NCBI RefSeq assembly: GCF_000521215.1
Contig: NZ_KI928940.1
Location: 287,818 to 351,817 of the forward strand
DNA length: 64,000 bases
Source: Labrenzia sp. DG1229
Lineage (GTDB): Bacteria; Pseudomonadota; Alphaproteobacteria; Rhizobiales; Stappiaceae
Direction of reading: 5' to 3'
Shown: in pieces, positions 1 through 64,000 of the stretch
Position numbering within the stretch: position 1 is the first letter of the stretch
Layout: every line of letters starts with the position of its first letter
The notes under the pieces: generated by a model
The model's database searches: none
Seen by the model: only the letters and a program-made list of their open reading frames with translations
What the model was told of the DNA's origin: nothing
Made by a program: the position numbers and the translations under genes

Positions 1-485
1 CAGACACGTTTCGCGCGCTTCAGCACCTTGCGCATGATTTCGACGATCTGGCGGTTGACAGTCGCCGGCGCGATCAGGGTCTTGGTGTGCTTGCCCTTGG
101 TTTCGGCCGCGCGTTTCCTCACCGCGATCGCAATGTCGTCGGTGGAAAGATTGGTAAGGCGGGCTTCGTTGCCGATCAGCCTGCAGCAGTGTTTGATGGC
201 GATCAACTCGTCCACGGCGGAGGTTGTGCCCTGGATGACCTCCTCGTGATAGCGCAGGCACGCTTCGCCGAGGGTCATTTGATCGTTGGGACCTTCGTCC
301 CTTACGCGCCGTTTCTCCCTGTCTTCGAACGCCTTCGCGCGTCCTTTAGCCGTTTCTCCAGTTGAGCCGCGAAATCGACGACGCTGCCCATCGATCGTGA
401 GGACGAAGTCGTAATGGTAGTACGGGGACGTGTAGACCCATTCGCCGGTGTCTGGGTCGCGCCTGCGTGTCCTGAAGATTGACAT
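1..485 (-). CDS. int: prophage tyrosine integrase, N-terminal part (cut by window edge)
   Basis: The frame is open from an ATG at 485 (GGGGA seven bases upstream) to the left edge, 161 codons. Residues 1-45 (MSIFRTRRRDPDTGEW, then YYHYDFVLTIDGQRRRF) look like the beta-sheet arm-type DNA-binding domain of phage integrases. A charged linker (AKGRAKAFEDREKRRVRDEG) follows, then a helical core-binding segment containing LGEACLRYHEEV and LIAIKHCCRLIG. The catalytic domain lies outside the window, so no R-H-R-Y residues can be checked. It is the last gene of the leftward operon and marks one prophage end; the attachment site should lie further left. The product would integrate and excise the prophage. 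Confidence 0.85.
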   Translation of the reverse strand, partial: MSIFRTRRRDPDTGEWVYTSPYYHYDFVLTIDGQRRRFRGSTGETAKGRAKAFEDREKRRVRDEGPNDQMTLGEACLRYHEEVIQGTTSAVDELIAIKHCCRLIGNEARLTNLSTDDIAIAVRKRAAETKGKHTKTLIAPATVNRQIVEIMRKVLKRAKRV

Positions 486-703
486 TGCTCGTTCCCCATT
501 GTCATCGCGGCGGCAAGATCTTCTCTTGCATAGGCGCGCCGCGTGCCCCGAATACGATAGAAAATCAGGCCATCATCACCCCAGCGTGTCAAGGTGCGTA
601 CATGCACGCCGATGAATCTGGCCGCGGCAGCATGCGAAATCAGCACCTTGTCGGTGAACAAGGTTTCGAGTTTTTCGCTCATGCTGGCGGGAAGGGAGGT
701 CAT
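302..703 (-). CDS. excisionase-like helix-turn-helix protein
   Basis: A 133-residue frame with a GAAGG ribosome site before the ATG at 703. Residues 20-65 (VLISHAAAARFIGVHVRTLTRWGDDGLIF, then RGTRRAYAREDL) form a MerR/HTH_17-type DNA-binding fold typical of phage excisionases and recombination directionality factors. The last ~60 residues are read in a second frame through the start of the integrase gene, so the two genes overlap by 184 bp. The C-terminus is low-complexity (RPRTTITTSSSRS), which suggests that only the first ~70 residues are functionally constrained. Position immediately before int supports an Xis role; the family assignment is by motif only. Confidence 0.7.
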   Translation of the reverse strand: MTSLPASMSEKLETLFTDKVLISHAAAARFIGVHVRTLTRWGDDGLIFYRIRGTRRAYAREDLAAAMTMGNEQCQSSGHAGATQTPANGSTRPRTTITTSSSRSMGSVVDFAAQLEKRLKDARRRSKTGRNGA

Positions 704-807
704 GTGGCTGCCTTCAAATAACCGGCCAGGTCAGCCCGGTCAGGACAAGTCCGATCGAGCCGAAGAAAAGAACGTTCTTTGCCAGAAGACCGGGCAGGGA
801 CAACGGA

Positions 808-1434
808 TCAGCCCCTCACATGGATGCCGATGAGAAACAGGCGGGTTTCCAGTTCCTTGCGCGCCTTGTCCTGGCCCCATGCCTTGACAGGCATCGGGAA
901 GGGTTCCGGCAGGAAAGACCAGTGTGGACCGTTGAGGGAGGTGTACATGACGTCACGGACTTCGGAGGCCATCAGCTTCCTGTCGATGCGCCTGACATAA
1001 TTGAGGCGATCGTGCATTGCCTGATCGTCGTCCTCGTCCTTGAGGCCGGCCGCTTCGTTGATGACGTCGGACAGGTCGCCCTTGGCCTCGCGCATCGCCT
1101 CGATAAAGGCATTACGGCTGTCTGTATGGTTGGCAGCAAGCCAGAGGAACGGCACGGACGGTTCACCGAAAAACGCTGCGGCGAAGTCATAAAGCAGCGC
1201 GAATTTCTTGTATTGCGGCGCAGCTCGGTCATGCATCAGGCAGCAATGCTGCGCGACGGTGTAGGTGACATTCTGTGTCGCGCCGTTGAAACGCGGGATC
1301 TTGACGAGGTTCTCGACCAGGTCCGGCCAATGAATGTCCGATGCCTGCAGATTGGCAAGGTCAACCACGCGCCCGGAGGCCATCATCATCGGTGCCGGGT
1401 CGTGGACTGTCAGTTTTTGGGAAATCTGGTTCAT
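808..1434 (-). CDS. degenerate HD-domain phosphohydrolase-like phage protein
   Basis: Start ATG 1434 is chosen because GAGGAGCC precedes it; a longer frame to 1533 would overlap the upstream gene. The 208-residue product resembles phage YfbR-type HD hydrolases: PRFNGATQNVTYTVAQH (residues 47-63) matches the segment that supplies the first metal-binding His (H63). At the position of the HD signature the protein reads LLYDFAAAFFGE (80-91), so the His is replaced by Tyr 82. That should weaken or abolish metal binding. It may be a catalytically dead, regulatory or decaying member of a nucleotidase family. It sits between the P-loop gene and xis in the leftward operon. Confidence 0.6.
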   Translation of the reverse strand: MNQISQKLTVHDPAPMMMASGRVVDLANLQASDIHWPDLVENLVKIPRFNGATQNVTYTVAQHCCLMHDRAAPQYKKFALLYDFAAAFFGEPSVPFLWLAANHTDSRNAFIEAMREAKGDLSDVINEAAGLKDEDDDQAMHDRLNYVRRIDRKLMASEVRDVMYTSLNGPHWSFLPEPFPMPVKAWGQDKARKELETRLFLIGIHVRG

Positions 1435-1445
1435 GGCAGGGCTCC

Positions 1446-1994
1446 TCAAAATGGAATGGCGTCGTTTCGTTCGCTTGTTGCCAGACACTCGATCGGGAAG
1501 GTCTCGGTCTGGAGGGTGGTGCCGTCGAACCACGACACGTCGACCGGGCCGCAGCAGCAGTCGGAAACAACGGTCATGCCCTGATGGCAGGATTTCAGGT
1601 GGACGACATCGCCGAGCTGCGGGCGCCAGGGTTCTGGGTCCGGCCTTGCGGTTTTCCCTTCAGCCGAACTGAGCCGAGGTTCGAAATCGGCGATATGCTT
1701 GGCGGTTGAAGCGAGATCCCAACCGACCGTGATCGGTGCGGGTGCAGGGTCAGACCAGCGATGCGCGAATTTGGGATGATTCAGGATATACTTGCGTATC
1801 TCCTCGATATCGTAGGTCCGGTCGTACTGCCCGGCGTCTTCCGGGAACGTCTGCCCGATCTTCAAGGCTTTTCGGCCGCCAATCTTGATGCAGCAGCCGT
1901 CGACAATCGTGTCGCAGTTCAGAAACTCCGCGATCAAAAGGCGATTTATGGTCTTTCCGCTCGCCGGCGGGCCGTAGACATAAATGGTTTGCAT
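1446..1994 (-). CDS. P-loop NTPase fused to a DUF2158-type domain
   Basis: 182 residues. The N-terminus carries a textbook Walker A (GPPASGKT, residues 8-15) directly after the first beta strand (TIYVYG). The C-terminal ~50 residues (GDVVHLKSCHQGMTVV, then VSWFDGTTLQTETFPIECL) match the small DUF2158/YodC-like module that normally stands alone. The middle (residues 60-125) is unassigned, with no clear Walker B. The combination is unusual. The gene is the third member of the leftward operon and ends 12 bases before the HD-like gene. Its substrate is unknown. Confidence 0.6.
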   Translation of the reverse strand: MQTIYVYGPPASGKTINRLLIAEFLNCDTIVDGCCIKIGGRKALKIGQTFPEDAGQYDRTYDIEEIRKYILNHPKFAHRWSDPAPAPITVGWDLASTAKHIADFEPRLSSAEGKTARPDPEPWRPQLGDVVHLKSCHQGMTVVSDCCCGPVDVSWFDGTTLQTETFPIECLATSERNDAIPF

Positions 1995-2009
1995 GAAAGC
2001 TCCCTCGGC

Positions 2010-2273
2010 CTAGCGGCCGGCTTCGATGTCTTGAAACGCCTTGATCGCCTTGCCGTGGAGATCCATCGCGCGTTTCTTGAAGTTCTTGAAAAGGGTGAGG
2101 ATCTCCGCCCGATCGTGCGGGCGGCGTTCCAGGCAAATTTCCAGATCGCCAAGGGTTGAGGAGAGATCCTCGACCACCTGGCAGGTTTCGCCCATGAACT
2201 GCCGCGCGCGATGCGCCGCGGGCGGGTCGACCCGCTTCGCGTCATCCTTCTGAAGATCAGAGACCTGCCGCAT
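2010..2273 (-). CDS. small helical hypothetical phage protein
   Basis: 87 residues, charged and predicted helical throughout (for example LTLFKNFKKRAMDLHGKAIKAFQDIEAGR at the C-terminus). Its start codon overlaps the stop of the GapR-like gene by one base, so the pair is probably translationally coupled. I recognise no family. Position between gapR-like and P-loop genes suggests early expression with them. Confidence 0.55.
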   Translation of the reverse strand: MRQVSDLQKDDAKRVDPPAAHRARQFMGETCQVVEDLSSTLGDLEICLERRPHDRAEILTLFKNFKKRAMDLHGKAIKAFQDIEAGR

Positions 2274-2563
2274 CAGCCCGCCTCTGGTTCCGATCCGGCG
2301 CCCGGATCGTCGTCCGGGCCAAGCATTCCGAGCGCGTGGAGATAGAGGTCGAGGACGGTTTCTTCCTCCTCGCGCTCGTGCGGCTGTTTCTTGCGCAAGG
2401 AGACGATCTTGCGCAGGATCTTGACGTCATAGCCGTTGCCCTTGGCCTCGCCGTAGACGTCCTTGATGTCATCGGCAATGACCTTTTTTTCTTCCTCGAA
2501 CCGCTCAATGCGTTCGATGAAGGCGCGCAGCTGGTCGGCTGCGACTCCTCCGGGATCAGTCAT
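2273..2563 (-). CDS. GapR-like DNA-binding protein (DUF2312 family)
   Basis: 96 residues. [17 protein letters not shown] (residues 11-27), then [19 protein letters not shown] and [13 protein letters not shown], are close matches to the conserved core of the alphaproteobacterial DUF2312 family. In Caulobacter that family member, GapR, binds overtwisted AT-rich DNA and affects replication and the cell cycle. The acidic tail ([15 protein letters not shown]) is an addition. It is the first confidently called gene of the leftward operon, 350 bp from the operator. A phage-borne copy would be expected to act on phage or host chromosome topology; that role is inferred from the family. Confidence 0.88.
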
Positions 2564-2696
2564 TTCGGAAAACTCCTTGTTCGGGAAAAGCCTGGCGAAA
2601 CAGACCGCAGCGGATCTGCTTGGCGGGGCGGCGCGGGAAGAGATGATTTGTGCCTAGTCAGAGGTCATCCGCACGCCGTTGCCCTGGTTCGCTAGA

Positions 2697-2882
2697 TCAT
2701 GGCGCGCTCCTTGTGCTGTTGAGAGGAGATGATCCGCTCGATGGGGCGGCGTTTCCGGGTCTCTGCCCGGTTTCTGTGGCAAGCCTTTCCGGCCGGAGAT
2801 CCTGGCCGGAGCCGTCCTCAAGCCTCTCGCGATGGGAAGTCGCGTCAGGACGGCGGGAGGAAGTGTGAGTCAGGTCTTGCAT
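2697..2882 (-). CDS. possible short leader ORF
   Basis: 61 residues from an ATG at 2882 with GGAGAAGG just upstream, so the initiation site is good. The product (MQDLTHTSSRRPD start; rich in S, R, P) has no recognisable fold and could be spurious. It is the first frame downstream of the leftward promoter and might serve as a leader peptide. Confidence 0.3.
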   Translation of the reverse strand: MQDLTHTSSRRPDATSHRERLEDGSGQDLRPERLATETGQRPGNAAPSSGSSPLNSTRSAP

Positions 2883-2910
2883 TGCCTTCTCCAATGGGGA
2901 AGAAAGCTAG

Positions 2911-2932
2911 TAGCATAAATGCTATTCGTCAA
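2911..2932 (-). promoter_or_regulatory. leftward early promoter with repressor operator
   Basis: The palindrome TAGCATAAATGCTA (2911-2924) lies directly next to a TTGACG box on the minus strand (2927-2932). The operator would therefore occupy the spacer between -35 and -10. A half-site TGCTATT is seen at 2959-2965. The same TAGCA-N4-TGCTA element occurs at 5111-5124 inside the immunity region. This indicates that the prophage repressor also silences the integrase operon. Confidence 0.6.
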
Positions 2933-3092
2933 TCAGAAATATCAAATTAAAAACCAAATGCTATTCTTTGCTCAACGACATGACCGGACACCTGACGCTT
3001 AATCGCTAGTTTTCCGGATTTAAGATGCTTGGTTGTGAGAATCTCTGCAGCAATTAAACGTATCGTATAGCCGCTTTTTTCCAACAATAAGT

Positions 3093-3107
3093 GTGATACG
3101 CTATCAC
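3093..3107. promoter_or_regulatory. palindromic operator-like site
   Basis: GTGATA-CGC-TATCAC is a perfect 6-bp-arm palindrome 27 bases before the GTG start of the following gene. It differs from the phage TAGCA/TGCTA operator, so a separate regulator may control this cargo gene. No cognate regulator can be named from sequence alone. Confidence 0.4.
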
Positions 3108-3133
3108 GAATATTAAAAGGGGAATGCCCAAAC

Positions 3134-3961
3134 GTGACGGCTCTTGGACTTTTTAAACCTAACGATTTGAAAATATCTGAAGCGATTTCTTCTCTGAACA
3201 AAGAGCTGAAAACACTGGGCGCCGCGGAAGTAATGGTTGCCAACGAAGTGACCGATTTTGAAGTAGCGACAAGACAGGTTGGAAAACCAAACCTTGTCGG
3301 TGAGCATTTCAGAAGGTCCTTAAATACCCTTCCTCCTGACCAGGTTCTCTGGGCTGGCGCGTACGATGAAGATGGCAGCTGTGTGTGCACAGTTGCATCG
3401 CAATACCTGCCTTTTGAAGACCGCTCACTTGATCGCCACCTAATCGACTATTTTGAACGCTGTTTTGACGCCGAGGATGGGGGTAAAGTTGAGATGGGCA
3501 GGGGCTCATTTGCTTTTCTTGGCCTCACAGGCGGCCCCTTCGTTTACGTCGGCGAGGGACATGTTCGAGAGGACATGAGAGGCAGTAACTTTCTGGGCCA
3601 TTTGCAGAGGTTACTGATCCTATCCGCATATTGGAGATGGCGACCCAACCTGATTTATGGGTTCATGGAACCAAGAATGATAAAAAGAAAATACCATACG
3701 ACGTGGGGATACAGTTTTGCTCATCCATCGGGAGTTATTTGGAAGAAAAGACCGAAGATGGAGGTTTGGCGTGACCCATACTTTGTGGGTCTTGCATCTG
3801 AAGGGATTTGTCGCCTGGCAGAAGATGCCTTAGAGGTCGGTTCGTCCCAACGTCGTGCGAATAACAAAACAGAAACGAACATCCATAAATTGTCTGAAAG
3901 GGCAAAATTAAGCGCTGATACTTCAGCTCAACAGTCGGTTCAAAACCGTAAGTCAGACTAG
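3134..3961 (+). CDS. cargo protein, possibly acetyltransferase-like
   Basis: 275 residues from a GTG (GGGGA 12 bases upstream). The central part (GGPFVYVGEGHVREDMRGSNF, then LQRLLILSAYWRWRPNLIYGFMEP and TTWGYSFAHPSGVIWK) has the arrangement of a GNAT fold: a beta strand, an R-G loop and a following helix. I cannot match it to a named family, so the function stays open. The last ~50 residues are polar. The gene lies between the integrase operon and the repressor, a common place for lysogenic cargo, and converges with the PAS-like gene, overlapping it by 227 bp on the opposite strand. Confidence 0.6.
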   Translation: MTALGLFKPNDLKISEAISSLNKELKTLGAAEVMVANEVTDFEVATRQVGKPNLVGEHFRRSLNTLPPDQVLWAGAYDEDGSCVCTVASQYLPFEDRSLDRHLIDYFERCFDAEDGGKVEMGRGSFAFLGLTGGPFVYVGEGHVREDMRGSNFLGHLQRLLILSAYWRWRPNLIYGFMEPRMIKRKYHTTWGYSFAHPSGVIWKKRPKMEVWRDPYFVGLASEGICRLAEDALEVGSSQRRANNKTETNIHKLSERAKLSADTSAQQSVQNRKSD

Positions 3962-4316
3962 TTGCAACGTATTCAAAGATTGGTTTTTTTTCGAAAATTG
4001 CCTTCTTGTAACCGCGTCCAATGAGCTCAACATATTCATCATCAAGAGAGCTCACAGCTTTCTTTGGCCTATCCGCCCAGTCGGCTCCGAGAATTCGCGA
4101 GGCAAGAGAATTTTCTCCCGCAATCAACATGTTTGGAGCGGAGTTGCCTGTCGGTTGTCCGTCAAACATCAAAAGCGACGGAGATACGCTTACCAACTCG
4201 TCCGTAAGGTGGCCCTGGCTGGCCTTCCAGACAGACAGTAGTCTTTGCGTTAGTGAGTCAGCGCTACCGCGCTCAACGTCATCCAAATCCAGTTCAAAAA
4301 CCGTATTCTGGGTCAT
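3735..4316 (-). CDS. PAS-like domain protein
   Basis: 193 residues from an ATG at 4316 that overlaps the stop of the upstream gene as ATGA, implying coupled translation. Residues 20-140 (RLLSVWKASQG, LIAGENSLASRILG, then ELKYQRLILPFQTIYGCSFLFCYS) resemble the alphaproteobacterial PAS_5-type sensor fold, which ends in the same LILPF...S pattern. The C-terminal 45 residues are read antisense through the 3134-3961 gene and may be unconstrained. A sensory or regulatory role in lysogeny is possible but unproven. Confidence 0.5.
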   Translation of the reverse strand: MTQNTVFELDLDDVERGSADSLTQRLLSVWKASQGHLTDELVSVSPSLLMFDGQPTGNSAPNMLIAGENSLASRILGADWADRPKKAVSSLDDEYVELIGRGYKKAIFEKKPIFEYVATSLTYGFEPTVELKYQRLILPFQTIYGCSFLFCYSHDVGTNRPLRHLLPGDKSLQMQDPQSMGHAKPPSSVFSSK

Positions 4317-4579
4317 TGCTCTACAATTGAGTTGCATAGGGCTAGTGTGATGGACGGTTCCAGGTTCTCCAGAAATTCAAGATACCGAATATCCGAAATT
4401 CGTGGTTCCAAGCCTTGAAAATTATTGTGTCCGTACGCCCGCAGACACGCAATCTCGGCGACAACTTGGATATCAAATTCGGTAATGTAATTTAGTATCC
4501 TCTTGAAGTAAATTTCGGGAGGTATTATCGGTTCACTAACGCAAAAGTTGTATAAAAGGTTGTAGTTATCTGGCTTCAC
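4313..4579 (-). CDS. small hypothetical protein coupled to the PAS-like gene
   Basis: 88 residues from a GTG at 4579 with GGGAG nine bases upstream. The sequence is mostly helical and acidic (for example FKRILNYITEFDIQVVAEIACLRAYG). No family is recognised. The 4-bp overlap with the downstream PAS-like gene suggests a two-gene cargo operon transcribed towards the integrase side. Confidence 0.5.
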   Translation of the reverse strand: MKPDNYNLLYNFCVSEPIIPPEIYFKRILNYITEFDIQVVAEIACLRAYGHNNFQGLEPRISDIRYLEFLENLEPSITLALCNSIVEQ

Positions 4580-4664
4580 GTTGCACCGCTCCCGAAAATT
4601 ATGATTTTGTTAAATTTAGACGGAGACTGTTAATCTTGCAACCAAGACTTGAGGCTAACTGGAA

Positions 4665-5099
4665 TTACTCGCCCTTTGTTTTTGCTATTTTCTCAGCGTA
4701 TATACCCAAAACCATTACCGCCAATGCGGGTGGGTCTATTCTGCTGCTTTTGTCTTCTTTCGCTGCGGCCATAATTTCCATTGCTTCCCGGTATGCTTCC
4801 CGGAAGCATTCAACATTACTTACCTTTGCGCCTTTGAGATCCAATCCCTGTGTCAGGTCGCCGATGCTTGCTTGTTCTATAGAATGGCCAGAAGGCTCGC
4901 CGGAACCCATCAAGTCAGATACTGGAACGCCAAGTTTTTCAGCAATCTTGGCCAACGTCTTTACTGACGGTGTGTGAGACTTGTTCAGCAACTGAGTGAT
5001 ATAACTCTCGTTATGTCCCAGTTGTTTGGATAGCTCATTCATATAGACGCCCTTGGACTCAATCACCTGGCGCAGATTTATTTTCCAATGTTCTGACAT
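4665..5099 (-). CDS. prophage XRE-family repressor (CI-like)
   Basis: From ATG 5099 the product is 144 residues; an alternative ATG at 5120 adds seven residues but would lie within the operator. Residues 8-60 form a clear XRE helix-turn-helix (LRQVIESKGVYMNELSKQLG, HNESYITQLLNKSHTPSVKTLAKIAEKLGV). The C-terminal ~85 residues do not contain the Ser-Lys LexA-type protease motif, so induction by RecA-stimulated self-cleavage is not indicated. It is divergent from the Cro-like gene, with operators between them, which fits the lysogeny switch. Confidence 0.75.
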   Translation of the reverse strand: MSEHWKINLRQVIESKGVYMNELSKQLGHNESYITQLLNKSHTPSVKTLAKIAEKLGVPVSDLMGSGEPSGHSIEQASIGDLTQGLDLKGAKVSNVECFREAYREAMEIMAAAKEDKSSRIDPPALAVMVLGIYAEKIAKTKGE

Positions 5100-5110
5100 G
5101 ATGTCATTAA

Positions 5111-5188
5111 TAGCAAACATGCTAATCGCCTGAAACAGTGAAGAATGCTATTGACGCATAATAGCAAATGTGAAAGTTTGCTATTATG
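5111..5188. promoter_or_regulatory. immunity-region operators
   Basis: TAGCAAACATGCTA (5111-5124) has the same TAGCA-N4-TGCTA form as the site at 2911. A half-site TGCTATT lies at 5146-5152. A second, larger inverted repeat has 12-bp perfect arms CATAATAGCAAA (5157-5168) and TTTGCTATTATG (5177-5188); its right arm includes the ATG of the Cro-like gene. TTGACG at 5151-5156 is correctly spaced for transcription to begin at about 5186, so that gene may be read from a leaderless mRNA. Confidence 0.65.
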
Positions 5189-5413
5189 TCCAGCATCACA
5201 GAAATGGTTGAGGCCTTTCTGGTGGCATCTGAGATGCCTCAGTCGGCCTTTGGAAAAGCAGCTGTGGGTGATCCCAATCTCGTCCGTCGATTGCGGAACG
5301 GACTCGACGTTCGTACGCGAACTGCAGCGAGAATTGCAGCATTCATTGACGACTATTGGTCGAAGAACCCCCACAAAAAACTTCATTTGGACCGAACTCA
5401 TGAAAAATCATAG
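5186..5413 (+). CDS. Cro-like small helix-turn-helix protein
   Basis: 75 residues. MVEAFLVASEMPQSAFGKAAVGDPNLVRRLRNGLDVRTRTAARIAAFI reads as a compact helix-turn-helix of the small Cro/antirepressor type. It is divergent from the XRE repressor. There is no Shine-Dalgarno, and the start codon lies in the right arm of the operator palindrome, which suggests direct autorepression. Confidence 0.65.
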   Translation: MSSITEMVEAFLVASEMPQSAFGKAAVGDPNLVRRLRNGLDVRTRTAARIAAFIDDYWSKNPHKKLHLDRTHEKS

Positions 5414-5426
5414 TAGCCACCCTATA

Positions 5427-5485
5427 ACCATGTCTTGCGGAATCGGTACGCGCCCATTGCGGAAAGCACCGACGTTGGCGCGTAG
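5427..5485. repeat. 59-bp direct repeat, copy 1 (structured)
   Basis: Identical over 59 bases to 6053-6111. It contains a perfect 8-bp inverted repeat TACGCGCC...GGCGCGTA with a short CGG/CCG inner stem. It lies between the Cro-like gene and the minus-strand gene at 5661-5963. Read on the minus strand both copies encode LRANVGAFRNGRVP, and on the plus strand MSCGIGTRPLRKAPTLAR. Full identity, including codon third positions, argues either for recent duplication or for a nucleic-acid-level function. Confidence 0.75.
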
Positions 5486-5660
5486 CATGAGCGGCTGGTC
5501 TTTGAAAAGGCGGCTTGCCGATGCGGCCTGTGCTTTCCAGACCGGGCACTCGGTGCGCGGCTACCGTCGCTCCTATAGCCGCAGGGTCGCGCTGCTGGCT
5601 CTGCGGGTAGCCAATCATGAGCGCCGCGAGGCCGAGACGCGGCCAGAACACGCGGAAGGA

Positions 5661-5963
5661 CTATTGGCGTCTGCGCAATCGATTGAGAATGCGGTCAACC
5701 GACATCTTGAAACGTTCGAAGGCAAGAGCCTGTCCTTCCTGCTTGATCGCGCGTTCATCGAGCGAAGCAGGAGCCGTAGAGGGGAGGCGGAAGCGCTTGG
5801 TGTCGAAATTATCGAGCATGGTATCGAGGCGTGTCGCTGCCATTTCGAACCCGACCCGGTCTCGTCGCTCAAATTCCAGGGCCATCTCTATAAAGGCCTG
5901 TTCGAAGACGGCAGCTTTGATTTCCTCTTTTACCAGCATTTCGTCGGACGATGGGATTGGCAT
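5661..5963 (-). CDS. small hypothetical phage protein
   Basis: 100 residues from ATG 5963, chosen for the GGAG nine bases upstream; a longer frame would start inside the 59-bp repeat. Highly charged and helical (EEIKAAVFEQAFIEMALEFERR, then FERFKMSVDRILNRLRRRQ). No family recognised. The gene lies between the two copies of the 59-bp repeat. Confidence 0.5.
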   Translation of the reverse strand: MPIPSSDEMLVKEEIKAAVFEQAFIEMALEFERRDRVGFEMAATRLDTMLDNFDTKRFRLPSTAPASLDERAIKQEGQALAFERFKMSVDRILNRLRRRQ

Positions 5964-6052
5964 CGGTTTCTCCGTTGGTTGAAGGCCAGTCTCGCGTTTC
6001 AGGGAAAAAGGCTCACGCGGAAGGTCCGCCCGCAATTTGGAGGTTGCAAATG

Positions 6053-6111
6053 ACCATGTCTTGCGGAATCGGTACGCGCCCATTGCGGAAAGCACCGACG
6101 TTGGCGCGTAG
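6053..6111. repeat. 59-bp direct repeat, copy 2 (structured)
   Basis: Second copy of the element at 5427-5485, 626 bp away, including the same 8-bp stem. It lies between the two small minus-strand genes, so each of those genes has a copy downstream. Confidence 0.75.
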
Positions 6112-6265
6112 ACTGAAAGGATGGCTGTCCACGCTCTGGCCAGGACGGCACCGGCTGCCAGACGGCTTGATCACCGAAGCAGGCGGCATCTCCATGCGCA
6201 GCGAAAAAGGTAGTATCCGCATTGAAACGCTGGAGACAGCTGGATTGAACGAACAGCCTGCAGAA

Positions 6266-6529
6266 TTAGTCGAATTCAGGAGGTGTCGACAGATTACGCA
6301 ATTTATCGAGGGTCTGTCGCGCGGTATTCATTTGAATATGAACGCGTCGCTCGTCCGGGAACACATCGTTCTTCAGAAGACGCTTTTCGGTCGCCGAAAG
6401 AATAATTTCAGCGTCTCGGAAGAGGAAATCCCGGTCGTCACTCTTGAGGACGAGGGGGATCAACAGCGCCTCGAGAGCGCTCAGTCGGCCTCGTTGAGCG
6501 TCCAGGGCGTCGGTAATTTCACTGTCCAT
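6266..6529 (-). CDS. small helical hypothetical phage protein
   Basis: 87 residues from ATG 6529 with GGAG eight bases upstream. Heptad-like leucines (LDAQRGRLSALEALLIPLVLK) suggest a coiled coil. No family recognised. The opposite-strand frame 5951-6574 is longer but has no plausible start or fold, so the minus-strand reading is preferred. Confidence 0.5.
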   Translation of the reverse strand: MDSEITDALDAQRGRLSALEALLIPLVLKSDDRDFLFRDAEIILSATEKRLLKNDVFPDERRVHIQMNTARQTLDKLRNLSTPPEFD

Positions 6530-6630
6530 TTATCAGTCTCCATAGGCTTTGAGCCGGAGGAAGACGGCGAATGATTGTTTTTCAGAATACACAAATGCAT
6601 CTCCTCCTGGTTTGGCAGGGGTGGGTGACA

Positions 6631-6664
6631 GGCCCCGTTGGGTGCGTCAACACGCGACGGGGCC
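6631..6664. promoter_or_regulatory. strong hairpin between divergent early genes
   Basis: GGCCCCGT (6631-6638) pairs perfectly with ACGGGGCC (6657-6664), with an inner GCGT/ACGC stem (6644-6647 and 6652-6655). No T-run follows. It lies 58 bases before the next gene and could be a leader structure or operator. Confidence 0.4.
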
Positions 6665-6721
6665 GCAGACTTCATATCACAAAAGTTCTATTTTTGTTCT
6701 CTTTTTCCCGTGGAGGTTGTC

Positions 6722-7075
6722 ATGACCCTGTTTTGCGATACCGAAAGCCATCTCTTGCGGAAACGGCCACAGGCTCTGCGCATCGACATGGATCGCCTGT
6801 CGCGCTTTTTCAGAGACCGGTACCCGACTGCGACTGCAGCCGCTGTTGCGGCGGACCTTGGTGTTTCGCTGCGAACCGTAGAGGCGTGGTTGGGGTCCAG
6901 CCCCCGTGAACCCAAGGCAACCCAGATCATCAAGGCTATCTGGATCTACGGGCCGGACTTTCTGGCGGTCCTGCTACCGGAACCGCCGCAATGGCTTTCA
7001 GAAGCTGCACTCGAGGAAGAGCGGCGGAAAACACGTCACGCAATCAAAGAGATGGAACGGCGGCTAAACCGCTAA
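6722..7075 (+). CDS. putative helix-turn-helix phage regulator
   Basis: 117 residues from ATG 6722, preceded by GGAGG. Residues 22-50 (LSRFFRDRYPTATAAAVAADLG, then VSLRTVEAWLGSSP) read as a helix-turn-helix in which RTVEAWL would be the recognition helix. A charged C-terminal helix (ALEEERRKTRHAIKEMERRLNR) follows. It is the first gene of the rightward early cluster, so an early regulator role is reasonable. Confidence 0.6.
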   Translation: MTLFCDTESHLLRKRPQALRIDMDRLSRFFRDRYPTATAAAVAADLGVSLRTVEAWLGSSPREPKATQIIKAIWIYGPDFLAVLLPEPPQWLSEAALEEERRKTRHAIKEMERRLNR

Positions 7076-7099
7076 TTCCCTTGTGTCCGGAGGCCAGAG

Positions 7100-7261
7100 A
7101 TGCGGAAGAACAAATGGAGTACAAAGTGGGTTTCGGCCCTGTTGCGGCTGATCTGCCATGTGCTGGAAGTGCTGTGCAGGCGCATGGCGCGTGGTGGCGC
7201 ATGGTGGGCGAATGGCTGGGACGCCCTTGGCGACCGCTGCCGCACCGCTGCGAAAGCGTGA
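7100..7261 (+). CDS. very small basic protein
   Basis: 53 residues from ATG 7100 with GGAGG seven bases upstream, ending nine bases before the next start codon. The sequence begins MRKNKWSTKWVSALLRLICHV and contains LCRRMARGGAWWANGWDALG, so it is basic, Trp-rich and possibly membrane-interacting. The good ribosome site and tight spacing support it; no family is recognised. Confidence 0.5.
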   Translation: MRKNKWSTKWVSALLRLICHVLEVLCRRMARGGAWWANGWDALGDRCRTAAKA

Positions 7262-7270
7262 GGTGAGGGC

Positions 7271-7714
7271 ATGTCGACCACTTCCGCCCATGAACTTGAA
7301 ACCAAGTTTCTGAACGAGACCATCGACGCATTGCGCGACCAGGTCGACTATCTCGAGGCGCAGCTGATGGACACCGAAATCCAGTTTCCGCCGGATTTCG
7401 GATTGTCGCATCAGGACAAAAAGGTTGTGCGCCATCTCCTGAAGCGGCCGTTTGCCACGCACGACTCCCTTCGAGCAATTCTTTATGCCGACTTGAGAGG
7501 CGAGGAGCCGGAGAGCGACACGCTCTATATCCGCATTTACAAGATCCGCGGCCTTTTGCGCCCCCATGGTGTCGAGATCACAACGCGCCACGGCGAAGGA
7601 TACGAACTCACCCCCGCCATGAAACAGCGACTTCGCAGTGTCTGTGCCGCCTATGCGGACGGCGCGAGCGCGGCAACAAACTCTCTCGATCGGACTGAGG
7701 AGCAAACGGCATGA
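7271..7714 (+). CDS. receiver-less CtrA/OmpR-type winged-helix protein (paralogue 1)
   Basis: 147 residues. Residues 8-36 form an acidic coiled-coil-like helix (TKFLNETIDALRDQVDYLEAQL). Residues 39-115 read as an OmpR-type winged helix: FPPDFGLSHQDKKVVRHLLKRP, an insertion GEEPESDTLYIRIYKIRGLL, and HGEGYEL (107-113) in the wing. It aligns with the better preserved CtrA-like protein at 10751-11149. No phospho-receiver domain is present. It would bind DNA without phosphorylation control. The stop overlaps the next start (ATGA). Confidence 0.72.
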   Translation: MSTTSAHELETKFLNETIDALRDQVDYLEAQLMDTEIQFPPDFGLSHQDKKVVRHLLKRPFATHDSLRAILYADLRGEEPESDTLYIRIYKIRGLLRPHGVEITTRHGEGYELTPAMKQRLRSVCAAYADGASAATNSLDRTEEQTA

Positions 7715-7938
7715 CCCGGCTGACGTCATTCATCGACCTGCAGGACAATGCAGACCCGGCCGCAGCTGCCATGTGGCGCGCGTATCCGGAAGGACCGCCG
7801 GCGGATGTCTATGAACCGCCGTTCAACGAAGACAAGGCGGTTGCCCGCGCAATTTCACTGGAAGCCCTCGGCGCCATGGAGGCCGTTTCGACCCTGCCGC
7901 ACCTGTTCGGCCCGGAAACGGGTGCGGTGACGTGCTGA
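7711..7938 (+). CDS. small hypothetical phage protein
   Basis: 75 residues, acidic, no recognised domain (RLTSFIDLQDNADPAAAAMWRAYPEGPP). Overlaps the upstream gene by 4 bp and the methyltransferase by 7 bp, so it is part of a tightly packed early operon. Confidence 0.5.
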   Translation: MTRLTSFIDLQDNADPAAAAMWRAYPEGPPADVYEPPFNEDKAVARAISLEALGAMEAVSTLPHLFGPETGAVTC

Positions 7939-8753
7939 AGCCGACACGCTCTTTCCTTGACGGTCAGATTCAGCTGTTCCTGGGTGATGCGCGTGATGTT
8001 GTGCCGGCGCTCGGCCGCAGGTTTCGCGTTGCCTGTTTCGATGCGCCTTACAAGCTGACATCCGGAGGGGCCGCAAAAACCTCGGCGAAGCACAAGGTCA
8101 TGTGCGGCGGCTGGATGGCCGATTATGACAATTCCGGCACGCTGATGGAAACCGACATCACCTGGCAAGAGGTGATGGAACTGGCCGCAGACTGCCTGCA
8201 GAAGAATGCAGACGTTTACGCCTTTGCAAATGACAAGAACCAGTTTGAGGCGCAGCTCGAGGCGCGCAACGCCGGACTGAAGTTTCACAACCTGCTGGCG
8301 TGGAACAAGATCAACGCGACGGCAAACCGCTGGTACATGAAGAACCTGGAGTTCGTGCTCTATCTCTACGCCGGCGAGGCGCGCGCGATCGCCAATTGCG
8401 GCGACAAGCAACTTGTGAATTTTCCCCAAAGGGACGCCACCAGCCACCCGACTGAAAAGCCGGTGCCGCTGGTCGAGGCTTATATCCGGAATTCCGCCCT
8501 GCCGGGCGAGCCGGTGATTGATCCGTTTCTCGGGTCCGGGACTGCGGCTCTTGCCTGCATCAACACCGGAAACCCGTTCGTCGGGGTTGAAATCGACCCT
8601 TCCCATTTCGAGACCGCATGCCGGCGCGTGGAACGCGCCCTTGCAGAACGGCAGATCGACCTGACCGCGTTTCGGCGTGGCCGGTCCCGCCAGGCTGGTG
8701 ATCAGTGCGACCTCGAAACCTTTCTGGAAACAAAGGGAATACAGGCATGCTGA
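7932..8753 (+). CDS. phage DNA methyltransferase (beta-type, DAPY motif)
   Basis: 273 residues from a GTG. The catalytic motif IV reads DAPY (residues 37-40) instead of DPPY. The S-adenosylmethionine-binding motif I (DPFLGSGTAAL) comes near residue 197 after a PTEKP block. This order (catalytic first) is that of beta-class N6-adenine/N4-cytosine methyltransferases. The protein is short, with no obvious target-recognition extension, so it may methylate a short site. No restriction partner is nearby; protection of phage DNA or interference with host methylation control are possible roles. Confidence 0.82.
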   Translation: MLKPTRSFLDGQIQLFLGDARDVVPALGRRFRVACFDAPYKLTSGGAAKTSAKHKVMCGGWMADYDNSGTLMETDITWQEVMELAADCLQKNADVYAFANDKNQFEAQLEARNAGLKFHNLLAWNKINATANRWYMKNLEFVLYLYAGEARAIANCGDKQLVNFPQRDATSHPTEKPVPLVEAYIRNSALPGEPVIDPFLGSGTAALACINTGNPFVGVEIDPSHFETACRRVERALAERQIDLTAFRRGRSRQAGDQCDLETFLETKGIQAC

Positions 8754-9922
8754 TTGAAACGACCGCGGGTGATTTGAGGCTCGCATTGAACCTGGTGAAA
8801 CCCGCCATCCACCGGAGAAACACCATCCCGATCCTGAGCTGCGTCCTTCTGAAGGATGGCGCGGCGCGGGCTACAGATCTCGATATGGAGATCTCCATGA
8901 AATTTGCCGCAAGCCATTTCGAAGGGGAGGTTGCTGTCCCTGGCCTGCAGCTCTTTGACCTGGTTTCCAGTTTGCCCTTCGACATGAAGATCCGGCTTCA
9001 GCGCCTGCAGGGCGATGAACACGGTGTCCATATCTACTTTTCCGGTGGCCGATATCGGTTGCCGACCTTGCCGACGGAGGATTTTCCCGACTTTCCGAAA
9101 GACGACGAAACAAAGCGAATGAAAGCCCCTGACGGCTTGCTGGCGGCGATCGATGCTGTTCGTGGTGCGATTTCGACCGAAGAAACCAGATACTACCTGA
9201 ACGGTTTTTGCTTTTCGAAGTCTCCGCAGGGAAAGTCGGTTCTGGTTGCAACCGATGGGCATAGGCTGGTCGCTCACGACTATGATCATGACTGCGACGA
9301 AAGCAGAATTGTACCCCGAATGGCGCTGCCAGCCCTTACGCTCTTGCCGCAACCGCAGTCTGTCTTTCAGTCAAACAGGCAAATGCGGTTTTATTATCCG
9401 GGCGGCCACCTGTTCACCAAGCTGATTGACGGTGCTTTCCCGGATTGGCATCGCGTTGTTCCATACTTTAACGACGACGTGAAATCGCTGCGTTTCTCGC
9501 CGCTTGAGATGATGCGGGTGCTGAACCGGATCAACAAGATCGCCGGGTCGTCGCGTGGCCGCGCTGTCGACATCAGCGCTTCTTCCGCTGGCGACATGGT
9601 GGTCGTTGCAAGCAAGGGGAGCGACTCTGAGGAATGCGCAGAACGTCTTGAAAGCGGGTCCGCGGTAAATTGGTCGGGACCGTCCGATGTACGCAGTTTC
9701 AGCACTCGTTACCTGAGCGAAATTTGCCGACTTCACCGGCAGGCAGACACTATTTCCATAGTTGCGGCCGATGATCGATCGCCTGCACGCATCGTGCCCG
9801 ACAACGGTAAAACGCTCGCGATCCTGATGCCCATGCGGAACGGCTGCGGCCTCGTAGGCAAGGCATTGCTGGCCTTCGCAGACGGCGCCAATGACGCGGC
9901 CCAAGCGGAAAGGGCGGCGTGA
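8747..9922 (+). CDS. dnaN: phage-encoded DNA polymerase III beta clamp
   Basis: 391 residues from ATG 8747, which overlaps the end of the methyltransferase gene. The start MLIETTAGDLRLALNLVKPAI matches the N-terminal strand and helix of bacterial beta clamps; FPDFPKDDE, VLVATDGHRLVAHDY and the C-terminal IVPDNGKTLAILMPMR fit clamp domains 1-3. Length is near the family norm (~370), so all three domains seem present. The clamp tethers polymerase and recruits many partners through a hydrophobic pocket. Carrying a complete clamp is uncommon for a temperate phage and suggests replication partly independent of the host clamp. Confidence 0.9.
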   Translation: MLIETTAGDLRLALNLVKPAIHRRNTIPILSCVLLKDGAARATDLDMEISMKFAASHFEGEVAVPGLQLFDLVSSLPFDMKIRLQRLQGDEHGVHIYFSGGRYRLPTLPTEDFPDFPKDDETKRMKAPDGLLAAIDAVRGAISTEETRYYLNGFCFSKSPQGKSVLVATDGHRLVAHDYDHDCDESRIVPRMALPALTLLPQPQSVFQSNRQMRFYYPGGHLFTKLIDGAFPDWHRVVPYFNDDVKSLRFSPLEMMRVLNRINKIAGSSRGRAVDISASSAGDMVVVASKGSDSEECAERLESGSAVNWSGPSDVRSFSTRYLSEICRLHRQADTISIVAADDRSPARIVPDNGKTLAILMPMRNGCGLVGKALLAFADGANDAAQAERAA

Positions 9923-10761
9923 TGGAGGCGGTAACAGCTCAAACGCGCCCGATCGAGCCGATTGCGATTCCGGACTTATCACCCGGTCTCGTTGCCGCCG
10001 ATCGGCCCGACTTCAGGAATGTTGACCCGGCATCGCTCCGTGTGGACGTGAAGTATCAGCGCAACCTGTCCGGTCGATCCCTGAAATTGATCAGGAAAAT
10101 TGTTTCCAATTGGGATTGGGCAGCATTCAAACCGCCGGTCTGCGTCGATGTTGGCGGCGATCTGCATGTGGTGGACGGCCAGCACACCGCAACTGCCGCC
10201 GCAACGCATCCCGGCATCGCCTTCATACCCGTGATGATCGTAAAGGCCGAGCAAGCAAATTCCCGCGCTGCAGCCTTTGTGAAGCACAACCGCGATCGCG
10301 TGAACGTGACGCCCATGCAGTTGCATTACTCGCTGCTTGCGTCTGGTGATGAGGAAGCAATTGACGTCGACCGCGCGTGCCAATTGAGCGGTGTGACAAT
10401 TCTTCGCCAGCCGCCTGCATTTGCCAAATTCAAGGAGGGTGAAACCCTTGCCATCGAGGCAATCAAATCCCTGGTAAAGCGGCGGTTCATCGTTGGGGCG
10501 CGGAAGGTCCTGGATGTTTGCGTTGAGGCAAAGTGCGCACCCGTAAGCAGCGACGTCATCAAAGCCGTGGAAGCACTCCTTTTCAACGAGGAATACGCCG
10601 CTTCGATCATTCCTGAAAATCTGGCGACCACGATCCGATCGGCATCGCCGGATCTTCAGGCTGACATTGCTTCCTTCAAGCTGGCGCATCGGGTTCCGAA
10701 ATGGCGAGCGATGGCCGTTGTTTACTTCCGAAACACAAGGAAAAAGCGCCGTGCCAAATGA
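9922..10761 (+). CDS. ParB-like nuclease-fold phage protein
   Basis: 279 residues from ATG 9922, overlapping the dnaN stop. [15 protein letters not shown] and [15 protein letters not shown] reproduce the ParB N-domain signature seen in the phage DUF6551-type group: a DPxxL-like strand and a D-G-Q-H box. The C-terminal half (helical, ending [10 protein letters not shown]) is basic and may bind DNA. A partition role would need parS sites and a ParA, neither of which is seen, so a replication or regulatory role is as likely. Confidence 0.7.
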
Positions 10762-11149
10762 TGCAGACTACCAGGCGCTCGAAGCCGAAAACCTGCTTCT
10801 CAGAGAGCGTATCTACCAACTCGAGGATGCGCTTTTTGCGGAAACTCCACTTCCTCCGGATTGGGGGCTAACTGTGAGCGAGGAGCGTGTTGTCGCCTGT
10901 TTGTTATCACGCCCGCAGGCAACAAAAGACGCCATCATGGCGGCGCTTTACCGGAATGACGGTAAGGACGAGCCTGAACTCAAGATTGTTGATGTTTTCG
11001 TTTGCAAGGCTCGCAAAAAGCTTGCGCCGTTCGGTATCGAAATCAAGACCGTCTGGGGTCGGGGATACATGATCGACGCGTCAGTGAGGGTGAAAATCCG
11101 TCATGGGGCTGTCGTGATCGTCGCCGATGAAAAAGACGAGGCGGCGTGA
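10751..11149 (+). CDS. receiver-less CtrA-like DNA-binding protein (paralogue 2)
   Basis: 132 residues from a GTG at 10751 (AAGGA upstream); the frame extends further left inside the ParB-like gene. Residues 6-31 form a coiled-coil-like helix. Residues 39-110 are a winged helix close to the C-terminal domain of the cell-cycle regulator Ctr[20 protein letters not shown] (73-91) and TVWGRGY (100-106) are near-identical to the CtrA recognition-helix and wing region as I know it from Caulobacter and Rhizobiales. The CheY-like receiver of CtrA is missing. The protein could occupy CtrA boxes constitutively. Paralogous to 7271-7714. Confidence 0.82.
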
Positions 11150-11493
11150 TGACGGTCTATGTTCTTCACTTCAATCCACCGTTCCGGCATGCGCGTCATT
11201 ATATCGGCTATACGCCGGAAGCGACTGCAGAGCGGCGGGTTCAGGAACACCTCGACTGCAGCGCAAAGGGAAGCCCCCTGGTGAAAGCCGCCCTGAATGC
11301 GGGCTGCAAGGTTACCCTGGCGCACGAGTTTCCGAGCGCCGGCCGCGATTTCGAGCGCTGGCTCAAGACACGCCGCGACACCGCAAAATGGTGCGGCTGT
11401 TGCGGGCAGAACAGCCGACCTTTGCCACGGGCTGAAAACATCAGCGACAGTTTCAAGGGCGACAAGCCGCAATACGGCAGGAGGGCTGCCTGA
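11149..11493 (+). CDS. GIY-YIG superfamily protein
   Basis: 114 residues from ATG 11149 (ATGA overlap with the previous gene). VYVLHFNPP, HYIGYTPE and RRVQEH reproduce the GIY strand, YIG strand and conserved Arg helix of the GIY-YIG nuclease fold. A CGCCG zinc-like pair follows near residue 82. There is no DNA-recognition extension, so the substrate cannot be guessed. Confidence 0.7.
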   Translation: MTVYVLHFNPPFRHARHYIGYTPEATAERRVQEHLDCSAKGSPLVKAALNAGCKVTLAHEFPSAGRDFERWLKTRRDTAKWCGCCGQNSRPLPRAENISDSFKGDKPQYGRRAA

Positions 11494-11975
11494 TGAAGCT
11501 TGCAAAGACGCACCAGGCGGCCAACACCTATGCCATCAGCGCGCGCGAGGCCGAGCGGCTCGGTGTACCGGTGATCGTTATGCGGTCGCCGGCGGCAGCC
11601 GCCCGAATGCTGCAGGAACCGGCCTTCGTGCCGCCGACGCCCGCGCAACTGCGTGACGCGAAGATGCGCGCCCTGGCACTCGAGATCCGCCAGGCCAAGG
11701 AGCGCGGGGTCAAGCAGGGCTGCCGCCTGACCATGAAGAAAGTGGCGCTGCGCACGGGGTTTCTGTTTTCCGAACTCACTGAAAAAAGCCGGTCACAGGA
11801 CAGGGTTGCTGCCCGTTATCGCGCTTTCTGGGGCATGCGTGCCGGCACCGACTGGACGTGGCCGGATATCGCCCGTTTTTTCGGACTTAATCACACGACG
11901 GTCCTGCACGGTGTCCGCAAACACACGGCACTGACCGGGAAAACGCTTCCAGACAGAAACAGCAAGAAGAAATAG
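11493..11975 (+). CDS. free-standing DnaA domain IV-like protein
   Basis: 160 residues. SRSQDRVAARYRAFW (99-113) followed by WTWPDIARFFGLNHTTVLHG and VRKH (121-144) matches the DnaA domain IV signature that reads DnaA boxes (RRFGGRDHTTVLHAV in hosts). The AAA+ domain is absent. The N-terminal 95 residues are basic and unassigned. It could recognise DnaA boxes in the phage origin or compete with host DnaA at oriC; both are inferences from the motif. Confidence 0.8.
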   Translation: MKLAKTHQAANTYAISAREAERLGVPVIVMRSPAAAARMLQEPAFVPPTPAQLRDAKMRALALEIRQAKERGVKQGCRLTMKKVALRTGFLFSELTEKSRSQDRVAARYRAFWGMRAGTDWTWPDIARFFGLNHTTVLHGVRKHTALTGKTLPDRNSKKK

Positions 11976-11988
11976 GGAGCGGGGAATG

Positions 11989-12756
11989 TTACAAGGGATT
12001 GTCTGGATTTCGCGGCAAGAAACCAGTAAAAGCATCATCAAGGAGTTCTCTAAGGTTTTCAAACGCTTGGTTTCGCAGTGTTGTTCTGTTCTTAAACACT
12101 TCAACAAGTATTCGCTCTTCATCTTGTTCAAGGCGATATCGCAGAAAATCGAATTGTTGGATCATCTCTTCGATGTATTGAAATCCTTCTGGCTCGTACC
12201 TTTCGGTATCCTGGTTAGCCTCATCCCACCCAATAACTTTCACGGTCGAGCTCGCGGATTCAATAGCGTTCAAAATGCGCAGGCACCTGAACTCCTCAAT
12301 CGGGTGCATCATCCCCGTAAGATTGCTAAGAACACGTTGTCCAGCTCGCCGGTGTATATGTGCGAGTTCCCTTTTCACGTATTCAGCCTGTCTTTCAATG
12401 TGTTTGGCGTCACGAGATTGCGCATTAATATCTTCAGCGTCTCTCCAAACACGATTGATTTCTTCGCAAAGCTTCATGACCTCCCGATCGAAAAGTACCT
12501 TGGCTTCGATTTGCTGTTTGTGCGCGATGTTCTTGCTGCTGCGGATTTGATAGAGAATTGTAAAAATGGTGCACCCGGCAGCGATCGCGGCAGCCCAACC
12601 ACTCAAAGCTCCAATCCAGTTGCGATAACATTCACGAACAGTTTCGTTGGCGGCACTCGCTGCTTCGAGTGTGCAGGCTGTATCGAGCATGGACCATGCG
12701 ACGATCAGAGCGATCGGGAGGAGCGCGCCAATAAGTATCCAGTGAACAGACTTCAT
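11989..12756 (-). CDS. membrane protein with coiled coil, opposite orientation (moron candidate)
   Basis: 255 residues from ATG 12756 (an alternative ATG lies at 12768). Two membrane segments near the N-terminus (WILIGALLPIALIVAWSML and WAAAIAAGCTIFTILYQI) are separated by a Cys-containing ~25-residue loop. A long charged helical cytoplasmic part follows (KQQIEAKVLFDREVMKLCEEINRVW onward). It is the only gene on the minus strand within the rightward replication cluster and is A/T-richer than its neighbours, which marks it as an inserted cargo gene. Superinfection exclusion or abortive-infection roles are plausible for this architecture but unproven. Confidence 0.6.
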   Translation of the reverse strand: MKSVHWILIGALLPIALIVAWSMLDTACTLEAASAANETVRECYRNWIGALSGWAAAIAAGCTIFTILYQIRSSKNIAHKQQIEAKVLFDREVMKLCEEINRVWRDAEDINAQSRDAKHIERQAEYVKRELAHIHRRAGQRVLSNLTGMMHPIEEFRCLRILNAIESASSTVKVIGWDEANQDTERYEPEGFQYIEEMIQQFDFLRYRLEQDEERILVEVFKNRTTLRNQAFENLRELLDDAFTGFLPRNPDNPL

Positions 12757-12800
12757 GCCATCGCCCATAGCACGGCACGGTTGCAGATGGGAGTCTGCGC

Positions 12801-14012
12801 ATGAGCAAACGCTTTTCCGATGCCGAGTTGCAGCGGATCAAGAACCGCAATCCGATTTCCAGCGTCGTCGGCCAATATGTGAGTTGGGACCGGTCAAAAA
12901 CCGATGCTGGCAAGGGAGATTTCTGGGCTTGCTGTCCGTTTCATGATGAAAGATCCCCGTCGTTTCACTGCCTGGACGGAGACAATACCTACAAGTGTTT
13001 CGGCTGCGGCGCATCTGGCGACCAGTTCACGTTCCTGCAGGAATACAAGCAGATATCGTTTGTCGAGGCCGTGGAGCTGCTCGGCGGCGAAGCCGAGCCG
13101 GAGCCGCTGAGTGAACAGCAGATCGCCGAAGATGCGGCAAAGCGGGAAGCCAAGCGCCGGCAGCAGGAGGAATTTGCCGAAAATCTTCGTCGTGACGAAA
13201 TCCGCAAGGCGCGCAAGATCTATGATTTTGGCGGGCGGGTCGCAGGAACGGAAGGGCTTGAGTATCTGCGTGGCCGAGGGCTGATGCCGCTGAAATTCAG
13301 ACTGCCGCTGCGTTTCAATCCGCATCTGAATTACTGGCAGTCGCGTCCGGTGCCCGGCAGCCGCAAGCGGGAATACATCGTCGTTTTCTCCGGCCCGGCC
13401 ATGCTTGCGCCGATCACCGGTGCCAGGGGCGAGTTTCTCGGTGTGCACATCACGTATATCGACCCGTTACGGCCCGGCAAGAAAATCGCGATAGAGGACC
13501 CCTATGCGGAACTGCGCGAGGATGGCAGGGCCGCTTTTCTGGTTCCCAAAAAGATCAGGGGCTCGAAACGCAATGCGTCGATCAAGCTGGTTCAGCCTGA
13601 AGGTTTCACCCGGCTGGTGATTGGCGAGGGGTGGGAAACCACGCTGTCGGTTGCCGTGGCCGAATTCGGAACCGCTCAGTTTGAACGAACAGCCTATTGG
13701 ACATCGATCGACCTGCAATCCATGGGGGGCAAGGCCGAAAAAACGATCGCGCATCCTGAGCGCAGGAACAAAACGGGAAAACCCGAGCGGGTGCCCGGTC
13801 CGGTGCCGGATCTGACCGACCCGAAAGCGCTTCTGATCCCCGACCAGGTTACCGAAGTGGTTCGGCTTGGCGACGGCGACAGTGACAGGTTCACGGCCGA
13901 ACAGGTGATGCAGCGATCGCACGCGCGATGGGAACGACCCGGACGCAAGCAGCGCACGGCATGGGCGCCTGAAGGCATGGACTTCAACAATGTTTTGGTG
14001 GGGGCAGAGTGA
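12801..14012 (+). CDS. phage DNA primase (CHC2 zinc finger plus Toprim)
   Basis: 403 residues from ATG 12801 (GGGAG upstream). The CHC2 zinc ligands are visible as C45-x2-H48 and C66-x2-C69 (CCPFHDERSPSF, YKCFGCGASGD). A charged linker (residues 105-140) leads to a Toprim-like domain with LVIGEGWETTLSVA near residue 276. The product synthesises RNA primers. The downstream helicase gene starts inside its stop codon, so the two act as a primase-helicase pair. Confidence 0.85.
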   Translation: MSKRFSDAELQRIKNRNPISSVVGQYVSWDRSKTDAGKGDFWACCPFHDERSPSFHCLDGDNTYKCFGCGASGDQFTFLQEYKQISFVEAVELLGGEAEPEPLSEQQIAEDAAKREAKRRQQEEFAENLRRDEIRKARKIYDFGGRVAGTEGLEYLRGRGLMPLKFRLPLRFNPHLNYWQSRPVPGSRKREYIVVFSGPAMLAPITGARGEFLGVHITYIDPLRPGKKIAIEDPYAELREDGRAAFLVPKKIRGSKRNASIKLVQPEGFTRLVIGEGWETTLSVAVAEFGTAQFERTAYWTSIDLQSMGGKAEKTIAHPERRNKTGKPERVPGPVPDLTDPKALLIPDQVTEVVRLGDGDSDRFTAEQVMQRSHARWERPGRKQRTAWAPEGMDFNNVLVGAE

Positions 14013-15658
14013 GCAAGAAGAAAAAGTCGGAAGAGACCCCGAAACCTAACATTCATGCACAGTTGAAAGCGGAACTTGACGCGAAGTCTGAGGCGAAACC
14101 CGAGGCCGGACGAGAGATTGATCAAAATAGTAAAAAACCATCCGAAGGTATTGAGAAAGCTACAAAATCAGGACGAGATAAGGTCCGTGAGCTGATCAAC
14201 GGTGCGGCTCAGCCGGCAATCGTCGATGAGCAGGAGGAATACCTGCCAAACGACGATGTTCAGACGGAAAACGACACTGGTTCCCAACTGCCCGTTCCAG
14301 AGGATTGGGGTTATTCGCTTGAAAGAATGAACGCCGAATGGTCGCTCGTGCTGATCGGTTCCAAGGTGGCGATGGTGCGCGAGCAACCGCACGCCAAGGA
14401 GGAGGACCGCATTCGGGTCGTCCAGGTCGAGGCATTCCACAAGCTTTACAGCAACAAACCGACGCAAGTGCATGGCGGGGATGGGAAAATCAAGAACATC
14501 ACATGGTCCAAGCGTTGGGAGGGCGAGCGGCACAGGCGCCAGTTCGACGGGATCGAGTTTTATCCGAACCCGGACGATCAGCCCGGCACACGTGGTTATC
14601 TGAACCTTTGGCAGGGCTTTTCCCATCAACCGGATCCCGGCGCCGGCAGCTGGTCTGTCTTCAAGGATCACATGCTGACCAACATCTGCGCCGGTGACGC
14701 CGATCTGTTCAATTGGGTGTTCGGCTGGTTTGCGCACATGCTGCAGACGCCGCGCTCACGCCCTGGCACCGCGCTGGTCGTGCGCGGGCTGATGGGCACC
14801 GGCAAGTCGATCATGGGCGAGGTCATGGGAAGCCTGATTGCGCCGCATTTCTTCCAGGTTGATGACCCGCGCTACATCACCGGCCAATTCAACGCGCACA
14901 TGAGCGCCTGCCTTCTGCTGCAGGCGGAAGAGGCGGTCTGGGCCGGTGACAAGGTTGCGGAAGGCCGGCTCAAGGGACTGATCACGTCAAAGACGCAGAT
15001 GATCGAGTCTAAGGGTGTCGACCCGTATCGCCTCGACAATTTCGTGCGCATCATGATGACGTCGAACGAGGATTGGGTGGTGCCGGCTGGCAAGGACGAG
15101 CGCCGCTATTGCGTGCTCGACTGTGAGCCGCACGCGAAGGAAAACCACGAATATTTCGGAGAATTGGTCGCCGAGCTGGACAATGGAGGCCGTCAGGCGC
15201 TTCTGGCTGACCTTCTGTCCTTCGATCTGTCCTCTGTCAATCTTCGCCAGATCCCTCGAACGGGCGCGCTGTTGCAGCAAAAGCTCCGGTCCCTCGACAG
15301 TGTCGACCAGTTCCTGTTCGAGCGCCTGCACGAAGGAACGCTCCTCAGTGCGGACGATACCTGGTGCCCGGACCCGTACATCATAAAACAGAAGCTCTAT
15401 GAGGAATATCTGACGTCGGCCGACAGGGTAGGGATCAAGAGGCGGGCGGACCTCAACCAGTTCGGCAAATCGCTGCTGAAGCTGATTCCGAATTTGCAGG
15501 ACATACGCCCGCGGGACGGTGGTTCGCGCCGGCGCGCCTACATGTTTCCGGGCCTTGCGGACTGCAGGGCAGGGTTCGAGGCAGCCGTCGGGCAGGCCGT
15601 TGACTGGCCGGTGGAGCCGCCAACGCCAGATCTTCAAAGCGAGCAATCCGCGTGGTGA
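14009..15658 (+). CDS. phage replicative helicase-like ATPase (DUF5906 type)
   Basis: 549 residues from a GTG overlapping the primase stop. The first ~90 residues are charged and low in complexity. Walker A (RGLMGTGKSIMGE) is near residue 261, and LLLQAEEAVWAGD near 300 fits Walker B. VRIMMTSNEDWVVPAGKDERRY near 350 matches the sensor and arginine-finger block of SF3-like primase-helicases. It should unwind DNA at the phage fork together with the primase. The origin-like repeats start 40 bp after its stop. Confidence 0.8.
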   Translation: MSKKKKSEETPKPNIHAQLKAELDAKSEAKPEAGREIDQNSKKPSEGIEKATKSGRDKVRELINGAAQPAIVDEQEEYLPNDDVQTENDTGSQLPVPEDWGYSLERMNAEWSLVLIGSKVAMVREQPHAKEEDRIRVVQVEAFHKLYSNKPTQVHGGDGKIKNITWSKRWEGERHRRQFDGIEFYPNPDDQPGTRGYLNLWQGFSHQPDPGAGSWSVFKDHMLTNICAGDADLFNWVFGWFAHMLQTPRSRPGTALVVRGLMGTGKSIMGEVMGSLIAPHFFQVDDPRYITGQFNAHMSACLLLQAEEAVWAGDKVAEGRLKGLITSKTQMIESKGVDPYRLDNFVRIMMTSNEDWVVPAGKDERRYCVLDCEPHAKENHEYFGELVAELDNGGRQALLADLLSFDLSSVNLRQIPRTGALLQQKLRSLDSVDQFLFERLHEGTLLSADDTWCPDPYIIKQKLYEEYLTSADRVGIKRRADLNQFGKSLLKLIPNLQDIRPRDGGSRRRAYMFPGLADCRAGFEAAVGQAVDWPVEPPTPDLQSEQSAW

Positions 15659-15698
15659 GAGACAGGGCAAGAGGGGTGGAGGCGATTTCCTGTCGCGA

Positions 15699-15972
15699 TG
15701 GTCCATGCTCCGTGTGGACCACCTGCAGGTGTCTGGACCGAAATTCGCTAATGAAAACAAGGGCTGGTCCATATGGTCCATGTGGTCCACGCGAAATGAT
15801 GCCTCGTGCGCCCGCGCGCGCGAAAAGGCGATCTACCCCTTTGGTCCTGATCTCTAACGGTGCGGATTTGCCCGGACCAACTGGACCACGCTGTCAAGCT
15901 GTTGAGATGCAAAGAGAAAACCGGTCCAGTTAGTTTATTTTCTGACTGGACCACACTGGACCAACTGGACCA
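15699..15972. repeat. TGGACCA/TGGTCCA iteron cluster, candidate replication origin
   Basis: The 346-bp gap after the helicase gene contains at least nine exact heptamers. TGGTCCA occurs at 15699, 15765, 15774 and 15783; TGGACCA at 15715, 15882, 15947, 15957 and 15966. Near-copies lie at 15734, 15842, 15872 and 15922. Three in a row on the left (9-bp period) face three in a row on the right in opposite orientation. The middle contains an AT-rich stretch (TAGTTTATTTT). No gene is seen in the gap. Confidence 0.65.
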
Positions 15973-16004
15973 CCCAACCAACAACTCCGAAACCGGGGCA
16001 ATTC

Positions 16005-16832
16005 ATGAAAAAACGCATCAACATCGAAAAGCTGCTGAAGTGGGCTTATTGCGAGGAGTTGCCGAAAGGCGAGGCGTCTGGAAGGGATGGCCCTTTTTCG
16101 TCGTGGGATGCTGTTACGAGCATTGGCGAACTCGGTGCTTGGATTGATGAAAATCGTTATGGCGTCGTTCCGGATCTGATGTCTGCAGGTGAACCGGACC
16201 CGGATGCAATCACCGTTCACGCGACCGTCGCTACACTGGACAGTTGCACATTTGATCTTCCTGATGACTGGAACCCGATGCCGGAGCTTTTGCAGTTTGA
16301 TGATCTTGCGACACTTGCCCTGTCTGCGGCCAAGAAAAAACTCTTCCTCACACAATCCAATGGCCGCATGAGCTGGCGGCGGCCGCCTTCTCAATTGATC
16401 AGACAGCACGCGATCCTCGGCGGCGCACCCGATGGTTATGGCGATGTGCCTGAAAGAGAGCCGTTGCGCGGTCCGAATGGCGGCGAGCTTTGGTTTCGTA
16501 TGCGGAAGCAAGTGATTGATACGCTCGACGGCAAGGGGCGTGAATTCAGTTATGAGGCTGACGATGGATGGGACTTGAAGCGCAAAGTTCCCAAGCGCGG
16601 GGCTTATCGGAAGTTCCATCTTGTGCCTGATCCCGTAAATGCCCTGGTCGCACGACAGGAATATGTGCTTTGGCTTGAGTGCTTGAATGCCCTCGCTGTC
16701 AGGCTCACACGCACGCTGAGCGGCTTTGGTATCGAGAAGTCGGCGCGCCCCGTCATGCCGTGGCGATGCTCTCAGCGCAGCTTGCAGGCTCGTCAGCATG
16801 CCGTTTTACCGGACCTGAAATTTTTCTCTTGA
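16005..16832 (+). CDS. hypothetical phage protein
   Basis: 275 residues from ATG 16005. No domain is recognised. Blocks such as DNWNPMPELLQF-like (PDDWNPMPELLQFDDL) and RKFHLVPDPVNALVARQEYVLW give it the look of a conserved phage protein. It lies between the origin-like repeats and the terminator that closes the replication region. Confidence 0.6.
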   Translation: MKKRINIEKLLKWAYCEELPKGEASGRDGPFSSWDAVTSIGELGAWIDENRYGVVPDLMSAGEPDPDAITVHATVATLDSCTFDLPDDWNPMPELLQFDDLATLALSAAKKKLFLTQSNGRMSWRRPPSQLIRQHAILGGAPDGYGDVPEREPLRGPNGGELWFRMRKQVIDTLDGKGREFSYEADDGWDLKRKVPKRGAYRKFHLVPDPVNALVARQEYVLWLECLNALAVRLTRTLSGFGIEKSARPVMPWRCSQRSLQARQHAVLPDLKFFS

Positions 16833-16882
16833 CCGGAAGCTGCAACTTGACATACAACAACCGCACTGAAAAAGGTAAGAAC

Positions 16883-16911
16883 ACCCCGTTGGCCACGCCC
16901 GCGGGGTTTTT
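16883..16911 (+). terminator. rho-independent terminator
   Basis: ACCCCG (16883-16888) pairs with CGGGGT (16902-16907), followed by TTTTT. It ends the early replication transcript before the packaging genes. Confidence 0.65.
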
Positions 16912-16925
16912 GTTGGGGTTGGGCC

Positions 16926-17126
16926 ATGTGCGCGCTGGATCAGATCGATAGCTGCGCGCAGCTGTTCGACGACATGGCGCATGATCCCGGTTTCTATACC
17001 GCCAAGGCGTTTCTGCGCGAGATTTATCCAGATGCACCGTTGATCGAGATCGTTCCGGCTGATTGGTGGTTCGTCAACGTAACGATCGTCCATGCCAACG
17101 GCTCTATCACCAAAGTGATGATCTGA
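16926..17126 (+). CDS. small hypothetical phage protein
   Basis: 66 residues from ATG 16926 (GGGTTGGGCC upstream). Two short blocks (DQIDSCAQLFDDMAHDPGFY and IEIVPADWWFVNVTIVH) suggest a small alpha/beta fold. Unassigned. It ends nine bases before the minor tail protein gene. Confidence 0.5.
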   Translation: MCALDQIDSCAQLFDDMAHDPGFYTAKAFLREIYPDAPLIEIVPADWWFVNVTIVHANGSITKVMI

Positions 17127-17134
17127 GGATTGCC

Positions 17135-17710
17135 ATGCTGGACATGCGCTGGTCTGACATATCCGGGCTCAAGACCCTCGACCAAGCTGTCTCCAGGCTT
17201 GAGCCGAAGACGATCCGCCGCATTGGTTCGCTGGCATTGAACCGGGCAGGTTCCCAGGGGCGGACCAAGACGGGCAGGGCACTGGCAAAGCAAACCGGCC
17301 TGAAGCTGCGAACCATCCGCGCCGCCATGATCCCCGTCCGTGCCAGCGCTGGCAGCCTGACTTACCGGATCAAAGCAAGAGGCGGCGACGTTGCGCTCAA
17401 ACACTTCGCTGCCCGTGAGACGCGGCGTGGTGTCAGCGCCAGGCCATTCGGTCAGCGTCAGATCTTCGCCGGCAAGTTCATCAAGGGCGGGAAGTTCCCG
17501 GCCCGTGTTGCGATTGGTCTTGGCGGCCATGTCTATGCTCGCACAGGCAGTGGCAGGCTGCCGATCAAGAAGCAGAAGTCCGGTGTCATCATCCCGAACG
17601 AGATGATCAAGGGCGAGAGCGCTAAAGCCTGGCAGTCGACCGTTGCTGTCGTCTTGCCGCGCCGCTTCATCCATGAGGCCAAGCGGATCACGGGCAAGGC
17701 GTTCAGCTGA
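17135..17710 (+). CDS. minor tail protein Z-like
   Basis: 191 residues from ATG 17135 (GAGG seven bases upstream). RRIGSLALNRAGSQGRTKTGRALAKQTGLK and the C-terminal RRFIHEAKRITGKAF have the basic helical pattern of prophage tail protein Z (GpZ-type, HK97gp10-like). It sits unusually before the terminase genes, apart from the other tail genes. Confidence 0.55.
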   Translation: MLDMRWSDISGLKTLDQAVSRLEPKTIRRIGSLALNRAGSQGRTKTGRALAKQTGLKLRTIRAAMIPVRASAGSLTYRIKARGGDVALKHFAARETRRGVSARPFGQRQIFAGKFIKGGKFPARVAIGLGGHVYARTGSGRLPIKKQKSGVIIPNEMIKGESAKAWQSTVAVVLPRRFIHEAKRITGKAFS

Positions 17711-17795
17711 TCGGTTTAGGGACCGTATACCGGTCTCAGCCGCCCACGGGGCGCTAGTACCCCGAAAAGTCGGTCGCAAAACATGTTTGAAATTT

Positions 17796-17845
17796 GGGTT
17801 GTCAGGGTTGTCAGGGTTGTCAACCAAGCAAAGGAACGGTTGTCA
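17796..17845. repeat. GGGTTGTCA tandem repeats before the terminase genes
   Basis: Three perfect tandem 9-mers GGGTTGTCA (17796-17804, 17805-17813, 17814-17822) and a fourth partial copy GGTTGTCA (17838-17845) lie 25-75 bp upstream of the small terminase gene. A GACCG-TATAC-CGGTC palindrome sits ~80 bp further left. Terminase small subunits bind such arrays next to cos or pac sites in other phages, so this is a candidate packaging site. Confidence 0.55.
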
Positions 17846-17869
17846 GCCGACTAGGTGGCCGAGCAAGCC

Positions 17870-18505
17870 ATGGATGAAAGTGAATATCTTTGGGTGACGC
17901 CGGCGCATGTTGCCGAGCGTGACAAGATCACGAAGCAGGCAGTGACGAAGAGCGTCCGGAAGTTGGTCGACGCTCATGATTTGCCGGTTCAAAGAGACGG
18001 GCGAGGCCGTGTTACCAAATTTTGTCTCGCTCACTATGATCATCTGCTCGAGCGGTTCGGAAACTCAGAAAAGCTTGCGACCGATCGGCTATCAAGCGAA
18101 ACGCCGCTGCTCGATCAACCGGACAAACCTCGTGCCGGCTCTCCGGTAAATCCGGATTCACGTGATGAAGCGCTTCGTCAAGAGGCGTGGCTGAAGCTTC
18201 GCCGATCGCAGCTCCAAATGGAGGAGGAAGTCGGCAGTCTTGTTCGACGCGATACCTTGGAGCAAGCGTTAAAGTCGTGTGCACAGGAGATCAATCTTTT
18301 GGTTTCCAGGCTGCCGAACCAGTCGGACACATTGGCACAGGCAATCGCCCGCGAGGGAGAGTCCGGTGTCAGGGTTGCCTTGCGAAAGGTGGCTTTCAAT
18401 TTGAATACCGCCATCGCGGACAGGCTGGCGGAAGTGTTCGAAGCGGCACCGGAAACCGATGAGATGTACGACGAGCTGCCGGCACAACAGGATCTGAGTG
18501 TATGA
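17870..18505 (+). CDS. terminase small subunit-like protein
   Basis: 211 residues from ATG 17870; a GTG at 17855 in the same frame lacks a ribosome site. The N-terminal 60 residues (LWVTPAHVAERDKITKQAVTKSVRKLVDAHDLPVQRDGRGR) form a winged helix of the Nu1-like type that binds packaging sites. The remainder is helical (RRSQLQMEEEVGSLVRRDTLEQAL onward), typical for the oligomerisation region. It overlaps the large terminase gene by 4 bp. Confidence 0.7.
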   Translation: MDESEYLWVTPAHVAERDKITKQAVTKSVRKLVDAHDLPVQRDGRGRVTKFCLAHYDHLLERFGNSEKLATDRLSSETPLLDQPDKPRAGSPVNPDSRDEALRQEAWLKLRRSQLQMEEEVGSLVRRDTLEQALKSCAQEINLLVSRLPNQSDTLAQAIAREGESGVRVALRKVAFNLNTAIADRLAEVFEAAPETDEMYDELPAQQDLSV

Positions 18506-20517
18506 ACGCTCATCCCGGCGCGCTCCGCATCGTCTCGAAGATACTTGGCGAAGGAATCCGGCCTGTCCCGCCGACACCGTTCGTCGAGTGGCTGCCTGAA
18601 AACATCGTCCTGGTGGACGGACCGCAGAAAGGGGAATTGTGGTCGGCGGAGGATGCGCCGTATCTCTTGCCGATCGCCGAGTGCCTCGACGTCGACCACC
18701 CGTGCAACCTGGTCACGGTTCGCAAGAGCCAGCAAACCGGGGTTTCGATCCTTGCGCTTGCCTGGAGTTTGTATATCGCGCATGTCCAGCCGGACAATAT
18801 TCTCTATGCATTGCCCAATGACGGCGCGCTTGAGGATATGGAAAGCAGCAAGCTGGCGAACCTGATTGATGCCTGGCACAAGCAGATCGGCAAGACCATC
18901 ATCGGCAAGTCGTCGACTGGTAATGTCAAAGGGTCCAAGCAGTTCGAAAAGAAGTTCGGCGACAGCTCGCTGTTTCTTGGAAATGCGAACTCGAAAATGG
19001 ATCTTTCAGCAAAAACCTGCCGGTTCGGGATCAAGGACGAGGTTTCCAAATGGGATCTGCTTCGCGGCGGTGAAGATCCAGAGGAGCTGTTCTTTGGGCG
19101 CTTCACGGCGTATCGCCGGCGCAAGACCTACAAAATTCTGGAGCTGTCGACACCGGAAGTTCTCACCGACGACGAATTCGGCGACGAACCTGGTCATTGC
19201 CGTGTCGACCGTTCTTTTATCAGATCGGATCAGCGGTTCTGGTTCATCAACTGCCCGGAATGCGGTCATGCGCAGGTGCAGTATTTTGAGAACCTCATCG
19301 TCGATCGCAAGCATCCACAAAAAAGCCGGTACCTATGCGAGGGCTGCGGCCACGAAATCACCGAAACCGAGCGCGTGCATGCCGTTCGAAATGGTGAATT
19401 CAGGGCAACAAAAGAAGGACCTGACAGGCATCCGGGGTTTCATGTGGACGCCTTCATTTCACTGATGATGAGCTACGGCGATATCGCCGAAGACTTTCTG
19501 CGCAGTGAAAACAAGGACGAGAACGCAGCGAAGGACTTTCACAATCTTGTTCTGGCACTAGCCTACAAGATCAAGGGGAATGCTCCCGATCACGAACGGC
19601 TTATGGAACGCCGCGAAGAGTACGCGCAATACGTCATTCCGGCGGATGGCCTGCTGTTTGTCGGTGGAGGCGACGTCCAGCACAACGGCATTTTTCTGGA
19701 ACTGGTCGCGTTTGCCGAAGATCGCCAGAGCTGGACGGTCGCGGCTGAGTTTCTGCCAGGCCCGACCGATGATCCCAATCGCGGCGCATGGGAACTGCTG
19801 GACGAGTTTGCTTCTCGCACCTTCCTGGATGCCTACGGGAACGAGCGCGTCCTGGACGGTTTGACTGTCGATGGCGGTGACGGCAACCGAACCAACCAGG
19901 TCTATGAATGGTGCCGCCGCCGACCTGGTCTCCGGTTCGCGATCAAGGGTGTTGACGGACATGGCGTGCCGGCGATGTCCCAACCGTCAAACAAATCGGT
20001 CAATCGGCGCGGAAAAAAGAAGAGGTTCGGTGCGGCCATGTTGTGGCCGGTTGGTACCTGGACCTTGAAGTCAGAGTTCTACGGCAATCTCACCAAACCG
20101 GGTCTTGCAGCCGGACGGGAAACCGACCCGCCAGGCTATTGCCACTTCGGGACATACCTCGGCGAGGAATATTTCAAGCAAATCACTTCCGAGACCTATG
20201 TCGACACGGTGGTGAAGGGCAAACGAAAAACCGGATGGGAACAGCTGCGCAGGGACAATCACTTCCTTGATTGTCGGGTTTACGCGATGGCGATGGCCGA
20301 ACATCTCGGCCTTACAACCATGAGATCGGACGATTGGGCGCGCCTTCGTGAGCACTACCGTCCAGAAAAGTCACCGGATCTCTTTGAGGCAACCCCGGAA
20401 CGGGTCGTTTCGAAACGCCAGATGGCGAAATCAGGAACGCGCCGGGATCAAAACTCGTCGGGAAATAGTCCCGCAAAGGATCGGAAACGGAGCAAATGGC
20501 GCAAACGACTCGGTTGA
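18502..20517 (+). CDS. terminase large subunit (lambda GpA family)
   Basis: 671 residues. The N-terminal ATPase part shows VTVRKSQQTGVSILALAW (Walker A region, residues 72-90) and FGIKDEVSKWD (Walker B region). Paired cysteines (CPECGHAQ, CEGCGHEI, residues 250-285) form a zinc site common in GpA proteins. The C-terminal part contains VGGGDVQHNGI and VDGGDGNRTN, the acidic nuclease centre. It cuts and pumps DNA into the prohead. GpA-type enzymes usually make cohesive ends, so a cos site is expected. Confidence 0.92.
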   Translation: MNAHPGALRIVSKILGEGIRPVPPTPFVEWLPENIVLVDGPQKGELWSAEDAPYLLPIAECLDVDHPCNLVTVRKSQQTGVSILALAWSLYIAHVQPDNILYALPNDGALEDMESSKLANLIDAWHKQIGKTIIGKSSTGNVKGSKQFEKKFGDSSLFLGNANSKMDLSAKTCRFGIKDEVSKWDLLRGGEDPEELFFGRFTAYRRRKTYKILELSTPEVLTDDEFGDEPGHCRVDRSFIRSDQRFWFINCPECGHAQVQYFENLIVDRKHPQKSRYLCEGCGHEITETERVHAVRNGEFRATKEGPDRHPGFHVDAFISLMMSYGDIAEDFLRSENKDENAAKDFHNLVLALAYKIKGNAPDHERLMERREEYAQYVIPADGLLFVGGGDVQHNGIFLELVAFAEDRQSWTVAAEFLPGPTDDPNRGAWELLDEFASRTFLDAYGNERVLDGLTVDGGDGNRTNQVYEWCRRRPGLRFAIKGVDGHGVPAMSQPSNKSVNRRGKKKRFGAAMLWPVGTWTLKSEFYGNLTKPGLAAGRETDPPGYCHFGTYLGEEYFKQITSETYVDTVVKGKRKTGWEQLRRDNHFLDCRVYAMAMAEHLGLTTMRSDDWARLREHYRPEKSPDLFEATPERVVSKRQMAKSGTRRDQNSSGNSPAKDRKRSKWRKRLG

Positions 20518-22103
20518 TTGACCAATACGGCCAGCCGCTGCGTGCCCGCTCAAACCAACGGGCCACAGCGCGGTATCTCCGCGATACCCGTTCTGGTGTG
20601 ATTGCGGCCCGATCTGCGTATTTGAACGAAAGTCGCGATGACATTCGTGCAGCCTGGCGACGGTCCGCGGCACTCGCCCTGGATCTCATCAGGAATTCCG
20701 GCCGTCTTCGCGGTGCATCCGACCAGGTAATTGCCGACACTGTCGGCAGCGGCCTGAAAATGACGCCTAATCCGGACTTTACCGGCATGGGCTGGACAGA
20801 CGACGAGATCAGGGACTGGAAGCGCCTCGTCAAAAAGCGCTGGAACCGTTACCGGTCGCGAAAGAAAGAGGTCGACTTTCGCGGCAAGTTCACGTTGTCG
20901 CAGCTTACCGACATTTGTCTTCGTTGGGACATGGCCTATGGCGAGGTCACCGGACTTCTGGAATTCATGCCGCGGCGCGAGCGGAGGCGTTACGGGGTAC
21001 AAACCGGCACAAAGCTATGCCTGGTTCCACCTCATCGCCTGGTTCAGGACACCAACGAGACAGAAGGCCTCTTTCAAGGCATTTATCACGACACTAACGG
21101 TCGACCGGTTGGCTACCTGTTTGAAGAGCGCGAGGCTGGCATCACGGTCAAGAAGACCTATGACGCCTACGACGCGCAGGGCCGTGAAACTGTCTTGCAT
21201 GTGTTTGATCCGATGGACGCGACAGACGTTCGTGGGATTTCGGTGCTCGCATCTGCGTTTCGCAAGCACATTCAGCACGAAATGCTGGATGATGCGACCC
21301 TCCAGACTGCGATCCTCCAGACTGTGTTTGCGGCGACACTCACCAGCGAAAAGCCTTCGATAGAGGCTTTCGAGGCGATCGAGTCGATGCAAAAGACTCA
21401 AGTCGAAGGCGTGTCAGAATACGCTACAGAATACATGGAATATTTGGTCAACAGTTTTGAGGTGGCTGCGGAGTCGGAACTCAGAATTGGCGGAGATCCG
21501 CAAGTCTCGCATCTCGCGCCCGGCGAGAGCTTGGATTTTCAATCAATAAAAGCGCCCGGCGGTGAATACTTGCCATTATCGGGCGCTCTTTCGCGTGACA
21601 CGGCGCGGGCAATTGGAATCACCTATGGCGCGCTGACCATGGACCACAAAGACGCATCTTATTCATCTGTTCGGATGGAGAACTCGTCCATTTGGCCGGT
21701 CGTAGAACGCCGGCGCGATCGGTGTCCGGTGCCAATCGAGCGTGTGGTTTATCAAAGCTGGCTCGATGAAGATGTTGGCGAGGGCCGCTTGCCCTTTAAA
21801 GGAGGCTACCAAGCGTTTCTTGCGAACCGAGAGGCTGTATCGGAGGCGATGTTTCAGGGACCGCCCCAACCAACGGCCGATGACGGTAAGAGTGCAAAAG
21901 CGTCTACCGAGCGCCTTCAAAACGGCATCAGCTCGATCGAGATCGAGGCCAGAGCAATCGGTGCAGATCCCGAGGACATTTTTGAACAACGTCGAGAGTT
22001 GCACGAGAAATACGTCGAGGCAGGTATGGAATCTCCATACGCCCCCAAAAAGCCGTCGTCGATCGAAGACGATGACGACAAGAAAAAGAAACCGGAGGCG
22101 TAA
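20496..22103 (+). CDS. portal protein (lambda type)
   Basis: 535 residues from ATG 20496 with GGAG upstream, overlapping the terminase gene by 22 bp. RGASDQVIADTVGSGLKMTPNPDF, RWDMAYGEVTGLLEF and KAPGGEYLPLSGALSRDTARAIGITYGAL are characteristic of the lambda gpB-like portal family. The acidic C-terminus (EDDDDKKKKPEA) is probably disordered. It forms the dodecameric DNA channel at the prohead vertex. Confidence 0.92.
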   Translation: MAQTTRLIDQYGQPLRARSNQRATARYLRDTRSGVIAARSAYLNESRDDIRAAWRRSAALALDLIRNSGRLRGASDQVIADTVGSGLKMTPNPDFTGMGWTDDEIRDWKRLVKKRWNRYRSRKKEVDFRGKFTLSQLTDICLRWDMAYGEVTGLLEFMPRRERRRYGVQTGTKLCLVPPHRLVQDTNETEGLFQGIYHDTNGRPVGYLFEEREAGITVKKTYDAYDAQGRETVLHVFDPMDATDVRGISVLASAFRKHIQHEMLDDATLQTAILQTVFAATLTSEKPSIEAFEAIESMQKTQVEGVSEYATEYMEYLVNSFEVAAESELRIGGDPQVSHLAPGESLDFQSIKAPGGEYLPLSGALSRDTARAIGITYGALTMDHKDASYSSVRMENSSIWPVVERRRDRCPVPIERVVYQSWLDEDVGEGRLPFKGGYQAFLANREAVSEAMFQGPPQPTADDGKSAKASTERLQNGISSIEIEARAIGADPEDIFEQRRELHEKYVEAGMESPYAPKKPSSIEDDDDKKKKPEA

Positions 22104-22105
22104 CC

Positions 22106-22372
22106 GTGCCTGTTTCCTCTACCATCCAGATTGCGGGTGAAAACGTCGATATCAACACGCCATGCGATGTTGTCACGGCGCTCCGCAAACGCAAGATCGC
22201 AGTTGCTGCCGGTGGCGCTGAACTCATCATTCGAATGAATGGTGAGGAAGTGACTTTCAATCGGGCGAACCTTTCAGCGTTGAACACGCTGATCGCCGAA
22301 TACGAGGTCAAGTGCCGCGAAGCGAGCGGCTCGACCACACGAGGCCGCGCTCGGCGGATTCGCTTCTTCTAA
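22106..22372 (+). CDS. gpW-like head-tail joining protein
   Basis: 88 residues from a GTG with GGAGG six bases upstream. The order portal-gpW-protease is that of lambda-type modules, and the size fits gpW. LRKRKIAVAAGGAELIIRMNGEEVTFNRANLSALNTLIAEYE fits the alpha/beta core of the family. It would plug the portal before tail joining. Confidence 0.7.
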   Translation: MPVSSTIQIAGENVDINTPCDVVTALRKRKIAVAAGGAELIIRMNGEEVTFNRANLSALNTLIAEYEVKCREASGSTTRGRARRIRFF

Positions 22373-22387
22373 CCAAGGACATCTGAC

Positions 22388-23440
22388 ATGGCCGTTTATG
22401 AGAACGGCGAACTCGTCTTGTACGGGTTCGTCGGCGATAGCTTTTGGGACGAAGGCTTCACCGCTCGTGAAGTCCTGGCCGCTCTTGCCGAGCACGGTTC
22501 CGACAATCCATTGCCGGTTCGTTTGAACTCCGGGGGCGGTTACGTCGATGACGGCCGCAGCATTTACAACGCTCTTAAACTGCATCAGGGCGAGGTCACC
22601 GTCTACGTCGACGCAATCGCCGCGTCCTCGGCCAGCCTGATCGCGATGGCCGGCGACAAGATCGTCATGCGTTCCGGCGCAATCATGATGATCCACGATC
22701 CGTCGACAATCACCTACGGCACTGCAGAAGATCACGAAGTCTCGAAACAAGCCCTTGAGCGCATGGGCCAGTCTTTCGCCGAAACCTATGCCTCGCGTTC
22801 AGGTCAGAAGGTCGACGACGTCCGGACTGCGATGAAGGCGACGACCTGGATGACGGCCGATGAGGCTGTTGAGGCCGGGTATGCCGATGAAGCGGACGAG
22901 GAAACAGCCAAAATGGCAGCCTCGTTCGACTATCGCGCTTATGCGACGGCGCCCGACGATCTCACCGATCTTTCGAAGAAACGCGGCTGGACCTTTGGTC
23001 CGACCGCAAAGGCGGCGTCCGCCGTCCAAACCAGCCAAGAGGAGACCATCATGGCTAAACCCGAGGCGGACGGTAAATCCGCAGATGTCGATAAGGCCGT
23101 TGCCGACGCGACAGCCGCTGCAACCGCAGCCGCGAACGAACGCATTCAGGCCATTCTTGGCCTGGATGAGGCAACTGGCCGCGAGGACCTGGCGCAGCAC
23201 TTCGCGTTCAAGACGCAAATGAGCGTTGAAGATGCGAAAGCAGCGCTCGCTGCAGCACCTGCCAAGGCAGAGGAGGCTGAAGAGGCCGAATCCGAGGTCG
23301 AAGCGGATGCGGAAGCCTATGAGGCCGGCCGCTTGCGCGCTTCCGGTCAAGGATCGCCGGCGGCAACCGGCAAATCTCAAAAACCCGACTGGAGCGCAGC
23401 ATTCGCACGTGCTGGCCGTTCCGGGAACAAAGGAGCCTAA
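22388..23440 (+). CDS. prohead maturation protease (ClpP-like) with C-terminal scaffold region
   Basis: 350 residues. The N-terminal ~190 residues are a ClpP-type serine protease: LNSGGGYVDDGRSIYNAL, the nucleophile region AIAASSASLIAMAGD and the His in IMMIHDPSTITYGTAEDH. After residue ~220 the sequence becomes Ala/Glu-rich and helical, typical of a fused scaffold. The enzyme trims scaffold and capsid during prohead maturation. An internal ribosome site defines a second product (next entry). Confidence 0.9.
   Translation: MAVYENGELVLYGFVGDSFWDEGFTAREVLAALAEHGSDNPLPVRLNSGGGYVDDGRSIYNALKLHQGEVTVYVDAIAASSASLIAMAGDKIVMRSGAIMMIHDPSTITYGTAEDHEVSKQALERMGQSFAETYASRSGQKVDDVRTAMKATTWMTADEAVEAGYADEADEETAKMAASFDYRAYATAPDDLTDLSKKRGWTFGPTAKAASAVQTSQEETIMAKPEADGKSADVDKAVADATAAATAAANERIQAILGLDEATGREDLAQHFAFKTQMSVEDAKAALAAAPAKAEEAEEAESEVEADAEAYEAGRLRASGQGSPAATGKSQKPDWSAAFARAGRSGNKGA
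23051..23440 (+). CDS. nested scaffold protein (internal start)
   Basis: An ATG at 23051 preceded by AAGAGGAG at six bases lies in the same frame as the protease gene. The 129-residue product (MAKPEADGKSADVDKAVADA start, then AAPAKAEEAEEAESEVEADAE) corresponds to the scaffold part alone. This is the same arrangement as lambda C/Nu3. The internal site is stronger than most starts in the window. Confidence 0.7.
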   Translation: MAKPEADGKSADVDKAVADATAAATAAANERIQAILGLDEATGREDLAQHFAFKTQMSVEDAKAALAAAPAKAEEAEEAESEVEADAEAYEAGRLRASGQGSPAATGKSQKPDWSAAFARAGRSGNKGA

Positions 23441-23443
23441 GCG

Positions 23444-23809
23444 ATGACGGTCCTCACCAAAGGTCCCGTAGCCGGCGAATGCATCATTTCCGAAGGCGCT
23501 CACGGTTTCAGCCGTGACACCGGTTCGGTCGTGGTCCCGGCTGATGAAACTTTCCTGCCGAACACTGTTCTCGGCCAGGTCACTGCGAACGATACGTTCG
23601 TCAAATACGATCCAGCGAACTCGGATGGCTCCGAAACACCGGCAGCCATCCTGATTTACCGGGCTGATACGGGAACCGCTGACAAGGCGCTCCTTGTTCG
23701 TCACGCACAGGTCAGAGCTGCTGACCTGGTGTTCTTCGATGGTGCGACACCCGCACAGATGCAAACCGCGTATGGCGAGCTGAAGACGCTCGGCATCATC
23801 GTTCGATAA
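23444..23809 (+). CDS. head decoration protein D
   Basis: 121 residues from ATG 23444 with AGGAG upstream. VLGQVTANDTFVKYDPAN, AAILIYRADTGTADKALLVRHAQVR and the C-terminal LKTLGIIVR fit the lambda gpD/HDPD family. It forms trimers that stabilise the expanded capsid. It lies between protease and capsid genes as expected. Confidence 0.88.
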   Translation: MTVLTKGPVAGECIISEGAHGFSRDTGSVVVPADETFLPNTVLGQVTANDTFVKYDPANSDGSETPAAILIYRADTGTADKALLVRHAQVRAADLVFFDGATPAQMQTAYGELKTLGIIVR

Positions 23810-23820
23810 GGAGATCTTTC

Positions 23821-24836
23821 ATGGCTTCCATGGATATTTTCAACAATGACGCGTTCAGCATGATCCAGTTGACGGATGCTGTTCGCGAAATGTCGTATGT
23901 TCCGCAGCTCCTGGCTTCCCTTGGCCTTTTTGAACCGAAAGGCGTCTATTTGAGGGATATTGCGATTGAGAAGAAAAGGCAATGTTCTCAGCCTTATTCC
24001 AACGTCGCCGGACGGGGCTCCTCCACAGCAGCAGGGCAGCAACAAGCCGAACATGCGCAATTTCCGCTCTGTGCGTCTCGCAGATGGTTTCACCATGTAC
24101 GTCTCGGAAGTTGCCGGCATGCGGGCATTCGGTTCTGAAAGCGAGCTGATGGTCGTCATGACCGAGTATGCCGAGCGCATGGGAGACGTGCGCGACGATA
24201 TGGATCTCACACATGAGTTCCACCGGCTTGGTGCGTTGCAGGGCAAATTGCTCGATGCTGACGGGACGTCTGTCCTCTACGATTATTTCGATGAGTTCGG
24301 CATCCCAGAACCTGTTGCAATTGACTTCGAGCTTGGCACCGCAAACACCAAGGTCCGGCTGAAGTGCGCCGAGGTAAAGCGTAAGATGGTGCGGTCCGCA
24401 AAGGGTGCGCTTACGAATTCGACCCGCATTCATGCGCTCTGCGGTGACGATTGGTATGACAAGCTGATCGAGCACGACAGCGTCAAACGCACTTACGAAA
24501 ATTGGGCGGCTGCGGCAGATCTTCGGGAAGACCGGACCTTCGAGTCGTTCCCGTTTGCCGGTATTGTCTTCCACAACTACCGCGGCACTGACGACAACTC
24601 TGAAGTCGCCATACCGGTCGACGAGGCAAAATTCTTCCCTGTCGGTGCTCGCGGTGTCTTCAAGAAGTACATGTCTCCTGCGAATGAGTTCGCACCTTTT
24701 GTTAACACAAAGGGTCAGGACACATATGCGCTGAATGTGGAGGACAAGGATCGCCAGTCCTGGGTCAAGGGCGAGCTTTTATTCCTATCCACTCTACATG
24801 TGCGCCCGCCCGGAAGTGCTGCAGAAAGCAATCTAA
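23821..24836 (+). pseudogene. major capsid protein E, two single-base frameshifts
   Basis: Lambda gpE-type capsid gene split over three frames. It starts at ATG 23821 (FNNDAFSMIQLTDAVREMSYVPQ). It leaves frame at AAAA near 23974, where deleting one A gives IEKK-GNVLSLIPTSPDGAPP. It leaves frame again at TTTT near 24780, where deleting one T gives GELYSYPLYMCARPEVLQKAI and a stop at 24834. The repaired protein would be ~337 residues, normal for the family. Both lesions are +1 homopolymer insertions, so sequencing error is as likely as real inactivation. If real, the prophage cannot build heads. Confidence 0.8.
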
Positions 24837-24859
24837 GCCAGGCGGCTGAAACCTCACCG

Positions 24860-24890
24860 AAAACGGCTCCGGATCTCCGGGGTCGTTTTT
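24860..24890 (+). terminator. rho-independent terminator after the capsid gene
   Basis: AAAACG (24860-24865) and CTCCGG (24867-24872) pair across an ATCT loop with CCGGGG and CGTTTT, followed by a T-run. It follows the repaired capsid stop by 24 bases. This supports 24836 as the true end of the capsid gene. Confidence 0.6.
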
Positions 24891-24910
24891 GTCTCAGGCA
24901 GGAGATTTCG

Positions 24911-25228
24911 ATGAAATACAAGGTCACTCACAAGGGTGAAATCGCCCAAGTGGTCAAGGTCGCCGGTGGCACGCTGACCATCAAGCCCGGCACGACGAAC
25001 AAAGTGGTCGACACCGAAAAACCGCTCACTGAGGAGCGGCTTGAGCACTACAAGGCACGCGGGGTCGTCTTCAAATCGGCAACCACCAAGGCTGCGCTCA
25101 AGAAACTAGAGGCTGCCGTTGAAGCAGCCCAGAAAGCGTATTCGGACGCTGAGAACGACGAGGACAGGGCATCTGCACTGAATGAACTCGCAGAAGCCGA
25201 GCAAGCTCTGGCCGACGCTCAGTCTTGA
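24911..25228 (+). CDS. head-tail region hypothetical protein
   Basis: 105 residues from ATG 24911 with AGGAG eight bases upstream. The frame happens to be joined to the capsid frame, but this start, the terminator and the domain break make it a separate gene. The N-terminal part (YKVTHKGEIAQVVKVAGGTLTI) is a small beta domain; the C-terminal part (LEAAVEAAQKAYSDAENDEDRASALNELAEAEQAL) is a coiled coil. It is in the position of a head completion or connector protein. Confidence 0.6.
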   Translation: MKYKVTHKGEIAQVVKVAGGTLTIKPGTTNKVVDTEKPLTEERLEHYKARGVVFKSATTKAALKKLEAAVEAAQKAYSDAENDEDRASALNELAEAEQALADAQS

Positions 25229-25239
25229 GGAATTGACCT

Positions 25240-25617
25240 TTGGCGCGTTTTGATCAGTACAGGAACCGGTTGCACGGTGCCGTCGATGGCATGTTTGCCG
25301 AAGAGGTGCTGATCACGCGCTGGAAAGACGGGCGGGAAGATCCCGATCGTCCGTCGGTCACGATTTCAGCACCCTTGCGCGAAGTCGATCGCGAGGATCA
25401 GAACCTTTCAGGTGATCGGTCTGGAACCTTTGCAACCGACATCCGAACCGGTGGCGCTGTGCTCAGGGTTGATCGCAACATCTATCCGGATCTGACGGTC
25501 AAAAAGGGCGATGGGGTCACGGCGAATGAACGTCCTGGTTCGCCGAAATGGATGGTCTCGCATGTCGATGATCGCCAGGTCGGCCGACTGTTGATTTATC
25601 TCGGAGATGCTGGATGA
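25240..25617 (+). CDS. head-tail joining protein
   Basis: 125 residues from a TTG at 25240 (GAGGA upstream). MFAEEVLITRWKDGREDP and VDRNIYPDLTVKKGDGVTANERPG resemble the small beta-barrel joining proteins (lambda gpFII-like group). The C-terminal WMVSHVDDRQVGRLLIYLGDAG also fits. Position after the capsid supports the assignment. Confidence 0.6.
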   Translation: MARFDQYRNRLHGAVDGMFAEEVLITRWKDGREDPDRPSVTISAPLREVDREDQNLSGDRSGTFATDIRTGGAVLRVDRNIYPDLTVKKGDGVTANERPGSPKWMVSHVDDRQVGRLLIYLGDAG

Positions 25618-26423
25618 GCCTGGTTCGAATTGCGCTCCGGCATGCCGCCGTCATGGCGCTGAAAGACAACACGCTTGCCGAGGACAATGTTCTCGATAGC
25701 GAAATCGGTGTCCTGGCCGAGACATCGGACGGTCTGACTGTTCAGGCAAAAGCCCGGTTCATTGCGGTTTATACCGAAGAGGCCGAGGACAAGCCGGACG
25801 CTCAGCGGAATTTTCATACCAACGGCCTGGTCAAGGTGGCGATTGAATTCGGTGTCACTGACGCAATGGTCCAGGAAGAGGATGATCCGGACAATCCCGG
25901 TCAGAAAATCCGATCGGTCATTCCAGGCATTCCCTTCACGCACCGTGGGCCGGAAATGTATCTCGACATTCTCGGCCGGCAGATCCGCGGTAATCTTGAA
26001 AACAGTGGCAATGAAGCGGCTGCGATCTTCCGCAGGTTGTTTCACCGGATTGTTTCCGTCACCTGCGAGCGGGCCGGCAGCGCCAGGCAGGATGAAAAGG
26101 TTGCGGCGCAGAAACTGACGTTCACGATCGATGCGATCGACGATCCGCAGTTTTCGTCCGATGTTCTGGAAGACAGTCCGCTGTTTGACTTTTTCGCGAT
26201 GCTCGATGCCGGTGATGACGACGATCAGCGTCTTTCCAACCTGATGCGCGCGCAGATCCCGGCTGATGTTGGCGACTTCGAAACCATTCGAAGACGGAAC
26301 GGTTGGACGCTTCAGGAATTGCAGCAGCTCGGGTTCGCTTATGTGCCGGATGCGGATGAAGACAGCACAATCCAGCTGGTCGAGATTGAGACAGGCGGTG
26401 TTGCACCGGTCGAGGTGACGTGA
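25614..26423 (+). CDS. probable tail completion or terminator protein
   Basis: 269 residues, overlapping the joining protein gene by 4 bp. RIALRHAAVMALKDNTLAEDNVLDSEIG and GGNLEN-like blocks such as EMYLDILGRQIRGNLENSGNEAAAIFRRL are not assigned with confidence. Position between the head-tail connector and baseplate V is where tail completion proteins lie. The acidic C-terminus ends in VETGG-type residues. Confidence 0.5.
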   Translation: MSLVRIALRHAAVMALKDNTLAEDNVLDSEIGVLAETSDGLTVQAKARFIAVYTEEAEDKPDAQRNFHTNGLVKVAIEFGVTDAMVQEEDDPDNPGQKIRSVIPGIPFTHRGPEMYLDILGRQIRGNLENSGNEAAAIFRRLFHRIVSVTCERAGSARQDEKVAAQKLTFTIDAIDDPQFSSDVLEDSPLFDFFAMLDAGDDDDQRLSNLMRAQIPADVGDFETIRRRNGWTLQELQQLGFAYVPDADEDSTIQLVEIETGGVAPVEVT

Positions 26424-26992
26424 TGCTTGAAACTTTCCTTGCCGGCCAGGTGATCGATCTGCAAATGCTGAAGACCCGTTTCGGTCAGATGGTCAAGGTC
26501 GGACCTGTTGCTGCCGTCGATCCTGAAAAGGGATACCGGCTCAATCTGGGCGAGGGCGAGAACGGTCCGCTTCTGTCGCCCTGGCTGCCGCATCCGGAAA
26601 GTGGCGGCCAGTCACAGAGCTGGATGCCGCTTTCTGAAGGTCAGGTCGTCGCTGTCATCAGCCCGAACGGCGACATGCGGCAGGGGCTTTTGATGAGGTC
26701 CGGTTTCACGGATGCCAACCAGCCGCCAAGCATGGACCTGCTGGCAAACGTTCTGAAAGCCTTCGGCATCACGATCACCATGAAAGACGGCGTGCTGACG
26801 ATCGACGGCAACATCAAGGTCAACGGTGACGTCGAAATCGACGGTGATGTCACGATCGAGGGCGACTTCAAGGTGACCGGCGACGTCGATTTCCACGACG
26901 GACACGTCGAGCATAACGGCACCAACATCGGCGATACGCATGTTCATGGTGGTGTAACGCCAGGCGGCGCCGATACCGACGTCCCGCACTAA
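26423..26992 (+). CDS. baseplate spike protein V
   Basis: 189 residues from ATG 26423. The N-terminal OB-fold region (MVKVGPVAAVDPEKGYRLNLGEG, then PLSEGQVVAVISPNGDMRQGLLM) is followed by a repetitive beta-helix (DGNIKVNGDVEIDGDV, TIEGDFKVTGDVDF). An HxH tip (DTHVHGG) ends the protein, the metal-binding apex of P2 gpV-type spikes. It punctures the outer membrane at the centre of the baseplate. Confidence 0.88.
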   Translation: MLETFLAGQVIDLQMLKTRFGQMVKVGPVAAVDPEKGYRLNLGEGENGPLLSPWLPHPESGGQSQSWMPLSEGQVVAVISPNGDMRQGLLMRSGFTDANQPPSMDLLANVLKAFGITITMKDGVLTIDGNIKVNGDVEIDGDVTIEGDFKVTGDVDFHDGHVEHNGTNIGDTHVHGGVTPGGADTDVPH

Positions 26993-27011
26993 CTCCATCC
27001 GGAGACTACTG

Positions 27012-27194
27012 ATGTCAAAGAAGACTTACTACGTCGCCGCCGGCGTCGAGATCGTCAACCGTGCGCCGGTTCCCAAAAACCGCCGTGTGCGGCTTACAGA
27101 GTCCGAGGCCATCTATGACCTGGCGCTCGGACGGATCTCGGCCAGAAAGCCCGCGGTCACGAAGAAGGGCGCCGCCGACAAGGGTGAAGACTGA
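27012..27194 (+). CDS. small hypothetical tail-region protein
   Basis: 60 residues from ATG 27012 with GGAGA upstream. KKTYYVAAGVEIVNR and RRVRLTESEAIYDLALGRI form a small domain also common as short phage proteins between V and W. Basic C-terminus. Function unknown. Confidence 0.5.
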   Translation: MSKKTYYVAAGVEIVNRAPVPKNRRVRLTESEAIYDLALGRISARKPAVTKKGAADKGED

Positions 27195-27197
27195 TCC

Positions 27198-27596
27198 ATG
27201 TCCGGCGTAGACCGCTATACGCTGAAGCCGATCGACAATCTGTCGCACACGATGCAAAGCGTGGAAGTGATTTTGTCGACCGATATCGGTTCGCGCGTCA
27301 TGCGTCGGCCGTTCGGTGGCGGGGTTTCTGAACTTCTCGGCCGGGCACTCGTGCCGCGCACCTTTGCGATCATGCAGCAGCTGATCGGAACGGCAATTGA
27401 TCTTTGGGAGCCGCGTCTTGCGGTCCGCCGTGTCAGCTTTGAAGGCAGTGCCGGTACGGTCCGCGTCGGCACGGCATCCGTCGTGATTGCCGCTGACTAT
27501 CGCCCAAACGGTCACCTAGGTGACTTCACCGTTGAGCAGACGGTTTCCTTTTCCGTGAGCTTTGCCCAGGGCAAGGCCAGCAGCTCGGTTTTGTAA
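27198..27596 (+). CDS. baseplate wedge protein W (gp25 family)
   Basis: 132 residues. QSVEVILSTDIGSRVMRRPFGGGVSELLG is the gp25/gpW baseplate signature (ILST..GER.MRP.FG). The C-terminal strands (RVGTASVVIAADYRP) close the fold. It acts in the baseplate wedge together with J and I. Confidence 0.88.
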   Translation: MSGVDRYTLKPIDNLSHTMQSVEVILSTDIGSRVMRRPFGGGVSELLGRALVPRTFAIMQQLIGTAIDLWEPRLAVRRVSFEGSAGTVRVGTASVVIAADYRPNGHLGDFTVEQTVSFSVSFAQGKASSSVL

Positions 27597-27599
27597 TCC

Positions 27600-28460
27600 A
27601 TGACCAATTTGCCAGACCTTTCGGCCCTGCCGCCGCCTGAAGTTGTCGAGGAGATTTCCTATGAAGACATTCTCGCGGAACTGGCAGTGGACATTAAGGC
27701 GCGTTTTGCTGCAGCGGGGATCGATTGGGATGTCGATCAACTCGAAACGGACGCCGCAGTGATCGTCGCGCAGGCAGCAGCCTATCGTGAAACCGTTCTT
27801 CGCAGCCGGATCAACTACGTGGCTCAGCAGGGTTTTTTGTATTTTGCCGAAAAAGACAATCTTGAGCAGCTCTCCGCCTGGCTCGAAGTCTTCCGAATGG
27901 AAGGGGAAAGCGATGATCGCCTGAAAGAGCGTTTCCGCCTGGCAACAATTGGCCGCTCTGCAGGCGGGCCGGCAGAACGCTACCGCTCCGTGGTCCTTGG
28001 CGCTGATATCGATGTCCGGGACGTTGCAATCTGGCGGGAAGGGCGGGACCCGACCGTCAATATCGCGGTCCTCTCGCAGTCCGGAAACGGAGAGCCGACG
28101 CAAGCACTGCTGGATGTTGTCGAAACCGCGCTGACACAGCCTGACATTCAGGTCGTGAGCGATACATTCAATGTTGTCTCGGCCATCCGCAAAACCGTTG
28201 ACGTTACTTTGTCGGTGCGCCTGGACCCGACCGCGGCTGACAGTGTCGCCGACCAGGTGGCAACGACTGTGCAATCCGAATGGCAGAAACAGGATCTGCT
28301 CGGCCTTGATTTGACACGCGCGTTTTTGATCCAGGCCGCCGGCATCGCGGGCGTCACGAATGTTGAAGTCACTGCGCCAGCCGTCGACACGGTCGCCTTG
28401 GAGAATGAGGCGATTGCTATCAACTCTGTCACGGTTACCGTGAGCGGGCGTGGTCGATGA
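27600..28460 (+). CDS. baseplate assembly protein J
   Basis: 286 residues. DLSALPPPEVVEEISYEDIL and AAAYRETVLRSRINYVAQQGFLYFA are typical of the gpJ N-terminal domain. Later beta-rich repeats (IRKTVDVTLSVRLDPTAAD) complete it. It overlaps gene I by 4 bp. It forms the inner wedge of the contractile baseplate. Confidence 0.88.
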   Translation: MTNLPDLSALPPPEVVEEISYEDILAELAVDIKARFAAAGIDWDVDQLETDAAVIVAQAAAYRETVLRSRINYVAQQGFLYFAEKDNLEQLSAWLEVFRMEGESDDRLKERFRLATIGRSAGGPAERYRSVVLGADIDVRDVAIWREGRDPTVNIAVLSQSGNGEPTQALLDVVETALTQPDIQVVSDTFNVVSAIRKTVDVTLSVRLDPTAADSVADQVATTVQSEWQKQDLLGLDLTRAFLIQAAGIAGVTNVEVTAPAVDTVALENEAIAINSVTVTVSGRGR

Positions 28461-29554
28461 CGACGCTTCTGCCGGCAAAGAATTCAACTCCGCTCGAAGT
28501 CGCGCTAGAGCAGGCGATTTCGAATGAGGAAGAGCTGTTGCCGGCGGTCAACAGTATCCTGTCGCTGAAACATGTTACGCGTCCGTCCGGAATTCTGCCG
28601 TTTCTGGTTTTCGAGTATGGCCTTGAACCGCTTCAGCCTTATATCGCCAACCTCTTTGACCTTATCGACGAGGGCAGGCAATGGGCGCGATATCGCGGAA
28701 CGCACAAGGCGGTTCACGATGGTCTCGGTTTTATTGGCTATTCGGCAACGATCATCGATCCGCCGATCTGGCGCAATGCATGGGCGGACTTCCAGCTTGA
28801 GCTGGACCGCATCCGGGACGATGAAACCGACCTGATTCCGATCGACGGGATCGTGTCCCTGTCGCATCCGGCTCGCTCCAATCTGCGCCGGGTGTTCAAG
28901 GACTATGATGTTCCAGCCGGAACCTTCGCTTACACGCGTCATGGAAACGCGATCTGGGCCGATGACAGCGGCACATACATCGACGGCTCGGACGTCAAAT
29001 GGTCTTTCGGCCGATACCATGATTTCACCGGAACGCTGAGCGAAACCGATCTGACAGCGCTTGGTGAATGGATACCGGTCGTGTCTTCCAGCAAATGGGT
29101 GGACATGGACTTTCCCTGGGTGACGGCAACATTCCCATGGGCGAACCCTGCAGAGCAGTCCAGGCGGCAGACCATCGCTTCCGGCGTCTCTGCGAAAACG
29201 ATCTGGTTGAAATTCACGGACGGTTCGTCCGACCTGATCGGTTACCGGCTCGGCAAATCGATCCCGGTTCGCGCTGCGGTCGAAGGCGAATTCACTGTGA
29301 ACGGCCTTGGATATGCCTGCTCGGACGACGACCCGACACACATTCTGATCTTTGCGCGTACTGGTTTCGGCGACGGCTCCGGAACCTCGGCGGCGCAGAT
29401 TTCCATCCTGTTCGACGGCACGGTTTCAGAAAAATCCGGCCTCTTGTGGCGCGCTGATGTTACCGGCGGCGTTGAGATCCACGCCTATCCGGTCTCGATT
29501 GAGTTCGGCGAGACCGTCCGCGACCAGATCCAGATCCTTTTGGAGATTTCTTGA
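28457..29554 (+). CDS. tail protein I with C-terminal extension
   Basis: 365 residues. The first ~150 residues (TPLEVALEQAISNEEELLPAVNSILSL, LAYEYG-like LVFEYGLEPLQPYI, and RQWARYRGTHKAVHDGLGFIGY) match the gpI baseplate family. A ~200-residue C-terminal extension with beta-rich sequence is present, longer than P2 gpI (~180). It may attach the fibre components that follow. Confidence 0.78.
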   Translation: MTTLLPAKNSTPLEVALEQAISNEEELLPAVNSILSLKHVTRPSGILPFLVFEYGLEPLQPYIANLFDLIDEGRQWARYRGTHKAVHDGLGFIGYSATIIDPPIWRNAWADFQLELDRIRDDETDLIPIDGIVSLSHPARSNLRRVFKDYDVPAGTFAYTRHGNAIWADDSGTYIDGSDVKWSFGRYHDFTGTLSETDLTALGEWIPVVSSSKWVDMDFPWVTATFPWANPAEQSRRQTIASGVSAKTIWLKFTDGSSDLIGYRLGKSIPVRAAVEGEFTVNGLGYACSDDDPTHILIFARTGFGDGSGTSAAQISILFDGTVSEKSGLLWRADVTGGVEIHAYPVSIEFGETVRDQIQILLEIS

Positions 29555-32500
29555 TGTCACATCCTTCGGGACTTCCGGGCGCCTTTGATCGTGGTGCGGA
29601 CGCACTGGAACGTGTTGCGCTCCTGTTTCTGGCGAAAAATTTCATGATGCCGTCAGAGTTCAACGAGTTTCAGACGCTCTTGCTGGACAAGATCCGCAAG
29701 ATCGGCAACCTGGTTGCAGCCAATGGTGACCGCAGGTCTGGCGGCGAGATTGTCGTCGAGCCGGACGATCCTGCGACAACGGCCACGCTTCGCCTTGCTG
29801 CCGGCGAGGTCTATATCGGCGGACTTGTGCTGCCGGTTGCCGCGCGGGACTTCGCAGCGGTTCCGATGACAGGTGATGTTTCCATCGGTGTTCGCGTCGT
29901 CAGCAGCTATGTCACGTCGGAGGATGACGCATCGCTGCTTGGCATCGAGCCGGGCACGGACGCGTTTGCCGAACCGGGCGCAGCGCGTGAACTCAGAACC
30001 TTGACCTGGTCGCTGAGCGATTCCGGTGAAGCGGGGGAATTTGCGCAAGTTTATCTGATGCGCGACGGCGGGGTAATCGACCAGTCGCCTCCGCCTGCCT
30101 TGACCGGCGTTCTGCAGCAGCTGTCCGTTTACGATCATGACAGCAACGGCCATTACATCGTTGATGGCTGTACGGTGCGGGCGCTCGGCAAATCCGGCAA
30201 CGATCAGATCTTTTCCCTTGGTGCGGGCACCGCCAACGTTAACGGCTGGAAGCGGATACGGACATCGGCGCTGCGCCTTGCTGAAACTGAAGACCCGGAT
30301 CTGGAAACCGTCGACCTGGAGACACACACATTCGTTGACAGCGGCGACGGGTCCATGACCGTCACGGTTGACCGGCCTCCGATCTCCGGTGTCATTGCGG
30401 CCAATGTCACCAAGCAGGTTTCCGAGGTGGTGACACGCGGAGCAACGCCCGGCGGGGAAGACGCTCTCGCCAACTCGTCTGTCCAGGACATCGTTTCGGT
30501 CACCCAGAGCCCGGACACATTCGATCCTGCAGAATATACCCTGGTCGGGAACAGGATTTCGTGGGCGCCTGCTGGTGATGAGCCGGCGCAGGCCTCGACC
30601 TATACGGTCACGTACAATTATTATGACAATGTCACGCCGGACGAGGTCACCGCAACGACGGTAAAGCTTTCAAGTGGCGCTGTCGACGGCAAGCCGTTGA
30701 CACTGACCTATACGTCCAAGGTGCCGCGTATTGACGTCATCGGACTCAATCAGAATGGAGCCGCGGTCTATGTGAAAGGTGTCTCGGCGCGCAGCCGGGG
30801 GATCGCACCGAAGCCGCCGACCGACATTTTGAAAGTGGCCGAGGTGCGGAACGACTGGTTGAACACGCCGGTCATCCTCAACAATGGCACCCGGAATTTC
30901 ACTTACGATCGGATGCGACGCAATTTTGAACTGCTGGACACGATGGCTCAGCAATTCGGCCGGTCCGAGCTGCAGAGGGACATCCAGGCACGGGACACGG
31001 TCGACAAGGACGGGATGTTCACTGACAACTTCCGGGACAATTTCTTCCGCGATGCCGGCTACCTACAAAACGCCGCCGTGAACCGCGGTGTGTTGCAGTT
31101 GCCGGTTGCCTTTGTCGATCAGCGCCGGGTCGCCTCCATGCATTCGCTGGCGTTTGCTGAAGAGATCGTCGTCTTCCAGCGGCTTCAATCCCGGCCAATG
31201 AAGATCAATCCCTTTGCGAACTTCCGGACTATGCCGGGATCGCTGCGGCTCAACCCGCCGACAGATGTCTGGACGGATCACGTCACCGAGTTCACCAGCG
31301 CAATAACGCAGGAAATTCTTGTCTCGGCCGACACGCCACCTGAATCGACGACCATCAATGAGGAAGTCAGCGAGACGGTGTCCGATGCCGAGATCATGCG
31401 GACGATCGATGTTGATTTTACGCTTGAAGGTTTTTCGGCCAACGAAGAATTGTCGCTTCTGAGTTTTGCAGGTGTCGACATCACGCCGGACCCGGTCGAG
31501 ACCGCAGATCTCAACGGTGAGATTTCAGGGACGTTCACAATACCGGCGCTTGTTCCGACCGGATCCCAACAGGTGAGGGCGGAAGGCTCTGTCGGCTCTT
31601 TCGCCGAAACCATCTTTGTCGCCGAGGGAACGATCGAGACCGAGGTCATGCGGCGGGTGACACTGGTTGCCCGGAATGCGCCGCAGCCGGTCGTCAATGT
31701 TGTTACGAACATCACCCAGATCGTTCAGGGCGGTGGCAACCAGGGTGGCGGCGGCAATGATCCGCTGGCGCAGACCTTTACACTGACGCAAGGCCGGCAG
31801 ATTGCCGGGGTCAATCTCAAGGTTGCGGCTCTCGGTGATGTCAACAACGGTGTCCGTGTTCAGCTGGCAACGACGCTGAACGGGTTTCCGACCAATGAGG
31901 TTCTTGCCGAGGACTTCATCTCCATGCAGAGCGTTGCGGTCGATGACGTCATTGAGGCACGTTGGCCGATGCCGGTCTACCTGCCGCCGAACCGGGAGTT
32001 CTGTTTTGTTGTCCTGACCGATGATGCCGATCATGCGCTCTATGTCGCGCAGCAAGGTGACACTGACCTGATTGGTGGCGAGCTTGTCTCCAGCCAGCCC
32101 TATGACGTAGGTGTCCTGTTTGCCTCGTCCAACCGGACCGCATGGGAGCCGCTCAACAATGCCGATCTCTGGTTCGAGCTGATCGGTGCCAGATACACAG
32201 AGACCGACCTGACCGTCGATCTGTGGTCTGGAACACTTGCAGCCTTCACCGATCTGCAGATCCGTGCCTCGGTCGAGGTGCCGACCGCGCCCACATCCTT
32301 CCGCTTCGAAATTGTCCGGGACGGCGGCGCGGTGATTGCGCTGGCAGCCGAACAGCCTGTCGCGTTCGACGAAGTTGTCGACGAAGAGATCACGCTACGC
32401 GCGGTCTTGTCTGGAACGGAAACGGAAAGTCCGGTGCTCTGGCCAGGCACAACGCTCATTGCAGGGCTTCTGTCGAACTCAGCCGAGTACGTCACCAAGG

Positions 32501-32772
32501 AATTCCCAATCAAGGGCGTTGTGAATGCAACGGCAATCTTTGCGCAGTTCCTGCCGGCAGGTGCCTCGATCACGGTCGATATGGACAAGTCGGACGATAC
32601 ATGGGTGCCGCTCTCCGTCATCAAGACGCTCGATCGTGGCGGCGGGTGGCAGGAGCCGGTCTTTCAGGTCGCACCACATGACGCCACCACGGGCGGCCGG
32701 GTCCGGATCACGCTCAACGGCAATCCAGGCGCCAGGCCGTCGATCGCCGAACTCCGCGCTTACGGGAAATAA
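29554..32772 (+). CDS. large phage structural protein (DUF4815 type)
   Basis: 1072 residues from ATG 29554, overlapping gene I by one base. The N-terminal half (GAFDRGADALERVALLFLAKNFMM, LQLSVYDHDSNGHYIVDGCTV-like block, and FTYDRMRRNFELLDTMAQQFGRSELQRDIQ) fits the DUF4815 family found in contractile-tailed prophages. The second half is Ig-like and beta-rich. Position after gpI suggests a baseplate-fibre adaptor. Confidence 0.72.
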   Translation: MSHPSGLPGAFDRGADALERVALLFLAKNFMMPSEFNEFQTLLLDKIRKIGNLVAANGDRRSGGEIVVEPDDPATTATLRLAAGEVYIGGLVLPVAARDFAAVPMTGDVSIGVRVVSSYVTSEDDASLLGIEPGTDAFAEPGAARELRTLTWSLSDSGEAGEFAQVYLMRDGGVIDQSPPPALTGVLQQLSVYDHDSNGHYIVDGCTVRALGKSGNDQIFSLGAGTANVNGWKRIRTSALRLAETEDPDLETVDLETHTFVDSGDGSMTVTVDRPPISGVIAANVTKQVSEVVTRGATPGGEDALANSSVQDIVSVTQSPDTFDPAEYTLVGNRISWAPAGDEPAQASTYTVTYNYYDNVTPDEVTATTVKLSSGAVDGKPLTLTYTSKVPRIDVIGLNQNGAAVYVKGVSARSRGIAPKPPTDILKVAEVRNDWLNTPVILNNGTRNFTYDRMRRNFELLDTMAQQFGRSELQRDIQARDTVDKDGMFTDNFRDNFFRDAGYLQNAAVNRGVLQLPVAFVDQRRVASMHSLAFAEEIVVFQRLQSRPMKINPFANFRTMPGSLRLNPPTDVWTDHVTEFTSAITQEILVSADTPPESTTINEEVSETVSDAEIMRTIDVDFTLEGFSANEELSLLSFAGVDITPDPVETADLNGEISGTFTIPALVPTGSQQVRAEGSVGSFAETIFVAEGTIETEVMRRVTLVARNAPQPVVNVVTNITQIVQGGGNQGGGGNDPLAQTFTLTQGRQIAGVNLKVAALGDVNNGVRVQLATTLNGFPTNEVLAEDFISMQSVAVDDVIEARWPMPVYLPPNREFCFVVLTDDADHALYVAQQGDTDLIGGELVSSQPYDVGVLFASSNRTAWEPLNNADLWFELIGARYTETDLTVDLWSGTLAAFTDLQIRASVEVPTAPTSFRFEIVRDGGAVIALAAEQPVAFDEVVDEEITLRAVLSGTETESPVLWPGTTLIAGLLSNSAEYVTKEFPIKGVVNATAIFAQFLPAGASITVDMDKSDDTWVPLSVIKTLDRGGGWQEPVFQVAPHDATTGGRVRITLNGNPGARPSIAELRAYGK

Positions 32773-32783
32773 GAGGGCCGCAG

Positions 32784-33734
32784 ATGGCAACTGATACGCG
32801 ATCAACGCACAAAGACCTTCCGGTTCCCGATCCGGCGAACGATGTCAACGAGGATATCGCACGCATTGGTGAGGCGATTGAGGCCATCGGCACGCTCATT
32901 CATGTCGTCGAGCAGAATGTTGCAGGCAAAGCGGCAAGTGGCCATGAGCATGTGATCGGGGACATTCAGGGGCTTCAGGCAGCGCTGGACGCGCTGAACA
33001 CTGCGGTTTCCGGTCTCAGCACACCGGCGCTGAACGATCTGGGTGATGTCGATGTTTCCTCGGCTTCGAATGGCATGGTGTTGCTCTATCTTGCCGGGGT
33101 CTGGCAGGCGGCGAAAATCGCTGCTGGAAACGTCACATATGGTGGAACCGGCAACGTTGAAGGGCAGCTGGATGCGATCGGTGTGTCACTGTCGTCGCTC
33201 AGCGGCTCGATTGTTTCCCTTACCAACACGCTCGGTCAGAAGGCAAATTCGGCTGATCTTGGATCGCTTGCAACAAAGAACCAGGTCGGAACCGGGGATC
33301 TGATTGTATCTGAGGTGATGGCCGCGCTTGGCCTCGGATACGAGACGCGGATTTCGGGCGGCAAGGCACAGTTCAAGGATGGTTCGGACTGGAAGGACAT
33401 CGACGGAGAAGCGCTTGCCAAGGCGAACGCGAACGAGGCGGCTATTGCGGCCCTGCCAGGACAGTATTTTGCAGACGGGCAAGGATACTCGTCACCATCC
33501 TTGGCGAACGGTGTCTGGTACGAAAACACGACCGGGAAGCCAATATTTGTTTCTGTGAGAGCGTTAGGCGGAGATCTCACGGCTGATTTGCAAATCTCAA
33601 GCGATGGTTCGACGGCTCACACTTCGTTTGCAAACACGGTCATCTCCGGCAGTAACTCATGGATTTCCGCACTTGTGGGACCTGGAGAATACTACCGGAC
33701 GACCAATGTGAATTTATGGCGGGAGTATTCGTGA
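32784..33734 (+). CDS. tail fibre protein
   Basis: 316 residues. An N-terminal helical region (DVNEDIARIGEAIEAIGTLIHVVEQNVAG) leads to the trimeric-fibre motif PALNDLGDVDVSSASNGMVLLYLAGVWQAAK. That LGDVD...G.VL.Y..G.W pattern is common in phage fibres. The C-terminal ~120 residues form a receptor-binding-like beta domain. Followed with one-base overlap by a chaperone-like gene. Confidence 0.72.
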   Translation: MATDTRSTHKDLPVPDPANDVNEDIARIGEAIEAIGTLIHVVEQNVAGKAASGHEHVIGDIQGLQAALDALNTAVSGLSTPALNDLGDVDVSSASNGMVLLYLAGVWQAAKIAAGNVTYGGTGNVEGQLDAIGVSLSSLSGSIVSLTNTLGQKANSADLGSLATKNQVGTGDLIVSEVMAALGLGYETRISGGKAQFKDGSDWKDIDGEALAKANANEAAIAALPGQYFADGQGYSSPSLANGVWYENTTGKPIFVSVRALGGDLTADLQISSDGSTAHTSFANTVISGSNSWISALVGPGEYYRTTNVNLWREYS

Positions 33735-34300
33735 TGCTGACAGGTTTCTATCATCCTGCTCGATTTGGGGGTGTTCCCTGGTTTCCGAGAACCGAGCCTT
33801 CTGCAGTCTATTTGGCAGGTTTGCCTGCCGGAACAGTCACTGACGTTCCGCTGAAGCCCGGAGATGATTACGACTATGACCCAGGCTCAAATGCATGGGT
33901 GCATAATCCGCCTCCTGTAAGCGACGATCAGGTAAACACCGAACGCCAACGCCGGATTGACCTTGGCGCCGAGTTTACGCTCACGGGCAGCATGGTCATC
34001 GCCATCACCGGCCGGCAACAAGATCAGACCGTGTTGCTCGGCAGTAGCATCGCTGCGCAGTCACTTGCTGCCGGCGGCGAAACCAATCCTGTCATGGTCT
34101 ATCGGGACCGGGACAACCAGATCCGCAATCTGACGCCACTGGAAATGATCGAACTCTACACAAAGGGTCTGACGTGGATCACGGCCATCATGCAGGTGTC
34201 ATGGGCGATGAAAGACGGAACCGGGGCATACACGTCCGGCATTCCGTCTGACTACACAGACGACAGCCACTGGCCAACACCAACCGATATTGGCCTCTAA
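33734..34300 (+). CDS. fibre-associated protein (DUF4376-like)
   Basis: 188 residues from ATG 33734 (TGATG overlap). The N-terminal half (GFYHPARFGGVPWFPRTEPSAVYLAGLPAG) resembles fibre assembly proteins. The C-terminal half (ERQRRIDLGAEFTLTGSMVIAITGRQQDQ, LTPLEMIELYTKGL) matches the DUF4376-like domain. Likely a fibre component or assembly factor. Confidence 0.6.
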   Translation: MLTGFYHPARFGGVPWFPRTEPSAVYLAGLPAGTVTDVPLKPGDDYDYDPGSNAWVHNPPPVSDDQVNTERQRRIDLGAEFTLTGSMVIAITGRQQDQTVLLGSSIAAQSLAAGGETNPVMVYRDRDNQIRNLTPLEMIELYTKGLTWITAIMQVSWAMKDGTGAYTSGIPSDYTDDSHWPTPTDIGL

Positions 34301-34328
34301 CCGCTTTTAAACAACCCGAACCAAAACC

Positions 34329-34351
34329 ACCGCCTGGACGGCGGTTTTTTT
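34329..34351 (+). terminator. rho-independent terminator before the sheath gene
   Basis: ACCGCC (34329-34334) pairs with GGCGGT (34340-34345) over a TGGAC loop, followed by seven T. It separates baseplate/fibre genes from the sheath-tube block. Confidence 0.75.
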
Positions 34352-34379
34352 GTGCCCGCAGCCAGGCAAGGAGACAGAC

Positions 34380-35615
34380 ATGACTGCACCTACCTTTGGA
34401 ATGTCGTTCACGCGGCCGGACGATGAGGTCCAGTCCCCTCTAGGTGACGATTTCTCGCAAACCCTCATCATCGAAACCTCAGAGGATGCTTCGGTGGCCG
34501 AGTTTCCGGCTGATACGCCGGTGCGCTTCTCGACCAGCGACACCGACGCCATGGCGGCACTCGGTACCGGTCTGTTGAAAGATGCCGCACAAGGCATCCA
34601 TGATCAGCTGACCGGCCTCAATGCCGGCGCGGATATCACTGCGGTGCGTGTTGCCGAGGGTGTCGATACAGCAGCAACCGCCACGGCCATTGCTGCCATC
34701 GTCAACGGCGTGGCAAGCATCCCGTCTGCGGTCAACAAGACGCCGCGCATCGTCGTTGCCGGCCGCACGTCCTGGCGGCTCGATCTCGACACCACAAACC
34801 CGGTCATCGTGGCGCTTGAGGCCAATCTCGGCAAGATCCTTGCCGTTGCTCCGGTGGATGTCGACGACACGTCGGCCGCCAATGCGATCGACGCGCGCGA
34901 ATCCATGTCGTCAGAACGGTTGATGCCGATCGGTGTCGCTGCCGGCATCTGGGACGGCTCCAACGTCGTGACCCGGCCAATGGCGCCGCGTGTTGCCGGG
35001 CTGATGGCTCGGATTGACAACCAGGTCGGCGGTGGCCGTCCGTTCCATCCCTTTGCCAACCGACCGCTTTACGGTCTTTCCAGCTTGAGCCGGAAGATCC
35101 CGTTTTCAACAGTGGACGGATCGGTCGAGGGTCAGCAGATGCTCGCCGCCAATGTTGCGATCGTTGCGGAAGGCGAGACGGGTGTCGACGGCGCAGTCGC
35201 GGACGGCGGCTTCAGGTTTATCGGCACCGATAACGCTCAAACCTCGACGCTCTGGGAGCAGATCCACCAGGTGCGCGGCACCGATTACCTGATCGTCAAG
35301 ATCATCGAGATCACCAATGAGTTTCTCGGCCGCCGCATCGCCGCTGATACGGTCGAGGCCTGGATCCACTCGATCTCCTTTATGCTGCGTGATCATGTCA
35401 ACCAGGGCGATATCCTTGGCTACTCGCCGAAGGACAAAATGTTCAAGGCCAGCCAGAACAGCCCGAACAATATCCGGCTCGGCACGCTCAGCCTGGATAT
35501 CGAAATTGAGCCGGCGCCGGTCTTCAAGGTGGCTCAGCATGAGATCCGCCGCTACTTGCCGGCACTGGAAGGCATGGTCAACGAGATCATTGCCCGCCTG
35601 GCGAACGACGCCTGA
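34380..35615 (+). CDS. contractile tail sheath protein
   Basis: 411 residues from ATG 34380 with AAGGAGA upstream. PVRFSTSDTDAMAALGTGLLKDA, VRVAEGVDTAATATAI and RLMPIGVAAGIWDGSNVVTRPMAPRVAGLMARID match the P2 FI-type sheath, followed by the C-terminal tail that packs between rings. The sheath contracts to drive the tube through the envelope. Confidence 0.92.
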   Translation: MTAPTFGMSFTRPDDEVQSPLGDDFSQTLIIETSEDASVAEFPADTPVRFSTSDTDAMAALGTGLLKDAAQGIHDQLTGLNAGADITAVRVAEGVDTAATATAIAAIVNGVASIPSAVNKTPRIVVAGRTSWRLDLDTTNPVIVALEANLGKILAVAPVDVDDTSAANAIDARESMSSERLMPIGVAAGIWDGSNVVTRPMAPRVAGLMARIDNQVGGGRPFHPFANRPLYGLSSLSRKIPFSTVDGSVEGQQMLAANVAIVAEGETGVDGAVADGGFRFIGTDNAQTSTLWEQIHQVRGTDYLIVKIIEITNEFLGRRIAADTVEAWIHSISFMLRDHVNQGDILGYSPKDKMFKASQNSPNNIRLGTLSLDIEIEPAPVFKVAQHEIRRYLPALEGMVNEIIARLANDA

Positions 35616-35668
35616 TCGGCGCCGTTCCACTTCCTCGCAACTCTTTCTTCAAACGTCAGGATCAGACC

Positions 35669-36181
35669 ATGCAGACCCTTTACATGCTGACCGCCGTCGA
35701 CGTTCGCCGGGCGGAAACAGAAGGCACGTCGCGCGCGACGACGATTTCCAAATTGACCATCCCGCCGCTTACGTTTTTCACGGCCAATCACAACCCCGGC
35801 GGCAGTGTTATGGCGGCGGACTTCACACTGCCGCGCATTGAACCGGTGGAACCTGCCTTCATGATCAAGGGCATCGACACGGAAGTGTTCGGCGGCCTTG
35901 GTACAACGGACCGTTGGGTGTTCGCCGGTGCCTATCGCGACAAGCGCAAGAACCTGGACGTTCCGGGGCGTGCGATCATTGAAGGCGCCGTTTCTCAATG
36001 GGAGCCGGACGAAAGCGACCCGGCCGAGTTCCAGGGCTGCAACCACGTCCTGAAGGAAGTCACGCATATCGAGTTCTCGCTCAACGGCGACGAGCTTTTT
36101 TACATCGACTTCTATGAGCGGATCATGCGCTTCAACGGTGTGGACCACTTTGAAGGTGTCCGCGCCGCACTCGGCGCCTGA
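35669..36181 (+). CDS. major tail tube protein
   Basis: 170 residues. TTISKLTIPPLTFFTANHNPGGSVMAADFTLPRIEPVEPAFMIKGIDTEVFGGLG is the FII tail tube family signature. GNHVLKEVTHIEFSLNGDELFYIDFYE-like residues near the C-terminus close the barrel. It builds the inner tube of the contractile tail. Confidence 0.92.
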   Translation: MQTLYMLTAVDVRRAETEGTSRATTISKLTIPPLTFFTANHNPGGSVMAADFTLPRIEPVEPAFMIKGIDTEVFGGLGTTDRWVFAGAYRDKRKNLDVPGRAIIEGAVSQWEPDESDPAEFQGCNHVLKEVTHIEFSLNGDELFYIDFYERIMRFNGVDHFEGVRAALGA

Positions 36182-36203
36182 TCCATCCGCAGTAACGTAA
36201 CAG

Positions 36204-36226
36204 AGCCGGGCCAGTCCCGGCTTTTT
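36204..36226 (+). terminator. rho-independent terminator after the tube gene
   Basis: AGCCGGG (36204-36210) pairs perfectly with CCCGGCT (36216-36222), followed by TTTT. It ends the abundant sheath-tube transcript; the tail assembly genes that follow are probably read at lower level. Confidence 0.75.
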
Positions 36227-36240
36227 CATTGAGGTGAAAC

Positions 36241-36540
36241 ATGAGCAAGAAAGTGAAATCAGCCGGCGTGACGCTTGCAGAACCCGTTGAGCATGATGGC
36301 AAGACCTATGAAAAGTTGACCCTGCGCCGCATGAAAGCAGGCGACTCGCTCGTTGCAGAAGAACACCAGAGCCAGGCAAAGGCCGGCATGGCTCTCTTCG
36401 CGGCGATGGCCGGGGTGCCTGTCGAGGTCATCATGGAACTGGACATGGACGATTTCATGGACCTGACCGAAAAGGCGGCGCCTTTGATGGGAAAGTCCGG
36501 TCTCGCCATGCTGAAGGAAGCAGAGACGGCAGGTCAGTAG
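36241..36540 (+). CDS. tail assembly chaperone E
   Basis: 99 residues, ATG 36241 after a GAGGTG. KTYEKLTLRRMKAGDSLVAEEH and LDMDDFMDLTEKAAPLMGKSG fit the GpE/Mu gp41-type tail chaperone family. It binds the tape measure protein during tail assembly. It is followed by a -1 frame extension. Confidence 0.8.
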   Translation: MSKKVKSAGVTLAEPVEHDGKTYEKLTLRRMKAGDSLVAEEHQSQAKAGMALFAAMAGVPVEVIMELDMDDFMDLTEKAAPLMGKSGLAMLKEAETAGQ

Positions 36541-36689
36541 CCTGGCGTGACCTTATTTTACAGGTCGCTCGGTCGACCGGGTCGCCCGTCAAGGACGTGG
36601 AGGCCTGGGACATCGACGATTTCCTTGCCTACGCAGAAAGCGCCGCTCGGCTCACCAGGCTGGAGCGCGGCAAAGCTCAGAGCCGCTAA
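36241..36689 (+). other. predicted E-E' frameshift product
   Basis: GGGAAAG (36489-36495) stands in the phase X-XXY-YYZ (G-GGA-AAG). A -1 slip opens a frame without stops to TAA at 36687. That frame encodes WRDLILQVARSTGSPVKDVE and DIDDFLAYAESAARLTRLERG, recognisable as the E' half. GGGAAAG is the same heptamer lambda uses for G-GT. The 3' part has no start codon of its own. It would yield a minor longer chaperone. Confidence 0.75.
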
Positions 36690-36728
36690 GCGAAGGTTCC
36701 AGCCTCGCATCACTCAAAGGTAGTTCAC

Positions 36729-39068
36729 TTGGCAACCCTTACGTCACAGCTCATCGTCTCGATGCTGGACCGGCTTTCCCGTCCGGCGCGCGCTGTCAGC
36801 AAATCGCTGACGCAAATGCGCCTTCGGGCCGATGCCAATGCCCGCGCCATGAATGCAGCCCGTGGCCGGATGCTGGATGCGGTCGGCGTGAGTTATCTAC
36901 TGGCCAAGGCAATCGCAGCACCGATCAATGCCGCGCGCGATTTTGAGAACGTGATGGCCGACGTCAACAAGGTCGTCGACTTCAAGACGCCTGACGGCCT
37001 TCAGAAAATGAGCACCTCCATTCTGGCATTGAGCCGGGATATTCCGGTCGCTGCCACCGGGATCGCCGAGATCGTCGCGGCGGCCGGCCAGGCCGGTATG
37101 AAAGGCGACGAGTTGCTTGCCTTTGCCGAGATCGCTGCCAAGGTCGGTGTTGCTTTTGATCTTTCTGCTGATCAGACAGGCGAGAGCCTTGCCAAGATTA
37201 AAACGGCGCTTGGACTGACTGTCGAGCAGACTGCAACGCTTGCCGATGTTCTGAACCACTTGTCGAACACGTCGGCATCGAGCGCTGGCGACCTGCTCAA
37301 CTTCATGCGCCGCGTCGGTTCGGCTGGTGTTGCAATGGGCTTTTCCGCGCGCGAGACCGCGGCGATCGGCTCGGCGATGGTGGCTGCCGGTGCGCAGGCC
37401 GATGTTGCTGCGACAAGTTTCCGGAACATGGCCAAGGCTCTGGCGCGTGGAGAGTCGGCAACGAAGCGTCAGCGCAAGGCCTATAAGAAACTCGGTCTTT
37501 CCGCCACCGACGTTGCCAAACGCCTGCAGAAGGATGCTGTCGGCACGCTCGAGGACGTGATCAAGCGCATCCGCGATCTGCCGAAGGAAGTGCGGGCCTC
37601 TACGATTTCCGACCTGTTCGGGGATGAGGCGCGGGCACTCATGCCGCTGATCGAAAATGCCGACCTTCTTTCTCATGCGCTCGGCCAGGTCGCCGACGAA
37701 ACCAACTATCTCGGATCGGCGCAGAAGGAATTCGACGTTCGCGCGCAAACTTTCAATGCCCGCCTGCAGAGTTTCAAGAACCGGATGACCGAACTTGCGA
37801 TCGTCATCGGCAATGCTTTGCTGCCGGCGCTCACCAGTATCATGGATGCCCTGATGCCGATGATCACTGCGATTGCAGATCTCGCAAAAGCTTATCCGGA
37901 AGTAACCGCGGCAGTTGTTGCAACGACGGCTGCCCTTGTCGCACTCAATATTGCAACAATCGCGACAAGGTATTCGTTCCTGTTCCTGAAAGGTGGGGTG
38001 CTGACACTCGCTTTGGGACTCACCAAAACCACCGCGGCGATTACCGGAGCTGCAGCGGTGCTGGCAAATCTCGGGCGGATGATCCGTGCGGTTGGGTTGT
38101 CGATGACACTTCTGTCGTTGAGCGGAGGGACAGGTTTCTTTGCTGCGATTGTGTCTGGTGCAACTGCCGCAGCTGCTGCGATTGCTGCAGTTACATGGCC
38201 GATTTGGGCTGTGACTGTCGCGGTCGCGGGTCTCGGGCTTGCCGTTTACCGGTATTGGGAGCCGATCCGGGAATTTACGGCCGGATTTGCGGAAGCCATC
38301 ACCGAAGGGCTCGGCGGCGTCCTGAATGCCATCTTCGGTTTTCGGTCGAAGCTTGCCAGTCAGGCAGCTGCCTGGACAACCAACAAACTGATCGATTTCG
38401 CGGCCATGATCGGCATCGATGCGGCGACTGTCCATAAAGCTCTCGACGGTGCCTATGCCGCAACCTTCGGCAAGGTCGAGGCGATTGTCTCGCTGCTGCT
38501 GTCGGTTCCGCAGCGTGTCAGCGGCTGGATCTCCGACATCTTCACGATGAAGGATTACTCGGCCGAAGCTGAGGCCGGATTCCGCGAGGCGGGCCGTCGT
38601 GCCGGCAAGGCGCTGGTAGATGCCATTATTGCCGCCTTCGACATGCTTTGGGACTTTGTCAGGTCGATCCCGGACAAGATCGTCAACCTGATCGGGACGA
38701 TCGATCTGTCCGGCATCTTCAAACTGCCGTCCTGGCTCGGGGGCGGTGCGCCAACACCGGCTGCCAAGGCGGTAGACGGTGCGCGTGCTGCCGGCGGGCC
38801 GATTGTCGGTGGCCGGACCTATCTGACGGGCGAGAAAGGCGCGGAGCTGATCACGCCGGAAAAGGACGGCTATGTGCATGATGCGCCGACAACCAGGCGC
38901 ATGTTGTCCGAACCGTCCGTTCAGGCAGGTGCCGGCGGCATGACAATCCAGTTTGGCGACATCATCATCAGGGAAGCCTCCAACGCGCACCAGATTGCAC
39001 AGGAGGTCGGTGATGAGATGCAATCCGTGATCGCCGGCATGCAGGCCGATGATGGTTTTACGATTTAG
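36729..39068 (+). CDS. tail tape measure protein
   Basis: 779 residues from a TTG (AAAGG upstream). AAAINAARDFENVMADVNKVVDF-like and GIAEIVAAAGQAGMKGDELLAFAEIAAKVGVAFDLSADQTGESLAKIKTALGL blocks are the TP901 tape measure core. A hydrophobic centre (residues ~390-500) includes several putative membrane-inserting stretches. The C-terminus has GGRTYLTGEKGAELI, usual in this family. Its length sets tail length. Confidence 0.92.
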   Translation: MATLTSQLIVSMLDRLSRPARAVSKSLTQMRLRADANARAMNAARGRMLDAVGVSYLLAKAIAAPINAARDFENVMADVNKVVDFKTPDGLQKMSTSILALSRDIPVAATGIAEIVAAAGQAGMKGDELLAFAEIAAKVGVAFDLSADQTGESLAKIKTALGLTVEQTATLADVLNHLSNTSASSAGDLLNFMRRVGSAGVAMGFSARETAAIGSAMVAAGAQADVAATSFRNMAKALARGESATKRQRKAYKKLGLSATDVAKRLQKDAVGTLEDVIKRIRDLPKEVRASTISDLFGDEARALMPLIENADLLSHALGQVADETNYLGSAQKEFDVRAQTFNARLQSFKNRMTELAIVIGNALLPALTSIMDALMPMITAIADLAKAYPEVTAAVVATTAALVALNIATIATRYSFLFLKGGVLTLALGLTKTTAAITGAAAVLANLGRMIRAVGLSMTLLSLSGGTGFFAAIVSGATAAAAAIAAVTWPIWAVTVAVAGLGLAVYRYWEPIREFTAGFAEAITEGLGGVLNAIFGFRSKLASQAAAWTTNKLIDFAAMIGIDAATVHKALDGAYAATFGKVEAIVSLLLSVPQRVSGWISDIFTMKDYSAEAEAGFREAGRRAGKALVDAIIAAFDMLWDFVRSIPDKIVNLIGTIDLSGIFKLPSWLGGGAPTPAAKAVDGARAAGGPIVGGRTYLTGEKGAELITPEKDGYVHDAPTTRRMLSEPSVQAGAGGMTIQFGDIIIREASNAHQIAQEVGDEMQSVIAGMQADDGFTI

Positions 39069-39080
39069 GAAATCAGCAAC

Positions 39081-39347
39081 ATGAAATTGACGCACAAGCA
39101 AAAGCTCGAAGCGCTGGCATATCGGTTTTACCAGGGTGCTGAATGGATGCCTAAAGCGGGCGACTACTACACAACATCACGCGCAGACCTTGAGGTCTAT
39201 CAAGTGTTTAGCGTCAAGGGTGATGTCATTGAAACGGTCTACACGGAAAACGGAACAGGGCCGTCTTTCTGGCCAAAGGAAGAGTTCCTCACGGAAGGGT
39301 TTGGTCCCAAACGTGTCTGGGTTCCCGACTTTATTCTGAATTCATAA
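39081..39347 (+). CDS. small hypothetical tail-region protein
   Basis: 88 residues from ATG 39081. KLEALAYRFYQGAEWMPKAGDYYTTSRADLEVYQV and the C-terminal FWPKEEFLTEGFGPKRVWVP suggest a compact alpha/beta fold. No family is recognised. It is an inserted extra between tape measure and U. Confidence 0.55.
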   Translation: MKLTHKQKLEALAYRFYQGAEWMPKAGDYYTTSRADLEVYQVFSVKGDVIETVYTENGTGPSFWPKEEFLTEGFGPKRVWVPDFILNS

Positions 39348-39359
39348 GAGGCGCATCGA

Positions 39360-39797
39360 ATGCTCTACATGATCGGCGCCATTCAGGTCGACACGTTCCC
39401 GTTTTCGGTTGACAGCGTTGCGCGTACCGCCTCGGCAGACATTGCGACCAAGCCGCTGCTGAATGGCCTGAAAGGCGCTGAATTCATGGGTGAGGGCGAC
39501 GATCGCCTGACCCTGCGCGGACAGCTGTTGCCGGGCAAGATCGGTGGTCTGACCGAGTTGGAAGCCTTGCGCGAGCATATGCGCCAGGGCGCTGCGCTTC
39601 CCGTCATGCGCGGCGATGGTGAGCGGCTCGGCACCTTCGCAATCACGAACTTGCGGGACCATCACAATCACATTCTGCGGGACGGTGTCGGTGCAGTGGT
39701 GCGCTACTCCATCACGCTGAAAAAGGTTCCTCAGAACCAGACGACCACTCAGCAGACCATTCCGGCCCTGCTGCAACTCTTCGATCTTTTGGTGTGA
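39360..39797 (+). CDS. tail protein U
   Basis: 145 residues. LYMIGAIQVDTFPFSVDSVAR, KPLLNGLKGAEFMGEGDDRLTLRGQLLPGKIGG and LKKVP match P2 gpU-type proteins. It completes the tail at the tape measure stage. Confidence 0.85.
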   Translation: MLYMIGAIQVDTFPFSVDSVARTASADIATKPLLNGLKGAEFMGEGDDRLTLRGQLLPGKIGGLTELEALREHMRQGAALPVMRGDGERLGTFAITNLRDHHNHILRDGVGAVVRYSITLKKVPQNQTTTQQTIPALLQLFDLLV

Positions 39798-39800
39798 GCA

Positions 39801-40016
39801 ATGACTGAAACCGTCACGATCAGAGGCGACAACCTGACAATCGACCTGGTGCTCTGGCGCAAGTTCGGCGTTCGGGGCGTTGAACTGGTTGAAAAGACCA
39901 TGGCGCTCAATCCGGGTGTGACGTCGGCTTATCTGCCGGTCGGCACCGCCCTGGAGCTTCCGGACTTGCCGGCACTGGAAACAGCCGCGCAGCCCGTCGT
40001 GACATTGTTCGGGTGA
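39801..40016 (+). CDS. tail protein X
   Basis: 71 residues. NLTIDLVLWRKFGVRGVELVEKTMALNPG with a LysM-like composition and LPVGTALELP fit P2 gpX. Short LysM-like proteins of this type act at the tail tip or tube end. Order U-X-D is the same as in P2-like phages. Confidence 0.82.
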   Translation: MTETVTIRGDNLTIDLVLWRKFGVRGVELVEKTMALNPGVTSAYLPVGTALELPDLPALETAAQPVVTLFG

Positions 40017-40020
40017 TCTG

Positions 40021-41037
40021 ATGGCATGGAAAACCAACTGGTCGGTGAGCGTCGGCGGTCAGGTGATCACCGCGGCGCTTTCGCCTTACCTTGAAACCAT
40101 CACGGTCACAGACAAGGCCGGCGCGTCCTCTGACAGCTGCAGGCTGACACTGAATGATACCGGCGGACGGATCAAGCTGCCGCAACCAGGGCAAACGCTT
40201 GTTGTTTGGCTTAATGGTGTTCAGGTCTTTTCCGGTTTGATCGACAGCGTAAAGTCCAGCGGGTCCAGGTCTGCGGGCCGGGGTTTGTCTGTCTCGGCCA
40301 AGGGCTTCGACGTACGCGGCAAGGCGAAGGAACCGCAGCGGTTTCACAAGGATGACGGCACCATAGGCGACTTCCTGAAAACCGCTTCACAGAACGCCGG
40401 GTTCGATCTGAAGATTGACGACGACCTCGCCAATATCGCACGCGACTATATCGCAGCAGATGGCGAAAGCCTGTTGCACATTGGCGAGAAAATCGCCCGT
40501 GAACTCGGGGCAACCTTCAAGCTGCGCGAGCCGCTGGCCGTTCTGGCAAAACATGGCGGCGACTTCGGCCTGCCGGAAATTGCCGGGCTGTTCACGGCAG
40601 ATGACAGCGGCAACCTGATCAGTTGGGATATCGAGCCGATCTCGACCCGGCCCGTCTTCAAGGAAATCGAGGCGCGGTATTTTGACCGGAACAAGGGCGA
40701 GGTCCTCAGTTTCAAGGAAGACGGCGGCGAGGCGGGAAGGCGTGCGGAGGCGGTCAACGTTGTTCGCTATGTCGCGCACGATGAAAACCACGCCCGTGAA
40801 ATCGTGGCCGGCAGGAAACGCGAGAACGAGCGCGAGGGCGGTAAGGGCAGGGTAGAGCTGGACCTGACGCCGACCGCGCAGGCCGAAGCGCTGTTCAGGC
40901 TGTCAGGCACGCGCACGGGTGTCGACGGCACCTATCGGATTGTTTCCGTCACTCATAAGGCAAGCCGCTCGTCCGGCGCGACGACGTCCCTGGAGCTGCA
41001 GCAGCCGCAGGATGGCGCCGGCACGGATGACCGGTAA
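40021..41037 (+). CDS. late control / hub protein D
   Basis: 338 residues. YLETITVTDKAGASSDSCRLTLNDTGG and VFSGLIDSVKSSG match the gpD (late control D, tail hub) family. The C-terminal part (RVELDLTPTAQAEALFRLSGTRTGVDGTYRIVSVTHK) is also typical. It forms the baseplate hub to which the spike docks. Confidence 0.87.
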   Translation: MAWKTNWSVSVGGQVITAALSPYLETITVTDKAGASSDSCRLTLNDTGGRIKLPQPGQTLVVWLNGVQVFSGLIDSVKSSGSRSAGRGLSVSAKGFDVRGKAKEPQRFHKDDGTIGDFLKTASQNAGFDLKIDDDLANIARDYIAADGESLLHIGEKIARELGATFKLREPLAVLAKHGGDFGLPEIAGLFTADDSGNLISWDIEPISTRPVFKEIEARYFDRNKGEVLSFKEDGGEAGRRAEAVNVVRYVAHDENHAREIVAGRKRENEREGGKGRVELDLTPTAQAEALFRLSGTRTGVDGTYRIVSVTHKASRSSGATTSLELQQPQDGAGTDDR

Positions 41038-41064
41038 GCGCCAAGCACATTGAAGTTTTCGATC

Positions 41065-41086
41065 ACCCGCCGCCGGCGGGTTTTTT
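41065..41086 (+). terminator. rho-independent terminator after gene D
   Basis: ACCCGCC (41065-41071) pairs with GGCGGGT (41075-41081) with a GCC loop, then TTTTTT. It separates tail genes from lysis genes. Confidence 0.85.
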
Positions 41087-41109
41087 CATGCCCAAACCTG
41101 GAGGGTTAT

Positions 41110-41835
41110 GTGAGCAAGTTGTCGTTTGAAGAATGGTTGCAGTCCCGTTTGACGGCCCATGGATTTGCCTGCGGTGCGATTGACGGACACATAGGACCGA
41201 AAACCTTGCATGCCTTGCGCGGCTTCCAGAGCGCGCGCGGGCTCGCTCTGAGCGGCAAGGCGGACGATGCCACGGTCAAGGCGTTGCGGGAATCAAGTTC
41301 GCGGGTGTCCTTTGACGAAAAGGGGTTCATTCCCGATCGTGACAAGGATGCGCCCGACAATGGCCGACGCAGCATCTGGCCGCGGCAAAAGGATGTCTTG
41401 TCCTACTATGGAGCTGTCGGCACCAGTCAGACCCGCGTCGAGGTTCCCTGGGACATGCGCCTTGCCTGGGACATGGACGTGCGGGCGCGCACGATCACAC
41501 TTCATACCAAGGTCGCCGAAAGCGCCGAGCGAGTGCTGCATAAGGTGCGCGGGCTGTACTCCGACCGCGAATTGAAGGCGCTCGGCCTCGATCTGTTCGG
41601 CGGGTCCTTGAACGTGCGCCGGATGCGCGGTGGCTCACGCTATTCAATGCACAGTTGGGGCATTGCCATCGACTTCGACCCGATCCGAAACCGCCTGTCC
41701 TGGAAGCGGCCGCGGGCGCGGCTCTCGCTCGATGACGCTATTGGCTTCTGGCGTGCGTGGGAAGCCGAGGGCTGGGTGTCGCTCGGCCGGGAGCGGAACT
41801 TCGACTGGATGCACGTCCAGGCCGCCAGACTCTAA
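41110..41835 (+). CDS. endolysin: peptidoglycan-binding plus M15-type peptidase
   Basis: 241 residues from a GTG at 41110 (GGAGGG upstream). The N-terminal ~60 residues (GFACGAIDGHIGPKTLHALRGFQSARGL) form a PG_binding_1 repeat. The C-terminal domain has the M15 metallopeptidase pattern: GSRYSMHSWGIAIDFDP (zinc His and Asp) and FDWMHVQ (second His). It should cut cross-linking peptides of the cell wall. No signal peptide, so release needs the holin. Confidence 0.88.
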   Translation: MSKLSFEEWLQSRLTAHGFACGAIDGHIGPKTLHALRGFQSARGLALSGKADDATVKALRESSSRVSFDEKGFIPDRDKDAPDNGRRSIWPRQKDVLSYYGAVGTSQTRVEVPWDMRLAWDMDVRARTITLHTKVAESAERVLHKVRGLYSDRELKALGLDLFGGSLNVRRMRGGSRYSMHSWGIAIDFDPIRNRLSWKRPRARLSLDDAIGFWRAWEAEGWVSLGRERNFDWMHVQAARL

Positions 41836-41846
41836 CGGAGGTTCCC

Positions 41847-42074
41847 ATGGTCAAGACATACAAGCGCGAGACCGCATTCGCGCTGCTTATCATGCTGTTC
41901 GTGCTGTGCTGGTTTGACATCCTTACGGGTGGCAACACGAAGGCGTTCGCGTGGGCGGAAATGCTGGTCACGCCGATCTTTGCCTTTGTCGCAATCGCCT
42001 TCGGAGCGGACGCGGCGCTCAAGCAATGGCCGCGGCGCGATCAGCAACCGCCTGAAGAGTGGGGCGAGCGATGA
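41847..42074 (+). CDS. small membrane protein in lysis cassette
   Basis: 75 residues from ATG 41847 (GGAGG). Two hydrophobic segments (TAFALLIMLFVLCWFDILTGG and EMLVTPIFAFVAIAFGADAAL) with a positive C-terminus. Might be a holin or antiholin component. ATGA overlap with the next gene. Confidence 0.6.
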   Translation: MVKTYKRETAFALLIMLFVLCWFDILTGGNTKAFAWAEMLVTPIFAFVAIAFGADAALKQWPRRDQQPPEEWGER

Positions 42075-42466
42075 TCGGCAGCATCCTGGCAGGCTTCGCC
42101 GGCAAGCGGGTCCTTGCATCCCTTTGGGGCCTTGTCTGGCGGTTCCTCAACTCCTGGCCCGGCCGAATTCTTGTCATCGGCCTGGCTCTCTTCACCTGGC
42201 ACCAGGTCGACAAGACCAGCGCAGTCCGCAAGGCGGTCAACACATATGTCGCCGGGGCCGAGCTGACGTCGCTGCGTGTCCAGCTGGAAGAAACGAAACG
42301 CCGCAAGGCGGTCACTGATCGCGCGAACGCGCGTCATCTCACCCGTATCGAACAGGCCTACGCAGATGCGGAGGCCGCCGCAGAGGAGCTGGAACACTAT
42401 GCGTCGACCGTTGAGAGCAGCTGCGTGGTGCAGCCTGATCTTGTTGACCGCCTGCGCAACCGTTGA
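42071..42466 (+). CDS. inner-membrane spanin-like protein (Rz type)
   Basis: 131 residues from ATG 42071. One N-terminal membrane segment (ILVIGLALFTWHQV) is followed by a periplasmic coiled coil rich in charged residues (LTSLRVQLEETKRRKAVTDRANARH, IEQAYADAEAAAEELEHY). The layout is that of i-spanins. It would pair with the lipoprotein encoded by the overlapping gene to fuse inner and outer membranes at the last step of lysis. Confidence 0.7.
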   Translation: MIGSILAGFAGKRVLASLWGLVWRFLNSWPGRILVIGLALFTWHQVDKTSAVRKAVNTYVAGAELTSLRVQLEETKRRKAVTDRANARHLTRIEQAYADAEAAAEELEHYASTVESSCVVQPDLVDRLRNR

Positions 42467-42698
42467 CGACCGCCTGGAGGCGGCGGCAACGCGTGAGGGC
42501 GAGGTGAAGGCGACCAGGGCACTGCCCACGTATCCGGGTGACTGCCGGCACCGCGAGCGCTCCGGCGTTCGTGCCGGTGAACCGCTCGACGTCGCGCTGA
42601 TCCGCACCGACCAAGCGCTCGGCCGGGCCAATGCTCGGGTTTCCCGATGTGCCGGTTGGTACGACGACATCAAGACAGGTTTCGGGGGTGGGCAATGA
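42399..42698 (+). CDS. outer-membrane spanin-like lipoprotein (Rz1 type)
   Basis: 99 residues from ATG 42399 (GAGGAG upstream), in a different frame and overlapping the i-spanin gene by 68 bp. The N-terminus is a lipoprotein signal ending in the lipobox LLTAC (Cys at residue 19). The mature part is short and polar. It is longer than lambda Rz1 but fits the class. Overlap and order match spanin pairs. Confidence 0.65.
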   Translation: MRRPLRAAAWCSLILLTACATVDDRLEAAATREGEVKATRALPTYPGDCRHRERSGVRAGEPLDVALIRTDQALGRANARVSRCAGWYDDIKTGFGGGQ

Positions 42699-43024
42699 GC
42701 GATTGGGTTGAATGGGCGAGTCGTGCGCCCGTCATCAAATGGGCGGTCATCGTCGGCTTTGCGTTTCTAAGCGCGCTGATGCAGCGCGACATGAACCTGC
42801 TTGGACGGTCTCTGACCGTGATTGCGGGGATCTTTGCCGCCGTGGTTTTTGCCGAACCGCTCATTTTGTTCTTTGAACTTGATGCCGCCTACGGAAATGC
42901 GGTCGCGGCAGTCCTGGCACTGACAGGCCGCAACTGGACGGCTTTTGCAATCCGGGCGACCCGCGATCCCGTCGAGACACTTTCCCGGGTGAAATCGGCC
43001 TGGTGGGGCAAGCCTCGCAAGTAA
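42695..43024 (+). CDS. holin-like membrane protein
   Basis: 109 residues from ATG 42695 (ATGA overlap). Three hydrophobic stretches (VIKWAVIVGFAFLSALM, LTVIAGIFAAVVFAEPLILFF, NAVAAVLALTG) followed by a positive tail (RVKSAWWGKPRK) is a class I holin layout. Location in the lysis cassette supports it. Confidence 0.65.
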   Translation: MSDWVEWASRAPVIKWAVIVGFAFLSALMQRDMNLLGRSLTVIAGIFAAVVFAEPLILFFELDAAYGNAVAAVLALTGRNWTAFAIRATRDPVETLSRVKSAWWGKPRK

Positions 43025-43094
43025 CCGGCCTGCAATCCCTCTCATTCTTCAAAACATCTGACTAAGGCGCCTATCGGCGCGCATGGAGAGACTT

Positions 43095-43361
43095 ATGACC
43101 ACTCAAGGCATTGAAACCCTGAGCGATGTCGCTTGGACAGAAGTTGCAAACGGTTCAACCAACGTCACCATTGCGACCAGGTCGACGGAAAGGTTTTTCG
43201 TGGTCCTTTCCGCGACCGCGCCGGCGGTTGGTCTGGACCGGGACGGCACCTTTGAAGGTGTGGCGGGCAGGCCTGTCGGGTACAGCGACCTGACGCCAAC
43301 TGACAGGGTCTGGGCGATTTCAAACAAGGGCGCGCTCAAGGTTTCGGTCGTCAGGTCATGA
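43095..43361 (+). CDS. small beta-rich structural protein
   Basis: 88 residues from ATG 43095 with GGAGAG five bases upstream (an ATG at 43083 is worse). VAWTEVANGSTNVTIATRSTERFFVVLS and RVWAISNKGALKVSVVRS suggest a beta sandwich, as in small virion decoration or fibre-attached proteins. Overlaps the tailspike gene by 4 bp. Confidence 0.55.
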   Translation: MTTQGIETLSDVAWTEVANGSTNVTIATRSTERFFVVLSATAPAVGLDRDGTFEGVAGRPVGYSDLTPTDRVWAISNKGALKVSVVRS

Positions 43362-46300
43362 ACGGCATCTTTCATGGCCGGGTTTCCATGCGCGGCACCC
43401 GCTTCGGCCGGGGTGTGCTGTTCGGCAGTTTCGGGGCAAGCACCGCACCTGTCGGCAACAAGCCGACGGATGTCACCCTGTCGGCCGCGTCCATTCTGGA
43501 AACAGCCTTGCCGAACACGATCGTTGCCACGATCAGTTCCAACGGCGATGCGCCGTGGCTGTTTTCGATTATCGACGATCCGGACAGCAAGTTCCGGATT
43601 GTCGGCAGCAACCTGGTGCTTGATCAGCCGCTCGACTATGAGACTGCAACCAGCCACAACGTCACGATCCGGGCTGCCAACCTTGGCGGGTTCCATGACA
43701 AGGAACTGACGATCTCGGTCATCGACGTTGTCGAGGCCGTTGCACCGACGGTGGTCAACCTGTCGACGGCCAGTGTGCTTGAAAGCGCCGGCATCGGCTC
43801 TGTGGTTGCGACGATCTCCAGTGATGGCACTGCGCCCGTCACCTATTCGATCGAGGCTGATCCGGACGGCAAGTTCCGGATCGAGGGCAGCAACCTGGTG
43901 CTCGACCAGGCGATCGACTTTGAAACCGACACCGAACATCCGGTGACGATCCGCGCGACCAATGCGGCCGATTTCGCGGTCGGTGCCTTTACCATCACCG
44001 TGACAGATGTTGCCGAGGCCGTTGCACCGACGGTGGTCAACCTGTCGACGACCAGTGTGTCCGAAGGCGCCAGTGTTGGCGCTGTTGTCGCGACGATCTC
44101 CAGTGATGGCACCGCGCCCGTTTCTTATACGATCGAGGCTGATCCGGACGGCAAGTTCCGGATTGAGGGCAGCAACCTGGTGCTCGACCAGGCGATCGAC
44201 TTTGAAACCGATACCGAACACCCGGTGACGATCCGCGCAACAAACGCAGCGGGCTTCGAGGACGGTGCCTTTACGATCTCGGTGACCGACGTCGTCGAAG
44301 CCGTAGAGCCGACGGTCGTCAACCTGTCGGCGACCAGCGTGCTGGAAAGTGCCGGCATCGGCGCTTTTGTTGCAACGATCTCCAGCGATGGTACCGCGCC
44401 CGTTACCTATACGATCGAGAACGATCCGGACGGCAAGTTCGCAATCAACGGCAATGCCCTGGAACTGGCGGCAACGATTGACTTCGCCACGGACAATGAG
44501 CACCCGGTAACGATCCGCGCGACCAACGCTGCAGGCTTCGAGGTCGGTGCATTTACGATCTCGGTGACGCAGGTCGTGTCTGGAACCATTGAAACCGGCT
44601 TTCTTGCCGATCGGGATGAAGGCACGGACGGGGATCTGTTCGTTGACAGGGTCAACGGTCTGCCGGGCAATGACGGGCTGACGGTCGCTGCAGCGTTGTC
44701 GACTGTTCAGGCGGCGCTCGATCTGGCGCAGCCCGGGGATGTCGTCAAGATCCGTAATGCCGACGGATCCAAGTACCGGGAAAGCATTGTGCCGCCGTCC
44801 GGCTTGGCCGGTCAGCGCATAACGCTGTCGGGATACGGAACCGAGAAGCCTGTCATCACGGCGGCGGAAGCTTTGACCGATGCCGTTGCGTGCACGGAGG
44901 CTGACGAGGATGTTGTCGGCGCGAACTACGGCCAGATGTACAAGGTCGTCGGGCTGGCCAAGACCGACATTGCGTCGGATGACCCGCGCGCGGCGTTCCT
45001 GTTCGAAAATGACGTTCCGATGCGGCCTTGCATGGGGCGCCGGCCCAATCCGCAATATCCGCATACGGAACGCGCGACAAAGGACTGGCTCGACGCCGAC
45101 GAAATGGTGACGACTGGGGCAGCTCCGAACATCCTGATAGAAGGGCACCGCAAGCCGTCTTTCACCGACCGGTTCACAAAGGCGCAGCTTGAGAATTGCG
45201 ACATCCTGTTTCACCGCTATCCGAACGGCGACACGCGGGCAGAGGTCCTGAGCTTCGACGAGGCGACGAAAACGATCTACTTCGATCAGACCGGGATCAC
45301 CGATATTCGCCGGACGCTTGAATCGAACCCTTACAAGAACCGTTTCATTCTGGTGAACCTGTTGCCGATGATGCGCCGGGGCGAATGGGGCTTTGTCGAC
45401 AACGGGGCGACCGTCGATATCTATTTCTGGCCGAGCGATGTCGGCAACGTCAACGTCAACATCGAGTATTCCAGGCGCGGTTATTGCGTCGATGTGACCG
45501 GCAAGAGCCATCTGAATTTCAAGTCGATCATTCTCGAGCGCTCGAGTTCGGCGGGCGACAAGAACGACGGCCACTATGCTTTCAACGCGGGCAACAGCGT
45601 CGGCGCGTCGCCCTATGCGACCGACATCGAACTGGACAATGTCTGGGTCAGGGACACCTACCGGTCGGAGAGCAGCTACGCGCCGATCTGGATGCGCAAT
45701 GTCAATAATTTCAAGGTCTCTCAGTCAACGGTTTCGGATGCGGTCAACCAGTTCGGAATTCAGGCGACCGGGCCTTTCTGGAATGAATATGACAGTTCGC
45801 CGACCGGCGCATGGATTGACAGATGCGTCGTGCTCAGAGCCGACCAGTCCCCGATCCGGCTCTATGGCCTGAAGGACTTCATCGTTTCGCGTGGCCACTA
45901 TATCAACTGCGGACAGGCGGCACATGCCAACAAGGGCAACATCTACGGCGGCGGCCATAACGGTCTGTGGATTCATAACTATTGGTGGGCCTGCCCGGGT
46001 TACTGGACCTTCCAGCGCTCGTCCGGACAGTTTTTCGTCTTCAACTTCATCCATGGCAACACGCTCGATACAGACGGCCGGGCGATCGAAGATCAGAACT
46101 ATGACGACACGACCGACATTCCGCAGCTGTCCCCGGCAACCGGTCAGGGCATCGTCGGCGACACTTACATCTTTAACAACATTGTCGTGCCGTGGCGGAA
46201 CGCAGCGACATATCCGACAGCGGTGATCCTGGGCTCGCTTGCCGAGATCTGGATCGAGTTCGCGTCCATGAACAACATCATGAACGGCGCCGGTTACGTT

Positions 46301-48034
46301 GCTGAAAAGCTTATCCCGGGCGGCGTGAAGAACAATGTTCACACGCAGCAGGCGCCGTATGATCTGAGCGACAGCCTTGTGCCGTTCGATCAGGTTTACG
46401 AGGACATTATCAAGGGTGATGTCGCGTTCAAGGTCGACAGCCCGACCTTGTCACTGACAGGTCATGCGATTGACATTCTGCCCGGGACGGGCGGTCCGGT
46501 CACGCTGGCGGGGCAATTCCCGGCCTATGACGGGTTCGGTCTTGATATTGCCGGCAATCCGATCAGCTTCGCGGCGCCACCTGTCGGCGCGGTTGCGAAC
46601 CCTGCCAATCTGCACCGGTTCGACCCTGTCTGGGTCGTGCGGCCCAAGCTTTTGAACGCTCCGGTCGTCGGCGGGTCGGTCACGGCGGATGCCGGTTACA
46701 TCATGGCGGCGGGGCATACGGCGCTGACCTATCAGTGGTATCTGGTCGATGACGTTTATGATCCGCGCGAGGACTGGTCGCCGGTCGGCGGCGCGGATGC
46801 TGCGGCCTATGCGCCTGTGGCCGGTGATGTCGGCAAGTATCTCGCCCGGCGAACAGCAATGGAGGGTATCGAGGAATGGTCGCTGATGACGGTGCCGGTC
46901 GTGGCAACCTATCCGGTCGAGACGCCGACGGTTCTGCATGAATATCAGAACAGCACGCTCGGCGTGACCGGCTGGACGGATACCGGCACATTCACCCCGA
47001 CCGGCAAGCCGCTGATCGTGATTTTCACAACGCTGAATATCCCGCTTGCGGAAAGCACGATCACGGCAACGATCGGCGCACCAGGGCGCTCGCTCGGGAC
47101 AGGAACAGCGGTGCCCGTGAAATCCACGGTTTCCATCCGGACACGCAACCAGCAGGCCTTTGCCTTCATTGCGGATCCCGGCACGGACGATGTCTCCATC
47201 CAATTCGAGAGCGCGTCGGGACAGAACGCTGTTGCCGTGACGGTTCTGCAGGCGGGCGGCCTTTCGGACATCATCCTCGGTGACGTGGTCGGTAACAGCG
47301 GTTCAGCGGCTCTGGCAACGAAAATCACCAGCACGTCCGAATATAGCGGTATCCTGCATTCGGTCTGCCGGTATGACGGCGATCTGACCGAGGACATCAC
47401 CTGGACCGGGGCTGGCGAGATCCATCAGGGCAATACCGGTGACGCAGAAACGTCCGCTGATCTTGCGTTCAGCCTGGCCTATGTGCAGGGCGCTCCGATC
47501 GAGGAATATGCGGCAACGGCAAGCTGGACGGATGATCACACGGTCACGATCGTGTCGATCGAGCTTGTTGCGGATGCCGCTCCACCAGTCGTTGTGACCG
47601 ACATCATGGCCGGGTATGGCGACTTCGCTGATCCGCTGCTCTGGACCATCGTCAAGACCGAGGCGTCTGTTGTTGACAATGTTGCCCGGTTCGCCGGAAC
47701 AACGCAGTCCTTCACCCGGATCGAGATCACGGGACCGGACAGGCGCCCGGTCACGCCAGGCACGGTCCTGGATCTATCATTCGACATTCCCCGGATGGAT
47801 GCCGAGGGCAGGCTCTGGATCAATGTCGAGCCGTTCAACAGTTCCGGTCAGTCTCTTGGCGGATCGGTGACGATCTACGACTCCAACGCCGAGGGCATTT
47901 TCACGATACCGGAGACGCGGACAAAGCTTGGCGCCTATACGGTTCCAGCTGATGCCGTGACGCTCGAGGTCAGCCTGAACTGTGTCGACATCGGCTCGGA
48001 TTACGACATCGACAATCTGATGCTGACCTACTGA
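43358..48034 (+). CDS. giant tailspike-like protein with Ig/cadherin-like repeats and beta-helix
   Basis: 1558 residues. Residues 35-405 contain four ~94-residue cadherin-like repeats (each with VVATISSDGTAPV-type and DPDGKFRIEGSNLVLDQAIDFET blocks). From about 410 to 1050 is a pectate-lyase-like parallel beta-helix: NGLPGNDGLTVAAALSTVQAALDLAQPGD opening, then many Asn/Gly turns (NVWVRDTYRSE, FKVSQSTVSDAVNQF, IYGGGHNGLWIHNYWW). The C-terminal ~500 residues hold Ig-like and carbohydrate-binding-like beta domains. It probably binds and perhaps cleaves a surface polysaccharide. No catalytic residues can be assigned with certainty. Confidence 0.75.
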   Translation: MNGIFHGRVSMRGTRFGRGVLFGSFGASTAPVGNKPTDVTLSAASILETALPNTIVATISSNGDAPWLFSIIDDPDSKFRIVGSNLVLDQPLDYETATSHNVTIRAANLGGFHDKELTISVIDVVEAVAPTVVNLSTASVLESAGIGSVVATISSDGTAPVTYSIEADPDGKFRIEGSNLVLDQAIDFETDTEHPVTIRATNAADFAVGAFTITVTDVAEAVAPTVVNLSTTSVSEGASVGAVVATISSDGTAPVSYTIEADPDGKFRIEGSNLVLDQAIDFETDTEHPVTIRATNAAGFEDGAFTISVTDVVEAVEPTVVNLSATSVLESAGIGAFVATISSDGTAPVTYTIENDPDGKFAINGNALELAATIDFATDNEHPVTIRATNAAGFEVGAFTISVTQVVSGTIETGFLADRDEGTDGDLFVDRVNGLPGNDGLTVAAALSTVQAALDLAQPGDVVKIRNADGSKYRESIVPPSGLAGQRITLSGYGTEKPVITAAEALTDAVACTEADEDVVGANYGQMYKVVGLAKTDIASDDPRAAFLFENDVPMRPCMGRRPNPQYPHTERATKDWLDADEMVTTGAAPNILIEGHRKPSFTDRFTKAQLENCDILFHRYPNGDTRAEVLSFDEATKTIYFDQTGITDIRRTLESNPYKNRFILVNLLPMMRRGEWGFVDNGATVDIYFWPSDVGNVNVNIEYSRRGYCVDVTGKSHLNFKSIILERSSSAGDKNDGHYAFNAGNSVGASPYATDIELDNVWVRDTYRSESSYAPIWMRNVNNFKVSQSTVSDAVNQFGIQATGPFWNEYDSSPTGAWIDRCVVLRADQSPIRLYGLKDFIVSRGHYINCGQAAHANKGNIYGGGHNGLWIHNYWWACPGYWTFQRSSGQFFVFNFIHGNTLDTDGRAIEDQNYDDTTDIPQLSPATGQGIVGDTYIFNNIVVPWRNAATYPTAVILGSLAEIWIEFASMNNIMNGAGYVAEKLIPGGVKNNVHTQQAPYDLSDSLVPFDQVYEDIIKGDVAFKVDSPTLSLTGHAIDILPGTGGPVTLAGQFPAYDGFGLDIAGNPISFAAPPVGAVANPANLHRFDPVWVVRPKLLNAPVVGGSVTADAGYIMAAGHTALTYQWYLVDDVYDPREDWSPVGGADAAAYAPVAGDVGKYLARRTAMEGIEEWSLMTVPVVATYPVETPTVLHEYQNSTLGVTGWTDTGTFTPTGKPLIVIFTTLNIPLAESTITATIGAPGRSLGTGTAVPVKSTVSIRTRNQQAFAFIADPGTDDVSIQFESASGQNAVAVTVLQAGGLSDIILGDVVGNSGSAALATKITSTSEYSGILHSVCRYDGDLTEDITWTGAGEIHQGNTGDAETSADLAFSLAYVQGAPIEEYAATASWTDDHTVTIVSIELVADAAPPVVVTDIMAGYGDFADPLLWTIVKTEASVVDNVARFAGTTQSFTRIEITGPDRRPVTPGTVLDLSFDIPRMDAEGRLWINVEPFNSSGQSLGGSVTIYDSNAEGIFTIPETRTKLGAYTVPADAVTLEVSLNCVDIGSDYDIDNLMLTY
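43460..44580 (+). repeat. 282-bp tandem coding repeats (four units)
   Basis: The conserved codons for APTVVNL / EPTVVNL start 282 bp apart (43742, 44024, 44306). Units 2 and 3 are nearly identical at nucleotide level (GATCCGGACGGCAAGTTCCG shared), units 1 and 4 more diverged. Recent unequal duplication within the fibre gene is the simplest reading. Confidence 0.8.
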
Positions 48035-48053
48035 CGGGGGTCGGCTCTCCTGC

Positions 48054-48928
48054 CTAGACACTTGCCGGAAGAACTTTCCTCAAGGCAAGCGTTGCGGCGA
48101 GGGAGCCGGTCACCACTGCGGGGAACAGCAGCGGGCTGCCGATCGGTACAACATAGAGAACGGCGGCCAGGACTGCCGGGTGCGAAAGATAGAGACCGAA
48201 GGAAATGTCCGACAGGAAATTGGTCAGGGCCGACTGCGGCAGTCGAACCGCCATGGCGAGCACGACGGCCAGCCCGGCCACCGCCAGCTGAATGGTCATG
48301 CCGTCGATACCCAAAAGCAAGGCGCTGAAGCCGGACAGCGCGAGCACAGCCGGGGGCAGCAAGGCATTGTGCGTCCGGCGCATGATCAGGCCGGCGCACG
48401 CAGCGGGGATGACAGCCAGCCATTGCATGAAGGGCGTGGGAACCGTCTGTGTGTTGAACACCCAGAGAGCCGCAGCTGACAGCACCAGGCAGAGCGTCCA
48501 GAGCGCTGCCGGCGGCAGGCGTTCCGGCACCGCGGTGCAAGCGCACAGGAAGACAAAGGCAAAGGGCAGAAACCAGAGATGGATTGACGTTCCTGCGAAC
48601 AGCATCCAGGGGGCAAACTCGCTGGAAGAGGCGTTCCGGAGACCACGCTTTGCGCGATCTTGAGCGCGGCGTAAATAGCGCTCCAGATCAGCCATGGCAC
48701 AATCAACCTGCGGGCACTGCCTTCCAGGCTGCGGCCTTCGCCGAAATAGACAAGCAGGATGACGAACATCGGCAGAGCGGCAAGGCTGATCGGGTGGCCA
48801 GGCGTGCCGCAGTGAAACTGGATGATGCCGATCGCACCGACAAACCGCAGAAGGTCAACACTGCCGTTTCTCGTTTGCGCGGGTGCGTGCGGTCTTGCAG
48901 TTGAATAGTTTGCAGTAAAAGTAAGCAT
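48054..48928 (-). pseudogene. acyltransferase-3 family O-acetylase, frameshifted
   Basis: The N-terminal third reads from ATG 48928: SVDLLRFVGAIGIIQFHCGTPGHP is the acyltransferase-3 opening with the conserved His. At about 48625 the frame changes by -1, and the rest follows in a second frame: SSSEFAPWMLFAGTSIHLWFLPFAF, several membrane helices, and SDISFGLYLSHPAV near the end. Repaired length is ~290 residues, close to the family. In lysogens such enzymes acetylate O-antigen and block further infection. The lesion is a single missing base, so sequencing error or contingency switching cannot be separated from decay. Confidence 0.75.
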
Positions 48929-48970
48929 TGAAAAGGTCTTTCTAGACGCTCTCAATGCTCATGAAACAGA

Positions 48971-49106
48971 ATTGGTTATAGTGTTGCGGCGGACCGTGCT
49001 GTTTCAAACAATAATTGACAACTAATTCTCGGTTGCGTAGCGTTCATCTTGAAACGCTTGAGTATTTTTACGCAACCTTTGGTGCTCGTGAGACACTATA
49101 ACCAAT
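48971..49106. repeat. inverted-repeat-bounded segment (possible invertible promoter)
   Basis: ATTGGTTATAGTGT (48971-48984) and ACACTATAACCAAT (49093-49106) are perfect 14-bp inverted repeats. Inside lies a second perfect pair, GGTTGCGTA (49031-49039) and TACGCAACC (49069-49077), and a GCGTT/AACGC stem. The 136-bp segment lies between a divergent acyltransferase gene (start 48928) and a recombinase gene whose TTG start is 12 bases past the right repeat. The geometry fits a FimB-type inversion switch. Confidence 0.6.
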
Positions 49107-49117
49107 AGGGTTGCGAC

Positions 49118-49690
49118 TTGGACGGCGGACTTCAGCTCTACGCGCCTGACGGCAGGCGTCTTTATCTCAATGGCAGTGAACGAATGTCCTTTCTGGAGGC
49201 CGCAGAGCGGTCCCCGGACCGGATACGGCTGCTCTGCCGGGTGATCGCCTATTCCGGCTGCAGGCTCTCCGAGGCCTTGTCGCTGACGGCTCAAAGCTTC
49301 CAGGCGCAAACGGGCGTTGTGTCGATCCGCTCGCTGAAAAAGCGCAACAAGATTGTTTTCCGGGAAATCCCGTTGCCGGAAGATCTGGTCCAGGATCTCG
49401 GCAAGGTGTTTGCGGTGGAGTTCGCCGGCGCCCAGGCCGTGCCACTCTGGTCGGTGTCACGGTCGACAGCCTGGCGGCATCTGAAACATGTCATGGCGGT
49501 TGCCGGCATCGACGGGCCGCAGGCCAATCCAAAAGGGTTGCGGCATGCCTTCGGTATCCACGCGATCGCGTCGAATGTTCCACTTCACATGCTGCAGCGC
49601 TGGCTTGGTCATGCGGATATGAAGACGACGGCGATCTATGCGCAGGCGATCGGGCCGGAAGAACGGCAGATCGCGGCGCGGATGTGGTGA
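49118..49690 (+). CDS. short tyrosine recombinase (FimB/FimE-sized)
   Basis: 190 residues from a TTG; an in-frame stop at 49106 rules out a longer protein. Only the catalytic domain is present: CRLSEALSL (first Arg, residue ~49), KKRNK (catalytic Lys loop), GLRHAFGIHA (Arg-His pair; the usual preceding His is Lys), RWLGHADMKTTAIYA (His/Trp box and Tyr nucleophile). The size is that of DNA invertases of the Fim family rather than of integrases. The adjacent inverted repeats are its natural candidates for substrate. Confidence 0.75.
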   Translation: MDGGLQLYAPDGRRLYLNGSERMSFLEAAERSPDRIRLLCRVIAYSGCRLSEALSLTAQSFQAQTGVVSIRSLKKRNKIVFREIPLPEDLVQDLGKVFAVEFAGAQAVPLWSVSRSTAWRHLKHVMAVAGIDGPQANPKGLRHAFGIHAIASNVPLHMLQRWLGHADMKTTAIYAQAIGPEERQIAARMW

Positions 49691-49727
49691 GGGGGCAGCG
49701 TCGCGATCAAATCTATAAAACTCAACT

Positions 49728-51524
49728 CTATTGAGTGGTTGTATGACGATTTCGACTTACAAGCCCGAGCAAGAACACACCACCGAAAAGTAACGGAAGG
49801 CCAGCTGGCAAAGGAACAGGAACAATGCCCTTATCATCGCTGATCAACGTTAGCTGTCCGCCGCTGAAATCCAGCAAGGCATTGTTGCCGAATGAACCTC
49901 CGCCGAGAATTGATACGCCTATGAGCGAAGGGTCAAACGCCGGAAATACACCTGCGATATTCAAGAAGTTAAACGTATCGCCGACCTTGGGTACAAAGTC
50001 GTCGAGGAAACTAATTTCGATATCAAAACCAGAGTCGGTGATCAGGTCACCTGAAACGTTTATCTGATCGTACAAGCCCAATGTGGTGCCCGCAATTTCA
50101 ATCTTCAGGAGTCCGCTGAGGATTTTGAGGTCGCCAAAGATGTTCAGGATACCAGGCGAGGCTCCTGGCGAAATCGTTCCACCATCCAGAATTACGTCAG
50201 AGACAATAGTCCCTCCAGCTCCAGTTAATGTGCCGCCGTTATACAAAATAATTTCGTCGGCGGTCACAGTGCCTCCTGACGAAACGTCCAGCAATCCGGC
50301 TGAAAATGGGAGCGGTTCGCTGGTAGAAAGTCCCGAAAGTACACGTCGATTTGAACCAACATGTATCTTGTTTGCATTCAAAGCGCCGCCATTAGAAACA
50401 AAGACCTTGCCGTCTCCGGCGAATGCTTCTTGTTCACCACTTGTGGTCACGGAACTAGATAGCTGCTGAACAGCACCGACAAACAAACTGCCGTCCGTTT
50501 GATTGAATTTAGACCCAGCGCCATCAATGATTACCGTTCCTTTGACACCATCACCAACAACTGCAGTTGGTAAGTTGGCGTCGGGCGAACGGCTGGCCAT
50601 TAGAACCTCTCCACCGTTGACTATGGACAAAGTAGCGGGCGTATTCCCTGATTTTATTCCTGGATCAAAAACTCCGAAAGTCCCGACTAACAAATCATCG
50701 GTTCGAAGTACCGAGCCGGAATCGCGTACTATCGCATCTGAGCCTTCATTTAATGCAAAAGAACCGAAATCGACAGGCACGTCCACGGAAACGTCCCCAA
50801 AGACAAGCGTCTCGGTAATTCGAGTATTTACATCGACTTTTGCGCCATCAGAAATTGTCATAGTCGCTGAAGCGCCAGTAGATGTATTGCCGAGGTCGAC
50901 AAAGTCAGCTTCGAGCCTGGTATTGCTCCCCGAGATGTTGATCGTTGCTTCGTCAACGCCGGCCCCACCAATATCCTCGTGAGTGGCTGCTCGCAATCCA
51001 CCTTTAACAGGATCATCCTTCGGATCGACTGACTTGAAACTGGCTAAAGCCCCGTTTGACAGTTCAAAATTTCCAACACCGTTTGGTCGGGTGACTTTTC
51101 CAAACGTGCCCAAGTTGATCCCGCCGTTGGAAATCACCTGTGCCGAACCTGCGGTGCCGTCACCGACCACGGAAAGCGTTCCTGTCGAAAACTGGTAACC
51201 CAAGATCACACCCGCAGCAAACGCTTCTCCCGCAGCTGCGCCAACGGAAATTTGATCTGTTGTCCTCAAGATCGTATTGGTGCCAATTGAATTCACCGTA
51301 ATCGAACCGTCGGGAAAAGTTCTCGATAGCGGGAAGCCGCTGCTGGAAACTGTACTAATTCCGCCAATGTTTATCGGCTTGGAGCCGACATTACCGTTTT
51401 CTTCTATATCGGCGCCTTCAAAAAGCTTGCTGTCTGGAAACACAAAGCCGTTCGTTATTACAGCAGAAAATGCACTAGTACTGGACAATAAAAGGGCCGC
51501 AAGGGAACACGTAAAAACTCGCAT
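49728..51524 (-). CDS. secreted repetitive surface protein with VPLPA-CTERM anchor
   Basis: 598 residues. Signal peptide MRVFTCSLAALLLSSTSAFS, then a long beta-helix-like passenger with repeats such as VISNGGINLG, MTISDGAKV, SIVNGGEVLM and VFVSNGGALN, similar to autotransporter passenger strands. The C-terminus has VPLPAGLPLLFGGVFLLGL followed by SRNRH, a VPLPA-CTERM sorting signal: motif, membrane helix, positive end. That signal is handled by an exosortase-like system in Rhodobacteria. It lies next to the phage recombinase; base composition is lower in GC than the phage genes. Host cell-surface role likely. Confidence 0.78.
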   Translation of the reverse strand: MRVFTCSLAALLLSSTSAFSAVITNGFVFPDSKLFEGADIEENGNVGSKPINIGGISTVSSSGFPLSRTFPDGSITVNSIGTNTILRTTDQISVGAAAGEAFAAGVILGYQFSTGTLSVVGDGTAGSAQVISNGGINLGTFGKVTRPNGVGNFELSNGALASFKSVDPKDDPVKGGLRAATHEDIGGAGVDEATINISGSNTRLEADFVDLGNTSTGASATMTISDGAKVDVNTRITETLVFGDVSVDVPVDFGSFALNEGSDAIVRDSGSVLRTDDLLVGTFGVFDPGIKSGNTPATLSIVNGGEVLMASRSPDANLPTAVVGDGVKGTVIIDGAGSKFNQTDGSLFVGAVQQLSSSVTTSGEQEAFAGDGKVFVSNGGALNANKIHVGSNRRVLSGLSTSEPLPFSAGLLDVSSGGTVTADEIILYNGGTLTGAGGTIVSDVILDGGTISPGASPGILNIFGDLKILSGLLKIEIAGTTLGLYDQINVSGDLITDSGFDIEISFLDDFVPKVGDTFNFLNIAGVFPAFDPSLIGVSILGGGSFGNNALLDFSGGQLTLISDDKGIVPVPLPAGLPLLFGGVFLLGLVSRNRHTTTQ

Positions 51525-51925
51525 AAATTACATCCTAAATAGTTACAATTTGTTAATTTATTAATCAGGTGGTCAAAGCTGAGTCAAGCGAAATTACTAC
51601 ACCGCGAGTTGAGTGTTATAGGTAAAAATGTAATAGGTTCAGGGATATCGCATCTGCAGGTTAATTTTCCGGGAGCCAAGCAAGTCTCTGCGTTCGCTAT
51701 TCTTGCGCATGGTGTCGATGCTACGCGGCGCCCGTCTAGCCGATTTTTGCCTGGCGCATGACCTGGACCGCGCCGGCGCGGCCGGAACCGAGTTTTTCAA
51801 GGGCAGGTTCTTTGTTGATGGTGCTTCGACCGCTTCGCCGCGTCATGCCCGATCCTGAATTTTGTTCCCGTATTGTTCCGGTACGGCGAAATCAGCTGCA
51901 GCGCAAGGGCGGGCGGTGAAAAAAA
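51525..51925. other. intergenic stretch, no confident gene
   Basis: About 400 bp. The only possible frame is a 36-codon minus-strand ORF, 51736-51846 (MTRRSGRSTINKEPALEKLG start), basic and without a convincing ribosome site. The part near 51525-51640 is AT-rich and probably carries the promoter of the VPLPA-CTERM gene. I see no RNA gene. Confidence 0.4.
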
Positions 51926-52444
51926 TCAGTCGTCGCTTTCCCCATTGGCCTGGCGGTTTGCTCGCAACCATGTGTCATAGCGCGGGATATCCGCCCGGAG
52001 CATCTTGACTGCACCTTCAAGCGCATCGGCCAGGGCCTTGGCTTCGTCGCGGTGGGTTTCCATGATCGAGACAGGATCGAGCGGACCGAAACTCAGGCCG
52101 GACCTGGTCAGGAGCGGTCCGAACTGTTCGCCCTCGTCCTCCTGGTCGTATTGTGACCAGATGAGAGACTGCCGATCGAAATCCAGCGCCTGATAGAGCG
52201 CGCCGGCAAGTTCCCTGAAACCGACCAGGGCGCCGCCTGAAGGCTTGTCATTGTCGTCCGGATTGATCTGCAGAAGGATGTGGTGATCGTTGCCCTTGAC
52301 GTCGCCATTCAGGATCGTGACGTGCGGATCTCCGGAGACGGAATTCGACTCGTGTTTTTCAAGCGCGGAAATCACGCCCCGAGTTTCCAAGGTCTCCTTG
52401 ACCTTCTGCTTGGTCAATTCGGCCTCAACCATGATCATTGCCAT
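51926..52444 (-). CDS. hypothetical protein
   Basis: 172 residues from ATG 52444 (GGGGG upstream); a second ATG lies four codons later. Acidic. Blocks like HVTILNGDVKGNDHHILLQINPDDNDKPSGG and FRELAGALYQALDFDRQSLIWSQYDQEDEGEQFGPL suggest a soluble alpha/beta protein. Unassigned. It may be either the prophage end or host. Confidence 0.55.
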   Translation of the reverse strand: MAMIMVEAELTKQKVKETLETRGVISALEKHESNSVSGDPHVTILNGDVKGNDHHILLQINPDDNDKPSGGALVGFRELAGALYQALDFDRQSLIWSQYDQEDEGEQFGPLLTRSGLSFGPLDPVSIMETHRDEAKALADALEGAVKMLRADIPRYDTWLRANRQANGESDD

Positions 52445-52544
52445 CCGGCACCCCCAAAACGAAATCTCAGGTTGAAATCGGGCGCACCCTAGCCCGGAAC
52501 ATTCGACTTGTGAAGCAAGCTTCCCGCTGCTGACGCGGGAGATC

Positions 52545-52648
52545 CGGAGCGCGCCAACGCTCCGAATACCGGCAGTCCGACAAGACTAACGCCGGCCGAT
52601 GTCTGACTAGCATTCCATCGCCCCCACGATCGGTCCCGAAGGACCGAT
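52545..52648. promoter_or_regulatory. stacked hairpins upstream of the adenine methylase
   Basis: CGGAGCG/CGCTCCG (52545-52551 and 52558-52564) and ATCGGTCC-CGAA-GGACCGAT (52629-52648) are perfect hairpins. A third, CCCGC/GCGGG, is at about 52523-52539. No long T-run follows either main stem. They could be part of a 5' leader or a small RNA. Confidence 0.4.
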
Positions 52649-52690
52649 TCTGCGTGCCCGCAGAGGCGGTACTTTTGGAAGGCATTTTTA

Positions 52691-53533
52691 ATGGAGTCAA
52701 ACCTGTTCGGTGAGCGTAAGAGCACTGGTATCGAGCCCGTCGCACCTTGGATGGGCGGCAAGCGTAATCTGGCCAAGCGCCTGGTCAAGTTGATCTCGTC
52801 GATCGAGCACGGCACCTATGCCGAGGCGTTTGTCGGGATGGGCGGGATATTCCTGCGCCGGTCTTATGTGCCGAAATGCGAGGTCATCAATGATTTTTCG
52901 GGCGATGTCGCGAACTTGTTCCGGATCCTGCAGCGGCACTATCCTCAATTCCTGGACTGCCTGAAATTCCAGATCACCAGCCGGCGCGAGTTTGAACGCC
53001 TGCAGCGCACGGACCCGGCAACACTGACGGACCTGGAGCGGGCGGCCCGCTTTTTATACCTTCAGCGCACGGCCTTCGGCGGCAAGGTGACGGGGCAGGC
53101 GTTCGGAATTTCTCGCGGTGGCGTGGCAACTTTCAATCTGAACAAGATCTCGCCGATGCTTGAAGAGGTGCACGAGCGCCTGGCCCGCGTTGTCATCGAG
53201 AACCTTTCCTTCGAAAATTTCATTCCGCGTTACGATCGGCCGGAAACGCTGTTCTATTGCGACCCGCCATATTTCGGCTGCGAAAATGACTATGGCAAGG
53301 AGATGTTTTCCAGATCCGATTTCAAGCGCCTGGCCGAACTGATGGGAGGGATCGACGGCAAAATGATCGTTTCGATCAACGACACACCGGAGATCCGTGA
53401 GGACTTTGACGGCTTCACATTAAAAGAGGTGAGGGTGACTTACTCGATCTCTGAGGCATCGCCAAAGGAAGTCGGCGAGTTGATTATCGCAAATTTCAAA
53501 CACCCGCTGCTGAACGAAGCATCGGACAATTAG
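52691..53533 (+). CDS. D12-class DNA adenine methylase (Dam-like)
   Basis: 280 residues from ATG 52691. APWMGGKRNLAKRL (residues 18-31) is the PWxGGK S-adenosylmethionine motif; YAEAFVGMGGIFL is motif I; FYCDPPYFG (residues ~190-198) is catalytic DPPY. This alpha-type order identifies the D12/Dam family. No restriction gene is nearby, so an orphan or phage-associated methylase is likely. It is the second methyltransferase associated with the prophage region. Confidence 0.88.
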   Translation: MESNLFGERKSTGIEPVAPWMGGKRNLAKRLVKLISSIEHGTYAEAFVGMGGIFLRRSYVPKCEVINDFSGDVANLFRILQRHYPQFLDCLKFQITSRREFERLQRTDPATLTDLERAARFLYLQRTAFGGKVTGQAFGISRGGVATFNLNKISPMLEEVHERLARVVIENLSFENFIPRYDRPETLFYCDPPYFGCENDYGKEMFSRSDFKRLAELMGGIDGKMIVSINDTPEIREDFDGFTLKEVRVTYSISEASPKEVGELIIANFKHPLLNEASDN

Positions 53534-53680
53534 GAAGAAGGCGAGAACAGTCCGTGAACGGATTTCAGGACTATTTCAGGACTCATTTGTCAGACTTTGT
53601 CCACAAAGGACAGATTTTCATGGTCTGTTCTCGCTTGACGGCGGTCTCTCAGATCGATAAACCCTTGCAAATCAACGGAT

Positions 53681-53757
<77 letters not shown>

Positions 53758-54063
53758 TTTTTCCCAATGAATTTCTGACTTTTGCCATCAAAGACCCGCC
53801 CTCGAGCGGTTTGTTGTGCACGTGGTCTCGCAGCTTCATCCGGGTGCGAGCCGACACGTTTGAACGAATTCTTTCAAGAAACGACTGACCGGCCTTTCGA
53901 GGAAAGGGGACAGCACATCTGCCCGGATGGTCTTCTACAATCCGTCTGGCGGAGTGCTGCTACCATGCCAATTCTGCCCCGGCAATTTGTTGCATAAGAA
54001 TGCGCTCGCCAGACGAAAATCTTCGTTTTCGCCTCATGAGCCATCCAGTTGCCGCACCTTTCC

Positions 54064-54318
54064 GACAACGCGACGTCAATTTGAATCTCAACCGGAAATC
54101 GAACAATTTCGGTTGCACGTGACTTGGTGCTATCGCTAAGGATTGGTGAGCCGTATCAGGGGTTGCCGTCTGGCGGTCCTGACCGGTAGGCGTGCCTTGA
54201 GGCGAGGGGCGGTTGCGGTTGAGCGAAGGGAATGGGGCAAGGTGAACAGAAGAGATTCTGATTTCTCCGGGCGCGTGGATAATGTGCCTGGCGATACGGG
54301 AACGGCTGCGCAGGTGAG
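54064..54318. repeat. 255-bp imperfect direct repeat, copy 1
   Basis: Similar (I estimate over 80 percent) to 56461-56714 throughout, starting at GACAA.GCGACGTCA and ending at CTGCGCAGGTGAG. Neither copy has an intact reading frame. The two copies flank ~2.1 kb with small AT-rich genes. The rest of 53758-54653 contains only short unassigned frames. Confidence 0.75.
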
Positions 54319-54653
54319 CGGCGCGGCGGATGCCGGGTCGTCCGACGGCGTGACTGAGACGGTACGGGCCAAAGGCAACATGGTCGGGGTCCGAGGCGGA
54401 CTACCGCGCTGGTGTTTATCTCGCCCGTGAAGCGCATCAGAACATGATCTTCCGTGACATGCCGTTTTCCGTCCGTAAAGTGAATTTACTTTTTAGCGAG
54501 GTCGTTTGCAGCTGGGCTTGCGCGCGCCGATCCTCGCAATGCGTTTCGACGAGGAAAAGCTTTTTGGGAACTGACGAGCCAGTTCTATCTACTCGCGGTA
54601 ATTCGTGGGCTTTCAAGTCAACTTTAAGTTAAAAATCTTTGGAAGTAAGAAAT

Positions 54654-54845
54654 ATGAAAAATAGAAATCTAACAAAATGGGATACTATTTTTTTTATTGG
54701 AATGTGGTCAGTTTTTATCATTGGAACACTTGCGGGCTCAGAATCTCGATATTCAAAATTATTTTTCATTTGCCTGATGGTGGTTACAATTCTGTATCTA
54801 TACGTATTCTTTGTAAATATATTTAAGTCAAGGAATAACAAATAA
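54654..54845 (+). CDS. small AT-rich membrane protein
   Basis: 63 residues from ATG 54654 (GGAAG upstream). Two hydrophobic segments (TIFFIGMWSVFIIGTLAG and LFFICLMVVTILYLYVFFV) and a basic tail. Codon use is much more AT-rich than in the flanking genes, indicating transfer. Confidence 0.5.
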   Translation: MKNRNLTKWDTIFFIGMWSVFIIGTLAGSESRYSKLFFICLMVVTILYLYVFFVNIFKSRNNK

Positions 54846-54964
54846 TAGTTTTTATTTTAGAATTCGAATAAATACATGATGTATTACATGTTGGAAAGTA
54901 AGAAAGAAAATTTCCAAACATTAGCAAGAAAAATGCTGTGAACTAAGTCGATGAAAGGTTTGTT

Positions 54965-55634
54965 GTGGCTGGTAGTGATCTTTTGCAAATTCAACCCGCT
55001 GGTGGTGGAAGCAATCTAATCTGGACTGACACTGGCGTATCAGCTTCCATTCCTCGAACATATCGACCGCCACTTTTCACACGGGAGGACATAAATGATG
55101 CCGTCCTGGGATTTCACGATGAATGGAGAGGGCAATACAGCAATGGTATTAAACTAGGGGGCATTTTTTGAGGATCTTTTTGGCTCCAAAATAGTGGGGC
55201 AAATTGCCGGGAAGATAGCTTTTCCTGTTGATATTTACTTCCGTAGTACCAACAAGCACGGTCGGACTCTCAAATATGGACTTGCTGTAACAGGTGGAGT
55301 TATCGCATCCCGAGTGGTTTCTGGAGCGATAGCTGCCGAAGATGGTCTCTACGGCTTTGCCTCAGCTCATGCGGGAGAGTATTTCCTGGGATCGGGATTC
55401 CTAATCGCGACAGTACAGACGCTGAACATATCTCAACAGATTTCAGGAACGTTCCTTGGGGGTAAGGTTGCTTTGCGACTTGTCAAAGCTTTGCGCCATT
55501 GGGCAAAGACGCGGAACTGTGAGCATCTAATTGCTCATGTGACCAATGGTGTAAGCGTAACCGAGAGCGATCAGTTCTTCAGGCGTTGTGGGATGAAGAC
55601 GGTTGGTGGAATTTACTTTGGCGAGGAAATGTAA
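54965..55634 (+). pseudogene. acetyltransferase-like protein, frameshifted at a T6 run
   Basis: The first frame (from GTG at 54965) ends at 55171 with LGGIF-stop. Removing one T from the run 55164-55169 continues it as LGGIFEDLFGSKIVGQIAGK into the second frame to 55634. The joined ~222-residue protein ends HWAKTRNCEHLIAHVTNGVS and SDQFFRRCGMKTVGG, resembling the GNAT-like proteins of some podophages. A C-terminal remnant of a homologue lies at about 56711-56778. The lesion could be sequencing error or decay. Confidence 0.6.
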
Positions 55635-55734
55635 AAATAGTTTTTATAAATGATTTCGCTGCTCAGAATAAGTATCGCTCAAATAAATAAATTATTAGTG
55701 CAATTTCAATATTCGGCGAATTAAAAGGTGAGTC

Positions 55735-55935
55735 ATGGAAATCGCGATAACAACATTTTTTATTATCATTGTTTGCATTTCTATTGCTCAGTTTATGATG
55801 AGCAAGAATAAGAAGAAATATACCTGGGATGCTTTGAAGGAGAATTCGGAGATTGTATTTATTGTTTTAATTTTGATGATTATCTTTTCTGCGGCGTTTT
55901 TTACATTGTATTACTTTTATATTATTTCTGATTAA
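55735..55935 (+). CDS. small AT-rich membrane protein
   Basis: 66 residues. Two membrane segments (AITTFFIIIVCISIAQFMM and IVFIVLILMIIFSAAFFTLYYFYII) separated by a charged loop (SKNKKKYTWDALKENSE). AT-rich like 54654-54845 and possibly of the same origin. GGTGAG precedes the ATG. Confidence 0.5.
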   Translation: MEIAITTFFIIIVCISIAQFMMSKNKKKYTWDALKENSEIVFIVLILMIIFSAAFFTLYYFYIISD

Positions 55936-56019
55936 GGTTTAAGTTATTTGCTTCACGTTTGGCAAAGTATAAATCGAGGGTTGGCGAAGTGGATCAGTTT
56001 CAGAAAACTCATGGAGTAG

Positions 56020-56331
56020 GTGTTACATTCTCTGCAGCAATGCGCAAATGACCCCAAGCGCCACATCAGCAAAGAGGTGTTGGAAAATGCCTGGCAACGC
56101 GTCCGGGCGCACGCGAGGCTTGAGAATGTGCACCTTCATGATCTGCGCCACACCTTCGGGACATTTGCCTCTCAGGCTGGGAGCAACGCATTCATGATCA
56201 GCCACCTGCTAAGGCACAAGAACGTCACGATCACAAATCGTTACGTTAATCCGGACGCTGATCCTATCCGTGCGCTGTCAGAAACGATCGGGAGCCGGAT
56301 TGAGGCGGGGTTGAAGGGAGAACCGGAATAG
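56020..56331 (+). pseudogene. integrase C-terminal fragment
   Basis: About 100 residues with HDLRHTFGTFASQAG and ISHLLRHKNVTITNRYV, the Arg-His and Tyr boxes of a tyrosine recombinase. The N-terminal domains and first catalytic Arg are missing. It marks a decayed integrative element near tRNA-Pro. Confidence 0.8.
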
Positions 56332-56460
56332 GTCGATGAGACTTGACCTTTTTCAATTTGAGTAACACTCGTTCTCTTGAAGCGTTTGGCGACTGGCGGG
56401 AAAGATGAACGAGAATTCGCGACATGATTGTTAACCTGAACGCACACCAACCATACCCCT

Positions 56461-56714
56461 GACAATGCGACGTCAGTTTGAATTTCAACCGGAAATCGAA
56501 CAAATTCGGTTGCACGTGACTTGGTACAATTGCTAGATTTGGTTGACCTTATCAGGGGTTGCCGATCGGCAATCCTGACCGGTAGCCGTGTCTTGAGGCG
56601 AGGGGCGGGTGCGGTTGAGTGAAGGGAATGGGGCAAAGTGGACAGAAGCGATTCTGATCTCTCCAGGCGCGTGGATAGAGTGCCTGGTGAAATGGAACCG
56701 GCTGCGCAGGTGAG
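56461..56714. repeat. 255-bp imperfect direct repeat, copy 2 plus gene remnant
   Basis: Second copy of 54064-54318. Immediately after it (about 56711-56778) lies ESDQFFRRCGLKTVGGNYVE in one frame, nearly the C-terminus of the acetyltransferase-like gene at 54965-55634. The rest of 56332-56895 holds no gene. Confidence 0.75.
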
Positions 56715-56895
56715 AGTGACCAGTTCTTTCGTAGGTGCGGATTAAAGACGGTTGGGGGTAACTATGTTGAGGCGCTCTAGTGTTTCGAATGCCATGCTTG
56801 ATATCCGGATTTTTTGTTTCGATGGCGCATGAGGTCCAAAAAATCTAATTTTACTTGAGGGTATTTGTACTACGGAGCGTTCAAGGGCACTATTG

Positions 56896-57369
56896 ATGAT
56901 TCGCCGAAGAAAAATTGCACTTTTGTATTTGTTGACTGCTTTGTATTTGGTTCAAGAAACGAATTCAGTCGAGAGTTCTGATGATTTCGAAGATTTGAGT
57001 AAGTCGATAGAAGAATCAATATTTACCTTTGGAAGCGCAAAATATACAGTCAAGATAAATCAGTGTTTACTAAAAATCATACAGAACAATTCTACCTGTA
57101 GTCATCCAGAAGCTGTATCTAGGGTGGAGCAAAGTATTTTTTTGGACGAAATCAAGCGTGTAGAGTTATACGGAAGTAATGGTGCGAGCAAGAGTATTTC
57201 TTTTTTTAAGCACTCGCAAATAAGTAACTCAAAAACCCAATACCTAAAATGTAATGGTGTTCAGGTCGTTTCTTATGATGAGTTAGAACTATCGCTTCTA
57301 ATGAAGGGTGATTTAGAACCCACTATCCTAACAAAGATTGATGAAATTAGGAAAGACTGCGCTAAATGA
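56896..57369 (+). CDS. secreted hypothetical protein
   Basis: 157 residues from ATG 56896 (a TTG one codon earlier is also possible). Hydrophobic N-terminus (KIALLYLLTALYLV) suggests a signal peptide. The mature part has four Cys, two of which could pair (CLLKIIQNNSTC). AT-rich. No family recognised. Confidence 0.5.
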   Translation: MIRRRKIALLYLLTALYLVQETNSVESSDDFEDLSKSIEESIFTFGSAKYTVKINQCLLKIIQNNSTCSHPEAVSRVEQSIFLDEIKRVELYGSNGASKSISFFKHSQISNSKTQYLKCNGVQVVSYDELELSLLMKGDLEPTILTKIDEIRKDCAK

Positions 57370-57592
57370 CGGACAGTAAATACTCTTCCCTTCTTACGTT
57401 TGGTTTCCAAAAAGGTTGTTCATTCCTTCGATCCTGAAACTGATTGTGTTTGGTCATCAACCAGTCTCAAGCCTTCAATGCGAGTGAACAACCTCCTCAG
57501 AACTCACACCTAGAGCGCAAAACTTGTCTGAGCCAAACACTTGCCAATAAAAGAGCGGCCAGTTCGCGATTATTTGTCCGAGGAGTTTGATT

Positions 57593-58165
57593 GTGCAAAT
57601 CGTAAAACGTAACCTAAATCGTAGTAAATACATGAAAATATTATTGGTCATTTCTGTTCTGTTTTGTTTTCTGGTTTCTTTTGAAAAAGTACACGCGCGC
57701 AGTGTTCAGGACATAAATCCGTCTTGGAGCGTTGAAAATCAAGAAGTGGAAGACTTCATAAAAGCAATGATCCAGACTTATCTTTTCTATTCTAATTATC
57801 CTGACCGAAGTAGCCAACCGAATTTTGTTTTTCTTTCTTCAGAAGCTCTTCTTGAGGATGGACGTATGAATAAGGAATATATTTCAAGGTTTTTCCCTGA
57901 TATTACTGAAACCTTGATCAGCAAAATTGCTGGAGATTCGGATCAATGTCTTATTTTTACTCTAAAAACTCAAGAGAGAAAAATGATTGTTGGGGTTAAT
58001 AATAGTGAAAAGACAAGTAATGATCAAGTAATAAGATGCTTCATGGGAACGTTGGCTTACTTTGTTGATAAGGAAAACCAAGAAAATTTACGCGGTGAAA
58101 ACCCGAGTGAAACGGCACGAAACATTATCGATGTGTTGCGGGAAAGATCTATCAATCGGCGTTAA
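57593..58165 (+). CDS. secreted hypothetical protein
   Basis: 190 residues from a GTG at 57593, chosen because GAGGAG is seven bases upstream (an ATG at 57632 lacks one). Signal peptide MKILLVISVLFCFLVSFEKV with cleavage near HAR-SV. The mature domain (VEDFIKAMIQTYLFYSNYPD, DQCLIFTLKTQERKMIVG, RCFMGTLAYFV) looks like a small periplasmic alpha/beta protein. AT-rich. The 220-bp gap before it shows no gene. Confidence 0.5.
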   Translation: MQIVKRNLNRSKYMKILLVISVLFCFLVSFEKVHARSVQDINPSWSVENQEVEDFIKAMIQTYLFYSNYPDRSSQPNFVFLSSEALLEDGRMNKEYISRFFPDITETLISKIAGDSDQCLIFTLKTQERKMIVGVNNSEKTSNDQVIRCFMGTLAYFVDKENQENLRGENPSETARNIIDVLRERSINRR

Positions 58166-58449
58166 AGCTCCGAACTTTCACAGTCCGAATTGCGGCGTCG
58201 ATTGTTTGGCGTTTTTAGCAAGGCGGCAACTTCAACCAATCATCGTAACCCATGAGGTGCAGCCCGATTCTAGAGCCACATCTACACGTCACCAAGCGCA
58301 ACATGGGCAGACAACACCTGATCATCCTCACAGTTGTCCATGGATAGCCGGGACACCAACGCGTTGCGTATGGGCTTGACGCAATTTTCTTCGGATGCAC
58401 GTGACTGCAGGTTCGGTTGGGCTGTATGAATTATACCAATCCCAATTGA

Positions 58450-58824
58450 TCAGAACCCATGCGCCCGCTTGCGGTTCCCGATTGACATAATGGTCCACGG
58501 TTGATTGATAAGTTTGTTCCAGGCGTGGCAAAATAGAGCAAGGATCTGTTGGTAGGATTTGAGGACCCTGTTCGAGAGCCGGTTGTCGCGCAAGAACTGC
58601 CAGATGTTTTCGACCGGACTGAGCTCTGGGACCTTTGAAGGCAAAGGCAGGACTGTGATGTTGTCCGTCACTTGAAGCTTGCCGCTGCTTCCAACGACGG
58701 CACCTATATACGATTGTGCTCGAGACAGACAGGCTCGTGGTCCTGAATAGCGTGTTGGATTCCAGTCTGCAAAACAACGACTCGTCTTTGTCTGGGACGC
58801 GACTGAAACAATGATACCAATCAT
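58450..58824 (-). pseudogene. IS630-family transposase remnant
   Basis: NITVLPLPSKVPELSPVENI and WQFLRDNRLSNRVLKSYQQI, followed by HAWNKLINQPWTIMSIGNR, are the C-terminal DDE part of IS630 transposases (the E is in PVENIW). The upstream catalytic region is missing and the frame is broken to the right. Flanking 58166-58449 and 58825-58972 contain no other gene. Confidence 0.8.
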
Positions 58825-58972
58825 GATCCGTCGGAAAGACGTTTCCAGTTGATCATCGTGGTTTGGATATTTTGTTTAGGCCTTCAAACGGCCCCCGCGA
58901 CCGGACGTTATCATTCCTGAACGCAGACCTTGCAGTTTATTGACACCCGTTTCAGCAGTGCGGACGAAGCTT

Positions 58973-59464
58973 TCATGCAGTCTCAAGTTGAAACTTGAGG
59001 AACCTGGCGCCATCGCATTCGATCTCCCCGACAAATTTCGCTCCAATCCTTTTGAGTGCACCCAGGTTCCTTCGAGATGGTGGCAAGAGAAATGTTACAA
59101 AGGGGATGCGCTCGTCGGCAATCGCATACTCCAGCGCCTTTCTCGAAATGCGTGTGCCAAGACCAAAGGCATCGGGTCGCAAAACCAGTCCGAAGTCCCA
59201 CTCGTCGCCTTCTTTTTGAAAACCACCCCACCCGACATACCGGCCATCGGACAAGATCGCCCAGTGACCGAGCCCATCACGATTCCAGCATTCTTCCTTT
59301 TGGGCAACGAATTTCTTCACAGCCGCGTCGTCCCACGCAAATGTCAAAAGCGGCATGTGTTCCGCGACCCTGGGGTCAGACATGTGAGCCGCAATTTCGG
59401 CTGGCTCAATTTCCGACAATCGGGCAAAAGCGATATTATGTTTCAAGTTGGCATCCGCTCGCAC
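58973..59464 (-). CDS. GNAT-family N-acetyltransferase
   Basis: 163 residues from a GTG. LGHWAILSDGRYVGWGGFQKEGDEWDFGLVLRPDAFGLGTRISRKALEYA contains the acetyl-CoA-binding strand and loop (a variant of RxxGxG/A). Most like RimJ/RimL-type enzymes. Substrate unknown. Host gene. Confidence 0.78.
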   Translation of the reverse strand: MRADANLKHNIAFARLSEIEPAEIAAHMSDPRVAEHMPLLTFAWDDAAVKKFVAQKEECWNRDGLGHWAILSDGRYVGWGGFQKEGDEWDFGLVLRPDAFGLGTRISRKALEYAIADERIPFVTFLLPPSRRNLGALKRIGAKFVGEIECDGARFLKFQLETA

Positions 59465-59693
59465 TCTTGAGGTGTCTATCCTGATGAATCCGTTCCAGAC
59501 AGGACAGGAACGCTATTTTATGCGTTTTCAATCCACTTGAGTCTCGCATAAAGGCTCCCGATTTCGCTGTCACGGCATCTAGGTCGGCGTTTGGGATCAG
59601 CAACGGGTTGTTGCTGTGCTTAATTCGGGGTCGGCTCTCGACAATGCAATGATTTCGTTTGAATAACCTGTCTTCCTGACAGAAACTCGGAGC

Positions 59694-60110
59694 ATGATTG
59701 CCTATGTCACAGTTGGTGCGGATGACATCGCCCGGGCGAAACGGTTTTATTCCGCGATCCTGCCGGCCCTTGGTTACGAGCTGGAGGAGGGGCCTGAGGG
59801 CCTGAGTTGCGTGCTGCCCGTCGAGCCGGGGCAGTCTCCCGTTCTGCCTGACTTCTACGTCAAACCAACCTTTGATGGTCGTCCTGCCTCGGCCGGAAAC
59901 GGTTCCATGGTCGCATTCGAGGCGCGCAATCAACAGCAGGTTCGGGACCTTCACGCTGCAGCGCTTATTGCCGGCGGTTCCGACGAGGGCCAGCCGGGCT
60001 TCCGGGTTTCGTACGGACCTAAATTCTTTGTTGGCTACCTTCGCGACCCTCAAGGCAACAAGATCGCACTTTTCTCCAGCGATCCGAACGAACCCGGACG
60101 AGACGGATAA
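59694..60110 (+). CDS. VOC-family (glyoxalase/bleomycin resistance-like) protein
   Basis: 138 residues from ATG 59694. MIAYVTVGADDIARAKRFYSAILPALGYEL is the first beta-alpha-beta unit; YGPKFFVGYLRDPQGNKIALF is the last strand, with the metal-ligand Asp-x-x-Gly-N region. A single-domain VOC protein of the type that acts as dimer. Substrate unknown. Confidence 0.82.
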   Translation: MIAYVTVGADDIARAKRFYSAILPALGYELEEGPEGLSCVLPVEPGQSPVLPDFYVKPTFDGRPASAGNGSMVAFEARNQQQVRDLHAAALIAGGSDEGQPGFRVSYGPKFFVGYLRDPQGNKIALFSSDPNEPGRDG

Positions 60111-60443
60111 CGCAGTTTCCCGGGTGGCCAGACCCCCTGAGCCGCATTGCGAAAATCCGGGATATCGCCTCAATGCAGATCTTCACCGCACATGATCCGG
60201 ACGACACCTGTGCACCCTCACGTTGGCCGTCCGCGGCGTAACCGCCCATTTCCGAGAACTGTCATTCGTAGTGTTCAGCACAAAGTGCTGCTGTGTGGAC
60301 AAAGCCACCATTCGCGACGTCGTCGTGAAAGTCAGCTTGCTGCGCCGGGATAACCGTGCAGACCCCATCCGGCCGCGGTACAAGATCATGATCTCGATGG
60401 ATTATTCCTTCTCCACCCACGGTTTGAGGTGACATGGAAGGGG
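60111..60443. other. intergenic stretch without a confident gene
   Basis: 333 bp between the VOC gene and the convergent secreted protein gene. A short minus-strand frame 60019-60249 and other fragments lack ribosome sites or known folds. I see no RNA gene or terminator with a clear T-run. Confidence 0.4.
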
Positions 60444-61388
60444 CTAATCAACTGTTTTGCGCAACAAAACAAGATTGTCGAGGACAAGGTTCGAAGACCA
60501 GATAAAGTCAGCGTCCGCACCAGGCGTGTCAAATATGTCCTCGAAGTTGGTATAGGCCTTTTTGTTGTTTACGCCGACCGTCTCGTTGCTAAACGTTACG
60601 GCGCTCGGCCAGATGCTGTCATCGAAAGACGGCATCATCCAGTCCGATGGAACTGCCCAATGTGCCGCTGAATACCCTGTTGCATCATCGACACCCTCTT
60701 GACTACAATCCGAACTGTCGCGGGATTGGCCGTCAACAACGAGGCAACTTCGATCGGTCAGAGGGGACGTGTAGAAAGTCTGCGCACGCCAACTGTCATC
60801 CGTTATTGCGACAGTCACGCCATTCGCATCTTGAATATGCGCAACCAGGCCGCCATCTCCAGGGTGGAAAGCCTTGCCACGGTTGTCTTCAGATCCAAGG
60901 CCAAGGTTCTCTTCCCAATCCACCATCATGATGGCCAGTGTCACCGGACGCTCCGCTGTGAAGCGGACAACATTCGAGTTGAACTTCGTAAACGGGACAG
61001 GGTCGACCGCGATCAGTGTGCCATTTACATATAATTCAAAGTAATTGTCGGCGAAAACATATGCAGTGAATTGCTCGCTGCCACCCGCGTCCATGATAGG
61101 CACACTGTCCAGATCAAGCTCTGCCAGGGTCGCCAATCGGTCGCCTCCGCATTCATTGAAGAGGTCGGCGGCAAACGGAGCCGTTCCGTAGTTCGTCGCT
61201 GCAGGGACCGTCCAGACCGTACCATCACCGGATTTGATTTCGCCAACCGCACTCGCGCGTGTTCCCGGACCGCAGTCAAACAGACCAGGGTTGATTTCCG
61301 TGGCAAGTCCGGTTGTGAAAGTGGCCTCCTGAGCCTCCACCCCGATGGGGGTGGTCGCAAACAGGAAGCCTGCGAGGGCGTATCTCAT
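60444..61388 (-). CDS. secreted protein, possible carbohydrate-binding
   Basis: 314 residues with signal peptide (MRYALAGFLFATTPIGVEAQ, cleavage after EAQ). The body has blocks such as FTAYVFADNYFELYVNGTLIAVDPVPFTKFNSNVVRFTAERPVTLAIMM, which resemble the sugar-binding jelly rolls in extracellular proteins. Six Cys suggest disulfides. Function not known. Confidence 0.6.
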   Translation of the reverse strand: MRYALAGFLFATTPIGVEAQEATFTTGLATEINPGLFDCGPGTRASAVGEIKSGDGTVWTVPAATNYGTAPFAADLFNECGGDRLATLAELDLDSVPIMDAGGSEQFTAYVFADNYFELYVNGTLIAVDPVPFTKFNSNVVRFTAERPVTLAIMMVDWEENLGLGSEDNRGKAFHPGDGGLVAHIQDANGVTVAITDDSWRAQTFYTSPLTDRSCLVVDGQSRDSSDCSQEGVDDATGYSAAHWAVPSDWMMPSFDDSIWPSAVTFSNETVGVNNKKAYTNFEDIFDTPGADADFIWSSNLVLDNLVLLRKTVD

Positions 61389-61635
61389 TGTATCGTATCT
61401 CCCTGGGTTTCGACCTTTCTACACACTCACAAAGCAAAATGCAGAGATTGTGCAGGGATAGCCTCTCCACTTTCAAAAGCGACACACCGCGGTATCCTGT
61501 GGAGCCAACGCGACAGCATTGCACCACGGATTCATTCGGCGTTGGAATTGGCTTGTATCACCAGAAAATAGCGAGATGGATTTTGCACTGCAACATTTGC
61601 TTTGCATAAAAAATAGCACTGCGCATAATAGAGGC

Positions 61636-62223
61636 ATGAGCAGTGGTATTTCGATCCTCGTCATCGATGACAACAAGATACGTGCATCCATCATCGAAGA
61701 GGGATTGCGCGATGCCGGGCACGACAAGGTCATCCTCGTGCATCAGATGGACGGCCTGGTGCGCCAGATCGCAGACATCAATCCGGATGTGATCGTGATC
61801 GATCTGGAAAACCCGAACCGGGATCAGCTGGAACACATGTTTCAGGTGTCCCGGACAGTGCACCGGCCAATCGCCATGTTTGTCGACAAGGCGGACAGTC
61901 TGTCAATTGAGGCCGCAGTCGATGCCGGGGTTTCTGCCTACGTCGTCGACGGCCTCAAACGCGAACGTTTGAAGCCTATTCTCGACATGGCCGTCAGCCG
62001 GTTTCGCGCCTTTTCCAAACTTGCCCAGGAGCTGGAAGACGCGCGCACTGAACTGGCGGATCGGAAATCCATCGATCGCGCCAAGGGAATACTGATGAAG
62101 TCGAAAGGGCTGTCGGAGCAGGAGGCCTATGAACTTCTGCGACGCACCGCGATGAATCAGAGCCGCAAGATTATCGACGTGGCGCAAAGCCTGATTATCG
62201 CCAGTGGACTGCTGGCAGACTGA
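61636..62223 (+). CDS. nasT: ANTAR-domain response regulator NasT
   Basis: 195 residues from ATG 61636, selected because the receiver begins at ISILVIDDNK. Residues 1-125 are a CheY-like receiver with VIVIDLENP around the Asp. Residues 135-195 are ANTAR: RKSIDRAKGILMKSKGLSEQEAYELLRRTAM. NasT binds leader RNA and prevents termination before nitrate assimilation genes; NasS keeps it inactive without nitrate. The adjacent genes confirm the assignment. Confidence 0.9.
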   Translation: MSSGISILVIDDNKIRASIIEEGLRDAGHDKVILVHQMDGLVRQIADINPDVIVIDLENPNRDQLEHMFQVSRTVHRPIAMFVDKADSLSIEAAVDAGVSAYVVDGLKRERLKPILDMAVSRFRAFSKLAQELEDARTELADRKSIDRAKGILMKSKGLSEQEAYELLRRTAMNQSRKIIDVAQSLIIASGLLAD

Positions 62224-62295
62224 TACTTGAATGACTGACGCCTGAATGCGCTCGCGCATTCGAAAAGGAACGGCCAATTTGGAGACCGGAGGAAA

Positions 62296-63399
62296 ATGGA
62301 AACCCGACTGACATCTGTTATTGCAGGGTTCATTCCTCTGTTGGACAGCGCGGTTCTGGTTGCGGCAAAGGAAATCGGCTTTGCCGAAAGGGAAGGGATT
62401 GCGCTGAAACTGGTCCGCGAGTCCTCCTGGGCCAACATCAGGGACCGGATCGCCGTCGGTCACTTTGATGTTTCGCACATGCTGGCACCTATGCCGATTG
62501 CCGCAAGCTTGAATCTCACGAGCCTGTCGGTTCCGATGCTGGCGCCCATGGTGCTTGGTCTTGGTGGAAATGCAATCACGGTTTCATCCACACTGTGGAC
62601 GGAGATGGCTGACCAGGGGGCTGACCAGAACGGCGATCCGGCATCGACCGGATCCGCCCTGGCCAGGGTGATCCGTGCCCGGGGTGAGGCGAGGGGTTCT
62701 TCCATTCGGTTTGGCGTCGTGCACCCTTTTTCCGGCCACGCTTATGAATTGAGGTATTGGCTGGCTGCGGCAGGAATTGATCCGGACAGGCATGTTGAAA
62801 TTACGGTGCTCGCCCCACAGCTCATGGCCGACGCCCTGACTGCGGGTCATCTGGACGGCTATTGCGTCGGGGAGCCGTGGAACTCGGCAGCCGTCGTGGC
62901 GGGAACCGGCCGCATCGTCACCTGCAAACAGTCGATCTGGCCGAGCAGCCCGGAAAAGGTTCTCGGCGTGACGCGGAAGTGGGCTTCGGCCAATCCTGAA
63001 GTTCTGGCAGCATTGATGCGAGCCATGTCGGATGCAGCCGACTGGTGTTCCGATCCGAACAATGCGAACCACCTGACCGAAATACTCACCGGGCCGGATT
63101 ACCTGGCTTGCACACCCAGCATTTGCCGCCCGGCGCTCTGCGGCGAGATGCGATTCGACCTGACAGCAGCGCGGACGATCCCAGATTTTCTGACGTTTTC
63201 CGGCGGAGAGACTGCCGCGCCAACGCCGGAGCACGGACGATGGTTTTACGAGCAGATGGTCCGGTGGAGACAGGCAGAGTTTTCAGATGACCAGGTCGAA
63301 GAAGTATCTTCGATCTTTTCGCCCTCGCTTTATCGCGCGGCATTGGGTCTTGAGGAAAAGGCGGCAGAAGGCTCGATCCGCTTGTTCGACACTCCATGA
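62296..63399 (+). CDS. nasS: nitrate-sensing NasS (CmpA/NrtA-like, cytoplasmic)
   Basis: 367 residues. FIPLLDSAVLVAAKEIGFAEREGIALKLVRE, NIRDRIAVGHFDVSHMLAPMPIA and YCVGEPWNSAAV match CmpA/NrtA-type nitrate-binding proteins. No signal peptide is present, so it works in the cytoplasm as the NasS sensor, not in transport. Order nasT-nasS followed by nrtA is a known arrangement of alphaproteobacterial nitrate assimilation. Confidence 0.9.
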   Translation: METRLTSVIAGFIPLLDSAVLVAAKEIGFAEREGIALKLVRESSWANIRDRIAVGHFDVSHMLAPMPIAASLNLTSLSVPMLAPMVLGLGGNAITVSSTLWTEMADQGADQNGDPASTGSALARVIRARGEARGSSIRFGVVHPFSGHAYELRYWLAAAGIDPDRHVEITVLAPQLMADALTAGHLDGYCVGEPWNSAAVVAGTGRIVTCKQSIWPSSPEKVLGVTRKWASANPEVLAALMRAMSDAADWCSDPNNANHLTEILTGPDYLACTPSICRPALCGEMRFDLTAARTIPDFLTFSGGETAAPTPEHGRWFYEQMVRWRQAEFSDDQVEEVSSIFSPSLYRAALGLEEKAAEGSIRLFDTP

Positions 63400-63603
63400 A
63401 AAATACTGGCGGCACTGAGTTTTTCATCCTGATCCATTCGGGTGGTGCGCTGCACAAAAAACCGCCATCTGCCTCTAACCTCAGCCAACAATTCGGGCAA
63501 ACCGAATGACATGCTTGGAACGAAGAATCCATTAACTGACTATGAAATATACATAATTCAAGGTTCATCCAGTTTGGCACACTTCCTGCTTTCACATTTG
63601 ACG

Positions 63604-63714
63604 AGGCCGACGCTGGCCTAAATCATATTGCGCTCATTGACGGGCGTTCAGGCAAAGCCGCCGTTCTGATCTGCAACCTCTTCTCCCGGGCGCAGGTCAA
63701 GACGGCGGCTTTTT
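63604..63714 (+). promoter_or_regulatory. NasT-type antitermination leader with terminator
   Basis: AGGCC-GACGCT-GGCCT (63604-63619) is a hairpin with a six-base loop. Downstream, GCCGCCGT (63657-63664) pairs with ACGGCGGC (63702-63709), strengthened by GATCTGC/GCAGGTC, and followed by TTTTT: a terminator ~50 bases before the next gene. ANTAR proteins recognise hexaloop hairpins next to such terminators. The rest of 63400-63600 shows no gene. Confidence 0.65.
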
Positions 63715-63764
63715 GTTTGGAGCCAGCGTTCGATCAGGACGCGGAAGACAAGAGGGAACAGGAC

Positions 63765-64000
63765 GTGACGCACGCGAAGATATTCCGGATGACCCGCAGG
63801 GTGGCGCTCGCCGCAATGTTGACGGCAACCGCCATGGTACCGGCATCGGCAGCCTTTGCCGAGGCGCTGGACGTCGAAAAGGACGAACTCACTTTCGGTT
63901 TCATCAAGCTGACCGACATGGCGCCACTGGCCGTCGCCTATGAGCTCGGCTATTTCGAGGAAGAAGGGCTTTTCGTGACCCTGGAGCCTCAGGCCAACTG
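63765..64000 (+). CDS. nrtA: nitrate ABC transporter substrate-binding protein, N-terminal part
   Basis: Open from a GTG at 63765 (AGGGA/AGGA upstream; an ATG at 63789 is the alternative) to the right edge. A signal sequence ([22 protein letters not shown]) is followed by [27 protein letters not shown], the conserved start of NrtA/CmpA proteins. It should deliver nitrate to the NrtBCD permease. Partial. Confidence 0.85.

Follow-up and report, generated by a model that had tools for sequence, protein, structure and literature searches.

A repeat array downstream of a helicase gene as candidate replication origin of a Labrenzia prophage carrying host-type replication and DNA-binding proteins

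The window analysed here, 64,000 nucleotides of Labrenzia sp. DG1229 (contig NZ_KI928940.1, positions 287,818 to 351,817 of the forward strand), contains a prophage with an arm that encodes a GapR-like protein, two CtrA-type winged-helix proteins, a DnaN clamp, a free-standing DnaA domain IV, a ParB-like protein and a DNA methyltransferase. Do these host-type proteins rewire host replication control or form a phage origin complex, as the initial annotation proposed, or does the phage replicate by other means? With a probability of roughly 65%, the region is best read as a temperate phage's early region containing a replicon of its own, in which a candidate repeat origin lies 3' of the helicase gene and the host-type proteins are swappable accessories. 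Phage replication appears to start at this repeat-built origin, beside the phage's own helicase gene, and not by takeover of the host origin.

Host-type proteins of the prophage arm

Profile and similarity searches recovered all seven proteins at their annotated positions and placed them in named folds; as subsets of them also recur in other prophages, they are not chance neighbours. The GapR-like protein (96 aa; 2273..2563, minus strand) is a nucleoid-associated protein with a host-like core and a phage-type C-terminal tail. It matches PF10073 (1.5e-34) over positions 1-72 of 72, that is, the full DNA-binding domain, and scored 102.7 of 140 bits against the Caulobacter GapR equivalog model NF052541; because this is below the cut-off, it was classed as a GapR-domain protein and not as the Caulobacter equivalog. 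Over 88 aa it shares 87.5% identity with the GapR that contig C59 of this genome encodes, its tail is common to L144-L146, and the GapR copies of the genus are nearly identical. The gene lies on the opposite strand, 4.7 kb from the first gene of the rightward set.

The rightward set (all plus strand) includes a small conserved protein (7711..7938) just upstream of the methyltransferase gene, with similar proteins in seven relatives (L053, L054, L056, L057, L058, L117 and L142). The N6/N4 DNA methyltransferase (273 aa; 7932..8753) was confirmed by PF01555 (2.3e-19); its identity as CcrM was rejected, as it scored 46.5 of 830 bits against the CcrM equivalog model. The DnaN sliding clamp (391 aa; 8747..9922), likely starting at 8747, proved to be full: it passed the TIGR00663 cut-off (140.9 bits, cut-off 137.65; 4.8e-41) over positions 9-366 of 367 and matched phrog_947 (2e-59), and alignment with the host clamp placed a C-terminal MPMR ahead of a 27-aa tail; the Pfam scan returned domains 1 and 2 only. 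The ParB-like/DGQHR-like protein (9919..10761) was supported by phrog_1033 (4.7e-12), a match confined to residues 15-136, with weak matches to DUF6551 (0.026) and DGQHR (0.062), and its partition role is putative.

Two receiver-less winged helices of OmpR/CtrA type were recovered, the second by profile and the first by similarity. Winged-helix protein 2 (10751..11149; likely start, the GTG at 10751) matches PF00486 (3.7e-8) and is 58% identical to host CtrA over 55 aa. Its best NCBIfam match was CtrA (2.7e-13, but 50 of 350 bits), and it was rejected as a full CtrA since only the C-terminal DNA-binding part matches and the receiver with the phosphorylatable Asp is absent. It retains a CtrA-type recognition helix, aligned with host DEPELKIIDVFICKLRKKL, which winged-helix protein 1 (7271..7714) does not have. 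Winged-helix protein 1, also without a receiver and with an N-terminal segment that looks coiled-coil-like by eye, reached no family cut-off in Pfam, PHROGs or NCBIfam: PHROGs and NCBIfam gave no match, and DUF7801 in Pfam scored 20.1 of 33.2 bits. It is 37% identical to winged-helix protein 2 over about 100 aa and 41% to its counterpart in L057/L117. The small protein encoded at 11146..11493 is 67% identical to one in L142 and GIY-YIG-like by eye only, with no match in Pfam, PHROG or NCBIfam.

The DnaA domain-IV protein (160 aa; 11493..11975) is free-standing, as proposed: PF08299 was matched over its cut-off (1.8e-10), the match covers domain IV only, the AAA+ domain III is absent, and the protein has an N-terminal region of its own. 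Relatives were found in L142 and L062. Residues R100, R108 and H134, which we take to be R399, R407 and H434 of E. coli DnaA, are invariant in all three sequences, and the position that presumably corresponds to D433 is N in the window and D in both relatives. The predicted model (pLDDT 60.6, from two sequences) was too poor for use. The DnaA domain-IV gene is followed, as next gene on the same strand, by a primase or helicase gene in the window, in L142 and in AmM-1; in L062 it lies upstream of a primase gene. DUF6456, which we take to be GafZ, gave no match at E<=10 in the strain's whole genome. Two DnaA genes are present in 41 genomes.

As to other prophages with the same set, what recurs is subsets. 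The viral record L142 encodes GapR, a winged helix, DnaN and a DnaA domain IV; the same-genus prophage L117 encodes GapR, a winged helix, the methyltransferase and DnaN, and a DnaA domain IV, a ParB-like protein and a second winged helix were not found in it. GapR lies near a DnaA domain-IV protein in L060 and on contig C36. Among seven close records including the window, GapR occurs in six and DnaA domain IV in two. None of the five records G465-G469, which share primase, helicase and array, matched DnaA domain IV, and in four of the five the stretches searched gave no match to a winged helix.

Named alphaproteobacterial phages provide precedent for five of the six kinds of host-type protein. 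Aurantimonas phage AmM-1 (NC_027334) and Rhizobium phage RR1-A (NC_021560) share with the window DnaN, a dNMP phosphatase, a methyltransferase or methylase, a primase, a D5/DUF5906 helicase, a repeat array and a homologue of the protein encoded at 16005-16832, and AmM-1 gp63 is annotated 'DnaA C-terminal domain containing protein'. Unlike the window, neither record has a GapR match, RR1-A has no DnaA domain-IV match, and the CtrA-type winged helix was not matched in the stretches searched. Roseobacter phages RDJL Phi 1 and Phi 2 encode a 'transcriptional regulator CtrA' with a CtrA-type winged helix (40-41% over the domain), but RDJL Phi 1 has a gene for a DNA polymerase close by and, in the 12-kb stretch viewed, no annotated clamp or DnaA domain-IV gene. 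Erythrobacter phage R34L1 encodes a GapR, the first in a phage according to its authors (PMC12185513), the main text of whose report leaves CtrA, DnaN and a sliding clamp unmentioned.

Replication genes and the downstream repeat array

The host-type genes are followed on the plus strand by genes for a CHC2 zinc-finger/Toprim primase (12801..14012; PF01807, 2e-25; phrog_510, 9.7e-63) and a D5/DUF5906-type helicase, the candidate initiator (14009..15658; PF19263, 7.1e-23). Downstream lies the candidate origin, a repeat array of 0.27 kb (15699..15972, no strand assigned) with nine exact TGGACCA/TGGTCCA copies in clusters of both orientations. In the window, TGGWCCA was observed 17 times against 7.1 expected, a number reached by 0 of 100 shuffles, and nine of the 17 copies are packed into these 274 bp. 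The AT-richest 40 bp of the array are only 62% AT and sit between the two right-hand clusters. The array ends 33 bp before the gene of a conserved protein (16005..16832, plus strand; phrog_9306, 1.3e-49) and the distance from its end to the small terminase gene is about 1.9 kb. Among 397 genomes of the order, 20 encode a phrog_9306-type protein at E<=1e-6 (22 places, longer stretches being taken for all but G171, G384 and G413). Comparison of the predicted model of the window's protein (mean pLDDT 75.6) with solved structures gave no match at E<=0.001.

Five of five close relatives examined (L053, L054, L056, L057 and L058) have 7-10 exact copies in the gap between the helicase gene and the next gene. 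In a shuffle test of 26 loci (725 bp each, helicase family labels assigned by hand), an array was found in 21/21 loci where the helicase belongs to these families versus 0/5 without such a helicase. Same-strand repeat steps of <=14 bp measured 9-10 bp in 47 of 56 cases (17 loci). A row of DnaA boxes was considered and rejected: TGGTCCACA matches TTATCCACA at 7/9 letters, but the array persists where DnaA domain IV is unmatched, and the repeats found with other helicase families are unrelated.

Arrays also occur in further phages. Eleven were hand-picked from the helicase matches listed for the window helicase and two other helicase families (Mae-JY28 with only 458 bp downstream), and six had an array 3' of the helicase gene, all six from the match lists of the other two families. 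No array was found in RHph_X2_30, RHph_TM26, YuA, Epa5 and RcRhea, the first four of which are all those taken from the window-helicase search (34-36% identity). Lactobacillus phage A2 has an annotated rep_origin (32208-32717) that starts where the helicase gene stops (32235); like the window it lies at the 3' end of a primase/helicase gene and has repeat clusters in both orientations, although the host is Gram-positive and the repeat sequence differs.

A similar arrangement is described for phage-inducible islands, whose origin lies immediately 3' of the initiator gene with two iteron sets around an AT-rich region (PMC6092414), and for the SaPI/PICI and P4 pri-rep-ori replicons, with primase, initiator helicase and short iteron sets 3' of the initiator gene (PMC6092414, PMC7145576). 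In the window, too, iteron sets come straight after an initiator-type helicase gene. The window differs in that these prophages encode their own terminase, portal and protease, as the prophage of the window does, have separate primase and helicase genes, and often carry a clamp and GapR.

Co-variation of the repeats with the helicase

The repeat sequence was compared with the helicase and with the downstream phrog_9306-type protein. The result showed that, in 18 loci remaining after removal of three near-duplicates, the partial correlation was 0.55 with the helicase (permutation p=0.0002) and 0.05 with the downstream protein (p=0.22); with all 21 loci kept, the downstream protein retains a correlation with the repeats (0.275, p=0.004). 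This test left out the five loci without a family helicase (L123, L124, L129, L131 and L132), and it used 420 bp per locus except for L115, whose repeats lie farther upstream and which was therefore given 724 bp. Both this and the shuffle test left out L055 (a fragment), L057 (judged from its identities to be the L117 prophage) and L137, L138 and L143 (proteins the same as in L115, L116 and L120).

Natural swaps point the same way. The downstream proteins of L115 and L116 are 97% identical and those of L054 and L142 72.5%, yet helicases and repeats differ in both pairs, the L115 repeats being a weak set of five; these comparisons suggest that the helicase reads the repeats. The phrog_9306 protein was rejected as repeat reader, since co-variation favours the helicase. 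The L122 helicase is 57% identical to that of the window (442 aa), yet no repeated 6-mer is common to L122 and the window array.

Roles of the host-type proteins and alternative readings

Gene content, the array, the co-variation of array and helicase and the recurrence of subsets are observed; the array's function as origin, its recognition by the helicase and the roles of the proteins are inferred. The CHC2 primase and the D5/DUF5906 helicase would form the replicon core, the helicase probably recognising the repeat clusters, and host Pol III would copy phage DNA with the phage clamp, which the host clamp loader would be able to load. Host GapR binds overtwisted DNA ahead of forks or polymerases, and the phage GapR may do the same. 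Both winged helices and the DnaA domain-IV protein would be DNA-binding regulators, most likely of phage genes, and the methyltransferase may mark or protect phage DNA. The host-type proteins would serve as clamp, in supercoil handling and as DNA-binding regulators, and the origin would not be built from them. They look like accessories because the array is kept in five relatives' records (possibly fragments) without a DnaA domain-IV match and because the window contains no exact DnaA box and no full CtrA site (exact TTAA-N7-TTAA), neither being above chance. Several observations count against the own-replicon reading: the five phages with no array, the correlation that the downstream protein keeps when all 21 loci are used, the unlike repeats of L122, the weak AT-rich part of the array and the position of the DnaA domain-IV gene ahead of primase or helicase genes.

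The proposal that GapR, the CtrA-type proteins, DnaA domain IV, DnaN, the ParB-like protein and the methyltransferase make up one system, rewiring host replication control or forming the phage origin complex, is improbable. It would explain why subsets recur (L142; L060 and contig C36) and why the DnaA contact residues and the recognition helix of winged-helix protein 2 are retained, but G465-G469 keep primase, helicase and array with no DnaA domain-IV match and, in four cases, no winged-helix match, L117 shows no match to three of the parts, GapR stands apart on the other strand, and DnaA and CtrA sites are not enriched. An origin complex of these parts in particular found no support, as the candidate origin follows the helicase gene and varies with the helicase. 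A narrower variant, in which DnaA domain IV and a receiver-less CtrA-type protein are putative decoys on host DnaA and CtrA boxes, so that host initiation is stopped or deregulated and Pol III freed, is unlikely, though somewhat less so; if true, Pol III would be available, together with the phage clamp and GapR, to an origin that needs neither DnaA nor CtrA and has no exact sites for either. Only slightly more credible, and still doubtful, is the array as packaging site or regulatory region of the next gene. Its closeness to the phrog_9306 and terminase genes would suit this, as would the fact that arrays precede the phrog_9306 gene family in 21/26 loci; however, with near-duplicates removed the repeats track the helicase and not that protein, and other phages, one of which has its rep_origin annotated there, likewise carry arrays 3' of such helicases.

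For the DnaA domain-IV protein itself, the most serious alternative, a tentative one that we hold at somewhat less than even, is a GafY-type activator of phage genes with no part in replication initiation. GafY (= HdaB) of Caulobacter, another alphaproteobacterial protein that is homologous to DnaA domain IV and free-standing, works with IHF to activate a phage-like cluster (PMC9632790, PMC11150451); later authors no longer assigned it to replication control but to activation of that cluster (PMC9632790). By this analogy, in which GafY is likened by description, GafY-like activation offers a simpler role. GafY differs in having GafZ as partner, and the absence of DUF6456 counts against the analogy, as does the adjacency of the gene to the primase/helicase genes; its position before them in the window, L142, AmM-1 and L062 would suit a direct role in replication.

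If the own-replicon reading holds, a group of alphaproteobacterial temperate phages gains a testable candidate origin together with its probable initiator. Near-host GapR, clamps, DnaA domain IV and CtrA-type DNA-binding domains turn up repeatedly in prophages, and single gene deletions can therefore be used to ask whether these proteins steer replication of the host. The gene at the left edge, part of which reads N, is integrase-like by eye.

Gene layout of the prophage arm

The initial annotation placed seven proteins in the prophage arm, namely a GapR, two receiver-less CtrA-type winged-helix proteins, a methyltransferase, a DnaN clamp, a ParB-like protein and a free-standing DnaA domain IV (DnaA-IV), and the ORF lists and profile scans matched the claimed positions of all seven. 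ORF lists and annotation scans showed that rightward genes run from about 6638 up to the terminase at 18502; the GapR gene sits in a leftward group that also includes a dNMP phosphatase gene and an excisionase-like one. Of the seven, winged helix 1 is assigned least firmly: it is supported solely by sequence similarity to winged helix 2 and prophage relatives.

A minus-strand gene (11989-12768) lies between the DnaA-IV and primase (12801-14012, +) genes. The primase is likewise preceded by minus-strand genes in the relatives L053 and L054, and in L058 one lies between primase and helicase; this slot resembles a cargo slot. A gene resembling an integrase by eye crosses the left edge of the window (about -897 to +200); in the genome copy some of its sequence is given as N. 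Between the replication genes and the repressor region, a 75-bp stretch occurs twice (5424-5498 and 6050-6124, 92% identity). GANTC was rare across the whole length of the window (77 sites versus 332 expected from shuffles).

A repeat array between the helicase and the phrog_9306 gene

Nine exact TGGACCA/TGGTCCA repeats, clustered at steps of 9-10 bp, occupy the gap (array, 15699-15972) between the helicase gene (14009-15658, +) and the next gene, the left clusters pointing mostly one way and the right clusters the other; this array is a candidate replication origin. The product of that next gene (phrog_9306 protein, 16005-16832, +) gave no fold match. Its conserved family is represented in 20 of the order's 397 genomes and shares the start IEKLLxWAYxEELPK. 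In a shuffle test of the 725 bp upstream, a repeat array preceded the family at 21 of 26 loci, four of which (L115, L118, L128 and L130) passed at one word length only. Distant members had different repeats in the same place. Arrays were present at all 21 loci whose upstream helicase is linked to the D5/DUF5906-type helicase families versus 0 of 5 others.

With the phrog_9306 protein controlled for, the repeat profile correlated with helicase similarity. The reverse correlation, given the helicase, was 0.275 (p = 0.004) with all 21 loci and was absent after removal of three near-duplicates. Two natural swaps (L115/L116 and L054/L142) pointed in the same direction as the helicase correlation.

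Among 11 named phages selected via helicase hits, six had an array just 3′ of the helicase gene and five did not (0 of 4 from the window helicase's own hit list, 6 of 7 from the other two lists). In Rhizobium phage RR1-A, two genes separate helicase and array. The record of Lactobacillus phage A2, which has an array, marks the origin just 3′ of the helicase gene. Work on island replicons (PMC6092414) places the origin 3′ of the initiator gene, with an AT-rich region flanked by two iteron sets; the window is a weak fit to this arrangement in its AT-rich part, the AT-richest 40 bp (62%) lying between the two right-hand clusters.

The prophage replicon can be explained without DnaA, CtrA or GapR, which the initial annotation had cast as rewiring host replication control or building a phage origin complex; primase, helicase and array are kept in five relatives without a DnaA-IV match. 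The accessory proteins are still of interest because both DNA-binding domains retain their contact surfaces; in winged helix 2, alignment with host CtrA showed the recognition helix kept almost letter for letter. Such proteins may act as decoys on host sites, and we favour over this the reading that they target phage promoters.

Phage and host copies

A further GapR in the same genome, encoded on contig C59, is treated as the host copy; host DnaN (C15) and host CtrA (C17) are also present. Across 88 aa, the phage GapR shares 87.5% identity with this C59 protein, and its C-terminal tail is common to three viral records. The phage DnaN shares 40% identity with host DnaN, 47% with the L057 clamp and 51% with that of L142 (a viral record), and being closer to these two relatives it was therefore not recently captured from this host. 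The MPMR end of known clamps is part of the partner-binding cleft. In the alignment, the phage DnaN extends 27 residues beyond MPMR, and the L057 and L142 clamps 28, L142 having MPVR instead. Two DnaA genes per bacterium are unusual. This genome has two full DnaA genes (C15 and C12), and a table count gave at least two full-length frames (at least 470 aa) in 41 of 45 genomes of the genus.

Recurrence and precedent

Recurrence was scored in the window and six close relatives (L053, L054, L056, L057, L058 and L142), some of which may be fragments. Searches of whole records found GapR in 6/7 and DnaA-IV in 2/7; searches of the stretches around the loci found a winged helix in 3/7 and a near-full clamp in 3/7 (window, L057 and L142); L054 gave a partial clamp match and L056 a fragment. 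Of 87 genomes from the same family as this one, two (this genome and one other) had DnaA-IV matches at E ≤ 1e-6, and the phage collection held none for the window protein; the domain has a phage precedent in gp63 of Aurantimonas phage AmM-1.

No description of the combination was found in the titles and abstract openings of the literature searched. PMC12185513 already describes a phage-encoded GapR, and PMC7824862 describes T4 DsbA as a GapR homolog. The phage collection held clamps in 38 records, including Rhizobium phages 16-3 and RR1-A and AmM-1, and CtrA-type winged helices in 31, a few annotated CtrA.

More than one GapR was found in 14 of 45 genomes of the genus. GapR lies near a DnaA-IV protein at L060, on contig C36 and in genome G034, and the two are on separate contigs in other genomes with both (e.g. 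G041, G043, G048 and G058). C36 (L032-L034) is a second prophage-like contig of this genome, with GapR about 2.3 kb from the DnaA domain-IV protein and with terminase- and portal-like genes.
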